From: Pyropia yezoensis
Lineage: Eukaryota; Rhodophyta; Bangiophyceae; Bangiales; Bangiaceae
Assembly: GCA_009829735.1 (NCBI GenBank)
Contig: CM020618.1
Span: 40,911,030 to 40,975,029 of the forward strand
DNA: 64,000 bases
Direction of reading: 5' to 3'
A program made the translations under genes and the position numbers. Numbering within the stretch: position 1 is the stretch's first letter; each line of letters opens with the position of its first letter. Positions 1 through 64,000 of the stretch are shown here, piece by piece. A model generated the notes under the pieces. That model made no database searches. It had not been told where the DNA came from and saw nothing but the letters and a program-made list of their open reading frames with translations.

Positions 1-2
1 TG

Positions 3-1967
3 GATGTGGACGCTAGCTACGACCAACTTGGTTGTGTGTTGCTTCAGCAGCAGCCGGACAAGGAGTACTTGCCGGTGGGATACTTCAGTAAGGGGCTGAA
101 CTCGGCCGAGAAGAACTACGGAGTCACCGAGTTGGAAGGACTCGCAGTGGTGTGGGCGGTGACGTCACCTCGTCACTACCTAGAGGGTGAGAAGTTCCTC
201 ATCCGCTGTGACCACCGCGCGTTGCAGTTCATCTTTAAGACGGACTGTACGAACACTCGTCTCAATCGGTGGAGGGTGCGACTGGCACCCTTCAACTTTG
301 ACATTGAGTACCGACCTGGCAGGCAACATGCCCTTGCCGACGGCCTCTCTCGGGTACCTACCGAGGGGCTGGACACTAACCCAGTCGATGAGGACATCCC
401 CATCGGGGGGGTAGTCACGCGCTCGGGTCAGGCGTTGAACCCCGAGGCGCCAGGGAATAAGAAGTACTTGCCCCTGTCCCTGGACGAGGTGGTGAAGGCC
501 CAGGCCGAGGATCCCTTCTGCAAGTCGCAGAGGGATACACTGGATACAGTGGTGGAGACGCGTTTCTTTCTGGGAGACGATGGCCTCCTCATGAGGAGGG
601 GGGTATTCCAGGGGACCGAACAACTTGTCGTCCCCGCATCCCTCAAGGGCAGTATCCTTGAGAGGGAGCACAACGCTCCCACGGGTGGACACCTGGGGTC
701 TAGTAGACTGTACCAGACCCTGAGGACCAGGTACTACTGGCCGTCCATGGTGGTGGACATCTACAGCTGGGTGGCTGCCTGCACAAGTTGTGCACAGAAC
801 CGTCTGATGGAACGGCGGCCTAGTACGGCTATGCTATTGTTCCCGGCCAAGGAGCCCTTCGCCGCGTTGGCGATGGACATCCTTGGGCCACTGCCAGTGA
901 CCGAGGAGGGCAACCAGTACCTCCTGGTCATCTGTGACCGCTTCACAAAACTTACGCGAGCGATCCCACTGGCAGAGATCACGGCCATGTCGGTCGTGTC
1001 AGCCTTCCTAGATCACTGGGTTGCCGCGTATGGCATCCCAGATAGTACACTATCGGACAATGGACCACAATTTGCGTCTGTACTGTTTCAGGGAGTGCTG
1101 GATATGTTGGGGGTTAAGGCAAACTATGCCACCCCCTACCACCCACAAACTAATGGGCAGGTGGAGCGCTTCAACAAAACTATTTTTAGGCAGCTGCGCC
1201 ACTATGTGAGTGAGCACGTGAAGACGTGGGACCAATACATTTCTATCCTTACTACTGCCTACAATTCGCAGGTTCACTCATCTACCGGGGAAGTACCCCT
1301 CGCTTTTGTGACCCCCCGTCGTGTGCGGTCTATTGCCGTGCGGCGGTCGCTCCCAACTAGGGAGGATAGTGGCAGTACGCCTACTCCTACTGAGAGTAAG
1401 GCGGAGTTCGCTGCTAGGCTGGAACACCTCATCCCTAAAGTCAGGGCTGAGATGGACAAAGCACAAAAGCGCTACAAGCGTACCTTTGACAAAAAGGTGC
1501 GCAATGCTAAGCATGTCCCCGAACAGGGTGACTGGGTGCTGGTTCACTCACACACCCCAACTGGGGGTAAGTTGGTATTCCAGACGAAGGGGCCGTACCA
1601 GGTCCTTCGTACTGATGGGCGGCGCTTCACCATCGAAATTGACGACGGGGTCCGCACAGTGAACGGACAGGACGTGGTCAAAGTTGCACCACCGCCTGCA
1701 GGCGACCCAGCTTGGGCGCGTGCTTTGGAAGCGTGGCGCCTCCCCTCACTGCCTGCGGCCAAACAGGGCCCGCAGGAGTACGTGTTCGATAAGTTCATCG
1801 ACCACGGATGGGATGAGGACACTAACCGCCTCATGTTGAGGGTGCGTTGGTTTGGCTACAAAGCCAAGGATGATACGTGGGAGTATGTGGAGGACCTTCC
1901 TGCTGAGCAGGTCCGGGCGTACTGTGCCCGGAATGAGATAGACCCTAACAGCCCTCCCTCAACGTGA
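3..1967 (+). CDS. pol: Ty3/gypsy Pol, C-terminal part: RNase H, integrase, chromodomain (5' partial)
   Basis: The frame is open from base 3 to a TGA at 1965-1967. It begins in RNase H (LDVDASYDQLGCVLL, with the downstream TELEGLAVVWA and RCDHRALQ motifs). Integrase follows. Its zinc-binding module has H-N-A-P-T-G-G-H then CTSC near 665-795. The catalytic core carries the first Asp in AMDILGPL (about 870), the second in LSDNGPQF (about 1055) and the Glu in GQVERFN (about 1160), so the DDE triad is complete. A chromodomain-like module (EYVFDKFIDHGWDEDT, then LRVRWFGYKAKDDTWEYVEDL) closes the protein and is expected to steer integration to marked chromatin. No frameshift or stop lies in the visible part. 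Because the 5' end is outside the window, intactness of the whole gene is unknown. Confidence 0.93.
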   Translation, partial: DVDASYDQLGCVLLQQQPDKEYLPVGYFSKGLNSAEKNYGVTELEGLAVVWAVTSPRHYLEGEKFLIRCDHRALQFIFKTDCTNTRLNRWRVRLAPFNFDIEYRPGRQHALADGLSRVPTEGLDTNPVDEDIPIGGVVTRSGQALNPEAPGNKKYLPLSLDEVVKAQAEDPFCKSQRDTLDTVVETRFFLGDDGLLMRRGVFQGTEQLVVPASLKGSILEREHNAPTGGHLGSSRLYQTLRTRYYWPSMVVDIYSWVAACTSCAQNRLMERRPSTAMLLFPAKEPFAALAMDILGPLPVTEEGNQYLLVICDRFTKLTRAIPLAEITAMSVVSAFLDHWVAAYGIPDSTLSDNGPQFASVLFQGVLDMLGVKANYATPYHPQTNGQVERFNKTIFRQLRHYVSEHVKTWDQYISILTTAYNSQVHSSTGEVPLAFVTPRRVRSIAVRRSLPTREDSGSTPTPTESKAEFAARLEHLIPKVRAEMDKAQKRYKRTFDKKVRNAKHVPEQGDWVLVHSHTPTGGKLVFQTKGPYQVLRTDGRRFTIEIDDGVRTVNGQDVVKVAPPPAGDPAWARALEAWRLPSLPAAKQGPQEYVFDKFIDHGWDEDTNRLMLRVRWFGYKAKDDTWEYVEDLPAEQVRAYCARNEIDPNSPPST

Positions 1968-2078
1968 GGGAAGGCCGAGCAACAGTGCCAAGAGAGTGCT
2001 TCAAGTCGAAGTGGTACGCAGAGTGGCTTTTAACTACAGCCCTAACCCTCACACTCTCACAACAAAGGCAGCTGCCAA
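1968..2078. other. 111-bp spacer between convergent pol and antisense ORF
   Basis: This short spacer separates the pol stop from the stop of the antisense ORF, and is almost base-for-base the same in copy A2 (52586-52696). Both transcripts would have to end here or overlap. No clear hairpin or canonical AATAAA is visible. Confidence 0.6.
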
Positions 2079-4022
2079 CTAGGCACGCATGCTAGACTCT
2101 CCCACTCCACGGCCCTCGCCCTCACGTGGAGGCGAGCGGCGAGACCCACGCCGATAACGGTCTCCACTCGTTGGAACGGGCGGCGGCTCCAAGTCGGAAC
2201 CGTCGCGCCCTTCACGGTCGCGCAAGTGGCGCCGACCGTGGCTACTCTTCTGCCTGGTCTTGCGCGCGAGTTTGCGACGCAGACGCTGGACAGACTCCGT
2301 CTCCGACGGGGTAGAGGACTCCGAGACGGAGTAAGACAACTCGTCTTCCGACACGGAGGGAGAGCGCCGCGAGTGTCGGCGACGACGGCGAGGAGGCGAG
2401 TATGCCCGGCTCGCGCGACGTTTGCCACGCCCAAGTGGGGCTGGCTGGGGCATAATAGCCCCAATGCGAGCCAACTCGGCTGTCATAAACTCCGCCACCG
2501 ACTCGCAGCTCGCGGTCGCCACTGCAGTACGAACGCGCTCCTCAAGTTGAGGAGTCTCGGAACTCTGGAGGGTTGCGGTCGACGCGGCCAACCAGGAAAT
2601 GGTGCGCACCAACGTGGTGATCATCATCTCTGAGGTTAGAGGCGTGGGCGGTAACACCAACTTGGGGTATACCGTCAGGAGGGTGGCCCCCAAGTTGGGG
2701 GACACCGGGGTGGATGACTCCACGGCCACGCTGATCGGGATGTTTCCGTGAGGCTGGAAAGGAACAGGAGGAAGCGGAGGGGCACGCCGAGGTGGCGGTA
2801 CCCGGGTGTAACTGCGACCCCGACTTGGGGCCCCCGCAGTAGGTTGAGTCATATGGTCATCATATGAGGGCACAGCCATAACTATGGGCTTGTCCGGGGG
2901 TGGCGCAGTGTGGCGATCCACCCCCGGGGCATACGGGTAGTCCCCGATGCCCAACCCCTCTCGTAGGACCACTCGGCCGTCGTGAAGTTCACGAGCGACC
3001 CACACGAACTGGCGAAGTGCGCCATCGTCCTTGGGCCCACGAGTAGGGCGGCGCAACCTGTGCTCAATGCTTTCCCACTCGATAAACTTATGGAGCCGGA
3101 GCATCTCCTCAAGTAGAGTGAGTTGTCCTGATGAGCACCCCTCAGCAACTAGCTGAGGGGTGAGCTGTTCCAAACCTTGGATGAGCCGGAGGGGGAGATG
3201 CCAGAGCATCCCCCGCCGCTGAACACAGGACACCCAGGTCGACATGACGTCGAGCAGCCACTGGGTGGCCAACATGGCCCACACCAGGTGATCAGGGCCA
3301 GCCGTCAACATGACGGAGCCGAAGTGGTCAAGCAACCGTGGCAGCAACGCCGGGAACCCGTAGGGGACCTCAACTTGAGGCCACCACTCGGGCTTCTTCG
3401 GATAGTACTGCTCCTTACTGGCAGCAGACTGTTGAGGAAACTCGAGTTGAGCCGAGGTCACCAAGTAGGGACCTCGCCGGAAGTCTTTCTCCATCCGCAC
3501 ATCAAAGTGATGAGTGTGCGGATCGGCCTCGTGGAGGCACGGGGGGCGAGTTGCCACCGCGTCCCAAGTAAAGGTCGGCAAGTCGCCGGGACCCGGGATA
3601 GTTCCCCCGCGGTCCACCATGGCCTTGGCACGCTGAACGTCCTCAACCTCCTCATCGTCCAGGAAGGCAAACTGGTCCGTCCTGAAGCCGGCAGGGAACC
3701 CGACCCTACGGGGATACTTCTCCCGTAGGCGGTCCCATACCCGACCCATCGCTGCGCCAAGTCGGCCACAGCGAAGAACAGTCAACCCCTCCTCATAAAG
3801 AGCCCAAGCGGGGTAAAACCATCGCCCCAAGGCCTCACGCGGGACAACTTGTCCCGCCCCCGAGGGAGACCCCGCCGTCAACCCAAAGCCGGGTGACGCG
3901 GGAGTCCCATCCCCCGGAGCGATCGCGGAGCCCCCGCCGGAAGTCCCGGCGGGTGCTGCACCGTAGGTGGTGTCCTCCATACGCTCATCTAGAGAGCCCG
4001 TCTCCACTCCCGGGGTCGCCAT
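2079..4022 (-). CDS. Antisense accessory ORF of LTR retrotransposon A1, unknown function
   Basis: A 647-codon ORF on the strand opposite pol, between pol and the 3' LTR. The start is the first in-frame ATG (MATPGVETGS); the frame is open for 57 further codons upstream but only with a non-ATG first codon. Residues 1-60 are Gly/Ala/Pro/Ser-rich. Residues about 65-350 look globular and Trp-rich, with landmarks FGSV (234-237), HLP (275-277) and EWES (315-318). Residues about 455-525 are helical. Residues about 533-647 form a basic, acidic and serine mix resembling an RS-type tail (YSPPRRRRRHSRRSPS). I recognise no known domain. The ORF stays open in both A copies and has a divergent relative in element C. 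Accessory antisense ORFs near the 3' LTR are known in some plant elements, but homology to those is not claimed. A structural, nucleic-acid-binding or host-countering role is only conjecture. Confidence 0.75.
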   Translation of the reverse strand: MATPGVETGSLDERMEDTTYGAAPAGTSGGGSAIAPGDGTPASPGFGLTAGSPSGAGQVVPREALGRWFYPAWALYEEGLTVLRCGRLGAAMGRVWDRLREKYPRRVGFPAGFRTDQFAFLDDEEVEDVQRAKAMVDRGGTIPGPGDLPTFTWDAVATRPPCLHEADPHTHHFDVRMEKDFRRGPYLVTSAQLEFPQQSAASKEQYYPKKPEWWPQVEVPYGFPALLPRLLDHFGSVMLTAGPDHLVWAMLATQWLLDVMSTWVSCVQRRGMLWHLPLRLIQGLEQLTPQLVAEGCSSGQLTLLEEMLRLHKFIEWESIEHRLRRPTRGPKDDGALRQFVWVARELHDGRVVLREGLGIGDYPYAPGVDRHTAPPPDKPIVMAVPSYDDHMTQPTAGAPSRGRSYTRVPPPRRAPPLPPVPFQPHGNIPISVAVESSTPVSPNLGATLLTVYPKLVLPPTPLTSEMMITTLVRTISWLAASTATLQSSETPQLEERVRTAVATASCESVAEFMTAELARIGAIMPQPAPLGRGKRRASRAYSPPRRRRRHSRRSPSVSEDELSYSVSESSTPSETESVQRLRRKLARKTRQKSSHGRRHLRDREGRDGSDLEPPPVPTSGDRYRRGSRRSPPREGEGRGVGESSMRA

Positions 4023-4347
4023 GGCTCTCCCCAAGTTGGGGAGAGACGCTCTGGCTATCGCGGCACGAGACCCGCCTCGAGTTGAGGGGGACTCGGATCG
4101 TGGGTATACGGGTGGCCTCCCCAGCGTGGGGCGGCCCAGAGGAAGGTGAAGGGGAGGTGGTGGTGATGGTGAAGTGTGAACTGAGGAGAGCAAGCTGCCG
4201 AGTGGGCAAGCTTGAGGAGAGGGGCGGTCAACGTGACCGCCTCCACATCCGCGTTACGTACTGGATGGGGGACAGCAAGTCGCGCCCCCAACGCCGAGGC
4301 GTGCGTTTACGCACCCCCTCACAGGGCCGACCAGGTCGGTCGGAACT

Positions 4348-4360
4348 GAGAAGATGGGAG
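4348..4360 (+). other. Polypurine tract of element A1
   Basis: A purine-rich stretch (GAGAAGATGGGAG, one T) directly abuts the 3' LTR start at 4361. This is the expected plus-strand priming position; the A2 equivalent is uninterrupted purine. Confidence 0.7.
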
Positions 4361-4829
4361 TGTGGCAGTATTGACCCCCAGGTAGGGGGGCAACACGTGC
4401 CATGCAAGGGGCGGCAGGCCACTAGCCTGATCCGTTCCTCCCCCTGCATTTGGGTCCATATTCCCTAAGTTTGGGATAGTTAGCTTAGTAGTAAATCCAA
4501 CTTGGATTTGAGGGTCTTCTGCATTTATCGTCTTGGATTTTCGTGTGGCCCGGTGGGCAGGTGCTGGGGTGGGAGATTCTGAGTGGCGAGATTCTGAGTG
4601 GACCCTGGGGGGATAAGGGGAGGGACAGCGGGGCTTGGCCCTGCGTCCCCGTCCCGACCAAGAAACTGTTGGACCACACACCATCCTCTTGTTTGTCCGT
4701 GGGGGGTTTTCCCCACAACAGGGACAGAATGTGTGCGACTTGCACTTCTTCCGGTTCCCCCAACACGGGAGGCAGCCCTTGCACACCGCCCCAACTTGGG
4801 TGCCGTGTGTGCATGTGGTTTTTGCCACA
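4361..4829 (+). repeat. 3' LTR of element A1 (469 bp)
   Basis: It begins TGTGGCAGTATTGACC and ends TTTTTGCCACA, giving a short terminal inverted repeat TGTGGCA/TGCCACA with TG..CA ends. It matches the LTRs at 46071-46539 and 54979-55448 throughout, with scattered substitutions. The polypurine tract lies immediately upstream. The right flank is a cytosine-rich run (ccccccccccggggg). Confidence 0.93.
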
Positions 4830-5247
4830 CCCCCCCCCGGGGGTCCCCCCCATCCCACCGTACGCCGCTACCCGTTGCGGCCGGGTGGGCTGGTCTTTGG
4901 CGCGCGGGGCGCGGCTTCCCGCCGCCGCCGCCGCCGCTTGCTTGTCGCTGCCACCGCTACCGCCCCTCTCTCCCCTCCCTGCACCCCCTCACCTCGCCAC
5001 TGGCGGTCGCTGCGGCAGCCTCGTTCTGGCGCGCGAAGTCCCGCGTCTACGCGCTGGCTGCTGCCGCGTGCAGCTCCCGTCGCTGCGCGTTCAGGGAGAC
5101 GTGCCTGCCCGTGGTCACGGGAGTTCCTTTTATTCGTGCTCTGGTGCCGTTCCCGGTCCTGCGAGCATTTCCCCATCGCACACTTCTGGGGGTGTCGCTC
5201 TTTAGCTCCCACCGTCCACCTTGCCAGGCCCACCACCCATCGTCGCC
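4830..5247. other. C-rich intergenic sequence
   Basis: Sequence right of the A1 LTR starts with a C/G homopolymer tract, then GCC/CGC-rich sequence and a C/T-rich stretch. No coding frame with recognisable content was seen. It could be the left end or promoter of the KDZ/Ulp1 unit, but no terminal inverted repeat was found by eye. Confidence 0.5.
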
Positions 5248-6163
5248 ATGTCCTTCTCCCCGCGGCCGTTGGCCCGTCTCATGCCTACACGGATGGATCC
5301 TCTCACGGGGCTGCCTGGCCCGACTGTCCGCTATGTTTACATTCCTGCCGCTGTTGCGGCATCAGACGAGCCGGTCGGCGGCGTGGTCAACATTATGGAG
5401 CTCGGTCTTGAGGGCGGCTCGGCCCCATCAGGGTTCCCCTGTCTCGTCAGCGTCGCCACCAACGGAGGAAGGCCTGGACCCGTCCGCCTGCGCCATTATG
5501 CGCAGCATTGCTTTGCTTGGCATCGAGCTCGTTCGCTCGGCACGCCCGCCCCGATCGTGTAACAAGGTCTTCGGTGTCTTGGAGTACGGGGACGGATCTG
5601 TTGACGACCCGTATGACGGGCGCGTCATTGACTGCACGACGGACAACAACAGCGCGGAGTTTGAAGCTGCTTTCAGGGAGGTTTGGTGGACGAAGCGGCG
5701 CCCTTTTTTGTCGGCTTCCAAGAAGAAGGGGACAAGCCGTCAAGGCGTCGAAGCGGACAAGGGTGCGCCTTGGGCGAGCGACGCTGTGTGTCCTTCTTTT
5801 TCGCTGCATAACACCACCTTGCTGCTGTCAATCAAGGGCACGCCAACGGGCAGGCGTGTCATGCCCGTCGCTATGATGGACAACGCGCTGGCCTCCTTGC
5901 GGCTTACTTCCATCTCGCAGCTGTCTGCTATGCGCGTGCGCAAGATCTTCCAGAGCATCAGCCAGCACATCAACGAGACGAGTGGTGGTCGGGCAAGATG
6001 GACTTGGTCCCAGGTTTGCCCACTGGAGATGCTGACGGCCACCTGGACCGAGAGGACGAACGGGTCCGACGCCGCTGTTGACGCCCTTTGCCTCTACCCC
6101 CCGTGGCACAACTCCGTCAAGATAAAGCTTGTCGTACGTCGGTTGGCCCTTGTCCTCGCCGCT
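5248..6163 (+). pseudogene. N-terminal part of Ulp1-like transposon protein, split between frames
   Basis: Protein-like sequence continues upstream of the protease frame but shifts frame. A frame starting at ATG 5248 (MSFSPRPLARLMPTRMDP) runs to about 5455. A second frame then reads well (KVFGVLEYGDGSVDDPYDG, later SLRLTSISQLSAMRVRKI) to about 6140, where it passes into the protease frame (RYVERLLDVFLCQEF). Shifts near 5455 and 6140-6165 can be frameshift mutations or unrecognised introns. I see no obvious GT..AG pair that restores both joins. It most likely belongs with the downstream protease as one protein. Confidence 0.45.
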
Positions 6164-7626
6164 ACGTTGAGCGACTTTTGGATGTTTTTTTGTGCCAAGA
6201 GTTTGCAGTCGCGTGGACGCCGGGGTACTCGTTTGGGGCGACGCCTGACCAAGTGACCCTGTTGCGCAAGAAGCGGCCAGTGGGCACGGCCAATGGGCGT
6301 GCAAAGAAAAAGGTGAAGTCGGCGACCAACGTGACTGGTGCGCAAGACCTCCACCAGTTTTGGAAGCCGGCGCAGGATCGGCTTTCTGTCGCCGACGAGG
6401 TCACCTGCATGGAAGGTGCAACTCTGGCGCAGGTGCGCCTCAAGCTGGCCATTCCATCAATCCGCCTGATGGAATCCAGTACAACGGAGCATCTCATGGT
6501 GACCTCGGAGCAACGGGCCAGCGTCGAGGAGGCCAACAAGGACCTGGGCATCCTGCTGCCGATGAGTTTCATCACCAAGATGATGGAGTACTACCCCGAA
6601 TCTGCTGGGGACGACGCGCTGCAGGAGGGCCTGTCGACAGCGCTGGAGCTCAGGTGCTCGTCAGTTCCGACAGCCCGCTTCACCCAGCCAGCGTTGATGA
6701 CGATGCTGGACGGTCACCGTCTGAATAATGACATCCGTCTGGCCCAGGACACGTTCCTGTGGTTGGAAGGCATGTCTCGAGGCAACCACCAGTTCCCTCT
6801 TGGGCTGGGCAGTGTGCTATCCCTTGCCGCTCCTGTTGCCGCCATTGCTGGCCAAGTGGGGGATTGGCTGGGGGGTAGTCGTGCGAGCATGTATGGTTGG
6901 CGCTTCTTTGACGTCGCCGCTGGTGCTTCCGGCGACGTTGCAGGATGCGGGGCGTACGGAGGCCACACGACATCATACCGCGAGCTGGCTCGCGGCTGCC
7001 AGGCAGCGTGGGTGACGTCGGAAGTCATCAATGCAGCGCTCATCGAGCTGCGGGTGGCGATGCGTGCCACCAAGTCGTACATTCTTTTATCATCTGAGGC
7101 TGCATCGATGCTTCGCATCGGCAGCGTTGCGGTATCCCATGCTGACGCGCAGAAGGCCGTCAAAGAGGTGGCCTCTGAGGCGGGTGATAGTGATAAGTTG
7201 GTGTTGGTCATCAATCTTCTCGACGAGCACTGGGTGTCGGCGGTGGCGGACATCTCCAACCGGAGCATCATGGTGTATGACTCTCTTGTGGGCATCCAGT
7301 CTGCAGAGAAGGCCCTAGCGGTGCAGCGGCTGGAGATGCTCTGTAATGCTGTGGCGGCGCAGCGGCCTGCAGCAGCGTCCGCGGGGCCCCAGGCGAGCAG
7401 CGTGCCGTGGAGCATCTCGGAGCGCAGCGTGCCCGCACAGCGCGACTCTTACAGCTGCGGAGCCTTTGCTTTGGCTCACGTCATCTGCGCATTGAACCGG
7501 ACTCGTTTTCCTGTTGACGCCACAGGTGATGTGCTGCGTCTGGCCCTGATGCATAACCTGCTCTCTCGTGGGCGTGTGTATGAACATGCCCGCTCCACTT
7601 TCCGCTTGGTAGCCCCGGCGTCATAG
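6088..7626 (+). CDS. Ulp1-like C48 cysteine protease, probably KDZ-transposon encoded
   Basis: This frame is open to the TAG at 7624-7626. The true N terminus is unclear because the frame opens on a non-ATG codon and probably continues from the preceding segment; the first in-frame ATG in good coding context is near 6409. The C-terminal third carries the papain-like SUMO/ubiquitin-like protease signature: His in LLDEHWVSAV, Asp in SIMVYDSL, Gln in PAQRDSYSCGAF and the nucleophile Cys in the same motif. The catalytic set His-Asp-Gln-Cys is therefore complete. Host ULP1/SENP enzymes cleave SUMO, but stand-alone C48 proteases are also common cargo of large eukaryotic DNA transposons. The KDZ transposase frame 4.6 kb downstream on the same strand supports the cargo view. 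The 350 or so residues before the protease domain are not recognised. Confidence 0.75.
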   Translation: MPLPPVAQLRQDKACRTSVGPCPRRYVERLLDVFLCQEFAVAWTPGYSFGATPDQVTLLRKKRPVGTANGRAKKKVKSATNVTGAQDLHQFWKPAQDRLSVADEVTCMEGATLAQVRLKLAIPSIRLMESSTTEHLMVTSEQRASVEEANKDLGILLPMSFITKMMEYYPESAGDDALQEGLSTALELRCSSVPTARFTQPALMTMLDGHRLNNDIRLAQDTFLWLEGMSRGNHQFPLGLGSVLSLAAPVAAIAGQVGDWLGGSRASMYGWRFFDVAAGASGDVAGCGAYGGHTTSYRELARGCQAAWVTSEVINAALIELRVAMRATKSYILLSSEAASMLRIGSVAVSHADAQKAVKEVASEAGDSDKLVLVINLLDEHWVSAVADISNRSIMVYDSLVGIQSAEKALAVQRLEMLCNAVAAQRPAAASAGPQASSVPWSISERSVPAQRDSYSCGAFALAHVICALNRTRFPVDATGDVLRLALMHNLLSRGRVYEHARSTFRLVAPAS

Positions 7627-10600
7627 GAGCGACCTTTACGCTTCTGTAGTTTTTCTTTACTTGTCTCCGCCTTTCTCTTCGCTGCATTGGCTTGTTTGTA
7701 CTGGCGCTGTACGTACGATGGTACATCACACTTTTCCATACTCAATCAACAAGTGTATGGGCCTGACCAGCACAGCTCTCCACCGTTGTCCGCACACGTG
7801 CTCACTTGGCATTCCCACTCGCGGCCGTCAGTCTGGAGTGTGGCGCGGCTGCCGCCGTGGTAAAGACGACAGCGGAGGGGGCCATAGCGGGCGCAAGACG
7901 TGCCTGACCCTCCGCAAGGGGCGCCAGTCGTCATTTACTGACCGCGCGCCCCCGGACAGCCCCGGCCGCCCCCGACCCGGCAGCCTCAGACGGCCCTGCA
8001 GCCCCCCTACGGGGCGGCGGCATGCGACGGCCGCAGCGGCGGCGGCTAGCAGTGCCCCCGGCCAGCCGCGGTTGCGTCCATGGCTGGCATGGGGGTTGTT
8101 CATGGTCAAGGAACAGCTTTGTGTGGGGGGAGACCGCCCCCATTGCATGGCCGCCGTGGGCAGCCCCTGCCACAGAAGCAGCCGTGCCTTTACGCCCGCG
8201 CGTGCGGGCACCCGTCCGCCTACCGCCTTTCTCGCATGCAGCCCCTCCGTAAACCCCCCGCCAGCCGCGGGAGGAAGGCGCTTCCAGGGTGGGTAGCTGG
8301 TGGTAGCGTCGCCGGGTGTTGGTAGAGTCGATGGTGGTATGCACGTGCGTTGGAGATGGGGAACGAGGAGGGTGTGGAGCGGAACGGCGGGTGATGACAA
8401 GGCCGGCAGAGGATCGCTGTTTTCACTGGTCCGCACGACTGGACGAGTTGGACTTCCGAACACACTAGTCGAACAGTCCGAAAATGACGACGAAGGTTGA
8501 GTCCACGTCAGCCACAAAAGCTCTATCTCATCGCGCCACATGGGGCTACTTTGCACGCATGGCGCGAACTTATTAGTTTCAAGCCAGCTCAAATCCCTTC
8601 GATGTACACCCGCCACACGGCTGCGGCTCCCTCGCTCGCCACCCCACCAGGATGATCTGATATGCCCTGCGACACGCTGGCCACGGCATATGACGTCCCA
8701 GCCGCGCCGACGGCAGCCGTCACTCTCGCAGCTTCCCGGCCAGGCCCCGTTTGCCCTCAGATATTTCCTCCACCATTCAAACCTCGTGGGCCCTGCGGGG
8801 CCGGCGCGCATCTCTGTGAGCTTGGCCGGCCACGGCGCCGCCGCGGCTACCACCGCGCCCGCTGCCACCGGGGCAGCTTACTTCCCACTGCTGTGCCGCC
8901 GCGTGTCCGCCGCGGCTGCTGCCCTTCCTGCTCCGGGCAAAGCCGCAGCCAAATCCGGCGTTCTCCACTACTCTCCATTGGCCGCGTCGCACGTATTGCG
9001 ACTACGTCGTTGCCGCCCTCGCGACTTCGTTACCCCCTTCATCCTCCCCGTCGCGGGTGCTGAATCTGCCGCCCTGCCGTGCCGGCCGCCGCGGCTGCTG
9101 CCATCGCCCCCCCCGGCGGCGCCGAGTCTGTAGGCCGCAGCTGGCGCCCACCGCCTGGCGGGTAGGCGCAGGCGGGTGTGACAAGCCATCCCATAGCGTC
9201 ACCCCACACTTCTTCCCCTCACCGCAACTCGTCGTTTCCCCTGCACGAGCGGGTACCCCCCCCCCCCTCTCCACCTACACGATCGAGGCTCTCGAGCCAG
9301 ACCATGTGCGCTCGCTCTGGGGCGCTGATGGGGCACGGGATGAACTCCCAGCAGAAGGACGCCCCCGGCCTGCACGGCGCCCAGTCGGCGGGGGTGGCCA
9401 TCGTAGACAGACACCCGCACGCGAAGGGAAGGGGGGCGCCGCCCAGGACGGCGCCGCCCCCCAGCAGGAGCAGCAGCACGGGATGAGCTTGCACCCCCGC
9501 CGAAGACGACCGGCGAACACGCGTACGCATGGGGAATGATGGGGTTTGGGGGGTGGGCGGTTGCGGGACGCGCGGGGAGCTGCTGCCCTCCGGAGGGGGA
9601 CAAGGGCTGCGGGCGTCGACGACGAGGCTGGCGCGGTGGGGGTGGGGGCGGGGAGAGCCCGCTGTGCTTGGTGCACCCGGTCTACTGCCCGCTGCCGCTT
9701 CTCTCTGAGCCGCCTTGCCGTAGCGGCTGCCGTCGCTCCTGCCGCCTCTGCCGCGGGCGGCGCCGCAGCTGGCGCCGTCTCTTTCCCAGGTGGTCGCGGC
9801 CGGCGCGCCGCGGCCACTGCGGCGGCTATCGGAAAGCCTGGGCGTACCATACCACCCATACGCCCCATCGGGCGCGGCGGCTGCCATTCCTGAACCCGGG
9901 CCCGCCGCAACCGTGCTCGGCTGGCTGCAGTGCTCTCCACCCTTTCGCGCTACCCCTGCCGCCGATAGAAGCTACTCACTGTAGCAGCGGGGCGAGGGAC
10001 CTATGAGGCATACATTTATGCGCCACAGTAGCCACGGGTGGAGCTTTTCCGCACCCCACGCTCCCATGGAGGCGCATTAGCTGGCCTATCGCGCGTGCCG
10101 GGCCGTCACGCGTCCAGAACAGCTCAGCTGTGCAGCCTATGAGACCATCCCTTGCAGATGAGGCACACGCTCATGCTTTTCCAGTGCCCTCGTTGTGTTC
10201 TCTGGCTAACCCTAGGACTAACCCGAGCCAAGGCGAGGGGGGGTGAAGTACCGCCTCGGCTCCTCATGTCGGAGGGTGCAGCCCGCTCTGGGGGGGAACG
10301 TTACAGGTAAGCCACGCGCTTCTGTTTGTAGCACAGTGGGTGGGGACAGTGAAGGACCTGCGGCGTAGGACATGAAGGAGAACTCGAGCTGCAGAACCGG
10401 AAGCAGATTTCATCAAAACGGTGTGAAGGAAGCACCGGGGAGCTTAGCGATCGGCACCATACATCCCAGAACGCGAAGAAGGTCCAGGGCAGCCGTTTTT
10501 TTTTTTTCTTGTTCTGCACCATGATTTCGAGTGAACGTGCCCTTGGGGTATCCTTCGTGCCAGGCTGCTTGGTGGTGCTGCGCGGTGCACACGATGGTTC

Positions 10601-12232
10601 TCTTGGGGACTGCTTCCTTCGCCCAGGGCTTGCTTGCAGATGATCAGGGTACTCAGATATTGCATTCCGCAAACTCAGATGCCCTGAAAGTCTTTTGTAC
10701 GGCCTACAGGCCCACCTGCGTGAAGCACACCCTGGGCGCTATAGGATGGACACGTTGTGGCTGTGGAGATACGGGCATGACCGCTGGAGATTTATGGCCG
10801 ATTGCGCAGTACTCGAGACGTGGCAGGCTACCTTCAATCTGGAACCCTTGTGATCGTGACTTGATGCGACGGCTGGAATTATTACTGACGCATGCACAGA
10901 TGCGCTGTGTACAGCACGATGTCAGGTGACACATGATCTTCCTTATCCACGTGCCGGCACAGCCCCACAGGAGTGTCCCACAAACGTTTGACACGCGGGC
11001 GAGCCGCGACAGCCCCACACTGGTCACTGAACACCGATTCCCAAATACGCATCAGGCCTGCATTGGAACTGTCAACTGATTGAGCGGCTGCAAGCTGGAC
11101 ACGCGCAGGCCAACAACCGCAGCCCGCTACGCATGGGCAATGACACCGAGCGGGCGAGCGCGCTGATGTGCTGCCGTTGCATTGTCGACGCGGTCATCGC
11201 GGCGACGGTGGTGCACCGGCGCGACACCCTTGCTCCCCCAGCCCTACGACGATCCCTGCGGCTGCCCGAGGCTACCCTGGGTGGGCTCCGCGATCAATTT
11301 TCTCTCCTCCTTCCCCCGCAACACCGTCGTCGCCTTGTGGACGCCTCTGGTGCTGGGACGTCGCGGGCCCACACTTGTGGCACCCACGGCGCTGCCACAG
11401 CTGGGCCAGACCCGCCGCGGCTGCCGCGGCAGTGCCACCCGTCGAAGACGACGACCCCACCTACCCGCCCCCTACCCTCTCTGGTTCTCCTCCGGCGTCC
11501 GTCCCTGCCGTGCGCGGTCTCCTCGGAGCTGCATTTCGCTTTCACGGTGGGGGCGGTCGCAGCCGTCCCGATTGCAGCGGCCGCGGCCGGCGCCGGTGCG
11601 GCGGCGGCGGCCCGCACCCCTACAACTGCAGCTGTCTGTGCCGGTACCGACGCCTTTGACGCCGGTTTGGGCAGCCGCCGACTACTCGCTTGCTCCCGCG
11701 CCTCGTTGACAGCGGCTGGTACCCGGCGGTAGCGGCATCTCCTGCCGCCGCCCCCGTCCACCGTTCCTGCCTGGCGCACGCCAGTGGCCGCCCCAGTCGC
11801 CGCAGCTGTGAGCAGGACCTGAGAAGGAGCTGTGCGACGGCCCATCCACCCGACGGCGGCGCCACCCACCACCACCGCCACCCATCAGGGTGGCGAACCC
11901 AAGTTGCTTTACTTGCCGCCGCACCTGCCCTACCTCGCGAGAGGCCCGGCCATCTTCCTCTCTGACGGGGGCACGACGCGCCGTCGGCGCCGCCCGCCAG
12001 CGTCGCCCACGTCACTGTCTCCCTCTGCTGCCGTCGCGGCAATCAATCTCTGCCAAGGTGTCGAGCTGCAACCTGTGTGCTTGCTGCAGACGGCCTCTGC
12101 CACGCCATCCAGCACTCCTCACCCGCCTCGTAGGGCGCCACCACCTCACGTGTCAATGCGGTGGGACACTCGAGAACGACGCGATTACTATACGGGCGAG
12201 GTGGGCGTACGCGATGGCCGGTCGTCGGCGCC
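7627..12232. other. 4.6-kb low-complexity, GC-rich stretch without recognised genes
   Basis: Long open frames occur on both strands here, but they overlap in three or more frames and read as Ala/Arg/Pro/Gly-rich low complexity, as expected from GC-rich noncoding DNA. A less biased island lies at about 10030-11100, including a 132-codon frame at 10531-10929 with no recognisable motif. The stretch separates the Ulp1 frame from the KDZ transposase and may be internal to one large transposon. No inverted repeat, tRNA or rRNA was recognised. Confidence 0.5.
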
Positions 12233-15200
12233 ATGCACTTTTTTTCTGCCGGCGTCTTCTGTTCGGTGGTCTCCTCAATGTTTTGCTCATTGTTGTTCGT
12301 CGCTGCCCTCCTGCAGGGTGTCTTTCAGGCTGCTGCATCAGGCGCTGGATATTCAGCGAAGCAGGCATGCGACGACGTGACCCCCCCCATGTCTTTTGTG
12401 TCTGCTCGAGGCCTGGTGTCCAGAGGGCTGTACGCCGCATCCCCATCGGGTCCATCTCGGGTTCATACAACCGCGTCGCCCCCTGGGAGCTTATCCGCCC
12501 ATGCAAGTTCATCAACTTCGATAGAGCTTGTACGGGCCGCTGACCTTCTCGCCAAGTGTGGGGGAGACAAGACACTCCACGAGGCCCTGGGCGTCCTCGG
12601 CCGCCGCCCATCCGACGTGGTTCCGCGTCGCGGGACCGCCCCATCTGGGCAGCGTGTCAAGCGCGTCGGGCAGTACAAGGGTTGGCGTCAAGCGGGTCCA
12701 GGTCGTCGACGTGGTGGAGGCTTCTACGCGCGCGACCAGCTGGTGGACGTGTTCGTTGTTATGCTCTGCACCGAGCTGCACAGGAATCTTCTCGCTCAAT
12801 ATGATCAGAGCGTCCTGTTGACCCGCGCTCTGCGCGGACTCAGGAGGCTGCGAGAGCGCTATCTGATTGTGACTGACAGGGCGTTGCGCACCCGTGCCTG
12901 GATGATGGGCAGGAGTGGGAGCATCGGCGTGTTGCTGAATCTAGGCAAGCGTCGTCATGTTAGCGACTACTGCAAGGACGTGGCTGTCGCGGTCACGCTC
13001 ACGGCCAACGGCACGGGAGGAGTGACATGCTGCTGTAGCGCTCAAGAGCGGTGCCTTGAGCAGGGTTGCGGCTTTCAGTCGCACATGGAGCTGGCGATCG
13101 GGATGATATTGAAGGAGTCGGGCATGAATCTTGAGGAGGTTCTTCTTGGACTGGACGCGTCTGTACGTCAGTCTTCCTGCGTCCCTGTCACAGCTGTACG
13201 GTACGGGTCCGGCCTCTGTGTCGTGCGCAAGGGGCAAGGTAGCTGGCCGTATGCGGTCGTGCGAAAGACGGTCTTTAAGCAGTGGATCTGTCTGGCGTGT
13301 CCCACCTCGGACGGGTCATGTGGCCATCGCAGCGCCGCCTCTGACGCTGCCGTGAGACAACCAGACGGCGGCACTGACTTGGAGGACGAGGGCACCTCCA
13401 CTCCCCGCTACCCCGACGATCCCGACGGATAGCCGCCGCCTCCATCCAATCCCTACGTGCTGCAGTCGCGGTATTTTGAGAGGCACGAGTCGCGGCTGCC
13501 GCGGGACCTTGGTCCGCCCACCATTGCCCAGAAGCAGAGGTTGGCGCTCGTTGCAGCTGCGCACCCGAATGGGGCAGCAGTGGAGTACCCGGCTCGGCTA
13601 CTCTGTCCATATTGCAACGTGGGTCCGAGTGCAGGCCAACAGCCTATAGCCCACGACTGTCGCGTAGACTTTGATGACGGGGCTGTGGTGGCCAAGGTGT
13701 ATTCTTGGAGGTGCTCCATGTGTCGTTTCCGAGTTCTTCCGGACGGGCGCAAACACGGGATCGTTTTTGTGTCGTCGTCCACTGCCTTTTCCGAGGCTTT
13801 CCTGTTCGAGCTCGCCGTTAACATGTCGCGGAACGGCTCCTCCTTGAGATCGTCTGCCTACCTCCGGGAGGGCTTCCACGAGCTCACGGCGGAGCTCAAG
13901 TACTCGGCGGGATCGTCACGCCTGCGCAGTATGACGACGTTGCGGAAAGGACTCATCCTTTACCTCTTGCTGGTAATCAAGGGTTTACCGCTGGAGGTCT
14001 CCACGTGCTCTAAGTGTGTTGGAGACGGATTCCTGGACATCCTTTGCTTTGACGGCCTGCAGCTTGGCTACAAGACGAAGCACAAGCGGCCCTTCAAGCG
14101 CCACATTGTGCGGACCAGTGCCGTCCCGCGCGCCAGCTTGCATGCGCACTTGGTGACTGATGCGGCCCTTGCCAAGGCGCTTGGCACCGTGCTGAATTCG
14201 TCGACCACCATCCCAACCGGGTCGTCCAAAACCGTGACAACAATCAACGGCATCCGCGGCTACGTCATGGCGGTAACGACGCTGCTCGGCGACGTGGAGG
14301 TTGACGGCCAGGTGAGGTCTTTTGCTGGGCAGATACAGCACGGACAGTCGGCGTCGTCAATGGGGAGGGGATGGTGCCCATCCAAGGACGGTGGCGTGCG
14401 AAGAGAGTTGCTGGTTTTCCTCCGCTGGTTCTTCCAGTGTGACTCTCTGGCGAGGTCACTCTCCGTTCAGATCGTCGCTGCCAATGCGGACCTCCGCCGC
14501 CGCGTCCCCCCGGCTTTGATGGCACGGATCAGAGACGTCTTGACGGCCGAGCCTTCACTTCCAGAGCTTCGAGGTGGCGCGGCGACGGAGGGTGTGGCTG
14601 ATGCGGATGCCCAGCCGAGAGCTGCACTAGATGATGGCGGCCGCATGGGTGTCGCTCCATGCGAGTCAGGCGCGGGGAGGTTCAGTGAAGTCGACGGCGT
14701 CACCCCCCCGGACGACCTGGCGGACCACAGCGACGGGGTGGAAGAGTCGGACGACGAGCTTTCATCCGCGGAGGAGTTTGAGTCCGACACCGACGAGACG
14801 CAGGCGGATCTTCCACCTTATTGGGACAAGCTTGCTCTACTCCAACGCTTTGCGGAGAAGTTCAACGAGCCCGCTTTGGCCGACACAGGTGGTGCTAAGG
14901 GCACCAAGCTCAAGGCCGACATGGTCTTTCGCCTTCGACCGGAGATACCCACGACGGCGGCTGCCACCCTCAAGATCGTCGATTTTGTACGAGCACTAAC
15001 GGTGGACCCGTACTCCGTATGGGCTCCCAACAACGACTGGAGGGCCCTCCTTTCAATCCACGAAGTGTTGGTGGACAGAGGCTTCACCGCGGACAAGCAT
15101 GAGGCCGTGTTAGATCGCGAGGATGTGTGCAACTTGAGGTTGCTACGCGGCGCGGTCGCGTGCCTGGCGCCTGCCTTTGTGATAGACCAGGGTCTGCGTG

Positions 15201-16153
15201 TTGTGTTTGCCGACGTGCTGCATGCGCTGAAGATGACGGCCAACTCCTACGAGGCGTTCGTCGATGCGGCCTGCGCTGAGGGAGCCCCAGGTGCAGATCC
15301 TGCTGCGCATCGCGGCATCGGCAACAGACCTCCTCTGCCCGCCCTGCCGTCATTTTCAAAGGCACACATGGCCTGCGCACCTGACAATGAGACTTTCACG
15401 CCCAAGCAATTCGCTGCGACCTGGCTCGAGGTGCCTGCATCGGTGGCGTCGTTTAGGGAGGCGTAAGGGATCTCGGCGGACGAGACGGAGGACTTCATCA
15501 AGACCGGGACGTGGGCGCCCAGCTTTCCTGCCGTGGGTCCCATACCGACCTTCTTTGGCGACGCGACAGCCGCCACGGACGAGCCCGATTGCACGCACTT
15601 GATGGGGCAAGAGAACAGGTACACCGGTGGTACCTTCGGGGCTTTTTGTACGTGCGCGCATCCGAAGTGCGTGGGTGTCGTGGTGCTCGACGGCAGCGAG
15701 GGCCAACGCATGCCCATTGAGTTTATTGTGCAGGGGTGCAGCCGGCTGCCATCCAAGGTGGTGTATGACTTTGCCTGCGCCACCCACAAGTCGGCGCTCT
15801 GTCGCTTGCCGTCCGTTGCGATGCTTGTTGTCTTCTTGGTCGATCGCTTCCACTGGCGCAAGAACCATGTGGCGTGCTCCAAGGCCAGGAACCCGGACTC
15901 CTACGAGGACATGGACGACATCAACACTTCGTCCTCCGAGGAACGGAACGCGCTGTCAAGGAGGCAAGAGCACCATCTACGGCTGATGAACCAAGGCAAC
16001 TTTATCACGTTCACGACTTACCAACAAGCACTCTCCAACGTCATAGCAATGTACCGTGACGTCGAGACCAAGCTGTCCGAGAACAAGTGGCCGAGGTGGT
16101 ACAGGGAGAACTTTGTTGACCTTGTGGGCAACACAGAGATGAGTGCACAATAA
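12233..16153 (+). pseudogene. KDZ-type (Kyakuja-Dileera-Zisupton) transposase, one frame with two in-frame stops
   Basis: A single reading frame runs from ATG 12233 to TAA 16151-16153, broken only by TAG 13430-13432 and TAA 15464-15466. The N-terminal third has Cys clusters typical of KDZ-associated domains (VTCCCSAQERCLEQGCGF; WICLACPTSDGSCGH, a CxxC..CxH pattern). The middle has CPYC then WRCSMCRF (treble-clef-like) and an RNase H-fold start, FDGLQLGYK, with the first likely catalytic Asp at 14051-14053. After the second stop come TWAPSFPAVGPIP, TGGTFGAFC, KVVYDFACATHK with the second Asp at 15767-15769, and FLVDRFHWRKNHVACS, all characteristic of the KDZ core. No frameshift is seen across 3.9 kb. 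The second stop overlaps a donor-like GTAAGG at 15463, so an intron cannot be fully excluded. The simplest view is a young pseudogene. Confidence 0.8.
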
Positions 16154-16849
16154 ACACCTTGCTACTGCACATGCTATGATACAAAATGAGGGGCGAACTG
16201 CAGCCGCCGCTATGCTGTCCTTGTGCAGTCGACTTGTGGTGTGTGGTAAAGTGCTGCTCCTACGCGTGTTGACGTCGCTGAGTAAGAGCGGACGCGGCAG
16301 CTGCGCTGCAAAAGTGATGGCCTTGGCCATGTGTGGCAAACTGTGCCACATATGCCACCCGCACTGGCAATGGGGTAGTAAAAATACCCCAACTCTGGCT
16401 GCAGACAGCAACCAGAGGCGGCGGGTGCGGGGGTGGCCGCAGGGCAAGAGCAACAGCGGCTGCGGCCGTGGCGGCAACGGCTCTCGAGGCCGCTACCGCT
16501 ACCGCTATGCGGTGGGTGAAGGAATGGGAACAGGGCGCCGACGGCAACGACAGCGACGGCAACAGCGGGCGTCAGCGACCGTGGCAGCGGGCGGCCGCGT
16601 CCCGCGGCGGCCAGCACTCAAAAAGAAGGCCTCACATGACGACCCCAGCAGGGGAGGGACGAGGGGTTAGCGACGGCTGGCAGCCGCATGCGGCAGCGCG
16701 CGACAGCCCCATAGAAACCCAGCACCCGGCCCCCCCAGCAGCGCCTAGAAACGGCGCGATCGGCCGCGCCGGCTGCAGTGAAAGTGGGTGCAGCAGCCGC
16801 AGGCGACGGCGCTGACGGAGGGCGGCCGCGATCGGCCGTGCGCGCGGCC
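16154..16849. other. Sequence 3' of the KDZ frame, no gene recognised
   Basis: The first 250 bp are less GC-rich and could be the 3' UTR or right terminus of the KDZ element. The remainder is CGG/GCA-rich and leads into the minisatellite. Reading frames here are Ala/Arg low complexity. Confidence 0.45.
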
Positions 16850-17400
16850 GGCGGCAGCGGCCGCCTGCCGCGCGGCGGGCGCCAAAAATGCAGCCATCCC
16901 AGCGCCCCGCCCAGCAACGGGCAGCGCCCGCGGCGGCGGCGGCGGTCGCCCGTGGATGCTGGGACGGCGTAGGAGGCGGCGGAGGCGGGTAAGCATAGGC
17001 GGGGGAGGGGGGGGGAGCGGGCGGGGGGCCGCCGCAGCGGGCGCGGCCGGCGGCGGCGGCCGGCAGCCGCGCGGCGGGCGCCAAAAATGCAGCCATCCCA
17101 GCGCCCCGCCCAGCAACGGGCAGCGCCCGCGGCGGCGGCGGCGGTCGCCCGTGGATGCTGGGACGGCGTAGGAGACGGCGGAGGCGGGTAAGCATAGGCG
17201 GGGGAGGGGGGGGGGGCGGGCGGGGGGCCGCCGCAGCGGGCACGGCCGGCGGCGGCGGCCGGCAGCCGCGCGGCGGGCGCCAAGAATCCAGCCCGCCCAG
17301 CGCCCCGCCCAGCAACGGGCAGCGCCCGCGGCGGCGGCGGCGGTCGCCCGTGCATGCTAGGACGGCGTAGGGGGCGGTGGAGGAGGTCGGGGTAGGGGGC
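16850..17400. repeat. 199-bp GC-rich tandem repeat (minisatellite), about 2.7 copies
   Basis: Copies are anchored by the shared string CGCGGCGGGCGCCAA at 16871, 17070 and 17269, exactly 199 bp apart. The first two copies are nearly identical; the third diverges after about 110 bp. Each unit contains a GGC run, GGTCGCCCGTG(G/C)ATGCT, GGACGGCGTAG and a long G-run. Open frames on both strands across this tract (Pro/Ala/Arg-rich) are by-products of the repeat. Confidence 0.9.
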
Positions 17401-18896
17401 GCTAGGTGCGGAGCGTGGGGGTGGTAGGGGGGGGAGGTTGGGGGGGGGGAAGCGGCGGCGGGGTGGGCGATGGCGGCGTCGGCGGCGGCTGCGACGGCGG
17501 CCCCCCGCGGTGGTCGCACCACCGTGGCTGCCCGTCGTGGCGCCAACCGTTTCCAGTATCGGTAGTACCCGACGGCGAGCGCCGGCGCACAGTAGCAGCT
17601 CGCAGCTGCGCGCGGCAGTGAACAGGAGCGCGCCCGCTCGCATGGCGGCGGAACGAGCGGGTACGAGAGCGAAGGTTAACTACAGGCCAGTACACAGAGG
17701 AGTGATAAGGGGTCAAAAGGGGAGTTGCAGTATGTACAGGTCAGCTGGGCTGACTGGAGGCAGCCTCGCCCGATAGGCGAACTCATCCCCCAGCGTCGGT
17801 CGGTGACGCAGTGTATCCGAGTTCGCCCCTCCGAGGGGCGAACAGCGATTCCACCAGTGCAATCGAAGGGCGAACTCAAACTCGTTTAATCATATACCAT
17901 TGCAGGGAGGGTGGCTGTCGTTTACAGGCGGGGCCAAGCGCAGCAGCCCCCGGACGCGCATGGTGGTGTGCTAGAAGGGTGGCACGGTCGTGAGGTGTTG
18001 GGGATGTTGCCAGCGCACAGGCGTCCATGATGAGAGGTCAAGAGGGGTTGGGGGGGAGGTTAACAGACAGTCGTCCCCAGCTCAACGTACGCAGATCACC
18101 TACACGTGCTGGATGGTACCGTACCGTATCTACGTGCACATCCACCGCACGCCCGTGAAGAGCCTGGGAAAGGAGCCTCGCACGCGGTTCCTCTTGGACG
18201 GCTGTGCAACAGGTTGAAGAACCAGCCACCGCCCGTCCAGCACAGCATCGGACGCTGCCCCTTGCCCGGCAGGCCGTGGACGGGACACGATTTTTCCTCC
18301 CAAGCTACAGGTGGCTGGATTGCTGCGCTGGCGGCTCGCGCCGCGGCACGACAGGCGTCGGGGTGTGCCTGTGGGCCGTCGCCAGCAGCAGCTGTCGCCG
18401 ACGTCGCCAGCAGCAGCTGTCGCCGACAGTCGAGATGGGTGAACGGGGTACATACCTACTGCAGCAGCTGCATGGCTTTTTTTGAGAGAACGAGCTGTAT
18501 GTATATACCGTAATTGTACAATGAAATTTTAAGTACAGTACATTTGGTGCGATTCTTCTCTCCTTTTTTCTTGTTGTTCCCGCGTGACCCCGCTACCTTT
18601 GGTGCTCTTCCCCCCCAGCCGCACGCCACACCCATAGGCTTGGCCAGGAAGGTTTGAGGGGCGCCTCCCCACATGTACTGTATGTACACACAAGCGTGGG
18701 CCGGCGGCGACGGTTTGCCCCCGCCCCCTCTGCCACGTCCCCTCCCCCCCGCCGCCCTTCCTTGACAAGACAGCCGGCGAGCCGCACACGGCCATCTCAA
18801 CGGCGTCCCCGTGCCTCGACTACTGTCCCGCTGCCACCCGCGGGGGGGAGCGACCGTCCGCGGCGGGCACGTGGAAAGGTGCACCTTTTCCCCAGC
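17401..18896. other. Intergenic region with one perfect hairpin, no gene recognised
   Basis: The left part is G-rich (GGC/GGT runs). From about 17630 to 18550 composition is more even, and short frames occur (for example 17990-18217) with no recognisable motif. The AT-rich patch at 18480-18560, near the stop of the minus-strand gene at 18897, may be that gene's 3' UTR. Confidence 0.45.
17821..17843. repeat. Perfect 10-bp-stem palindrome
   Basis: The sequence GTTCGCCCCT-CCG-AGGGGCGAAC folds into a perfect 10-bp stem with a 3-nt loop. The half-site GGCGAAC recurs at about 17776 and 17871, and AGGGGCGAACT also occurs at about 16188. It may be a regulatory palindrome or a transposon-end remnant. 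Confidence 0.6.
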
Positions 18897-20237
18897 TCAT
18901 CCGTGCGGCGCCCCAGCCGGCGGCGCCGGCGCCGGCGCCGACGCCAGTGCCGGCGGCTGCGCCGGTGTGGTGGTACCCACCGCGGCGCCCGGCGCCGAGG
19001 GGGGGTACGTCAGCAGGGGCGCCCCAACCGCCGCCACCGGTGGGGCCACCAACCGCACCCCCCCTGCCGCCGACAGAGGCGGGTAGGTCGGCCACGCCAC
19101 CCACGGGGCGGTCCCCGCCGCTGCGCCACCCACTGACGCCACGCCACCGCCGGCATCGCCACCGCCACCGCCACCGCCGCCGCCGCCGCCGCCGTCACCG
19201 CCACCGCCGCCACCGCCGCCATCGCCGCCCCGCGTGGCTGCCCACCGGCGAACCCCCATCCCCACCGCCGCCGTTGCCGCCGCCGCCACCGCGGCCGCGC
19301 CCAGCGCAATGCCCGCCACGGGCCCCGCCGACAGACCCCCATCCCCAGACGCTCCGGCGGACCCCCCCCCCGTCGACGACCGGTCGCCGCCGCCGCCGGG
19401 GCCAGCCGCCGGCGACGGCGCGGGCGCCCGAAGGACACACCCGACGCTCCCGTCAGTGCTGTTGACAATCATGACGTGCGGGCGGCCGTCGTCCAGGTGG
19501 AGGTTCCCCTGCCCCACCAAGAGATCCGGGACGACTAGCTGGGAGTCCCCAAACAGCATGACCGCCGAGCCGTCCCACCGTGGAATGTCCCCGCACCGCC
19601 AGGTGCTCATGCCGATGGCCACCGAGTCGGACCAGTGGAGCCATTTGCGCCCGTCCACGGTGCTGTTGAACAGCAGGGGGGTGTCGCGCATGCCCAGGCC
19701 CTCCATAACAGAGTCAAGGAAGAGCGACAGCGAGCGGATGATGAGCATGCGACCGCCGTCACAGGGTTGGCCGTTTTCCGACGTGGCGTCGCCGGGGAGC
19801 GTGTGCACCCCGCCGGGTGGTTGGTTGGGCAGCGGCACGGGGTCGCCCAGCGAGATGGAAGTCGGGCAACCGACCTGGGCCCCAAATATGCGGTACGTGC
19901 CACTGACGTTGGCGGGCCCCAGCCGCCGGGACACGGCCGCCGCCGCGGGGAGCGGGTCCCCGTCGGCCGCGTCGCCATGGACGGGACGCGCCGATGGACC
20001 GCCCGCTGCCATGCCGCCGCCGCTGCCGACAACGACGGCCGCAGGGACGGGGACGGGGACGGGGACGGGTACGGGGACACCCGCCGCTGCCGTCTCCGTG
20101 GCCGCCGCCGCCGCCGCCTTCGTCGCCGCCGCCGCTGCGGCCGCTGCTGCCGCCGGCTGGAGCGGGCAGGCCAGAAGCGCCGCCGCCAGACCCGCGGCGG
20201 CGGCGCCGGAAAGCCACCGGCACACGGGCGCCTTCAT
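18897..20237 (-). CDS. Predicted secreted/type I membrane protein with Gly/Pro-rich tail, function unknown
   Basis: A 446-codon single-exon gene. The start is MKAPVCRWLSG; longer in-frame extension runs into low complexity and a duplicated 53-bp unit. Residues 1-32 form a clear signal peptide (Arg, hydrophobic Ala/Leu core, Ala-rich cleavage zone). An Ala/Thr and Val-Pro repeat linker follows. The ectodomain (about 110-280) has paired Cys and N-glycosylation sequons (NVSG, NSTV, NSTD), with motifs such as RIFGAQVGC, WLHWSDSVAIG and MLFGDSQLVV. A helix of about 23 residues (AGIALGAAAVAAAATAAVG) followed by VRR is the likely membrane anchor. The tail is a poly-Gly/Asp run then Pro/Ala-rich. I do not recognise the ectodomain; a surface or extracellular-matrix role is inferred from topology only. 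Confidence 0.7.
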   Translation of the reverse strand: MKAPVCRWLSGAAAAGLAAALLACPLQPAAAAAAAAAATKAAAAAATETAAAGVPVPVPVPVPVPAAVVVGSGGGMAAGGPSARPVHGDAADGDPLPAAAAVSRRLGPANVSGTYRIFGAQVGCPTSISLGDPVPLPNQPPGGVHTLPGDATSENGQPCDGGRMLIIRSLSLFLDSVMEGLGMRDTPLLFNSTVDGRKWLHWSDSVAIGMSTWRCGDIPRWDGSAVMLFGDSQLVVPDLLVGQGNLHLDDGRPHVMIVNSTDGSVGCVLRAPAPSPAAGPGGGGDRSSTGGGSAGASGDGGLSAGPVAGIALGAAAVAAAATAAVGMGVRRWAATRGGDGGGGGGGGDGGGGGGGGGGGGDAGGGVASVGGAAAGTAPWVAWPTYPPLSAAGGVRLVAPPVAAVGAPLLTYPPSAPGAAVGTTTPAQPPALASAPAPAPPAGAPHG

Positions 20238-20246
20238 AGCGGCAGA

Positions 20247-20352
20247 GGAGTGGGTGCCACCTCCGCGGCAAGGGTGTGGTGCTCTGCAAAGGGGGGGGAG
20301 GAGTGGGTGCCACCTCCGCGGCAAGGGTGTGGTGCTCTGCAAAGGGGGGGGG
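20247..20352. repeat. Two tandem copies of a 53-bp unit, then a 21-G run
   Basis: The unit containing GTGCCACCTCCGCGGCAAGG occurs at 20251 and again at 20304, 53 bp apart and essentially identical. An uninterrupted G run fills 20344-20364. It lies directly upstream of the minus-strand gene starting at 20237, so it sits in that gene's 5' UTR or promoter. Confidence 0.85.
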
Positions 20353-20364
20353 GGGGGGGGGGGG

Positions 20365-22014
20365 CGTTGGGCGCAAGACGACTTCAGGCCGCGCGTTTCC
20401 CTCGGCTGCCGGCAAGGGTGGCGCACCAACAACACCCCCGTCGAGGGAGAGGGGGGGAGGGCGTGCCCACCCCGGCGTCGCTGCTCGTGGGCGTGTGTGC
20501 TCCCTGCGCTGAGCGGGAACGCGCGCGCGCGTGCACCGTCCCCATCCCTTGCATGGATGGGAGGGAATCCCAAAGGGCGCCCGGAGAGCACGTGGCCGGC
20601 CCCACCACACAACGTGTACGGCGTCGTCGGACGGGGCGCCAAAAAAATTGGCCCGCGCGCCCGCCGGCGCGCCCCGCGCGGCCGCGCGGCTGCGCCCATC
20701 CAGACGGCCAGGGAGAAGGGGGGGCGCCCAGCCGTTTTGCGCGCGGGCCGCCTGCGCCGCGGGTGCCGTCTCCCAGCGCGATGAGTGAGGGGGAGGCCAA
20801 CGATGATGGTGGACACGATGGCCGTCGCCCCAGGGACGCACCACAACGTATCCACCCCCCCCCCCGGGAGCCGGCAGGCCGGGAAGGGGGGCCCCACCGC
20901 GGTGCTGAGGGGGCGGCGGGCCGACGGGCTTGCCAGCGTCCCGTCTGGATTGGCTGTGCGCTGGGCGGGGCTCGTGCCAGACGTGGGGAGCGGGTCGTTG
21001 CAAACAGTTGGACAATCGCCAAGAAGCGCTCGTACGGACCGGTTCGAGCGTGCACGCCCAGGCGAGAGAGCAGACCAGCCAAGCTACTGTGCTTCCTGTA
21101 AAAAAATGGATGTTGACGGTACGTGAAGGAGCCGATCCATTGGTCCAGACAGCGATTTTCATCACCTTCACGTACCGTCAACATCCATTTCTTACAAGAA
21201 GAACTATAGGTCCCGCGCAGCGCAGAAAATGCTTGTAGGTGTATGCGCCAGCGCACAGCCCTTGATGTTGAATAGTATCTAATTAGATACATACTTTGTT
21301 CTCAGTATGTCGATTGATATCGTTCGAATCTATTCGAGCTGGGCTAGTCAATGAGTACTTGAGGCAGCAGTACTGTACATACATGTTAGTTGAATTCGTT
21401 AGCCGGCGTCCTGCAGCGTACGGGCCTGTCGTGAGCACCACCCCCCGCCCCCACGACTCTGCGTGAGATGATCAAGGCACCCGCCCCCTCTGTCCGCGTG
21501 GCAAGCTCTGGCGCGCCGCGGCACAACGGCGCCGTTGTGCCGTCCTCGCCCGCCGTCTCCCCGTCGGGCGTTTGCCCCGACACCACCGCCTCTACCTCTC
21601 GATTTCCCCCCCTTCCTGCTGTCACCGCCGCTGGTGACTCCACCCCCACCGCGGCCGCGACCGCCGCCCGCACAACCACAATCGTCACCGCCACTGCTAG
21701 CGCCACTGCCACCGCCACCACCACCTGCTCGGCCCCCGTGCCTTCCCCCCCCCCGCCCGCCCCCCCTTCCATCCGCCACTGCCCTGGCCACTGGCCGCAA
21801 CGGCGACGATTCCTTCCTTCTCGCCAGTGAACCGCCTGGTGACCCTGCCACAGTGGCGCTGTGACGGCCGCCGTTGAACGTCGCCCCTGGGCGACGCGGG
21901 TGGTTGGCGGCGCGGCTCCCCGCGGTCCCCCCCCCGCTCCGTTCCCTTTTGTCCTTTGTCTGCACTGGAACCCCCGCCCTGTTCCCTCCCGTCTCTCGTG
22001 GTGGTGTCGTCACC
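20365..22014. other. Divergent intergenic region between membrane protein and diacylglycerol kinase genes
   Basis: This 1.65-kb stretch must hold promoters for both flanking genes, which are transcribed away from each other. It contains a GC-rich half, a long hairpin at 21092-21201, an AT-richer patch at about 21200-21420 and a C/T-rich leader in front of the kinase gene. Long frames on both strands are low-complexity shadows. Confidence 0.55.
21092..21201. repeat. Long imperfect inverted repeat (37-bp arms, about 35-nt loop)
   Basis: The left arm 21092-21129 and right arm 21165-21201 are reverse complements over about 37 bp with roughly three differences; the core TGGATGTTGACGGTACGTGA is perfect. 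The arms are less GC-rich than the surroundings. Candidates are a short foldback transposon, a small-RNA hairpin or a regulatory hairpin. Confidence 0.85.
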
Positions 22015-22253
22015 ATGAGCAGTGGTGCGGGGGCTCCCCCCCCGCCTCCTGTGCCGAGCGCCCCCCACCCCCCCCCCGAGCCGGTGGAAGTGCACTTGAC
22101 GTCACCGCTGGGGATGGCTGGCGCTGCCCCCTCCCCCTCCCGCGACGACACGGACCCGACCATTGCCGACGCGGCGCGCCGGGAGATTGACGCCGCCGCC
22201 GCCGCCGCCTCCGCCGCCGCCCCGGCCTCCGCCGCCATCGCCACCACCACCAT

Positions 22254-22284
<31 letters not shown>

Positions 22285-23553
22285 ACCACCGCCGCCACCA
22301 CCACCGCCGACCCCACCGCCATCGCCATCACCACCACCGCCACCGCCACCGTCGACGTGTACAAGCTGATTGCGTTTGTCAACCCCGGCTCAGGGGGCCA
22401 GCGTGGCGCGAAGGTGCTCACCGTTTTGCGGGGTATCCTGGGCGACGCGGCGGTGTTTGACATTAAGGCGGACGGGGGGCCGGGCCGCGGGTTGGACGCA
22501 GTGTCGGGGGGAGCACTTGCGGGTGGGGAGGGCAACAGCGGCAGCGGCGGCAACGGCGGCAACGGCGGCGACGGCGGCTGCGCGCGGGCGTTGACGCCCG
22601 TACGGGCGTTTGTGGCGGGCGGCGACGGCACGTTCTCGTGGGTCGCCTCCGTCGTCGAGTCCCGCGGCCTGTCGCACGTGGCGCTGGCGCCCATCCCGCT
22701 CGGCTCGGGCAATGACATCTCCCGGGCGCTGGGGTGGGGCATCAAGTACCCGGGCGCGGCGGCGCTGCCCACCCTCGTCGAGTACCTCCGCGGCCGTGGG
22801 GTGGTGCGGGAGCGCCTCCTCGACGTCTGGCGCGTGTCCGTCACGGGCACCGCGTCGGTGGCGTCGTCCACGTCCATTGACGTGGACGGGGCGTCGCACA
22901 CGGCGCGGCCGGTGATGGTCAACTATATTAGCTTTGGGGTGGACGCGGCGGTGGAGTTGGCGTTTAACGAGAAACGCTGGCGCCACCCAGAGCGGTACAA
23001 GACGCGCGGCGGGAACCTCACCGCCCACCTGACGCTCGGCGCTCGGCACGTGCTCGTCGGCTCCAAGTTCACCACCGCCGACTTTCTCGAGTCGGTCACC
23101 GTGGACGGGGTGGAGGTGTCGGTCCCCCCCCGCACCCAGTCCCTAATTGTGCTTAACATCCCGTCGTACGGCGGAGGGACCCAGCCGTGGGGCTTCCCCA
23201 CCCCCCGCGCCAGCCGCCGCCATGGCCACACGCCGATGAGTGTGGATGACGGGCGGTTTGAGGTGCTGGCGCTCCCCAACCTCACGCACTACACCCTCAT
23301 GCGGCTGCGCGTGCCGGCCATGCGGCTGGCACAGGGGCGGGTGGCAGAGGTGCGGCTGCGGGAGGGCGTCCGCACGCCTGCCCAGGTGGATGGCGAGCCG
23401 TGGGCGCAGCACGGGGGGGTTGTAACCATCCGCGCGGGCACGGGGGGCCAGGAGGGGGGCAACGAGGGCCGCACCGGCGGGCAGGTCGCCGCCGTACCGG
23501 GGCCGCGGTGGCACGAGCGGAGGCGGGCGAATGCCAAGTTCAGCATCACGTAA
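22015..23553 (+). CDS. Diacylglycerol kinase
   Basis: A 512-codon single-exon gene with start context caccATGag. It would phosphorylate diacylglycerol to phosphatidic acid with ATP, ending DAG signalling. Residues 1-112 are Pro/Ala/Thr low complexity encoded by GCC/ACC repeats. The catalytic domain starts at about 113 with FVNPGSGGQRG (N123). The ATP-binding glycine motif GGDGT lies at about 202-206 and PLGSGNDISRALGWG at about 228-242, all intact. The accessory domain follows: NYISFGVDAAVEL, a HPERYKTRGGN stretch, NIPSYGGGTQPWG, DGRFEVL and RLAQGRVAEVRL with VDGEPW near the end. A Gly-rich insertion separates NPGSGG from GGDGT. No C1, PH or EF-hand module is visible, so this is a compact type like plant cluster II enzymes. 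Bacterial-type lipid kinases are unlikely because the accessory domain is eukaryotic. Confidence 0.93.
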
Positions 23554-24425
23554 CCGCGTGCGGGGGGGGGGGGTTGGGGGCGGCGACGGGGCGGCTGGGC
23601 AGGAGCGGAGCGGGCTGCGATTGATGTCGCTGCTGTTGCCTGGATGTGCTGCCTCTCACGGTGGCGCACCTCGTTGTCTGTCGAGCATTTCTCTTTGCCT
23701 TGTCCGAAGACGGCAGCGCGGCTGTGCGCAGCCAACGAACCCTATGAGCAGGGAGCATCTGCTCGACGACATCCTTGGTCTACACGCGCTGCACCCGTTG
23801 CCAAACGGCTCTATTCTGCTTCCCTGGGCGTCTTCTCACTCGAATGGATTGCACCCCCGCCGGCGCGACGCGCGGGACCCCAGCAATCATGTGTTCCATC
23901 TGGTGGGTGGCTCCTTGCTGACGTGTCCTCGCCTCTCCCGGTTCTGTTGTACGAGTGCGCTCGTCTTATGATGTGATATGTCATCATATCCGACGGATTG
24001 GCGTCCCACCGCTCGACTGGGAGACAGGGTCCATCGCCCCGAAGGCGGGGATTCGGGGTGGCATCACCACTCTGATGGCCTTTCTCGACCTCGGGCGGCA
24101 CTGTGTTTCCACCCCCCCCTTTTTTTTTGTCTTTCAAACAGACGTCCCGCGCACGCTGCCCTCTAAAAAAGACCGCTGTCCAACACCCTCTCCGAACTCT
24201 ACCCAACACAATATCTCAGCAATGCCCAAATAGACAAGGACTCGCAAGAATAGAAAAAGAAAGAGACATCAAGACGTAACCAGCACGGGCCACAGCAAAA
24301 ACAACTGTACACTTGCAGCAACCCGACACCGATACGCTCTGGTCGCACCGCCCCCACAAGCCTCTCCAGCTCTCCGCCGTCAACCACCGCTGAGGGGGAG
24401 CTTGCCTAATGGCCGCGCCCGGCCC
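23554..24425. other. Convergent intergenic region downstream of diacylglycerol kinase
   Basis: It holds the 3' UTRs of the kinase gene and of the convergent gene ending at 24426. Composition falls toward AT from about 23950, with a T-run at 24120-24130. No gene is recognised. Confidence 0.5.
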
Positions 24426-24917
24426 TCAACCCCAATAACCATGTACCGGGCAGTGGTGGTGGTGAGACGCCCGTGGCCGGCACGCGGCGCAGTGGCAGGT
24501 TGTTGCCACCGGCCGTGCAGGCTGGCACGCAGCGCAGTCGCAGGTCGACGCTGCCGGCCGTTTTGGCCGGCACACGTCGCACCCGCAGCCGTGGTCCTTG
24601 TCGTCCGTTGAAGAGGTGCCTCCTTCCATCTCCTTTGCCCGGGCGGATGCGGCCTTGGCCGCCGCGGAGAGCGCCTTGTAAATGTGAGGCGTCGTCTCGT
24701 CCTCGTACGCCTCCCAAAAGGTGGCCGCAGCGCTCTTGTAGTTCTTGACCGCCTTGGTGTGCCACGACGCATCACTGTCGGCGTTGTCGTTCCACCACTC
24801 GTCGCAGCGAAAGGCAAAGCGGGCGTCAATGAGGCCGGCCTCCACCTTGGAGGGGCTCTTCGCATCGTCCTCGTGGGCTTCGAGGTGGGACAGCCACTTG
24901 GCCGCGGGGCGGCCCAT
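24426..24917 (-). CDS. Small CxCxxC-repeat protein, paralogue 1, unknown function
   Basis: A 163-codon single-exon gene. The start is the ATG at 24917 (MGRPAAKWLSHLEAHEDD), after a C/T-rich leader. The N-terminal 100 residues are highly similar to the divergent gene at 28166-28573: WLSHLEAHEDDA, the WHT.AV.NYKSAAAT core and EAYEDETTPHIY. Conserved Trp and acidic residues suggest a compact helical domain. The C-terminal 60 residues repeat a metal-site-like motif: CGCDVC, CDCAAC, CHCAAC, then HHHHCPVHG. The Cys/His spacing suggests zinc or other soft-metal binding, but I recognise no named family. It has three CxCxxC units against two in its paralogue. A TATA-like box lies about 260 bp upstream. 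Confidence 0.8.
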   Translation of the reverse strand: MGRPAAKWLSHLEAHEDDAKSPSKVEAGLIDARFAFRCDEWWNDNADSDASWHTKAVKNYKSAAATFWEAYEDETTPHIYKALSAAAKAASARAKEMEGGTSSTDDKDHGCGCDVCRPKRPAASTCDCAACQPARPVATTCHCAACRPRASHHHHCPVHGYWG

Positions 24918-25174
24918 GGTGAGAGGGAGGGACAGGGGGGGGAAGGAGGTGGGGTGAATGAGAAGCTGGGGAGGGAGGATGGAGAGGGTAACCGGGAGTG
25001 CGCGGCCGTAAGTGGATGCGAAGGCGGGGGCGGGGAAGGCGTCGACGGAAAAGCGAGGAAAGAAGGCGTGTGCGTGGAGGAGGCCAAGGAAAGTGAGGGC
25101 GTGAGAGAGGAGAGCGCTTAAGATGCGAAGGGATGGAGACGGGTCGGTGGAGGAAGCTGTCTGGTGGCAAGCTG

Positions 25175-25182
25175 TTTTATAT
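25175..25182 (-). promoter_or_regulatory. TATA-like box for the gene at 24426-24917
   Basis: Read on the minus strand this is ATATAAAA, about 258 bp upstream of the ATG at 24917. It stands out in otherwise GC-rich DNA and mirrors a TATAAG box at a similar distance before the paralogue. Confidence 0.5.
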
Positions 25183-27873
25183 GGCATCGACGCCCACTCC
25201 ACGGCCGCCCTCAGCGTGGCATTGTAATTGCGCAGGCACTTCGAAACCTTGTCATGGCGATGAACCGCCCCAAACCCCTTCCAGCAGCACGTTTTGCGGC
25301 ACCTCCTGCGTTGTACATGCGAGCGAAGACGATCACTGTACAACGCGGCACACCTCCGTTGGTGGCCCAGTACAGTACAGCAGGGCTGACGATGGCCAAT
25401 GGAAGCTGTGCACACGGACAGCTTCTTCCCACCCATCCTCTCCCCCCGCCCCAGCAACGCCACAGCGGACCCGCTCGCCCACAACGTTGCTGACAACACC
25501 GCTGACTGGCTTTTCAATGGACCGGCGAGTGTGGCGAGCGAGACAGGTCCGCAGAAGCGGACCACTGAGGGCATCCCTGAAGGGGTGGTCCGCCAGTTCG
25601 CAACTGGCGGACCGCTGCAGTACTGTAGGCTTGTAGAAATGGGCACACGCCCACCTGCAATGTGACGCGCTCGCTCTCGGCGGGTGGCAGAGACTGCAGT
25701 ACAGCGAGACCGATGCAGCCTTGCTGTCCCCACTTGGTCAGCGACCCCTGATCTCTCGTGGGAGGGAGGGGGGAGGGGTGGCAGAGTGTGTCGGAAATCT
25801 ACGCCGAAATTTGGCGACCAATGGCGGGGGCCTGCCGCGCCGCTCTGGGAGAGCCGCAGCATAGATGGCTGCTGCTGCCCTCGTGGCAGACACCGCGGAA
25901 ACGACGAGAACCGCCGGCAAAAATCCGCGCAAGCGCCCCCACTGGTGGTCTTTCACCCCATGCCGATCGATTTTCGAGGAAGCCCGAGGTCGGCATCGGC
26001 CCGTCAGAGCGGTCCACCTCTTCGTTTTTCCTTTTTCCCAGCTACCGCAACAGCACTGACACTGCGCTCCCACGCTTGTCCTTCCCGCCGTTCGTGCCCT
26101 CTGTGGTCCCTGAGGCAGACGCCCCACAGCCGTATGCGGTGGACCCCCCGGGCGAGCGCTCGCCACGCGACGCGGCCGCGTTGAAAGAGAAAGCGTCTCC
26201 TGGCCAATGTGGGGGTAAACGATGTGAGGCTGGAAGTGGACAGGTGCCTCGCGGCTCTTTCCCGGCGAGAGTCCCTCTTCTGGCCGGACGGCGGCTCGGG
26301 CGGCTCGTCTGGCCAGCCGGCTCGCCGACAAAGGTTGACGGAACAGGCGGTCCCTGTTGGCGCGTGCCGGTGGGAATCAATCCGGTGGAAGAGGAGAGGA
26401 GAGGAGGTTTGCCAACATCAACCTCAACCTTTTTCGCGACCGCCTCGATCACAGGCGCCCCCGCCGCCTCCATTCTGTAGCTGTCTTGGGGGCTATCTGC
26501 TTTCTCGGCACAAAGGCTCCGGGGGGGGCCAATCAACGCAGATGGCACGGGCGATGAACCGTCATATTCATTCAGATGCAGCGCGGTGTCTCATCTTTTC
26601 CACAATCACACCCTCCTGCGCCACGGCTCTCGCAGAGAGAGGGCGGACCTGGAGGGGAGGACATCACGATGTTGGCATCTTGTGACCAGGTTCCACCTGC
26701 GCTGCAGGAAGTCTGCTGAGGTGCCACAGGTGGGGTGCGGTGTGACGCCTCACCTCACGCCGGGTGTGGGGGGCCGATCAGTATGGCTCCCACGATTTTC
26801 CTGTCGTTCACCCACCCGCATATTCATCTCCGCTGGGTGACGCGCTGCTTCGGGCCCCGAAATTGGAGAGTCGCGGAGATTTGAGAGCAGACCGGCGTGC
26901 AGCACCCCATGTCCGTCAAGTGTCAGGGTCTTTGACAGCCGGTACGTAGTTGCCTATCGTAAACCGCACAGAAGAGGCGACGCCATGCCATGAAACGCGG
27001 CCCTGCATGATTCGTGGCACGTGGCTGGCGGTCTGGGTGGACTCGGGCTGCGCCGTGGTTGCACAAGAAAGAACGGCTCGTATGCTTTGACCCTCGAGAG
27101 AGCGCTGGAAGGAGGCCCCCTTTCAATGTGGCTGGACAAGATTTCTTCGGCCATGTCAACAAGGCGTTTTCCGCCAGCTGTCAAGCCATGTGCCCGTGCG
27201 GGTCAGCAAAGAGGCGTTAGATTGGCCGGGAGGGACGGATGTCGTGCATGCAAACTCAAATCTTTGCACGAGCCAAAGATTCGCAAGGGGCAACAAGGAA
27301 CGCGTTTTCATCTGTGGGGACCCCGGGTTCACATGCGGGACATCACCTGTGGGGGCTTCCGACGGCGTTGCGACAACGGACCGCCAAAAGACGTGACTTC
27401 TCCGCACCACGTGGGTGCTGTGGATGCTCTCCAGCCCGCCGAAGGAAGAAGATTCGCCGTTCCGATTGGCCTGTTTGTTTGGAGGCCATCGCCATGGCAC
27501 ATCTCGAGGTCCTCTCTTTCGCACTGCCGAGGTGTTGGGATGGAGAAAGATGGTAAGCCCAGTCGCGACCCCCAGTGGGCATCTCTCAGTGGGACCAACC
27601 ACTGGCAAGGAAACCCTTGCCGCGGCGCGCGAGTGGCCAGTTTGATCTTCGCGAGGAGCTGCGCGCTGGCCCAATGAGGGAAGACGCTTGAATATCCATT
27701 TTCACGCCTCCGTGGAGTAGCGTCACGTATGTAGCGCCCGTCATGCTGGCACCTCCCGCACCCGACTGCCCCCAACCTTGTCAAGAGGTGCGCGCTGGTG
27801 GAAGTTGGGGCGGGGTGTTTTGACAGGGTCCCCCAGGCGGGCATTGAGGGCGCCTCGTCAGTCCAGCACGCAG
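25183..27873. other. 2.7-kb region between the divergent paralogues
   Basis: Apart from the hairpin pair at 25546-25613 I see no supported gene. Frames at 25758-26480 (+), 26042-26548 (-), 27021-27677 (+) and 27329-27844 (-) overlap each other and carry no recognisable motif. They may be noncoding or an unrecognised lineage-specific gene. Confidence 0.45.
25546..25613. repeat. Two adjacent palindromes sharing GGTCCGC half-sites
   Basis: Hairpin 1 (25546-25563): GGTCCGC-AGAA-GCGGACC, 7-bp stem. Hairpin 2 (25587-25613): GGTCCGCCAGTT-CGC-AACTGGCGGACC, perfect 12-bp stem and 3-nt loop. The GGTCCGC half-site thus occurs four times in 68 bp in alternating orientation. Confidence 0.75.
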
Positions 27874-27879
27874 TATAAG
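27874..27879 (+). promoter_or_regulatory. TATA-like box for the gene at 28166-28573
   Basis: TATAAG about 290 bp upstream of the ATG, followed by a long C/T-rich leader ending caccATG. The placement resembles that of the divergent paralogue. Confidence 0.5.
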
Positions 27880-28165
27880 AAGGGCGACCAGCACATCAGT
27901 TCCATCCACACGCTGGCTCCTCTCCTGACCAGCCTTCCATCTCGCGGACGCCCACCTTTTGCCTTAGTCCACTGCCCCCTCTCCGCGACCGGCCGCGCGC
28001 GCACGCCCCGGGACGTTCAATCGCCCCCCTCCTCGCCAGTCCTTGGTGCTGTGTCCCCTGTGACCACCTTCCCCCCCTCCCGGTTCCGTTCCAACCCCTT
28101 CCTCCTCCTGCCTTCCCCTTTTGTTTCCCCCCTCCCTTCCAAGTTCCCTCTCCCCGCTCTTCACC

Positions 28166-28573
28166 ATGGTCCGCCCTGCCGGGAACTGGTTGAGCCACCT
28201 CGAGGCGCACGAGGACGACGCCACCACCCCTGCCAAGGTCGAGTCTGGTCTCATTGACGCCCGCTACGCCCGCAGCTGCGACGAGTGGTGGGCCGACCAT
28301 AAGGACCCCGACGGCTCGTGGCACACCGAGGCGGTGGACAATTACAAGAGCGCCGCGGCCACCTTGTGGGAGGCATACGAAGACGAGACGACGCCCCACA
28401 TCTACAACGCGCTCTCGGCGGCGGCCAGGGCTGCGACCGCGCGCGCGGCCGAGCTGGAAGGCGACGACGGCGCGTGCGACTGCGACGCGTGCCGCGCGGC
28501 GCGGGGGGCCGAGTCGGCGTGCGACTGCGAGGCGTGCCGGAACAACTGCCCGGTGCACGGCCATCGGGGTTGA
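28166..28573 (+). CDS. Small CxCxxC-repeat protein, paralogue 2, unknown function
   Basis: A 135-codon single-exon gene with start context tcaccATGg (MVRPAGNWLSHLEAHEDD). The N-terminal 100 residues align without gaps of note to the gene at 24426-24917 and are about three-quarters identical by eye. Shared strings include YKSAAAT, WEAYEDETTPHIY and ALSAAA. The C-terminal tail has CDCDAC and CDCEAC repeats and ends NNCPVHGHRG, like the CPVHGYWG end of its paralogue. The alternation of conserved N domain and short Cys repeats implies a domain plus a metal-binding tail. Head-to-head duplication about 3.2 kb apart gives both genes independent promoters. Confidence 0.8.
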   Translation: MVRPAGNWLSHLEAHEDDATTPAKVESGLIDARYARSCDEWWADHKDPDGSWHTEAVDNYKSAAATLWEAYEDETTPHIYNALSAAARAATARAAELEGDDGACDCDACRAARGAESACDCEACRNNCPVHGHRG

Positions 28574-29811
28574 GCGCCCGCGCCGGCCGCCGCGACTGCA
28601 GGGCCGTGGGATGGCAGCCGCACGGGCAGCCCCCCCCCCGCCCGGCGGAGGGTGAAGGTCGGGGCGGGGGCGGCAGGGCCAAGAGTGGGTCAGTGTTGAG
28701 TGCTGCATGTACATAGCTTCCGTGCTCCTGGTGGCTGGTGGGGGGGGCGGTGCGGGTTTGCGCTGTTTTTTTTTATTCGTCGTTGTGTACAGATAGAGAG
28801 GGGATGTGCCGGTTGGTCGGTGATTTTGTTGCTAGCGAAGTGTGCGAGGGACGTCGTAAGCGAAAGACAAAAAAAGATACAAAAGGGTGAGGAAAAAGCA
28901 TCGCACGGCCGAGCCCGCGTGCACGCCAAACAGACAGCCGTTGGGGTGGGGGCCGACGTCGACCTCTCTCCCAGGGTACTGCCCCTCCACAAAAAAAAAA
29001 AAAAAGCCGCGCCAGAACAGCCATTGTTCCCGGGCGCGGGGCAGCGAGTGCGCGCCAGTGGGGACGCCGCCCTCCCCCTCTAACGCGAAGCGAGACGGGC
29101 TTGCCCATCCAGCGGCGTGCCGCCGCCACAACCCGCATGCGCGCGCGCGGCGCCCCACCTGCCACATCCGCGCCCACGGGGTTGGCCAGGCCCGTTGGGT
29201 GGTCTGGAGGAGGTGTTCGCCCACCGGCCGGGGATGGCCACCCCTGGGTCACACCCCCCCCGCCACCCACCACTGCAGCCGCGGCTGCCAGCACGCCCCG
29301 TCGGTTGGTGGGTAGCGACGGGGAGAAACGGACCCTCCACCGCCGCTGCCACTACCGGGCCGCCGTCGCAAAACCCACCCGTGGTAGCTAGGGGGGGGAG
29401 AGGGGGGAAGTAACCCCGCGCGCGTATCGTCAACGCGCAAAGCGCGCGGCGCAGCGCAGTGCAGCGCGGCGCGCAGTTGAAGTGTCGTCGAGCGCGCCGG
29501 AAGCAAAGTGGGCACCCAAAAAACAACGGGGCCGCCGCCAGGGAAGTCTGGTAGATGCCGCGGGGACGGCGGCTCCCCTCCCCCCCCACGCCCTCTGCCA
29601 CTCCCTTGAGATCGCGACGCCTTCCAACCCGCCTACACGGCGAGCACCTCGACGAGCAGCGCCAGCAGCAGCAGCGGGGGGTCGTAACCCCCCCCAGCAC
29701 CCACCCCAGCGCCCCTGCCCTCTCGGGCAGTCTCAGAGTGTCCACCCCCTGGGAAGCCCCCTCCCCCCCCCCCAGAGGCGTCCGCGCCCCGCCCCCCGCG
29801 CCCACACCCCT
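28574..29811. other. Convergent intergenic region, no gene recognised
   Basis: It contains the 3' UTR of the small Cys-repeat gene (AT-rich pocket at about 28690-28880) and the 3' flank of the minus-strand cupin gene. An A-run lies at 28991-29005. Frames here are Ala/Arg/Pro low complexity. Confidence 0.45.
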
Positions 29812-30585
29812 TCACCTCCCAGCGCGGGGGGGGCGGCGCAAAGCGCCACCCCCCCCCCCCCCGCCATGGACGACCATGTAGCCGCCGCCGGCGAGCGGCG
29901 ACGCCACCACCCCCCCCGCGTCCACGACAGCCCCGGCGGCGGCAGTGACCACCAGCAACACCCGCGCGCGGACGCCGGCAGACGGCGCAAAGGAGAGGGT
30001 GCCCCCGCCGGCGGGAACGGACAGCCGGTGGACGAGCGCCCACGGACGGCGGGTGACCGCCACCTCCACCCACGCGGGGGGGTCCCGCACCGACCCGCCC
30101 GCGGCAGGCAGGGTGGCGGCAGCGTCTGCCGCCGCCGCCGCAGCGTCCGCAGCACCGGCTGCATCCGCCGCGTCCGCCGTATCCACAGGGGCATCCGCGT
30201 CCGCCTCCACCTCAACGCCCAAAAAGTAGAGTCCCTCGTCCCCGTCTGCGTGGCTCACCGCGTGCACCATGGGCGGCCCGCCCGGGGGGACCGCATCAAA
30301 CACCACCACCTGCCCCCGGCGGAGGGGCCACGGGTTCGGGGGCGTCACCGACTCCAGCGCCGGCCCCGCCAGGCGCTGCTCCACCGCCGTGGCGGTTGTG
30401 AGCACAGCGCAGATGGATGGGGCTGCGTGGGAGTGAAAGGAGGTGGCGCCGCCGGGCGGCAGGACGCCGCGGAGGAGCGTCAGGCCTCGGGTGGTGGCGA
30501 GCACCGCGTGCGCCGCGTCGTGCCGCCATGGCACGTAGGGGCGGGCGGGGGTGAGGGGGGGATGGGTGGGAGTAGGGGATGCCAT
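29812..30585 (-). CDS. Cupin-fold (RmlC-like) protein, ligand unknown
   Basis: A 257-codon single-exon gene starting at the ATG of MASPTPTHPP (context gaagccATGg). The first 130 residues fit one cupin beta-barrel. GVLPPGGATSFHSHAAPSIC gives the HxH metal-ligand pair (H51, H53) and the glycine turn typical of cupin motif 1. RRGQVVVFDAV, PMVHAVSH and GLYFLGVEV fit motif 2, with His at 108 and 112. After an Asp/Ala-rich linker (DTADAADAAGAADA) a second, weaker barrel-like part follows (WALVHRLSVPAGGGTLSF). It resembles the small RmlC-like cupins of algae and plants with no assigned substrate. The C terminus is Gly-rich. It is convergent with the small Cys-repeat gene. Confidence 0.65.
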   Translation of the reverse strand: MASPTPTHPPLTPARPYVPWRHDAAHAVLATTRGLTLLRGVLPPGGATSFHSHAAPSICAVLTTATAVEQRLAGPALESVTPPNPWPLRRGQVVVFDAVPPGGPPMVHAVSHADGDEGLYFLGVEVEADADAPVDTADAADAAGAADAAAAAADAAATLPAAGGSVRDPPAWVEVAVTRRPWALVHRLSVPAGGGTLSFAPSAGVRARVLLVVTAAAGAVVDAGGVVASPLAGGGYMVVHGGGGGGGALRRPPRAGR

Positions 30586-31268
30586 GGCTTCAAAGTGAAA
30601 AAGGGAAAGGGGGGGGGGGATGGGAGGGTGGGGCAGGGCTCGGTAGACGGTGGGGGCGGGGGATGATGGCGGGTGTGTGAAGCAAGCATCGCCTTCCTGG
30701 TGGTCTGCGCTGCCACACGACAAGTGGGCTCAGCGGATCATATTGGCATCCCAACTCGAAAAGCGTATGCTTTCCGGGTTTGTTCTCCCCCTCCTTCCCT
30801 TTTGGGCTGGGGCCGTGGAGCACCGCGATGAGCCCCTCCCGCCGCGCCCTCTGCACCCACTTCGCCGCTGGGCAGACCCTCTCCTCGACCACAAGGGGCG
30901 ATATGCTTGCCCCTGTCACCACCCCTGCCCTGTGAACCTGAACTTGACGTGTGTGTGGCGCCCCGACGTGTGTCGGGGCAGGCACATGCGTGAAAGGCCA
31001 AGGGTCACGACCGGGGCATTCCCCCTGGTCGGGATAGCCTGGCCCGGGCTCGGCAGCTGGCAGGGACTAAAGCTGTAGGGGGAGCAACTCAAGGGATGCT
31101 GGCGGACTCTACCCCCTCGCAACCGCTGGTCCTCGCAACCGGCACGACGGTGACCGCTTGGAGCGCCAAGTCTGCCGCCGACTGCAGGGCGGCGGGCCCC
31201 CACAGGGTGCCCCAGTGCAGCAACACCCGACGGCCACGCCCCCGCTGCCGTTGAACTTCGACAGCACC
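30586..31268. other. Upstream region of the cupin gene
   Basis: This should contain the promoter of the minus-strand cupin gene. Its leader (30586-30660) is G/A-rich on the plus strand, i.e. C/T-rich in the transcript. The stretch 30700-31080 is less GC-rich. No further gene was recognised. Confidence 0.45.
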
Positions 31269-31930
31269 ATGGCTCTTCCTGCATCGCCGGTCGCCGACCA
31301 GCTGGTGGACGAGCTCTCCCTCATCTCGGCGCCAGTTTGGTCGGGGCCGGATGGCTTTGCCAGGAGGAAGTCACCATGTGGCGGCACGTGACTACGCTGC
31401 CAGACGACAAGAAAGGGGCAGCCATGGGCATGTCCCTCACTGGTGTCGCCAGCACGACCTCCCGCAGCGTCAAGGTTGACGCCCTGCTCACCCCTGGCGG
31501 CCACATCAAGCTTCTTGACGTGCTACGGGTCGACTATGGCGGCAGCGAGGCTGTACGCGGCCTTGACTGCTACCGCAAGCTAACCGCTCTCCGTTGCGGC
31601 AACTGGACGATGGAGGAGTGAGTACCTGGAAGCCATGGGGATTGCCTTGGCAGAGTGCCACGCCAACGGTTACACGTTCTCGGCAAAGATGTCGTCCGCC
31701 ATCCTTCTCCACCAGGCCGGCCTCACCAAGCATGAGGAAGCCAAGACCTTCGCCGCTGCCTCGGTCAACACCATCGCCGACACCACCGGGCTGAGCGCCT
31801 TGAGCACGGCGCTCCGCGACCTCTGGGGCGGCGGCAAGAAGCCCTCCCAGACCGGGGGCCCCGCTCTGGTGACCATCAACAAGGCGGAGCACCATGCACT
31901 GCTTGCTCGCCGCATTGCGCCGCCGCCTCG
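31269..31930 (+). pseudogene. Retrotransposon Gag-like remnant, frameshifted
   Basis: Gag-like sequence reads across two shifts. It begins at ATG 31269 (MALPASPVADQLVDELS). Between about 31330 and 31370 it moves to the next frame: MWRHVTTLPDDKKGAAM, SLTGVAS, LLDVLRVDYGG, CYRKLTALR and NWTMEE. Near 31621 it moves back: EAMGIALAECHANGYTFS, then AILLHQAGLTKHEEAKTF and ALSTALRDLWGG. The order W..LP..K, SL.G.A, LD..Y, a helical EY.E block and a LL..A.L...E block ending near ALRDLWG is typical of LTR-element Gag proteins. No zinc knuckle, pol or LTR was found nearby, so it is a fragment. Confidence 0.5.
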
Positions 31931-33401
31931 TACTCCCGGTCGCCGAGACACTGCCCCCCCCCCCCCCGCCCACCCCATCAAGCGGGGAATTACCCACTGG
32001 CCGGCGCACTTCCCCCCTTCCCCCCGCATGCGGCCCACAGCGGCGAAGGAACAGGTGAAGAGACACTATGGCGGCGCGAGAGCCCCTGCTCCGCAAGTGC
32101 TCGCCACGCGGCGGCCCACGAGCGGCGTCGCGAGGCGCGCTGCTGCCAATGTCACCCCCGCCCCCCCCGTTGTCGACATGATTTGTCGAGCGGGCAGCGG
32201 CGCACACTGCGGCGACCGCTGCGGCACGAGCGGCACAATGCGCCACACGGGTGGCGGTCAGGGGGGTGCCCTCCGCGGCGACCCCGTTGGCGTCGGGGCA
32301 TGTGCTGATGGCGGTCCGGCGGCGGTGCAACGGGCCCTCGTGGGGTGGTCCTCGCGGGGAGTGGCGCTCCAGGATGGGGGCGCGTCTACGGCGTGGGACC
32401 GTGCCGCGGGCGAGGCGGCCCGCCGCCCCACCCGCGGGTGCAGTGGGTGAGGGGTTTGGCGCGGCGGCCTTCCGCAGCGCTGAAGCGCGCGCCGTTGGTG
32501 TGGCGGGGGGTCGGAGATTCCCAACGCGCAGGCGCCGCCTGCGGGTGTCGGGCTTCCTCGAGTGACGGCCGGCGCGCCCTGTGGGGGGTGCGGGTGGCGA
32601 CTGGACGTGCCTGTGGTTGGACCACAAGGGGGGAAGGGGGGATGGGGGGGGAACGGCGCGATACCATTGCATCCCACCAGAGGTGACCGGCGTGGCAGCG
32701 GGGGTGGTGGCCGACGTGATGCCGGTGGCGGCGTGTACAGTACATGCTGGAGCCCGGCGCTGATGCTCAGATAGGGTTGGGGGGGGGGACGGCGGGCTCT
32801 TGCGAGGTGTGGGGAGCTTCAGTCCAACGAGACATGCAAGCGCTGGCTGGCGGGGGCTCCCTGTCGAGTGGACTGGCCGGGGCAGGTTGACTAAAGCTCT
32901 GAAAAATACAGTAGCATGAAAAAAGAATAGCCCGAAGCCTCCACAGCCAACCAGCTGGCTGCAGCTGGCGCGCACACGCCCCGCTCGTCGAGGCTCCCCG
33001 ATGCTTTGACTTCTCGCGCGGGCATGTGGCCTCATGGGGCCCAGCTACCTACCTGCTGCCGGGCCCCATAGGCGCGTGCCCCCACAACCGGACGCACGGC
33101 CTTGTCGCTACTGGGCGCGCTTGCTGCAGCGTTCCCGTCTCCCTCTTGTCCCGTCATCACTCACTGTCACACTGTTGCTGCGGTGTCCCTCGTCGATGCG
33201 TTGTCCGTCGCTGATCCCCTTCCCCGGCTGGTCCCCCGGTACTTTCGCTCCCGTTGCTGCGTCCGCCGTTGCGGCGGCCGCCTCCCTATCCCCTCTGTCC
33301 GTCAATCCCCCCGTAGGCCCGTGTGCCCGGCTTCCTCCTGCCCCTCCCCCCCCCACCCCTCTTTCCCACCCTCCACCGCCCGTCCTCTCACTGGGCCAAG
33401 G
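31931..33401. other. Intergenic region upstream of the F-box gene
   Basis: GC-rich low-complexity sequence lies at 31931-32700. An AT-richer strip at about 32880-32940 precedes a C/T-rich leader running to the ATG at 33402. Frames on both strands are shadows, and nothing else was recognised. Confidence 0.45.
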
Positions 33402-35129
33402 ATGGCGTCCCCGCCACCTGACCGCCTTTCAATCCCCTCTGCGACGCTGCTGGACCTCCCCGACGAGCTGGTACAGATGGTGGCCGCGGCGTGCCCCCCT
33501 ACCGTCCTGTTCGCCCTCGCCGCCACCTGCCGTCGCGTTCGGGCGGCCGCCGCGGCGTCGATGGGGCGCGCCACCACCGCCACCATCGTGGACGGACTGG
33601 TCTACCTCCACCGCCCCCGCCCGCCGCCGGGCGCAGTGGCGCCGGCGCCGCCGGCGGTGGCGAGCAGGGGGGCGGCGGCGGCTGCGACGGCCGAGGTCGC
33701 CACCGCCGACGCTATGTGGGGGGGCGACGGCCTCCTCTGGCCTGCCGCCTCGGCAGAGGCGGTGGAGGCGTGGGTGCCTGGTATGGGCACCGCGGCCTCC
33801 CAATGGGCGGGCCGCCTTGCCCGGCTGCCGTGTCCGGCGGCCGTCGCTGCGTCGCTGCGCGGCCAGCTGGCGCGCCTTGGTGTTGGCGGCGTGCGCCTGG
33901 GGAAGGGGGGCGTCGGCTGGGCGGCGCTGTGCCTCCTCGGCGGCACCCCGCCGCTGCCGTTGCGCCGCGTGGCCCTCCATGGCGAAGCGTTTGCGGCGCT
34001 GGTGCTGAGCCACTCGGCCGGTGACTCGCCTCTGACACCACTGGAGCCCCCCGGCGGGGAGGGGTCCTGTGCCGCCGCCCCCACCGCCGCCGCCACAGCC
34101 GCCGCTGCGGCTGCCGCAGCCCCTTCCCTCCCACCCACCCTCGTGCAGCTGTCCTTGGACGTCCGCCCCCCCTACCTGTGGCCCGGCGGCGTCACGCTCG
34201 GCCTCGAACCCCTGTCCCTGCCGTGGGTGTCGGCGGTCGCGCTGCCGCCGCTGCCAGCCCTGCGGGTGCTGGCGGTGGCGGCGCGCGGGCTGGACGCGCG
34301 GGCGCTGGCGCCGATTGGCATCCACTTTCCGCGCCTCGTCAGCCTTTCCCTCACCGGCTCGGTGCGGGGCGGTGACGGCGGCGCGTTTGGGCCGCTGGCG
34401 CTGCCGGCGCTCCCCGCGCTGGCGCATCTCCACCTGGGCCTCTGCCACTGCCCGCCAGCGGCGGGGGTGGTCGCCCTGTACGCCCACCGGCGGCTGGTGT
34501 CGCTCGACCCCGCGTACGATACGGAAGACCTGGACGCGGTAGTCGCTGACGTTGCCACCGTCGCGGCGCTCCCCGCCGCCCTCACCCTGTCTGCCACCGA
34601 CGTCGACGCGGGCGGGGCGGTGCTGGCGCTGCGCCACCACCCGCACCCTGGCACGCTGGTGGCCCTCCGCCTCAGCCTCAATGGGTGGGGGGAGGTGGGC
34701 CCGCTCGTGGCCACCCTCGACGCCGCCTTCCCGGGCCTAACCAGCCTGGGCATTGACCTGTACGGTGACGGCGTGGAGGGGGGGGTGACGGTCTGGCCGC
34801 CATCCCGACTCACCCGCCTGTCCCTGTGGGTGCACGACGACGGGGTAGCGGCAGACGAGCCGGTCGCAGCGGTCACGGCGTGCGCCGTCGCAGCGGCCAC
34901 ACTCACCCACCTGGCGGTTGAGGCGGACGCGGCGCTGGCGCCTGCCACCGTGCAGGCGCTGCGCCGACTGCGCCGCCTGCGGGTGCTCACCCTGCGCATG
35001 CGCTTCGACCCCGCCTCGAGGGCGGCCCACCGGCGCGCCCACGAGCGGGAGGTGAGGGCAGCCGCGCCGGCCGCGGCCGTGTCCGTCTTGTGGGAGGGGG
35101 GCAAGGCGATGGCGGTGATGGCGGCGTGA
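33402..35129 (+). CDS. F-box protein with leucine-rich-repeat-like C-terminal region
   Basis: A 575-codon single-exon gene. The start MASPPPDRLSIPS follows a C/T-rich leader; upstream in-frame codons are leader sequence. Residues about 14-52 match an F-box: LLDLPDELVQMVAAACPP then LFALAATCRRVRAAA. F-box proteins dock to SKP1 in SCF ubiquitin ligases and choose substrates. Residues about 330-560 show irregular leucine-rich segments (LPALRVLAVAARGLDA, FPRLVSLSLTGSVRG, LPALAHLHLGLCHC, LRRLRRLRVLTLRMRF), which would form the substrate-binding solenoid. An Ala-rich spacer separates the two parts. The substrate is unknown. The gene ends with TGA at 35127-35129. Confidence 0.75.
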   Translation: MASPPPDRLSIPSATLLDLPDELVQMVAAACPPTVLFALAATCRRVRAAAAASMGRATTATIVDGLVYLHRPRPPPGAVAPAPPAVASRGAAAAATAEVATADAMWGGDGLLWPAASAEAVEAWVPGMGTAASQWAGRLARLPCPAAVAASLRGQLARLGVGGVRLGKGGVGWAALCLLGGTPPLPLRRVALHGEAFAALVLSHSAGDSPLTPLEPPGGEGSCAAAPTAAATAAAAAAAAPSLPPTLVQLSLDVRPPYLWPGGVTLGLEPLSLPWVSAVALPPLPALRVLAVAARGLDARALAPIGIHFPRLVSLSLTGSVRGGDGGAFGPLALPALPALAHLHLGLCHCPPAAGVVALYAHRRLVSLDPAYDTEDLDAVVADVATVAALPAALTLSATDVDAGGAVLALRHHPHPGTLVALRLSLNGWGEVGPLVATLDAAFPGLTSLGIDLYGDGVEGGVTVWPPSRLTRLSLWVHDDGVAADEPVAAVTACAVAAATLTHLAVEADAALAPATVQALRRLRRLRVLTLRMRFDPASRAAHRRAHEREVRAAAPAAAVSVLWEGGKAMAVMAA

Positions 35130-35967
35130 AAACGCAAAAGAGCGGTTGGCCCTCTCGCGGCAGCCAGCTGCCCGTCCCCAATCCCCCCCGCGCCCTCCCG
35201 GCGGGTGACTGTCCACGCAGCGCAGTGCCGATGGCGGGCTATTTTTTTTCACGCGACTGGGGCGGCCGCGAGGCGGTCACGCGCCCGCCTTCCCGTGGTC
35301 GCCCTCTCCCATTGCTGTGCCCCTCGGCCTTGGCACGCGGAGGTTTGGGCAGACTGGACGCTGTCCCTCTGCCAATCAACACGCCACCCGGGCACGGGTA
35401 GCTGTCGTCCGCCCTGGCCACCGTGGGAGACTGGGTCTGACAGACTCCCTCCCCCCAACCCCCAATATCTATCCATCGCTTGCTCCCGTCTCGAGCAACC
35501 GCGTCGGCGCGTTTTGCCGCCGCGACCGCGGCGGCCGCGGCGGCCACCCGGCCGCGTGTGCCCACGTCCAGCGGCCGCCGCTCCTTTGGCCATCCGCCCC
35601 CGTCCGTGTCTGGGCGGGCATCTGTTTGTATACGGACGGGAAACCCACGGGTGGGACACTACAATGCCCAGTTGGGGCGGCCGTGGTTCAGGGGGGCGCA
35701 CTAGCAGCTCCCTTTGCATCCCCTCCCTCCCTCTTCGCCCCCTCCCTCCTCTTCCTTTGAACAGCAAGCGTGTACCCAGCGGTCGGTCGTGGGAGCAAGG
35801 GCGTTGAGAAAGAAAAAATATTACCGTCACCCTTCGGCAACTCAAGGGCGGAAATAGAGAAAGAATGAGGGAAAGAAAAGGAGGAACAAAAACAAAAGAA
35901 AAAGAAGGGGAGGGGAGACCGCCACGCCACCGCAAAAGAACGCACACACAACACAACACACACACAC

Positions 35968-36000
<33 letters not shown>

Positions 36001-36375
36001 CATCAACAACAACAAGAATGACAGATGAAGAAAAAAAAAGAGGTGGGGTGGAGGCGGGAGCATCAACGAATGCATGCACCGCGTCGACGAGCGCATGCAC
36101 ACCCCACGAGTCAACGAGTGTGCAGACACCACCGACGTACCAACGCACTGGGAGGCGCGGCGAGCGACAGTGCTGTGGTCCACTCCGCCCTGCAGCTGCG
36201 CTGCCCGCCGGGACCTGCCAAAATGATGGCAAACGTGAGCCGGCAGGCGGCGCGCGCCCTCCCTCCCCCCCACTCGCCCCTCCAGCTCCCCCCGCCCCCC
36301 CGTCTCCCCGCACTCTGCTCCCCCACAGAGACGCAGCAGGCGTAGGCCCGCCACACCACCCCATCCCCATCCCTC
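35130..36375. other. Convergent intergenic region between F-box and Alba genes
   Basis: It contains 3' UTR sequence of both neighbours and an A-rich, purine-rich segment (35800-36060) with a CA microsatellite. No gene was recognised. Confidence 0.5.
35941..36000. repeat. CA dinucleotide microsatellite
   Basis: About 60 bp of CA repeats with a few CAA interruptions, flanked by CAT and AAC triplets. It is a simple length-polymorphic repeat. Confidence 0.92.
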
Positions 36376-37903
36376 CTAGACAGGGTGAGCGGCGGGCACT
36401 GGTGGCGCCGCTGTCGCCGCGGGCGCACCCGCGGCTGCCGCACCGCCACCGCCGCCGCCACTAGGGCCTGCCCCGCCGCTGCCGCTGCCGCTGCCGCCCC
36501 CGTGGCCGCCGTGGCCAACGCCGCTGTGGTGGCCACTGCCGGCACCCCCCCCCACGCCTCTGAGTCTGCTGTAGTGCAGGTCGTCCGACGCCATCAGAGA
36601 GGCAAACTGGTCCGACTTGCGGATCCAAATTTGGATCTTCGCCTTAGGGAGCGTCGACCGGCCCTCCTCGCGCATATCGACCAGAGATGTCTCGATGCCT
36701 AGGAGGGAGGGAGGTGTGCCATGCGTTCAAGAGAGCAGCAAGCAACAAGCCACGGGCAGATTCAGAAGAACAGCGCCGACGTTAGCAACAGCGCCGGCCG
36801 AGCGACCCCCTAGGGGCGGCTGACACGCACGCGAACAACGGAGCGGGTCACTATCTCTCTCATCTGCGTCCCGCACATCACAGCTCCTTCATTCCAGGAA
36901 GCACAGCAGTGGTCCAGCAGCAGGCGCAACTAACGTACGGACGATGTCCACATAGCCCGACGACTTCAGAATCTCGGCGACCGTCACCACCGTCGTGACA
37001 GCTGTGGGAAAAAGCACACAGAGCACGGCGCAGAGCAATAAGCATCAGAGTCACGGTCGCAAGCAAGCGCAAACGTCAGAGCAACACGACATTGGGGAAG
37101 AAACGACGGGTTAGTTGAGCTGTGCTCTGCTAGTCCATGGAGGCCGCCTCCGGCGACGACCGCCCCAGCCGAAGTTCTCAAGCGCAGCAGATCCACATCA
37201 GCCGGACCACCGCGACCGCGCACACCCAACGCCACCGCGCCGCCGAGACGCCATGCCCCACACACAGCCCACATCACAGCGACCGGGGTGCGCGTGCCCG
37301 CCCCTCCCTCCCACCGGCCGCTGAACCCCCCTGTCCAGTCTCACCCACCTCGCCGCTGACCTTATCCCTCGCTCATCCCATCCCCCTCCACATGCCACCC
37401 TTTCGCAGCGACAACTCAAGCGTGTCGCCCGCCACGTTGTCCCTCCACTCCCCCAAGTGCAACATACCCAGGCCAAGGCCACTCAGCTCCACCTCCTCCT
37501 CATTTACCAAGAACTTCTTAGCAAGGCCGATGAAAAAGTTGAGCGGCCGCTTTTCCCGCGACACCTGGATGCGGTTCCGCGGCCGCGCCGGGTCTGCACC
37601 AGCGGCCCCTGCAACGCCTGCCGCCGTGGCCACCGCAGGCGCCCCCGACGCCGCCCCGGCAACCGGCTGGACCACCGCCCCCGCCGGCACTGCCACCGCC
37701 GGCGAAGGCACTGCCACTGCCGGCGCCACCGCCACGGGCACAACGACGGGCACTACCTGCGGGGCGGCCATGCCGCCCGTATCTGTTGCCGGCGGGGTCG
37801 CCTCCCCCGCCGCCGTGGGCTCCAGTGTCGTCGCCGCCAGCCTAGCAGTCACAGCGGCGGTTGGCTCAGGGGCAGGTGCCTCGGCGGGCGCGCGCTCCGA
37901 CAT
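36376..37903 (-). CDS. Alba-domain nucleic-acid-binding protein, three exons
   Basis: Spliced gene on the minus strand: exon 1 37903-37468, intron 1 (466 bp), exon 2 37001-36939, intron 2 (240 bp), exon 3 36698-36376, giving 273 residues. Both introns are GT..AG (donors GTATGT and GTACGT; acceptors CCCACAG and CTCCTAG) and phase-consistent. Residues 1-108 are Ala/Pro-rich. The Alba domain spans about 109-215. Exon 1 ends in RIQVSREKRPLNFFIGLAKK and VELSGLGL. Exon 2 supplies TVVTVAEILKSSGYVDIV. Exon 3 supplies the beta-hairpin and LPKAKIQIWIRKSDQF. This order matches plant and algal Alba proteins, which bind RNA and DNA in translation control and RNase P/MRP-like settings. The C terminus is Gly/His-rich, like the RGG-type tails of long Alba proteins. 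Each exon alone stops the domain midway, which supports the splice model. Confidence 0.85.
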
Positions 37904-38517
37904 GCCTCGATCCAACGGCGACGCCGTAAATGTTCCCTAGGGCGTCGACAGCGACAGGAGCGAGAAGAAGGAAGGAGACCGCGACGAGGAGGGGGACAGA
38001 CAAGCCAGTCCACGGGGAAGTATGTCAGACGTGCGGCACAAGAAAAAGCCGAGGATGGGCTCTGCAAGGGGAGTACGGAGTCACGACGAGCGACCACCAG
38101 ACTGGAAGGGCTGTCAGGTTCGCCACCCACCACGGCAGCCGGTGCTGCTCCCCACAGGCGCGGCTCAACCTCCGATCACTCGCCGGGTGCACGAGACATG
38201 TGCGCTCAGCCAAACGCCCCGCTGTCACACCCACCGCGGCTGCTTCTCGTTGCCGCCGCCGTCGCCTCTGCCGCTGCCACCGCTGCCGCCGCCGCCGCCG
38301 CTGCCACCACCGCCGCCGCCCCAGCCGCCGCCGCAGCTGCCTCAGCCGCCGCCGCCGCAATCGCTGCTGCCGTCACTGCTGGCACCAACCCCACCCCCCC
38401 AACCGGCTGCTCCTGCTGGCCGCCGACAGGAAAAGCCCGTTGCCCACAGACCCAACAGGTCGCCCGCGGCCGCTCAGGAAGGTCTGAGCTTGAGCGTCAA
38501 GATCGAAAAGGGCAGGT

Positions 38518-38551
<34 letters not shown>

Positions 38552-40012
38552 TGGGCGCCTGCTCAGACCGCCGGTCGCTGCGCGGTAAGGACGGCGCGGA
38601 CACTGCCTGCGCCAGTCTCCCCCGTCTCGCCGCGTCCCGTCCCCCCCTCCACCTCCCGGCGCTGCCGACCCCCGGTCTTCCCTGACCGCCGCTACCCGCC
38701 ACCGCCCGCCGCCGCCCGCCGCCACCCTCCTTTCCCCTCCCCACCGGTGAGGCGCGGGTGCGAGCGAGCGAGCGCCGCTCCCCGGAATGAGCTGGCAAAT
38801 GTGTGGGGGGGGGGGGGAGCGCTCTCGGGGGCTCACCGAACACACGCGGCCGGCGCGCGCGCTCACATCGGCGAGCTGGGTGGCACAGGCACACGGCGCC
38901 GCGGGGGACGGGGGTCTCTCAACAGCCAGCCCCCCCCCGCGACCAGGTGCGCCTGGCGGTGAAGAAGAGCTCCGGGGGGCGTGTGCCGGCACCAGTGGCT
39001 GGCGGGGGGATGCGATGGGGGCCAGGGGGATACAACGGGCCAGGGCGAGGTGGGAGGGGGGGAGGGGTGGGGAGGGGGGGGGGGGGGAGGTGGGGGCGGG
39101 GTCAGGGGATGGGGATGGGCGGAGATGGGAGCGTGGAGCCGACGAGGGGTATGCACCGCAGCCCGAGGGCGCCGCATGGGGGTGATAGGAGGGGATGGGC
39201 GGCCGGGGGGGTGCCGGCGAGCGGTAGCCGCTGGCCTGGCGGGGGCGGGGAGGAGTGTGCCCCCCCCGTGAGCGGCGAGAGGATTCGCCGAGGAGCGACC
39301 CCATCGGCGGATGGGAGCCTCCGGGAGGCTGCGGCTGGCGCGTGGGAGGGGGGGGAGAGGATGTGGGGGGGCGGCGAGGGGGTGGTGGGGGGAGGGCGCC
39401 CGCTGTGTGGGGGGGAACAAGGGAGCCGGGGGGGGCGCGCGCCGCCGTTCCACCCCCGCGGGGTCGCTGGGGTTGCCGGTCCGGAGGTGTGAGCTCGCAG
39501 ATCTCTTGTGGGCTCCACAACGGGGGGGTGGTCGCGCCTGTGGGAGGGGCCCCCGCCCAATCACCGGCCGCCACTGTCTGATGGCTGACCCTCCCTGGGG
39601 GGGCCACGTGGGCGCCCCGAGACGGCAACGACCGGGCCGCGATCCTGTCATCATCGGGGGGGGGCTATGTCTGGACGGAACGTGGCCTTGTCAAGAATTC
39701 CGTATCTGGACGCGTGCGGGGGGGCGGGAGTGGGTGACGTGTGGTTGGGGGGGGGGTATTTACGCAGACGCGGTAAAAATCTTGCCAAGTCATCCGTATA
39801 TGCCCAGCGGATCTGGTCTGCGTCGCACAGCGGAGCGAAGCCCTTGCAAGCTGGCCGCCCGTTGGCCACGGCGCACGGCCAAGTCGACGAGTCGACGTCG
39901 GGAACCGACGTCGGCCAGGCGGCGGTCGCAGCCGCTGGTTTGGCATTCGCCGCTCCCTCTTCCCCTCCTCCTCTTCCTCTACCTCTCCCCCCCCCCCCCA
40001 CTCACAACAGCT
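37904..40012. other. GC-rich intergenic region, no gene recognised
   Basis: This holds the Alba promoter on its left. The middle is (CCG)n/(GCC)n low complexity with a 33-G run. From 39000 to 39560 it is strongly G-rich. From about 39650 it is more balanced, and a C/T-rich leader precedes the ATG at 40013. Long frames on both strands are low-complexity shadows. Confidence 0.45.
38518..38550 (+). repeat. 33-nt uninterrupted poly-G tract
   Basis: Thirty-three consecutive G residues, with strong potential for G-quadruplex formation. The exact length in the genome may be uncertain because such runs are error-prone to sequence. Confidence 0.9.
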
Positions 40013-40533
40013 ATGGGCGGCGCCGAGCTGGGCCCCCCGGCTTTCCTCCGCGGCGTGGCCGTCGCCGGTACCGCCGCGGCGGTCGTCCTCTACTTGGCCT
40101 ACCACCCGCCGCCGCCCGCAGGGGCGCCGCCTCACGTCTTTTCGGGGGTACGCAAGGGCGGGTGGTGGGGGAGAGGGCACTGGGCACGAGGGGGGGGGCG
40201 GGGGGAGGGCGGGGCGGGGGGACGGTGGCAGGAGACCACCCCCTCGCTGATGCGCAACGGGGAATTGACTCGCCACCCGTGCTCGCTCTCCCGGTTGGTC
40301 CTCTGTGTTGACGGGCGGGCTACCCGACGTCGGGCGGCTTTATCGGCGGGCGCCTTCCTCCCCTTCCATGTACTTTCTGGCTTCCTGGCCTTGCACGGCC
40401 TGTGCAGCTGCAGCAGCTGTTGTCACGGGTGCGGCTGTCGGCCGAGCCGCCGCCGTCGCCGCCGCCGCCGTCGACAGCACCGCCGCCGCCGCCGCCACCG
40501 CCGTCCTCACCGCCGCCGCCGGCGGCAGTGTAA
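40013..40533 (+). CDS. Tentative two-exon small single-pass membrane protein
   Basis: Exon 1 is 40013-40147 and exon 2 40408-40533, with a GT..AG intron (donor GTACGC, acceptor TGTGCAG) in phase 0, giving 86 residues. ATG 40013 follows a long pyrimidine leader (CTCACAACAGCTATG). Exon 1 encodes MGGAELGPPAFLRGVAVAG and then AAAVVLYLAYH, one hydrophobic helix at about residues 14-31. Exon 2 continues LQQLLSRVRLSAEPPPSP and ends in a Pro-rich tail before TAA. I recognise no family. The splice model is my inference from phase and signals; a different acceptor is possible. It is convergent with the J-protein gene, with 185 bp between stops. Confidence 0.35.
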
Positions 40534-40718
40534 AGAGACACGTCACGGATGTTGGTCGGCAGCGCCGCCTCCTACTGCTTTTCATGCCCGCCCGTCCCCT
40601 TTGTTTCCATCCGCCGCGTCGTCTGGTCAGGCCAGCGGCCGCTGTCGACCTGTGCCCCCATTCCCACTTGTCACCCCCCCCCCCCCGTTTCCCCCTCCCA
40701 GAGCGCCGCAGTCTGCGT

Positions 40719-41972
40719 TCAACCGCGCCTCGTGCGGCTCCGTGCCTTGGCCACCCCTCCCCCCTTGACGCCGCCCCCCCCCCCTGCAGTCACGGCGCCG
40801 CCGCGGCGCGGCACACCCGCCGCGGCCGCCGCCGTGGCCCCCGCCGGCGGAACGGGCGCCCGCCGAGACGGGCTGGCCGGTGGCTTGGCGGCGTCACCCT
40901 CCCCCGTGGACGGCGCCGCCGTCTCGCCCGCCGGTGGCGGGGCGACAGGCGCGTCGACGGCGGCGGCGGCGGCGGCGGCGGCGCTCCCCCGGCCTCGCCA
41001 GTGCCGTGGGCGCGCCGCCTCGGCGTTGGCTGCCGCCGGCGGTGGGGTTGCCTCGTCCTTCTCCCCAGCCACCCCCGCGGCGCCCCCCCGGGAGCGGCCC
41101 CCGCGCGACCTGGCGCCCCTCCCCCCCCCCCTCTTGGCGCCCCCCCCCCCCCCCCCATACTTGGCCTCCAACGACGCGACCATCTGGTCAAAGCCACCAG
41201 ACCGCGCCGCCGCCCGCGCACGCAGTGCGGCGACCAGGCTCGTCTCGGTGGCGCCCGCGCCCCCACCGCCGCCGCCACCGTCGCCGTCGGCGAAGGCTCC
41301 ATCGCCAGTGCGCGGGGCTGCGGGCCGCCGCCGCCGCCGCCGTGGTGCGGCCGCGGCGCGCGCCAGCAACGCCCCCCGCACCCCCGCGTAGGCGCCGTCC
41401 GTATCGACGACCGACCCGTCGGCGAGCGCCGCGTCAATGACCGCCACGTAGCGCCCGAGGTCCGACTCCTCCCCGTACGGAATATACTCAATAATGTCAG
41501 CGACGGCGCCGCGGCGGCGGGTAAAGTGGGTAGTCACGTCCGCCGCCTCCTCCGCCGACCCCACGTACGTGCGCTCGTACGCGGCGATACTCTCCGCCGT
41601 CACCTCGGCCACACGGGAGCGAAAGTAGGAGTAGAGGTCGGCGGGAACCCCGCCGGAGCCACCAAAGAGGCCGTCCAGCCCGTCCCCGTCGGCCGCCACC
41701 CGGCCGGTGGCGTCATACAGTGCCCGGGCGTCAGCATCGCGGAGGGTGTCGTAGATGCGTTGCAGGCGCTGGAAGGCCGCGGTGGCGGCTGCCACATCAC
41801 CCCCACGGGCGACGCGGTCGGGGTGGACGGCCACTGCCAGGCGACGGTAAGCAGACCGGATCTCCGCGGTCGTGGCCGTGCGGGACACCCCGAGGAGGGC
41901 GTAAAAGTCGGCGTCGGTGTCCCCATTCAGGGAGGGAGGGGCGGAGGTAGGGGACGCTGGCGGAGGGGCCAT
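40719..41972 (-). CDS. DnaJ (J-domain) protein, DNAJC9-like
   Basis: A 417-codon single-exon gene starting MAPPPASPTSAPP. The J domain lies at about 20-88, with DFYALLGVSRTATTAEIRSA and the HPD tripeptide at 50-52 that stimulates Hsp70 ATPase. The next stretch fits the DNAJC9 family: FRSRVAEVTAESIAAYERTY, then SAEEAADVTTHFTRRRGA and IIEYIPYGEESDLGRYVAVI. That arrangement (acidic helix, 'GD/GAVADIIEYIPY'-type segment, ED.GRY) is the part of human DNAJC9 that binds histone H3-H4, so a nuclear histone co-chaperone role is a reasonable inference. The C-terminal 200 residues are Arg/Gly/Ala-rich low complexity, longer than usual. No Gly/Phe or zinc-finger region is present, so it is a type III J protein. 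Confidence 0.8.
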   Translation of the reverse strand: MAPPPASPTSAPPSLNGDTDADFYALLGVSRTATTAEIRSAYRRLAVAVHPDRVARGGDVAAATAAFQRLQRIYDTLRDADARALYDATGRVAADGDGLDGLFGGSGGVPADLYSYFRSRVAEVTAESIAAYERTYVGSAEEAADVTTHFTRRRGAVADIIEYIPYGEESDLGRYVAVIDAALADGSVVDTDGAYAGVRGALLARAAAAPRRRRRRPAAPRTGDGAFADGDGGGGGGGAGATETSLVAALRARAAARSGGFDQMVASLEAKYGGGGGGAKRGGGRGARSRGGRSRGGAAGVAGEKDEATPPPAAANAEAARPRHWRGRGSAAAAAAAAVDAPVAPPPAGETAAPSTGEGDAAKPPASPSRRAPVPPAGATAAAAAGVPRRGGAVTAGGGGGVKGGGVAKARSRTRRG

Positions 41973-42661
41973 GGGGTTGCGGGGGGGTGTAGGAAACCGA
42001 CAGGGAGGGGGTAGCGCAAAATGCAAAATACAAGAAAAAAGGGGCCAAGCACAGTGGAGTGGAGACAGGGTACACGGCGACCAGTGGGTGGCAGCAGCGC
42101 AAGGGCTCACGGCGAAAACGGGAAGCGATGAAGAGCAAACGGGTGAGTTTGCCAAAGACACTGGGAAGGGCCACGGCAGGGCCCGGGTGGGTTGCAGACG
42201 GCAAGAGGGGGGCAAGGCCCCCGACTCCGACACGTACTATACATACAAACATAGGTGGCGGGAAAGGACAAGTGCCGTAGCGCGCTTGGCGCGCCCGACG
42301 TGGGCTGCACACGTGTAGCCTCTGAGTCGCGAGGATTAATTGCACCTTTGTCGCAAGTACCAGCCCCTGAGGTGTCGGAGGCGCGGGTGGGAAGTCATTC
42401 TCACGGCGTTTGCGCGGCTCGTCCGCTGCACAGTGGTGCTTTAAGGGAGGTTCAGGAAAAGCCGGTTTTGACCTGTTTATAGACCCGCAGGCGAGTCCCC
42501 AGACGCTTTGCGGACGGCCGTGTCACGCCGTTTTCTCTCGGTTTTTGCGCAAACGCTGCGGGCCCTATCCAAAAACTAGCCCGTACCAGGGGTCGCGACT
42601 CCGACTCGAGTGTCGGTAATAGCAGGGTAGGATCTGTACTAAGGGGGTAGGAGATATACTA
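41973..42661. other. J-protein promoter region and transition to transposon cluster
   Basis: The J-protein leader is C/T-rich on the coding strand. GC content drops from about 42300. Near 42624-42661 two copies of a 20- to 22-bp unit (GGGTAGGATCTGTACTAAGG and GGGTAGGAGATATACTA) directly abut the MITE, and a third copy lies just beyond its right end. Confidence 0.5.
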
Positions 42662-43405
42662 TGGTGCTTTTCCCAAAAATGGCCACCTCGGTGTGGGAAC
42701 GCAACCTTCGATGCAAACAGCAACAGTATCTGGCCCACTTGATCGCGGGACTGGTCCACATTACGTGCAGCCAATAGTAGGGCACGGAGCGCGCAGATCG
42801 CACCGGCCACAGGCTGAGATGCATGTACCTCCAGAGAATGTGACGGTTGGGCACGTCATTTGGGCCATCTGCCCACGCATGCTGAGCAATCAAGTCAGCA
42901 CACGTTGCAAGACAAGCCTCGTGATTACATTGACCAATCGCATGCTCGACACGTTTTCGCAGGTTGCCGGAAGCGTCCGCAACCAGCACTCGCAGGCCGC
43001 AACCCGGACTGGAAGACCCGGCCTGGTTTCACGGAACGACTTGGGTCCGCCTCTGAGATTCAAACGGCCAATAACCATGAAGGCCTGAGGGGGTCGTGAG
43101 GCCACATAGTTAACAACCCGAGGCCCGCATTAGCACACCAGACTGGAACCACCTCGCCCATTTCACCGGTCCACAGCAACCCACGGCAACCTGTGACACG
43201 GTTTGCGCAGTGGTCCCCGGAAGCCCGCAAACTGGCCATCGCCGAGCACGTGACCCCCACAACCAGCACTACTTACCAACACAATCGAGCTCCCCGAAAG
43301 TCTGGCGGACGTGTGACACGCCTGGAAGACCATCCAGGGGCGGTGTCCAGGTCCCGTCAAAGGTTGCATTTCACACCGATGTGGCCATTTTTTGGAAAAG
43401 CACCA
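42662..43405. mobile_element. 744-bp MITE with about 45-bp terminal inverted repeats and TA target duplication
   Basis: The left end TGGTGCTTTTCCCAAAAATG (42662 onward) is the inverted match of the right end (43353-43405) over about 45-50 bp with a handful of mismatches; both include GGCCAC(C/A)TCGGTGTG. TA dinucleotides flank both ends (42660-42661 and 43406-43407), the target choice of Tc1/mariner elements. No coding frame of note lies inside, so it is non-autonomous. Confidence 0.85.
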
Positions 43406-43714
43406 TAAGGGAGTAGGATTTATATTAAGGGGGGCTTGGAACCGTATTAGGGGCAGATTAGTGGAGCGGCAGGCGAAGGTTCCTGACAGTCACACATGTG
43501 TCTGTACAATCGCCGGCCAAAATCGTTTGTCCACCGTAGAAAATCCCGGGTCCCATGCCTGGACTTTGCTGCAGTCTCGTGGTATATCTCGCTCCAGGCG
43601 CACTCAGAACCACTTTTTTCCGGGGAAGCGCCGCCACAGAAGGCGACTGCCGACCAGAATAAAAGTTTCCTCCACATGCATCACGGCTGAGAACAAAAAA
43701 AAATAATCACAACC

Positions 43715-44016
43715 ATGGCAGGTCACAACCGGGTGTCCCTGACGAGCCAGCAGACCGCTGCCATCAAGGAGATGGCGTCCAAGGGCAACAGCAACGGGGA
43801 CATTACGGCCGCGCTCGGCGTCAAGAAGAGCACCGTTGCCCATGTGGCCAAGAAGGTGCGCAGCGGCGCCGGTGCCCCGGCACGTGAGAACCGAGACCGC
43901 CCCCAAGAACAAGGACGACCTCTTTCGGGCACTTTGTGAGGAGTGGAGGGCCATACCGGACACGTTCTTCAAGACCCTCATTGACTCCATGCCCCGTCGA
44001 GTAGGGGCCGTCATCG
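43715..44016 (+). pseudogene. Internally deleted Tc1/mariner transposase, cut by LTR element B
   Basis: From ATG 43715 the frame reads MAGHNRVSLTSQQTAAIKEM and DITAALGVKKSTVAHVAKKV, a helix-turn-helix typical of the transposase N terminus. From about 43905 the next frame reads KNKDDLFRALCEEWRAIPD and LIDSMPRRVGAVI, the characteristic C terminus of the family. The roughly 200 residues with the catalytic DDE/D are missing between them, and the two parts differ by one frame. The sequence stops mid-motif exactly where LTR B begins at 44017. Tandem 22-bp units near 42624-43430 could be this element's left end. Confidence 0.75.
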
Positions 44017-44305
44017 TGTAGCAATATGGATAACCGTATTGTGACCCTTACTTAGGGGCACTACTTCTGTCCCTTAACTTTCAATTTGGGAGTCCGTACT
44101 GGTTACGGTATCTGCGAGTTACGTATGACCAGAGGGACTTGCATCATGGGGTGGAGGGTATTTAGTGGTGTCTCCGAGGGTTTATAACGAGGGGGCCGGC
44201 GGCGAATCTACCGCCGGCCATGGTAGAACAACAAACCCTTCCCATTTGGGCTCCTATCTTGGTCCCGTGGTTTACGCTCCAAGGACATTCCTATTTAGTG
44301 CTACA
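44017..44305 (+). repeat. 5' LTR of element B (289 bp)
   Basis: It starts TGTAGCAATATGG and ends TTTAGTGCTACA, with a perfect 7-bp inverted end TGTAGCA/TGCTACA. It is closely similar to the element C LTR at 59557-59899 in the opposite orientation. The LTR begins inside mariner sequence (..GGGGCCGTCATCG|TGTAGCA). Confidence 0.9.
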
Positions 44306-44306
44306 T

Positions 44307-44326
44307 TGGTGGAGCAGCAGGGGACA
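44307..44326 (+). other. Primer-binding site of element B
   Basis: TGGTGGAGCAGCAGGGGACA one base after the LTR end. It begins TGG, as a complement to a tRNA CCA end should, and the same string follows the 5' LTR of A2. I could not assign the tRNA. Confidence 0.7.
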
Positions 44327-44531
44327 GGTTTCCGTCACCCTTGTGGTGACGCCGTTTTCGGGCCTGGCACACGGATAGAGAGCCGGTCCTTTTCTTGTAC
44401 TCGTGGTGTGGCGATCTGGCTGATTGTGTTGAGTGGTTACGTTTGACTGCGATCTACTGTTACTCTCCCTCAACCTACCCCCTCGCTCTCTTATTTGTGG
44501 TGACCGTTACGTCGGTTGACTGATTGTGACT

Positions 44532-45821
44532 ATGTATACCCAAGAGACGGAGAACGCTCAAGATGACGGATCGGCGTCGACGCCGACCCCGGAGGTGATC
44601 AAGGGAACCGGGATCGGTAACCCGATCGACAACATTGAGACGCTGATGCTCTCCGGTGCCGGATCGACGTTTGGTACGGCTCGGACGGCAGGTGGCGGCG
44701 GCCCGCCTCAGCCGTCTTCGGCCGACCTCACTCCGCCGCCACCTTCACCAGGGGAGTCCCTGATGGCATCATTGGCTCGCATCGAGGCACGGTTCACCGG
44801 ACTCGACGCACGTCAAGAGCGTACGGAGGACGCAATGGCAGTGCTGATGTCAACACGCCACACGACGGTACCCCGTCGTGTTCCCCCCACACCGGTACGG
44901 TTCGAACCGGCCGGACTACTTTCGGAGTCTACCGGGGCCGACCCCGGCGCAGCTACCCCCGGACAACCCCCGGACACGGCGGGTTATGGATCCGAATCGT
45001 CAGCCGAGTTGGAGCGGAGTCACACGGAGCGCTACGCTCGGAGTACCCGGAGCGGACTCCGCGGACACGGCCCGGCGGATACTTACGCCGGAGCAGAGTC
45101 GGCTATGGGGGAGGGCGGTACCCTATCGCAGTATCCCCACTACGGAGGAAGCCATGCAACTCGGGAACCCGAGGTGCCGACGCCGGAAGTACCAGCTTCA
45201 CTGGTACAAGCTATGACAGCGCAGGTTACTGCGAGCTAACTTAAGCGGATGGAGTCCGATGAGTTTACGCACCAACTGGCCGAGAGACTGGATGTCCAGG
45301 ACGCTGACACGGAGATTTTCAACGAAGTACTCCGGTCGGTACTGACTCCGGAACGGTATCGGTTGCAGGACCGTTCCACTACCGTATCGGAATCGATGCG
45401 TAATACCTCACATCGAGCGATCCGCTCCATGCAGACCCTTATGAAGGCAGTCCCTATGTTCGGGGGCCCGAACGGACGCCCGTTGGCAGTCATTGGCTTT
45501 CTGACCAGCTTCAAGGCAGCCGCAAACAAGGCACTCGTTAACATGGGGCTAGCCCCGGAGATCCTTTCGTTCTTTGTTGATGAACGGGCACGAAGCATAC
45601 TCCGCCAGGCATCCCCGATGCCAGGAATGAGGGTCGCAGCCACCCCCATGGATTACCGTGGTATTCTGAAGGAGCTGCTTAGCAGCTACCTCAGTGAGGA
45701 CAAGTGCGAAGACCACTACCGGGCCCTTCGCACCGCCACCGCCCTGTCCTGGGAGTATGAGGAGATGTTTGGACGCCGGATCCAAGAGCTCCACTACGAG
45801 CTTGGGAAGCTCCTCGGATAA
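44532..45821 (+). pseudogene. gag: Gag of element B, one in-frame stop, truncated
   Basis: One frame runs from ATG 44532 (MYTQETENAQDDGSAS) to TAA 45819-45821, with an in-frame TAA at 45237-45239. The N-terminal part is Thr/Pro/Gly-rich. The second part (VIGFLTSFKAAANKALVN, ILSFFVDERARSIL, ILKELLSSYLS) resembles the capsid-like block of A2 Gag. No zinc knuckle follows, so the 3' end of gag is missing before element A2. Unlike most elements, the loss is by truncation rather than frameshift. Confidence 0.65.
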
Positions 45822-46070
45822 GGGGAGCTACGGGCCACCCTGTTCGCGGGAGTACCCAATGTAGGGACCCTATAGGCCCTCCACGTGGGGGGACCTCGTA
45901 GAGATCGCGTGGTACCCCTGCGCCCACCTTCCTAGCGTGGACGATGGGGCCGATTTGGCTCTTCGGGCTTTTACTGGCTTCCGATTGGTCCCCTCCTATG
46001 GAGATGGGACCGGGTCGCCATTGGTTTTGGGGCCCATATTGGGATTCCCAGTGTATGGGGTTTTCCCCTG
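45822..46070. other. Residual element B sequence left of A2
   Basis: 249 bp of moderate GC with no recognisable frame. It ends directly at the A2 5' LTR with TTTTCCCCTG. Confidence 0.5.
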
Positions 46071-46539
46071 TGTGGCAGTATTGACCCCCAGGTACGGGGG
46101 CAACACGTGCCATGCAAGGGGCGGCAGGCCACTAGCCTGATCCGTTCCTCCCCCTGCATTTGGGTCCGTATTCCCTAAGTTTGGGGTAGTTAGCTTGGTA
46201 GTAAATCCAACTTGGATTTGAGGGTTTTCTGCATTTATCGTCTTGGATTTTCGTGTGGCCCGGTGGGCAGGTGCTGGGGTGGGAGATTCTGAGTGGCGAG
46301 ATTCTGAGGGGACCCTGGGGGGAGAAGGGGAGGGACAGCGGGGCTTGGCCCTGCGTCCCCGTCCCGACCAAGAAACTGTTGGACCACACACCATCCTCTT
46401 GTTTGTCCGTGGGGGGTTTGCCCCACAACAGGGACAGAGTGTGTGCGACTTGCACTTCTTCCGGTTCCCCCGACACGGGAGGCAGCCCTTGTACACCGCC
46501 CCAACTTGGGTGCCGTGTGTGTAAGTGGTTTTTGCCACA
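46071..46539 (+). repeat. 5' LTR of element A2 (469 bp)
   Basis: TGTGGCAGTATTGACC to TTTTTGCCACA, with TG..CA ends. It differs from the 3' LTR near GGTACGGGGG, at several sites in the 46166-46200 stretch, and at the end (GTGTAAGTGG). Confidence 0.93.
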
Positions 46540-46541
46540 TT

Positions 46542-46561
46542 TGGTGGAGCAGCAGGGGACA
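46542..46561 (+). other. Primer-binding site of element A2
   Basis: TGGTGGAGCAGCAGGGGACA two bases after the LTR. It is identical to the site in element B, although the LTRs of the two families are unrelated in sequence. Confidence 0.7.
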
Positions 46562-46658
46562 GAGGTAAACTTTACCTCCGGGTGTACCCGGGTGTAGGGG
46601 GCCCTCTGTCCCAGAGGAACGGTGGACTTGGACCGTGTCATACGGATCGTCAGCCAAC

Positions 46659-48605
46659 ATGGCTAGTTCGGACCCCCCGTCGTCCGGGGAGTACACGGGT
46701 GACGCACGTACTTCAGTGCCTTTGAATACTGGTGAGACACAGGTGGGTTTACCTGGGGTCGCAGAGGGACTAGAGGTCTCACAAGCCAGCAGGACTGGAA
46801 GTGCGGGCGGGCAACAGGCCACCCCGACTCAGTCGGGAGTTCGCTCGGGTGACACTTCTGATGTGGGTGGGCCGAAGTCTGGCCACCGTGTGGTACACTC
46901 AACGGGAACGTCCCAAGGGGTGAGGACTGTCCCCGCAGGTTCCACTCGGGTTGGAGCCAACTTTGGCTTGGAGCCGTCGCCAACTAGGCTTTCGGGGGAT
47001 GGCGGACCACCGTTGGTCGGCGATGGGCTCGCGCCCATGCCCCCGGTTGAGACCCCTGAGGAACGTGGTTACCCCTCAGGTGGACTCCCGGAGGCGGACC
47101 GAGACTCAACTGGAGTCGTCAATCCACTCCTCGCGGAAACTGTCCGTCGGAAGGCGACCAATGTGTTGCGGCAGACTTTGCCGGACCTAGTGGTCACGAT
47201 GACGAATACTATTCTGAATCAGATTGTGGCGAGTTTGCCAGATGGCCTTAATGTCCAGACCGGATCGGGGCTTTCGAGCCCGCAGGCGCAGGGGGAATCC
47301 CTCCTCCCGCCTATCTCGGGTCGCCCCGAACAGGGGGCGACACCTGTGACTCCCAACGAGGGAGCCACACCATACTCGGTGGGGCGTACGCCCTTCATGG
47401 GGGAGTTCCCCCCGGAAACGCCGGCGGCTACACCAAGCGCGCCGCGCCAGACTATGGGCACTGAGGGTGAACTTGCCCCAGTGCCACAGTGGCTGTTCCC
47501 TCAACGTGAGGTGCCGCCCAAGATCCAGGTAGCCAACCCGGTCTACCGGAGGATCTTTGATTGTGAGACCTACGCCCTCCACAATAGGTCGGTGGCGTAT
47601 GGTCCTGACCAGGCCCAAGCCATGGGCCGTGCCAAGAAGAATGCACTTCACTCTTTTGGGCACGAAGCGGAGTGGGATGGAACTCCCCCCCTCCGTGTCT
47701 TTGAGTTCTTACGTCGTTTCACAAAAGCCTGTGACGACAATGCCATAAGTGAAGGCATGGCTTTTTACATGCTACAGGAGTTTACGAAGGGAGACCTGCG
47801 GACAGAACTTATGTCAGTCATGCCCAGCTCCTCAAGTGGAGGCGCTGGTGAGGTGACGTCCTATTTGGAGCTCGTCAACTGGTTGTTGAGAGCCATGGTT
47901 GATGAAGCGGCGTTGGCTTCTCAAGTCGAGGAGTTCACGCAAGCCCATCAGGAAGAGGCGGAGGACGAGTTGTCCTTTGCGGAGCGAGTCCGTAAGCTCA
48001 ACAATCTTTGTGGGTTTCTTCATCCACAAGCGGTGGTGAAGAGTCGGTTTGTGGAGGGACTCCATTGGTCAGTGCGGATGGAGACCCGGGAGCATAACAC
48101 TGCCCGGGCGACCCTGGCCGAGTTGGCTAGGTTCGCCTACCGCAGAGGCGAGGCCTCCCGCAAGTTGCGGGAGGAACAACGCCAGGAGCGTCAAGCCGAG
48201 TTGGCCAAGGAACGGGAGGAGGCGCGCCAGGCCAGAGAGTTGAGAGAGGCACGCCGAATCCGCAAGGAGAGGGTGGTAGCTGCCGTGGGAACTTCCCAGG
48301 GTGTCTCTTCGTCTTCCCCAGTTGGGAAGACCCGTCCGGGAACTGACAATCGGTGTTGGAACTGCAACTCCGATGGACACTGGGCATATGATTGCCCCAA
48401 GTTGAGTAAACGCATCCAACAACTTGTTAGGAATGCGAGTAAGAAGTCGGCTACGAACGAAGTACGATCACGCCGCGAGGGTGGGTCTCGACCGGTGGTG
48501 GCGGTTGCCACACCCTCCGCGGAGGGGGCGGACACGTCGTCCTCGGACTCGTCGTCTTCTCCTTCGTCCTCGGATTCGGACGCCAAGTCGGCGGGAAACG
48601 AATGA
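46659..48605 (+). CDS. gag: Gag polyprotein of element A2
   Basis: 648 codons from ATG 46659 (MASSDPPSSGEYTGDA) to TGA 48603-48605. The N-terminal 280 residues are Gly/Ser/Pro/Thr-rich. The capsid-like core is at about 320-480 (FEFLRRFTKACDDNAISEG, LQEFTKGDLRTEL, SYLELVNWLLRAM, FVEGLHWSVRMETREH). A basic helical stretch rich in Arg/Glu (RQERQAELAKEREEARQA) leads to one zinc knuckle CWNCNSDGHWAYDC (CX2CX4HX4C), which packages RNA. A Ser/Asp-rich tail ends the protein. The stop overlaps the pol start as ATGA. No internal stop was seen, so this Gag is intact. Confidence 0.92.
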   Translation: MASSDPPSSGEYTGDARTSVPLNTGETQVGLPGVAEGLEVSQASRTGSAGGQQATPTQSGVRSGDTSDVGGPKSGHRVVHSTGTSQGVRTVPAGSTRVGANFGLEPSPTRLSGDGGPPLVGDGLAPMPPVETPEERGYPSGGLPEADRDSTGVVNPLLAETVRRKATNVLRQTLPDLVVTMTNTILNQIVASLPDGLNVQTGSGLSSPQAQGESLLPPISGRPEQGATPVTPNEGATPYSVGRTPFMGEFPPETPAATPSAPRQTMGTEGELAPVPQWLFPQREVPPKIQVANPVYRRIFDCETYALHNRSVAYGPDQAQAMGRAKKNALHSFGHEAEWDGTPPLRVFEFLRRFTKACDDNAISEGMAFYMLQEFTKGDLRTELMSVMPSSSSGGAGEVTSYLELVNWLLRAMVDEAALASQVEEFTQAHQEEAEDELSFAERVRKLNNLCGFLHPQAVVKSRFVEGLHWSVRMETREHNTARATLAELARFAYRRGEASRKLREEQRQERQAELAKEREEARQARELREARRIRKERVVAAVGTSQGVSSSSPVGKTRPGTDNRCWNCNSDGHWAYDCPKLSKRIQQLVRNASKKSATNEVRSRREGGSRPVVAVATPSAEGADTSSSDSSSSPSSSDSDAKSAGNE

Positions 48606-51600
48606 CCATTGGAGCTGGTCGTCCGAAGCTCGCAACGGCAGCCTCGGCCAAGTGGGTCAAGAGGACGAACCAACCGTGCCGGATACTGCGGCGACCTAAG
48701 AGAGTCCGCCTACCTCGGGTAGGACTCCCCAAGAACGTAAACCCACGTCGGGTCATCGCGGTGCCGACGGGTGAGAACTTCCAGGTGGCTGGACGGGTGC
48801 AACTTGCCCCCGGCCGCGCCTGTTGTGCCCGTATCGTACTTGATACCGGGTCAGGAGCCTCCTTGATACGCAAGTCGCTATTACCAAAGGAGATAAAGCT
48901 CCCACGCTGGAAGTCTAAGGCTGACCATCTGATCGATATCAATGGTGGGGTACTTCCCATCGTTGGTGCCGTGACCCTACCAACTAGGTTGGGGACCCAT
49001 GAGGTCGACGTGACCTATGGTGTAGTTGAGAATATATCGGTACCCCTGCTTCTGGGTACCCCCGATGTTGTTCCACAAGTGCCTTTGATTTGTGGCCCTG
49101 AGTATTGGGTCAGGTTGAAGAATGGGGAAACCATCCCCATCCTTGGTAAGGGAAAGTCTGTGGCTCCTGTGGCAGTCTCACAGTCGAAGCCTGTTTGTTC
49201 TATGAGGGAAGGGTTTACTGCTACCCTGCGTCTAGCCCGTAAAGTCACGTTGCCCCCCAACTCGGTGGCGCACGTTGACGTTGTAACTGATTATACGGGG
49301 AACGGGTTGGTGCACCCTTACCCCCGTCTTGCTCGCAAGCACCAAGTGCATGTTGCCCTTGGCACGATGGACTCCAAAGCCGGAGTCCCGTGGAGGATCC
49401 AGGTGATGAACCTGAGCTCGTCGCCCAAGTACTTCAAGTCGGGAGCCAAGTTCGGCTATATCGACCAACACGAGGGACCGGTAGTAGCGGTCACCCTCAA
49501 CGCGGGCGCAAGTAGCGACCCGAAGTCCGGAAAGCAGAAGCATCAAGCCAAGTCGGCCGCCTCTCCTCGGCCCCATGTGAACATGGAGGGTGTCCCACCC
49601 AGGTTGAGGGTTCAAGTTGAACGCCTCTTGGACCAATATCACAAGTTGTGGGATGGTCAATTGGGACTCATGAGAGCCACCCAACACCGGATCGAGTTGA
49701 AGCCCGGTGCACCCTCTATACGCCAACAACCGTATAGGGGAGGACCCCGTTCAAGAGCCCTCGTTAAGGAGCAAGTTGCTCGCATGGAGGCCCTCGATGT
49801 GATCGAGGCCAGTAACGCCGAGTGGGCGAGTCCGGTGGTTATCGTCCCCAAAGTTGATGGGACCCCCCGGTTCTGTATCGACTACCGTAAGCTCAACGAG
49901 AGCACGGTGAAGGACAGTTATCCCCTACCTAGGATGGACGACTGTCTGGAATCCCTGGGGGAGGCGAACGTGTTCTCTACCCTGGACTGTAACGCGGGGT
50001 ACTGGCAAATTCCCATTGCCCCGGAGGACAGGCATAAAACTACCTTTACCTGTCACTGTGGTACCTACCAGTGCAAGCGTCTACCGTTTGGCCTGTGTAA
50101 CGCGCCGGCAACTTTCCAGCGCGCTATGGGCATGATTCCGGCCGGAGTACGGTGGTAGATCTGTCTCGTGTACCTAGACGATATCATTGTGTTCTCCCGA
50201 AGTCCGGAGGAACACATTGGCCATCTTGGCCAGGTGCTCAAGCTACTTACTGACGCCGGTGTGTCACTGAAGGCGAGTAGGTGCCACCTCTTCACTCAAG
50301 AGGTGGAATACTTGGGACATGTTGTCCGTCCGGGGCGTCTCAGTGTCAACGAGAAGAACTTGAGGGCCATCCGTAAGGCTCAGTACCCCCGGACCCAGAC
50401 CCAGATCAGGAGCTTCCTCGGGATGTGTAACGTGTACCGACGTTTTACCAAGGGCTTCGCCAAGGTGGCCAAACCGTTGAATGAGTTAGTGAGCTCACCG
50501 CTACCGAAGAACCTGCCTCCCCCAAGTCGGGTGGAGCAGGAATCCTTTGAGACTCTTCGGGACCTTCTGCTGAAGCCCCCTATCCTTGCTATTCCCAGGT
50601 TGGGAGGCCACTACATCCTGGATGTGGACGCTAGCTACGACCAACTTGGTTGTGTGTTGCTTCAGCAGCAGCCGGACAAGGAGTACTTGCCGGTGGGATA
50701 CTTCAGCAAGGGGCTGAACTCGGCCGAGAAGAGCTACGGAGTCACCGAGTTGGAAGGACTCGCAGTGGTGTGGGCGGTGACGTCACTTCGTCACTACCTA
50801 GAGGGTGAGAAGTTCCTCATCCGCTGTGACCACCGCGCGTTGCAGTTCATCTTCAAGACGGACTGTACGAACACTCGTCTCAACCGGTGGAGGGTGCGAC
50901 TGGCACCCTTCAACTTTGATATTGAGTACCGACCTGGTAGGCAACATGCCCTTGCCGACGGCCTCTCTCGGGTACCTACCGAGGGGCTTGACACTAACTC
51001 AGTCGATGAGGACATCCCCATCGTGGGGGTAGTCACGCGCTCGGGTCAGGCGTTGAACCCCGAGGCGCCAGGGAACAAGAAGTACTTGCCCCTGTCCCTG
51101 AACGAGGTGGTGAAGGTTCAGGCCGAGGATCCCTTCTGCAAGTCGCAGAGGGATACACTGGATACAGTGGCGGAGACGCGGTTCTTTCTGGGAGACGATG
51201 GCCTCCTCATGAGGAGGGGGGTATTCCAGGGGACAGAACAACTTGTCGTCCCCGCGTCCCTCAAGGACAGTATCCTTGAGAGGGAGCATAACGCTCCCAC
51301 AGGTGGACACCTGGGGTCTAGTAAACTGTACCAGACCCTGAGGACCAGGTACTACTGGCCGTCCATGGTGGTGGACATCTACAGTCGGGTGGCTGCCTGC
51401 ACAAGTTGTGCACGGATCCGTCTGATGGAACGGCGGCCTACTACGGCTATGCTATTGTTCCCGGCCAAGGAGCCCTTTGCCGCGTTGGCGATGGACGTCC
51501 TTGGGCTACTGCCAGTGACCGAGGAGGGCAACCAGTACCTCCTGGTTATCTGTGACCGCTTCACGAAACTTACGCGAGCAATCCCACTGGCAGAGATCAC

Positions 51601-52585
51601 GGCCATGTCGGTCGTGTCAGCCTTCCTAGATCACTGGGCTGCCGCGTATGGCATTCCGGATAGTACACTATCTGACAATGGACCACAATTTGCGTCTGTA
51701 CTGTTTCAGGGAGTGCTGGATATGTTGGGGGTTAAGGCAAACTATGCCACCCCCTACCACCCACAAACTAATGGGCAGGTGGAGCGCTTCAACAAAACTA
51801 TTGTTAGGCAGCTGCGCCACTATGTGAGTGAGCACGTGAAGACGTGGGACCAATACATTTCCATTCTTACTACTGCCTACAATTCGCAGGTTCACTCATC
51901 TACCAGGGAAGTACCCCTAGCTTTTGTGACCCCCCGTCGCGTGCGGTCTATTGCCGTGCGGCGGTCGCTCCCAACTAGGGAGGGTGGTGGCAGTACGCCT
52001 ACTTCTACTGAGAGTAAGGCGGAGTTCGCTGCTAGGCTCGAAAACCTTATCCCTAAAGTCAGGGCTGAGATGGACAAAGCACAAACGCGCTACAAGCGTA
52101 CCTTTGACAAAAAGGTGCGCAACGCCAAGCATGTCCCCGAGCAGGGTGACTGGGTGCTGGTTCACTCACACACCCCAACTGGGGGTAAGTTGGTATTCCA
52201 GACGAAGGGGCCGTACCAGGTCCTTCGTACTGATGGGCGGCGCTTCACCATCGAAAGTGACGATGGGGTCCGCACAGTGAACGGACAGGGCGTGGTCAAA
52301 GTTGCACCACCGCCTGCAGGCGACCCAGCTCGGGCGCGTGCGTTGGAAGCGTGGCGCCTCCCCTCACTGCCTGCGGCCAAACAGGGCCCGCAGGAGTACG
52401 TGTTCGATAAGTTCATCGACCACGGATGGGATGAGGACACTACCCGCCACATGTTGAGGGTGCGTTGGTTTGGCTACAAAGCCAAGGATGATACGTGGGA
52501 GTATGTGGAGGACCTTCCTGCTGAGAGGGTCCGGGCGTACTGTGCCCGGAATGAGATAGACCCTAACAGCCCTCCCTCAACGTGA
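48602..52585 (+). pseudogene. pol: Pol polyprotein of element A2 with one nonsense codon in RT
   Basis: The frame starts at ATG 48602, overlapping the gag stop by ATGA, and ends TGA 52583-52585, with a single in-frame TAG at 50156-50158. Order: aspartic protease with LDTGSGASLI (Asp at residue 81); reverse transcriptase with WASPVVIVPKVDG, FCIDYRKLNESTVKDSYPLP, LPFGLCNAPATFQRAM and the catalytic YLDD at 50171-50182; RNase H (LDVDASYDQLGC); integrase with HHCC zinc module and DDE residues in AMDVLG, SDNGPQF and GQVERFN; chromodomain (RVRWFGYKAKDDTWEYVEDL). The stop lies five codons before YLDD. Translation would end inside the RT palm, so this copy cannot make full Pol unless the stop is read through. 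Otherwise the frame is open. Confidence 0.92.
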
Positions 52586-52696
52586 GGGAAGGCCGAGCAA
52601 CAGTGCCAAGAGAGTGCTTCAAGTCGAAGTGGTACGCAGAGTGGCTTTTAACTACAGCCCTAACCCTCACACTCTCACAACAAAGGCAGCTGCCAA

Positions 52697-54640
52697 CTAG
52701 GCATGCATGCTAGACTCTCCAACCCCACGGCCCTCGCCCTCTCGTGGAGGCGAGCGGCGAGACCCACGCCGATAACGGTCTCCACTCGTTGGAAGGGGCG
52801 GCGGCTCCAAGTCGGAACCGTCGCGCCCTTCACGGTCGCGCAAGTGGCGCCGACCGTGGCTACTCTTCTGCCTGGTCTTGCGCGCAAGTTTGCGACGCAG
52901 ACGCTGGACAGACTCCGTCTCCGACGGGGTAGAGGACTCCGAGAGGGAGTAAGACATCTCGTCTTCCGACACGGAGGGAGAGCGCCGCGAGCGTCGGCGA
53001 CGACGGCGAGGAGGCGAGTATGCCCGGCTCGCGCGACGTTTGCCACGCCCAAGTGGGGCTGGCTGGGGCATAATAGCCCCAATGCGAGCCAATTCGGCCG
53101 TCATAAACTCCGCCACCGACTCGCAACTCGCGGTCGCCACTGCAGTACGAACGCGCTCCTCAAGTTGAGGAGTCTCGGAACTTTGTAGGGTTGCGGTCGA
53201 CGCGGCCAACCAGGAAATGGTGCGCACCAACGTGGTGATCATCATCTCTGAGGTTAGAGGCGTGGGCGGTAACACCAACTTGGGGTATACCGTCAGGAGG
53301 GTGGCCCGCAAGTTGGGGGACACCGGGGTGGATGACTCCACGGCCACGCTGATCGGGATGTTCCCGTGAGGCTGGAAAGGAACAGGAGGAAGCGGAGGGG
53401 CACGCCGAGGTGGCGGTACCCGGGTGTAACTGCGACCCCGACTTGGGGCCCCCGCAGTAGGTTGAGTCATATGGTCATCATATGAGAGCACAGCCATAAC
53501 TATGGGCTTGTCCGGGGGTGGCGCAGTGTGGCGATCCACCCCCGGGGCATACGGGTAGTCCCCGATGCCCAACCCCTCTCGTAGGACCACACGGCCGTCG
53601 TGAAGCTCACGAGCGGCCCATACGAACTGGCGAAGTGCGCCATCGTCCTTGGGCCCACGAGTGGGGCGGCGCAACTTGTGCTCAAGGCTCTCCCACTCGA
53701 TAAACTTGTGGAGGCGGAGCATCTCCTCAAGTAGAGTGAGTTGTCCTGATGAGCACACCTCAGCAACTAGCTGAGGGGTGAGCTGTTCCAAACCTTGGAT
53801 GAGCCGGAGGGGGAGGTGCCAGAGCATCCCCCGCCGCTGAACACAAGACACCCAGGTCGACATGACCTCTAGGAGCCACTGGGTGGCCAACATGGCCCAC
53901 ACCAGGTGATCAGGGCCAGCCGTCAACATGACGGAGCCGAAGTGGTCAAGCAACCGTGGCAGCAACGCCGGGAACCCGTAGGGGACCTCAACTTGAGGCC
54001 ACCACTCGGGCTTCTTCGGATAGTACTGCTCCTTACTGGCAGCAGACTGTTGAGGAAACTCAAGTTGAGCCGAGGTCACCAAGTAGGGACCTCGCCGGAA
54101 GTCTTTCTCCATTCGCGCATCAAAGTGATCAGTGTGCGGATCGGCCTCGTGGAGGTACGGGTGGCGAGTTGCCACAGCGTCCCACGTGAAGGTCGGCAAG
54201 TCGCCGGGACCCGGGATAGTTCCCCCGCGGTCCACCATGGCCTTGGCCCGCTGTACGCCTTCGACCTCCTCATCGTCCAGGAAGGCAAACTGGTCCGTCC
54301 TGAAGCCGGCAGGCAACCCGACCCTACGGGGATACTTCTCCCGTAGGCGGTCCCATACCCGACCCATCGCTGCGCCAAGTCGGCCACAGCGAAGAACAGT
54401 CAACCCCTCCTCATAGAGAGGCCAAGCGGGGTAAAACCACCGCCCCAAGGCCTCACGCGGGACAACTTGTCCCGCCTCCGGGGGAGACCCCGCCGTCAAC
54501 CCAAAGCCGGGTGACGCGGGAGTCCCATCCCCCGGAGCGATCGCGGAGCCCCCGCCGGAAGTCCCGACGGGTGCTGCACCGTAGGTGGTGTCCTGCATAC
54601 GCTCATCTAGAGAGTCCGTCTCCACTCCCGGGGTCGCCAT
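52697..54640 (-). CDS. Antisense accessory ORF of element A2, unknown function
   Basis: 647 codons on the strand opposite pol, start MATPGVETDSLDERM at ATG 54640. It is collinear with the A1 copy at 2079-4022, with scattered substitutions and no indel that breaks the frame. The same plan is present: low-complexity start, Trp-rich central region with FGSV, HLP and an EWES site, helical region, RS-like basic tail. Substitutions include conservative changes and some in the tail. The frame is open although pol of the same copy has a stop, which suggests that it was functional when the copy inserted or that it tolerates change well. The start is about 340 bp inside the 3' LTR, so antisense transcription from or near that LTR would express it. 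Confidence 0.75.
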   Translation of the reverse strand: MATPGVETDSLDERMQDTTYGAAPVGTSGGGSAIAPGDGTPASPGFGLTAGSPPEAGQVVPREALGRWFYPAWPLYEEGLTVLRCGRLGAAMGRVWDRLREKYPRRVGLPAGFRTDQFAFLDDEEVEGVQRAKAMVDRGGTIPGPGDLPTFTWDAVATRHPYLHEADPHTDHFDARMEKDFRRGPYLVTSAQLEFPQQSAASKEQYYPKKPEWWPQVEVPYGFPALLPRLLDHFGSVMLTAGPDHLVWAMLATQWLLEVMSTWVSCVQRRGMLWHLPLRLIQGLEQLTPQLVAEVCSSGQLTLLEEMLRLHKFIEWESLEHKLRRPTRGPKDDGALRQFVWAARELHDGRVVLREGLGIGDYPYAPGVDRHTAPPPDKPIVMAVLSYDDHMTQPTAGAPSRGRSYTRVPPPRRAPPLPPVPFQPHGNIPISVAVESSTPVSPNLRATLLTVYPKLVLPPTPLTSEMMITTLVRTISWLAASTATLQSSETPQLEERVRTAVATASCESVAEFMTAELARIGAIMPQPAPLGRGKRRASRAYSPPRRRRRRSRRSPSVSEDEMSYSLSESSTPSETESVQRLRRKLARKTRQKSSHGRRHLRDREGRDGSDLEPPPLPTSGDRYRRGSRRSPPREGEGRGVGESSMHA

Positions 54641-54965
54641 GGCTCTCCCCAAGTTGGGGCGAGACGCTCTGGCTATCGCGGCACGAGACCCGCCTCGAGT
54701 TGAGGGGGACTCGGATCTTGGGTATACGGGTGGCCTCCCCAGCGTGGGGCGGCCCAGTGGAAGGTGAAGGGGAGGTGGTGGTGATGGTGAAGTGTGAACT
54801 GAGGAGAGCAAGCTGCCGAGTGGGCAAGCTTGAGGAGAGGGGCGGTCAACGTGACCGCCTCCACATCCACGTTACGTACTCAAGGGGGGACAGCAAGTCG
54901 CGCCCCCAACGCCGAGACGTGCGTTTACGCACCCCCTCACAGGGCCGACCGGGTCGGTCGGAACT

Positions 54966-54978
54966 GAGGAGAGGGGAG
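54966..54978 (+). other. Polypurine tract of element A2
   Basis: GAGGAGAGGGGAG, 13 consecutive purines directly before the 3' LTR. Confidence 0.85.
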
Positions 54979-55448
54979 TGTGGCAGTATTGACCCCCAGG
55001 TAGGGCGGCAACACGTGCCATGCAAGGGGCGGCAGGCCACTAGCCTGATCCGTTCCTCCCCCTGCATTTGGGTCCATATTCCCTAAGTTTGGGATAGTTA
55101 GCTTAGTAGTAAATCCAACTTGGATTTGAGGGTTTTCTGCATTTATCGTCTTGGATTTTCGTGTGGCCCGGTGGGCAGGTGCTGGGGTGGGAGATTCTGA
55201 GTGGCGAGATTCTGAGGGGACCCTGGGGGGATAAGGGGAGGGACAGCGGGGCTTGGCCCTGCGTCCCCGTCCCGACCAAGAAACTGTTGGACCACACACC
55301 ATCCTCTTGTTTGTCCGTGGGGGGGTTTGCCCCACAACAGGGACAGAGTGTGTGCGACTTGCACTTCTTCCGGTTCCCCCGACACGGGAGGCAGCCCTTG
55401 CACACCGCCCCAACTTGGGTGCCGTGTGTGCTTGTGGTTTTTGCCACA
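54979..55448 (+). repeat. 3' LTR of element A2 (470 bp)
   Basis: Same ends as the 5' LTR (TGTGGCAG, TTGCCACA), with one extra G in a G-run near 55320. Directly after it RT sequence of element B begins (AAGTGAAGAGGATGAATG). Confidence 0.93.
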
Positions 55449-58342
55449 AAGTGAAGAGGATGAATGAAGCTAAGGTGATCCGACCTTTGATGTCGGAGTG
55501 GGGCGCCCCAGTCGTCATCGTACCGAAGAAGGATCAAACCCTTCGGATCTGCATCGATCATCGACGCCTCAACTTGGTCACCAAGAAAGACTTGTACCCT
55601 TTACCAAGGATGGATTTGTGTATCGACACACTGGGGGAAGCCGCAGTGCTTACCATTATCGACAGCAATGCCGGGTACTGGCAGATCCCAGTGGCAGAGG
55701 AAGAGAGCCCAAGACAGCGTTCGTCTGTCGCAGTGGAGTGCACGAGTTCCTAAGGATGCCCTTCGGATTCTCCAACGCCCCCGCAACATTCCAGCGCGCC
55801 ATCGACATTACACTGCCGGGAGTGAAGTGGCGTAATTGCCTAGTTTACCTGGACGATGTCATTGTCTTCTCGCGTAACATGGATGATCATGTGCAGCATG
55901 TTGACGAGGTACTCACCCTCTTGCGGAACGCCGGGGTAGCCCTGCGTCTCAAGAAGTGCGCTTTCTGTCAATAGACCGGCGGGTACCTGGGTCACCAAAA
56001 AAAAACAAGGTAAACTGGGAGTATTCGAGGCTAATACCCGGGCACTCCGGGACGCGCGATACCCGACCACCCAGACACAGCTGAAGAGCATTCTAGGGAT
56101 GTGTAAGGTACATCCACGGTTCGTCAAGGACTTCGCTCGTATAGCCAAACCGATAACGGTGCAGACAAGCACCACCTTGCCAAAGGTACTTCAACCTCCC
56201 TCGAAGAGCGAGGGAGAGGCGTTCGAGCTGCTCAAGCAAGCCCTGTTAGCCCCATCCGTGCTTGCGTTGCCGCATAGACGTGGGACCTTCGTCTTCGATG
56301 TCAATGCATGCGATACCCAAGTGGGATGCACCTTGTTACAGGGAGATACACTCATTGGTACCGATACTGCTATCCCGGACCTACATACCGTGGGGTACTT
56401 CAGCCGGACACTCAACCCGGCTGAGCATAACCGTACTGCCACCGAGCGCGAGTGCCTCGGAGTCATATGGGCAGTAAAACTGCTCTGGCCATACCTGGAG
56501 GGATCCAGGTACCTCGTGAGGTCCGACCACGAACCTTTATGATCGCTCCTGAACCTTGGTGACAAGGATTCCGACAGCCATGGACGGCTAGCTCGATGAA
56601 GGCTAAAGATGGCCGAGCACGATTACCGGACCATTTACAAGGCCGGCGCTACCCACCATCTAGGAGACGCGCTGTCTCGACTCAATACACCGAGTGGGGA
56701 TACCCGACAAGTGGACGAGGACATCCCTGTGGTACCGGTTTCCATGGTGGGTAACGCCACGCAAGGTACTGTTGACCGCACCATGGTACACCGCGCGTGC
56801 CCACTGACTCTCGCGGACTTCCGCGAGGCACAAGCCAATGACGATGACTGTAGACGCCATTGCGCTAACCTCCTGGCCGGCACTGCCGGCATCTTCTCCG
56901 AGAATGAGGACGGCTTCATATACCGGTGGGCACCCGCCGATGGACGGCATCAGGTCGTGGTTCCCGTGTCCTTACGGCAAGCCGTCATGGAACGAGAACA
57001 CGAGAACTCTACAGCCGGACACCCGGGGGGTTCGCGCATGTTCGCAGCGATGCGAAGGATTTTCTACTGGCCAGCAATGGCCGTCGACGTAGTCGAACAC
57101 GTGCGGGGATGCCACCTGTGTGCACGGAATCGTATAAGTCTTCAAAAACGGGCATCCGCTATAAAACTGCTCCCACCCGATGGGCCCAACGAGCAAGTCG
57201 CTATCGGCATACTCGGGCCGCTTCCGGTGACGGAAGAAGGGAACAGATGTATCCTGGTCATGTCTGACCGCTTCACCAAGCACTCACTTCCGGTAACGGA
57301 AGAAGGGAACAGGTACATCCTGGTCATGTCGGATCGCTTTACTAAGCTGTCACGGGCAGTAGCAATCCCGGACGATACGGCCTACACCATCATGAACGCA
57401 GTGGTTGACCACTGGATCACTTCTTGCGGAATGATGAAGCAACTCCTCTCCGACAACGGAGCAAGCCTGACTTCAGCATTTTGGACTAAGGTCATGGGCA
57501 TGTTCGGGATCGAGCCACGTCGGGCGTCCGACTACCACCCGCAAACCAACGGGCAGGTGGAGCGGTTCAACCGCACCATCGTCAGAACTCTCCAATGCTA
57601 CGTGGCGGAGCACACGAACTCATGGGACAGGCTCCTGTCCGTACTGACCCTGTCATCCAATCCCAGGCCCCACCGGAGCACGAACATTGCTCCACTGGAG
57701 TGGGTCATGCCAATAGGCGTCGGTAACATAACGCTGCCCCCGGGCAGATGCACTCGGTATGACATACCGAAGGGCCGACCTGCCGAACGGATCCACTTAG
57801 CTTGGTTGGCCAAGCTATCGTGGATGATACCTAAGCTCAAGGGCTCCCTTGACCGTACACATCTTCGATACAAGAAGAGCTTCGACGCCCGACTACGGGT
57901 ACGCAACGAAACCCTGGTAACAGGTGACTGGGTCTTTATCAGACACCAGAAGCTCCGAGGGAACAAGCCTATGCAACCGTTCAAGGGACCGTACCAGATA
58001 CTACACAGAGATGATCACTTTGTCATCCTCCACTCCGATACGGAGATACAACGCATCAATCTGAATGATGTGACACCGGCTCCAAAACCGGAACAGCCTC
58101 AGCAGGTAACGGCTGGGTTGCTACATGAAACTCTTACCACCCACCGGTCAGATAACCCGGTGGGGACAGATGGAATCCCATACCAAGTAGAGAGCTCTTT
58201 CGGACACACCGATCCGGACCTACCAAGGCCCTGGTACGTCAAAGTAATGTGGGTCGGATACGATTCACCCACCTGGGAACAGGCGGCGAGTATACCCCGC
58301 CAGCTGCTCATGCCTTACATGAGGCGACGCCGTCTACTGTAA
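55449..58342 (+). pseudogene. pol: Pol of element B: RT, RNase H, integrase, chromodomain, decayed
   Basis: Sequence starts within RT (MNEAKVIRPLMSEWGAPVV, ICIDHRRLN, AGYWQIPVAEE). It shifts frame near 55715, then reads MPFGFSNAPATFQRAI and the catalytic YLDD (about 55848). A stop falls at 55972-55974 and another shift near an A-run at 55998-56006. RNase H follows, with a TGA at 56540-56542 and another stop near 56597. The integrase-chromodomain part is open from 56609 to 58342 (577 codons). In it the first catalytic Asp has become Gly (VAIGILGPL, against AMDILGPL in element A), and a 66-bp unit is duplicated (LPVTEEGNR.ILVMSDRFTK twice, 57221-57352). The second Asp (LSDNGAS) and the Glu (GQVERFN) remain. 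The chromodomain-like end is WYVKVMWVGYDSPTWEQA. This Pol is non-functional. Confidence 0.88.
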
Positions 58343-58393
58343 CAACCCAACCGACACCGACTTCGGCTGTTGGGGGGTGAGGATTATACCTAC

Positions 58394-58964
58394 TGTGGTA
58401 TAAAACTCGATCCACTCAGACACGTGTCCATATCCCTCGGAGGAAAGGGACAGGTAACACAGAAAGGGGAACTACGAGAGTGGCATGCCTGTGGCCTCAC
58501 GTGCCTGCTCGCAGAGCAAATAGATATGCACGGTAGTGCACAGGGGGAAGAGGAAAGCAAACGCGCAGTTGTCGTTTTCCTCAGGGCGCGGGCCAAGGGC
58601 GCCTCGCTGTCCCTCTCAACGTGCATCTGGGGGAGCCTCGGCACGTTGGCCAGGTAGCCCCCCCGCACCCCCGAGTGGCCCCGACCCGAGTCTATCCTCG
58701 TCAGGTCGGGGGCCACTATCACTACTAGTTCTATTCCGACTCACTAATCTCACACTCAAAGTCTCTCAAATCAAGTTTCTCACAAGTACGCAAAAACCCA
58801 TCAGGAATCCCTCTCTCACGTGTGGGTAGCGTAGTCCACCGCAATTCAGTGTCGGGCACGGGCCACGGCCGCCAACCATCACCACATGGCGGGCGTGTTC
58901 TGGCACCTGGTGCCCTCTGGTCGCAGTCCCAGGTCGGCGCCAAGTCGGGGCGAGGGATGCTACA
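58394..58964. repeat. About 570-bp LTR-like insertion downstream of B pol
   Basis: Comparison with element C (rc of 63340-63412) shows that continuous sequence TACCTACTAAGTAGGG in C is split in B after TACCTAC and resumes at TAAGTAGGG. The inserted block starts TGTGGTATAAAACTC and ends GATGCTACA, with TG..CA ends like an LTR. A 5-bp duplication is weak (CCTAC against CATTC). It may be an old solo LTR; alternatively C lost the block. Confidence 0.5.
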
Positions 58965-59368
58965 CATTCTAAGTAGGGGGTCACATGGATTCGGCAGGAC
59001 TTAGGCTCACTAAGTCGGAGCGAGCTTAGGCAAACTAAGTGGGCTACTGACTGTAACAAGTTTTACTTGAAGGAGAAGAGTAACTGCAATAACTACAGAG
59101 TAACCTGAGGCTTACACAAGGGTCAACCTTCATCCATGGGGGCATGTGACGGATTGAGGAAGGTTGACCTTCAGGAGTACTACCCAGCCAGGATGGGTTG
59201 GAGCGTGAGAAAAAACTGAGGCAAGCCACGGCTAAGGAAGAAAGGGTACTCCCCGAAGACAGCCATCGGAGCCCTGCAAACGCCCCAGCGGGGGAGGAGT
59301 ATATACTTACTACTACCCGGCCGCCACAAGGGTCACCGGGTCACTCTCTTTCATAGCGACAGCACTCT

Positions 59369-59556
59369 TCAGGGGGTACCCCCGCTGGTCGAAGGTGGCC
59401 ATTCACGCGTAGACGCGTACACTTCCATACTCCACCGGTCGGCAATCTCACGACGGTCAATCGCCTGAGTTACCTCAGTGCATAGCTCCACGAGAGTGCC
59501 TCGACCCGCCTCCACTTCCTCCAGGGCTAGCTGGAGTGTAGCACAATAGGAATCCG
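59369..59556 (-). pseudogene. C-terminal fragment of element B antisense accessory ORF
   Basis: On the minus strand, about 62 codons up to the TGA at 59369-59371 read LQLALEEVEAGRGTLVELC, then DRREIADRWSMEVYASTREW. They match the end of the element C antisense protein (LQKALEDVEAGRSTLVQLC). The rest is cut off exactly at 59557, where the LTR of element C starts. It shows that B carried the same accessory gene in the same convergent position. Confidence 0.8.
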
Positions 59557-59899
59557 TCGCACGTCCACTCTCAGGGAACACTCACCAAGGGGGATCGGCA
59601 CCAACGTCACCGGGAGGCCAAGGTTGCTGTCCTTGGAGCGCAAGCCACGGGACCAAGATGGGAGCCCAAATGGGAGGGGTTTGTTGTTCTACCTTGGCCG
59701 GCGGTGGATTCGCCACCGGCCCCCTCGTTATAAACCCTCGGAGACACTACTAACTACCCTCCACCCCAAGATGCAAGTCCCTCTGGTCATACGTAACTTA
59801 TAGATACCGTGACCAGCTCGGACTCTCAAATTGGAAGTTAAGGATTAGAAGTAGCCCCCCTGATATTAGGGTCACAATACGGTCATCCATATTGCTACA
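59557..59899 (-). repeat. 3' LTR of element C (343 bp)
   Basis: On the minus strand it begins TGTAGCAATATGG and ends TTGTGCTACA, and aligns along its length with the 289-bp LTR of B. It has an extra block of about 55 bp near its end. The polypurine tract lies directly before it. Confidence 0.88.
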
Positions 59900-59911
59900 T
59901 ATCCCCCCCTT
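59900..59911 (-). other. Polypurine tract of element C
   Basis: Minus-strand AAGGGGGGGATA directly precedes the LTR start, which identifies this LTR as the 3' one. Confidence 0.7.
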
Positions 59912-60484
59912 AGATTCGGCCCGTCCTCGGGTCGAGTTGCATTCGGGTTACCGAATGTAAGTGGGTCGCGTGACTGTTTACCCGTCGGGTGGGGCTTTGC
60001 GCCCCGTCGCGACAGACACCCCTTTTCGAGGTTGTCCGAGGGGGGTGCCCCCCTTTGTGTGGTACACACACGATCCGTTTTCCGGACCGTTAATTTCCCG
60101 ATGCGGGTTGCTGTTCGCGCCCCCCCTTTCCGAGGGGTGGTGCAAGCGGATCCGCCACCAGGTGCCTGGTGGTAGGGGGGCCCCTCTCGTGTGGACGATT
60201 GAGTGGGGGGCGGGGGCTGCCCGCGTTGCGCGGGGGCGGTTGGGGGTGACCCCCCTTACTTACCCCGTGTGTGGGTGTGGCCCCGTCCCGCCCAGGTGCC
60301 TGGGTGGAGCGCGGTCGTAGCCCCGTGGAGCGCGGGTCGACCCGCGTGCCTGCGGCGCTTCTCGTGGCCGTTTGTGGTCATAAGCGCGGGTGTCCGCGCT
60401 TCCCTGGCTCGTCCCGGTTATCCCACCGTACCGGGTTGTAGCCGTCGACGGCTTGTGGGCGCGGGGGACTCCGCACCCGTTATC
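59912..60484. other. Leader region of the element C antisense ORF
   Basis: 573 bp between the 3' LTR and the ATG of the accessory ORF. The frame is open upstream to 60203 but without an ATG, and the composition (Gly/Pro/Cys/Trp-rich) looks untranslated. It should carry the promoter or leader of the antisense transcript. Confidence 0.5.
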
Positions 60485-62932
60485 ATGTCCTATCCCCAGG
60501 TGCTTGAAGAGGAGGAAGACCTCCTGATCGGGGAGGAGATGGAGGACGACGCGCCTGTCGGTCCCGACGCCGCGCGTTACGGGGTGAGCTCGTCTGACGA
60601 CGACGGGCCTGCGGTGTCCGTCCGTCTGTCGGCCGGAGGACTGTCGTCCGTGTGCAGCGGCACGACGGTGCCGTCGGCCGGAGGTCAACCCGGCGGTCAA
60701 CCGCGCGTGGCGGCTTCTACCCCCTCTCTGCCGGCTGCCCGGATGGGGCCTGGTGCCGGTGCCGGCTCACCGCAGGTACCTCAAGATGGTCCGCCCTGCG
60801 GCGGAGGTGGCGACCCGCAGCCGACTCCGGCTGGTCAAGGTGGTCCGGGTGTCCGGGCGGTGACTCCTCGAGGCGGTCCCGACGTTGACGCGGGTGGTGG
60901 TGGCGGTGCGACACCCGGTGCCGTGGGTCAAGACGGTGCGGGTGTCCGCACGGCCGGGGCTCCGGCTCCGGAGGCTGTCCAAGTTCCTTCCACTTCCGAG
61001 GCGGGGGCTACGCCGACGGGTGGTGCCGGCGCCGGTACCATACCTGCGGTGCCGCCGGTGTCGAGCGGTCAAGACGCTCCTTCTCCCATGGCGGTTGACA
61101 CCGGGAGTTACTCCGGGCGGGCGCCCGCCCTTCTTCTTCCTCCTCGGCCTCGTCCATCTCCGACGTCGGCCCCTCTGCCGGTGGTGCGTCCCCCGGCGCC
61201 CCCGATTCTTCCTGGTCCTGCCCGGGTTGCCCCGTTGGGTGGCGGCGTCGCCGTGGCGGCGGGTCAACCCGCCATGTCGGTGTCCGACTTGGTGGCTCGG
61301 GTTCGAGGCCTCACGGTGCAAGAGTCGATGGAGTCCGATGGGCGTATGCGGGTGGACTTCCACCTGGTGCATCCCCGTGGAGAATCCTCCCGGCGCGTCA
61401 AGGTGGACCCGTGCTGGGAGCGGGAGTTGGTGCGGCTGGTCAACCAGCCGAACGCGGTCCGGGTGGAACACCATTGGATCCTGAGTCAGCCGGACGACCG
61501 GCATGCGCAGCTCTGGCGCACCCGGGTGGGACGGGGTGAGGTCTACCTCGACCCCAACTTCGGGGTCTGCGACTTGATTGCCCCCGCGTTGCCGCGGGAG
61601 ATTGACTACCCGGCTAGTGCTCGGGGGATTGCGGCGGCGGCGGAGCCGGTTGCGTTTGGGGAGACGGTGAGCCGTACCGGTCGGTATCCCGACTTTGACT
61701 ACTACCCGGGGGTACCCCCGTATCTGTTGTTGACGGCTCCCTACCCGCCCATGGCGGGGTTGAAGTCGGCGTCGAGTTGGCGACGTAACCATGGTGTCAT
61801 GGCGGATGCGTTCCGCACGGATATAACGTGTGCGTTGCAGACCGGCAACGGTCGTGCTCCGGTATACACTCCCGTGCGCCCGCCGCTATGGCAGGAGGGG
61901 TGGGAACCCGCCCCTGCTTTCCGGTTTGACACCGGCTCCTGCCTTCGCTACTTCGGGAGTGTGTTGGCCTCCCGGCCGGTCCACCCGTTGCAGGGTACCT
62001 TCACCCTTGAGGTTACCCTCGGGCAGGCTTCATCCTTCTTGCTGTCCGTCCGCCGGCAGGGTCGTCTGTTTCATCTTCCGACGGGTGTCCGTCGGCACAT
62101 CGCGCAGTTGGGCGTGGATCTGATAGCTGCCAAGACCGGGTTGGCCCGGGAGTTCGAAGCCCTGCTGGCTGTTCACGATGCCGTGAACTGGGCTGGGGTG
62201 TTGGCCCTTCCCCCGTACCGGGACCCGCAGGCTGGGGCTTCCCCCTTGCCTCGTCACTCGTTGCGTGTCCGGCGTACTCAGCCGGGTGAGCCTAGTTGCC
62301 ATGGGTGGGCGTCCACCGAGGCCGTTCCTGACCTGGGTATTCCCATGGTTATCCATGACCCTCTTCAGGTCCTTGCTCCGTGGTTCGGTAACCCGATGCC
62401 GGCGGCGGTTGGCCGTCGTCCCCGAGCGTGGGGCTCTGTGGGTGGGGAGCGTGAGGTGTCCCGTCGTCGGGCGGAGTACCGCCGTGGTTACGGTGGAGCC
62501 CCTTCGGTAGGGTCCTACCGGGCCTCGTATCAGGTGCCACCGGCTCCGGTGGTAGCCGTGTCGGCTCCTATGGCTCCTCTGGCTGCGCCAGTGTCACCTC
62601 CCGCCCCTGTCCTACATGACGGGGGTCCCCGTCTCTGGTATGAGGGCGTTGACGCCCTTGTTACCCGCGCCATGCGTGGGGGTCTCTCTGTTAGCTGGGG
62701 GGATATCCCCCCAGGTGCTGCGCTGGTTGGGTCAGCGCGTTGCTTCGGTGGCGTGCTGGACCGCCTCCAGAAAGCTCTGGAGGACGTGGAGGCTGGCCGC
62801 AGCACCCTCGTCCAGCTATGCACCGAGGTAACTCGGGTGGTCGACCGTCGTGACGTTGCCGACCGGTGGAGCACGGAGGTCTACGCGCTTACGCGTGAGT
62901 GGCCTCCCTCGGGCAGTGGGTCTACCCACTGA
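60485..62932 (+). CDS. Antisense accessory ORF of element C, unknown function
   Basis: 815 codons from ATG 60485 (MSYPQVLEEEEDLLIGEE) to TGA 62930-62932, convergent to the element's pol. Residues 1-270 are acidic and then Pro/Ala/Gly/Val low complexity. A probable globular region covers about 275-640 (RMRVDFHLVHPRGESSRRVK, LWRTRVGRGEVYLDPNFG, FDYYPGVPPYLLLTAPYP). Landmarks shared with the A-type protein are FGSV at 490-493, HLP at 530-532 and a conserved Trp at 569. The spacings of 40 and 39 residues compare with 41 and 41 in A. The C-terminal helical part (LQKALEDVEAGRSTLVQLC) matches the element B fragment. It lacks the RS-like tail of the A proteins. No known domain is recognised. The homology to A is tentative because identity is low. 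Confidence 0.75.
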   Translation: MSYPQVLEEEEDLLIGEEMEDDAPVGPDAARYGVSSSDDDGPAVSVRLSAGGLSSVCSGTTVPSAGGQPGGQPRVAASTPSLPAARMGPGAGAGSPQVPQDGPPCGGGGDPQPTPAGQGGPGVRAVTPRGGPDVDAGGGGGATPGAVGQDGAGVRTAGAPAPEAVQVPSTSEAGATPTGGAGAGTIPAVPPVSSGQDAPSPMAVDTGSYSGRAPALLLPPRPRPSPTSAPLPVVRPPAPPILPGPARVAPLGGGVAVAAGQPAMSVSDLVARVRGLTVQESMESDGRMRVDFHLVHPRGESSRRVKVDPCWERELVRLVNQPNAVRVEHHWILSQPDDRHAQLWRTRVGRGEVYLDPNFGVCDLIAPALPREIDYPASARGIAAAAEPVAFGETVSRTGRYPDFDYYPGVPPYLLLTAPYPPMAGLKSASSWRRNHGVMADAFRTDITCALQTGNGRAPVYTPVRPPLWQEGWEPAPAFRFDTGSCLRYFGSVLASRPVHPLQGTFTLEVTLGQASSFLLSVRRQGRLFHLPTGVRRHIAQLGVDLIAAKTGLAREFEALLAVHDAVNWAGVLALPPYRDPQAGASPLPRHSLRVRRTQPGEPSCHGWASTEAVPDLGIPMVIHDPLQVLAPWFGNPMPAAVGRRPRAWGSVGGEREVSRRRAEYRRGYGGAPSVGSYRASYQVPPAPVVAVSAPMAPLAAPVSPPAPVLHDGGPRLWYEGVDALVTRAMRGGLSVSWGDIPPGAALVGSARCFGGVLDRLQKALEDVEAGRSTLVQLCTEVTRVVDRRDVADRWSTEVYALTREWPPSGSGSTH

Positions 62933-63246
62933 GGAGTGCTATTGTTTGTGCGGGAGAGGGCCCCGGCAACCCTTATGGTAGCCGGGTAGTAGTGAGTATA
63001 AACTCATCCCCCGCTGGGGGCATTGCTTGCCTCTGTTTGCTGCCCTGGGGAGTACCCCTTCTGGCTCAGTGGTGCCTTGCCTCCCGTCCAACTTCTTCCG
63101 GTTGGTTCATGCTTGGGGAGGTTATCCTCCCTCACTTTGTGTCTTGGCTTTGGGAGGTCATCCTCCCGTGTAAGCCTCCTAGTTACTTCGATATTATCGG
63201 AGTTAGCCTTTACCTTTAAGTTACCTTATTAAGGTTCAGGTTTTTA
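62933..63246. other. Spacer downstream of the element C antisense ORF
   Basis: The stretch 62960-63040 is conserved with element B (GGGTAGTAGT.AGTATA.ACTC.TCCCCCGCTGGGG; rc of about 59280-59340), so it is an element component. A repeated GGGAGGTCATCCTCCC-type palindrome lies near 63115-63170. No coding frame is supported. Confidence 0.5.
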
Positions 63247-63342
63247 CTGAGTTACCTAAGCTTAGCTCTACTTAGTTACCTAAGCTTGGTTCGACTTAGA
63301 AACCTAAGTCTGATTTGACTTAGAAACCTAAGTCTGCTTTAA
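63247..63342. repeat. Four tandem 24-bp repeats between convergent genes of element C
   Basis: Units start at 63247, 63271, 63295 and 63319, with a consensus close to CTTAG(T/A)(T/A)ACCTAAGYTTGRTTYGA. Each has a short palindrome (CTTAG..CTAAG). Element B keeps about two degenerate units (near 59000-59040). The position, between stops of converging genes, suggests 3'-end formation or transcription blocking. Confidence 0.85.
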
Positions 63343-63412
63343 CCATGTCACACCCTACTTAGTAGGTATAAGCCTCACCCCCCAACAGCCGAAGTCGGTG
63401 TCGGTTGGGTTG

Positions 63413-64000
63413 TTACAGTAGGCGTCGTCGCCTCATGTAAGGCATGAGTAGTTGGCGGGGTATATTTGCCGCCTGTTCCCAGGTGGGTGAGTCGTATCCG
63501 ACCCACATAACCTTGACGTACCAGGGTCCTGGTAGGTCCGGGTCGGTGTGTCCGACCACGCTCTCTACTTGGTATGGAATCCCATCCGGTCCCACCGGGT
63601 CATCTGACCGGTGGGTTGTAAGAGCTTCATGTAGCAAGCCAGCCGGTACCGGCTGAGGCTGTTCCGGCTTCGGAGCAGGTGTGACATCATTCATACTGAT
63701 GCGTTGGATCTCCGTATCGGAGTGTAAGATAACAGAGTGGTCATCTCTGTGGAGGATCTGGTACGGTCCCTTGACCGGTTGCATAAGCTTGTTCCCTCGG
63801 AACTTCTGGTGTCTGATATAGACCCAGTCACCTGTTACCAGGGTTGCGTTGCGCACCCGTAGTCGGGCGTCGAAGTTCTTCTTATACCGAAGTTGTGTTC
63901 TGTCAAGGGCACCCTTGAGCTTAGGAATCATCCACGATAGCTTGGCCAACCAAGCTAGGTGGATGCGTTCGGCGGGTCGGCCCTTCGGTGTATCATACCG
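63413..64000 (-). CDS. pol: Pol C terminus of element C: integrase end and chromodomain (5' partial)
   Basis: 196 codons visible, continuing beyond the window, ending TAA at 63415-63413. It aligns with B pol from KGRPAERIHLAWLAKLSW to the end with about 90 per cent identity by eye. Features are LRYKKNFDARLRVRNATLV, GDWVYIRHQKFRGNKLMQP (integrase C-terminal barrel) and a chromodomain-like WYVKVMWVGYDSPTWEQA. No stop or frameshift is seen, so element C may be younger and more intact than B. It is convergent with its antisense ORF, with 480 bp between stops. Confidence 0.88.
   Translation of the reverse strand, partial: RYDTPKGRPAERIHLAWLAKLSWMIPKLKGALDRTQLRYKKNFDARLRVRNATLVTGDWVYIRHQKFRGNKLMQPVKGPYQILHRDDHSVILHSDTEIQRISMNDVTPAPKPEQPQPVPAGLLHEALTTHRSDDPVGPDGIPYQVESVVGHTDPDLPGPWYVKVMWVGYDSPTWEQAANIPRQLLMPYMRRRRLL

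Follow-up and report, generated by a model that had tools for sequence, protein, structure and literature searches.

Several Ty3/gypsy LTR retrotransposons of plants carry additional open reading frames (ORFs) in antisense orientation between pol and the 3' LTR, an arrangement termed aORF-3R, of which TRP28 of Retand, gene23 of Grande, RIRE2 and PvRetro13 are described examples (PMC7264820; PMC11963269). For Retand, antisense TRP28 ORFs are reported in 97% of clusters, with tandem repeats at that site in about half of the elements (PMC11963269), while Grande gene23, as told in PMC7264820, is nuclear and has its own antisense promoter. The same review states that the function of antisense genes of LTR retrotransposons is not known. 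Outside plants, the fungal element Boty is described as having an antisense ORF between pol and the 3' LTR (PMC7264820), a likeness drawn here from that description only. Two other systems serve purely as analogies, i.e., HBZ of HTLV, an LTR-retroelement gene for a nuclear regulator that runs antisense to gag-pol (PMC11963269), and CERV of the C. elegans element Cer1, an extra LTR-retrotransposon protein required for nuclear export of the genomic RNA (PMC10309623). A gene opposite to the transposase is also described for a DNA transposon of Ectocarpus (PMC12477816). Within the open-licence part of PMC, we found no paper on such an antisense gene in red-algal elements; one could exist beyond it.

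Here, we describe long antisense accessory ORFs in elements from a 64,000-nucleotide stretch of Pyropia yezoensis DNA at 40911030-40975029 of contig CM020618.1, the whole of which is referred to as the window, and from the remainder of the genome. Antisense ORFs at this site are already known in plant and fungal elements, and the present gene is a variant of that arrangement. It shares with the plant aORF-3R genes, as these are described in the cited sources, its location, antisense orientation, many copies, conservation and a product without known function. One of its lineages (E) also resembles Retand, as described, in carrying tandem repeats from the start of the accessory ORF to the 3' LTR (positions 5298-5676 of L037). 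Unlike Retand, which is described as a non-chromovirus, the elements studied here have a chromodomain-like pol end and a red-algal host, and their accessory proteins match neither TRP28 nor any other Pfam family above cut-off (A, C, D and E). This adds to the known antisense genes one whose protein family has no recognised domain, found in chromodomain-type elements of a host that is neither plant nor fungus.

Antisense reading frames between pol and the 3' LTR

The window contains two elements of one family (A1 and A2) and parts of two others (B and C), the features of which are listed in Table 1.

Table 1. Features of the A, B and C elements, in window coordinates.
Feature	Position	Strand	Remarks
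A1 pol end	3..1967	+	Open frame running off the window
A1 antisense accessory ORF	2079..4022	-	ATG to stop, 647 codons, no internal stop
A1 3' LTR	4361..4829	+	
A2 5' LTR	46071..46539	+	Matches the 3' LTR at 459/469 aligned bases
A2 gag-like ORF (stop to stop)	46569..48605	+	CCHC zinc knuckle
A2 protease-like region and first part of RT (stop to stop)	48443..50158	+	
A2 rest of RT, RNase H, integrase, chromodomain-like end	50159..52585	+	
A2 antisense accessory ORF	52697..54640	-	ATG to stop, 647 codons, no internal stop
A2 leader, 3' LTR to accessory ATG	54641..54978	-	Putative 5' end of the antisense RNA
A2 3' LTR	54979..55448	+	
B integrase and pol end	56600..58342	+	
B accessory ORF, C-terminal end	about 59375..59536	-	Cut by the C insertion; remainder outside the window (L045)
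C 3' LTR	59537..59900	-	364 bp; 98.6% to its partner, L045 2996-3359
C antisense accessory ORF	60485..62932	+	815 codons; C element on the minus strand

The initial annotation had noted ORFs of 647-815 codons antisense to pol in A1, A2 and C, with ends close to the pol stop, and the ORF coordinates confirmed this. All three lie in the interval from pol to the 3' LTR, on the strand opposite pol. C is inserted in inverted orientation, which places its ORF on the plus strand; as the pol end of C is read from the minus strand, this ORF is antisense to pol as well. The distance from the pol stop (52585) to the accessory ORF stop (52697) is 111 nt in A2, and the corresponding gap in C is about 0.48 kb. 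The spacing FGSV-40-HLP-40-Trp, said to be common to A and C, could likewise be read from their alignment (F234-H275-W316 in A and F584-H624-W663 in C). The statement that B retains the end of the gene was correct for the C-terminal end, but the B copy is incomplete: the insertion point of C is inside the B accessory ORF, and the rest of the split copy lies outside the window at L045 3349-5836. Aligned with C residues 351-859, this remainder shows 73% identity, and it contains stops and a shift in frame.

For each element, the longest ORF in the pol-to-3' LTR interval was compared with those of 300 dinucleotide shuffles, including two further elements (D and E) from elsewhere in the genome. 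None of the 300 shuffles reached the observed length in A2 (724 vs a shuffle maximum of 487), C (909 vs 438) or D (995 vs 781); in E, one of 300 did so (608 vs 729). The A2 ORF as a shadow of a sense ORF was ruled out, there being no sense ORF that covers it. Within the A2 leader, positions 54641-54871 are an open frame in which codon periodicity is absent.

Distribution, descent and selection

The genome searched comprises 107.5 Mb in 11 contigs. Among the six regions downstream of reverse transcriptase (RT) matches that were examined first (L033-L038), two contained a long antisense ORF directly after pol, i.e., L036 (D, 995 aa) and L037 (E, 608 aa), with stop-to-stop distances between pol and the accessory ORF of 156 nt and 41 nt, respectively. 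No accessory homologue was found, at E values up to 0.01 in the stretch examined, in the other four (L033, L034, L035 and L038), which have another RT type. These are close relatives, the three pols compared being 88-97% identical, and the gene-less outgroup is therefore in effect one family. Six more regions downstream of RT (L039-L044) yielded two E copies (L040 and L043, about 98%), a 73% relative of E with one internal stop (L042) and two C copies sitting in E elements (L039 and L044). The last, L041, is an E-like element in which the 3' part of pol is open and the accessory gene is deleted save its start, so that elements may not need the gene, or may have its product provided in trans. 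The two families originally proposed to carry the gene proved too few, since it is present in at least four lineages (A, B/C, D and E). Its element context comprises both LTRs in A2, the 3' LTR of C and, in E, an LTR-like end at about 6020-6476 of L037; in D, the gene lies beside pol.

The E protein retrieved 73 matches from its own genome, with identities of 100% to 42%, and the A protein retrieved 68, all of them near-identical and full-length, this list being the best 68 of 3563 candidates ranked by protein score. The presence of the gene in many copies was judged on these two lists. Stops in most copies, which the initial annotation had set against a functional gene, were absent from A (0/68, in the score-ranked list) but did occur in E, where 38 of the 73 rows contained an internal stop and 35 did not, many rows being old fragments. 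In seven E-related stretches, pol was found convergent beside the ORF in all five that are intact (L054-L058), and none was found in the stretch examined of the two diverged ones (L059 and L060).

Homology between the A and C proteins, which the initial annotation had proposed to seek by profile comparison, was detected both by hhalign of the C group against the A group (83% probability, E 9e-6) and by BLASTP (E 5e-8). The BLASTP alignment was collinear in the core, as were those of A with E (2e-7), A with D (1e-5), D with E (1e-18) and A with a Pyropia vietnamensis relative (5e-7). The C-E match (8e-4) involved a different region of E (residues 98-215) and was discounted, and C-D gave an E value of 0.09. 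Similar relationships emerged from profiles, in three of which the E' row had been wrongly trimmed: C, P. vietnamensis, D, E and E' together found A at 2.8e-14 (best shuffled sequence, 0.64); A, D, E and E' found C at 1e-4 (0.16); and D, E and E' found A at 5e-7 (0.0012), with C not among the matches listed. The fourth profile (A, C and P. vietnamensis), which is unaffected by the E' row, found E at 4e-7, though with 98-174 as the first listed stretch; for D it reached only 0.05 (best shuffled, 0.56). On these sequence comparisons, the link of C to D and E runs mainly via A.

Searches of the protein database, which score only candidates sharing most words and can therefore miss distant relatives, returned one cluster (95%) for A, and one cluster plus two P. 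vietnamensis proteins (49% and 45%) for C; a 9-row alignment used as query had only the 95% cluster of A among its matches. In the integrase tree, the other RT type was set apart (100/100) and D joined the E group (97/99), with no settled branching for A and B. The accessory-protein tree grouped D, E and E' (96/96), and C with P. vietnamensis. The two trees concur on one informative shared fork, that of D with E; a long-branch warning was issued by the tree tool for the pol tree. Divergence is faster in the accessory protein than in pol, D and E being 27% identical in the former vs 54% in the latter.

To quantify selection on the antisense frame, dN/dS was calculated by the Nei-Gojobori method. 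A1 and A2, a pair not chosen by score, gave 0.25; A1-L005 (0.07) and A2-L005 (0.14) are biased low, L005 having been taken from the list ranked by protein score. For E and L042, a pair chosen by RT, the ratio was 0.18, with 104, 82 and 261 differences at the first, second and third codon positions, and that for the integrase of the same pair was 0.21. E compared with its 86-87% and 73% subfamilies gave 0.14-0.21, and those subfamilies compared with each other 0.17-0.18, the five copies used being rows picked for having no stops. Higher values were obtained for B-C (0.34 in the core and 0.39 over the whole, the decay of B included) and C-L039 (0.40, from 29 changes). Within subfamilies, dN/dS was 0.53-0.88, and synonymous to nonsynonymous codons in E copies numbered 3:10, 4:6 and 7:16; these ratios reflect near-neutral decay after insertion, and the constraint therefore acts on the replicating lineage. 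Codon variants among 29 A copies (44 synonymous, 7 nonsynonymous) were not taken as evidence, as these copies had been ranked by protein score. In four of the other frames, most ratios were 1 or higher (0.62-4.6); lower values (0.11-0.54) were obtained in the complementary frame with shared third positions, which, however, contained 16-27 stops.

Neither A1-A2 nor the comparisons between E subfamilies thus gave a ratio near 1, the outcome that had been named as speaking against the gene. Since the ratios between subfamilies are like that of integrase, the sequence data indicate that the accessory gene is old and is under purifying selection in the antisense frame, at an integrase-like dN/dS. 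Together with the homology between A and C, this agrees with the initial proposal of an old accessory gene common to both.

Nature and possible role of the product

The product, described from the outset as unrecognised, matched no Pfam family above cut-off (A, C, D, E and P0010 searched), and A and C likewise matched nothing in PHROGs or NCBIfam. Pfam rows at E values up to 1, far below the cut-offs, were DUF641 for A and a ribosomal N-terminal domain for E. Membership of the TRP28 family was rejected, PF04195 (Transposase_28) giving no row up to an E value of 1 in A, C, D, E or P0010. A search of the PDB gave no match for C and a single row for A, HIV-1 Rev (E 0.34), which we read as a reflection of Arg-rich composition; tblastn of the A protein against phages gave none. 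Basic, RS-rich segments occur in A (residues 501-600, net charge up to +15) and D (residues 801-900, up to +25), and E ends in a short RS stretch, while no RS tail is present in C or its P. vietnamensis relative. No RNA-recognition domain was found by Pfam in A, C, D or E. AlphaFold2 models, built from alignments without D and E, suggest at low confidence a helical core (mean pLDDT 35 for C residues 358-909, 7 rows, and 38 for A residues 60-346, 6 rows).

Selection on the antisense frame implies that the frame is translated, from which we infer that an antisense RNA exists. With moderate confidence, we favour the reading that the gene is an antisense-translated accessory gene of one chromodomain-type Ty3/gypsy clade, and that its product handles RNA or chromatin in the nucleus. 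The gene would predate the split of lineages A, B/C, D and E. An antisense RNA would start in or just inside the 3' LTR, with a predicted leader of 338 nt in A and 584 nt in C, and run convergently towards the pol end, and the accessory protein would be translated from it. The protein would act in the nucleus on the element's own RNA or chromatin, in a Rev-like or SR-like mode of regulation. This putative nuclear role is proposed because of the basic RS tails and by analogy with Grande gene23; since C and its P. vietnamensis relative have no RS tail, a role in nuclear RNA handling may not extend to every lineage. The convergent layout suggests competition between transcription of the two strands, in which case synthesis of the accessory protein and of full-length genomic RNA would be alternatives within one copy. 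A wider generalization is more speculative, and we regard it as tentative and rather doubtful: that red-algal chromodomain elements have kept one antisense nuclear-regulator gene through deep lineages, as part of a mutually exclusive transcription switch, and that plant, fungal and retroviral elements have reached the same design independently with unrelated proteins. For experiments, natural variants are on hand in the form of four lineages and one copy that has lost the gene, with a clear selection signal, and the high-copy families, A with its many near-identical copies among them, make the role of antisense retrotransposon genes testable.

A possible though unlikely alternative is that the protein counters host silencing, with the product of an antisense promoter acting on host chromatin or small-RNA pathways such that copies are transcribed. 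The basic tails and the fast divergence of the protein relative to pol would fit conflict with the host. However, no domain with such a known role was found by Pfam, and dN/dS points, at this resolution, to constraint rather than to positive selection. Less probable still is a structural protein, i.e., a second particle or nucleocapsid-like component that packs the element RNA. The basic, Arg-rich tails and the helical core of the low-confidence models are in keeping with it, as is a weak BLAST match, in a five-protein comparison, between the E accessory protein and the A gag (E 0.008 over 74 aa). The A accessory protein also matched A pol weakly (E 0.011). Against a structural role, a gag ORF encoding a CCHC knuckle is already present in the A element, and gag was not recovered with profiles built from the accessory core (best E 8.8); a separate antisense RNA as the source would also better suit a regulator.

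It is very unlikely that the antisense RNA is itself the functional product, controlling copy number through dsRNA, with the ORF being incidental. The convergent layout makes sense-antisense overlap likely, and dsRNA regulation is discussed for such loci in PMC7264820, but amino-acid selection in the antisense frame is not predicted by a function of the RNA only; the RNA could still have a second role beside the protein. An env-like protein in antisense orientation is scarcely credible: the location between pol and the 3' LTR is that of env-like ORFs, but the orientation is opposite to that of the env-like ORFs described in PMC7264820, and no transmembrane-like segment, i.e., a 19-residue window with a Kyte-Doolittle hydropathy of at least 1.6, was found in any of five accessory proteins. 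Finally, chance open frames in GC-rich DNA can be dismissed in view of the cross-lineage homology, the codon-frame selection and the shuffling results for A2, C and D, even though long open frames are common in the window and one E shuffle reached the observed length.

Further features of the elements

The two LTRs of A2 differ by 2.1%, and the right side of A2 carries RT sequence of B. The sequences flanking A2, TTCCCCTG at window positions 46063-46070 and AAGTGAAG at 55449-55456, do not form a target-site duplication, which suggests recombination between copies. An in-frame stop in the RT (50156-50158) interrupts A2 pol, the A2 accessory ORF being intact.

At the C-terminus of pol, the chromodomain match was above the Pfam cut-off of 25.1 bits in E (37.3 bits) and below it in A (20.7 bits) and D (19.3 bits). 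In D pol (L036 1-3420; P0014), the chromodomain-like part is followed, at residues about 991-1060, by a match to the Pfam family Dam (DNA N6-adenine methyltransferase; 29.9 bits vs a cut-off of 28.1). A comparable extension at the C-terminus of E pol gave no Pfam match.

The LTR-like ends of L037 (6020-6476), L041 (3091-3547) and L042 (4203-4649) are 92-93% alike, compared with 77-84% for the pol and accessory regions of these elements, as if the ends had been exchanged or constrained. The B integrase contains a 66-nt in-frame duplication (window 57221-57352), the copies of which are 85% alike, and at 16820-17416 of the window a 199-nt unit is repeated three times in tandem, with units 80-92% alike to the first.
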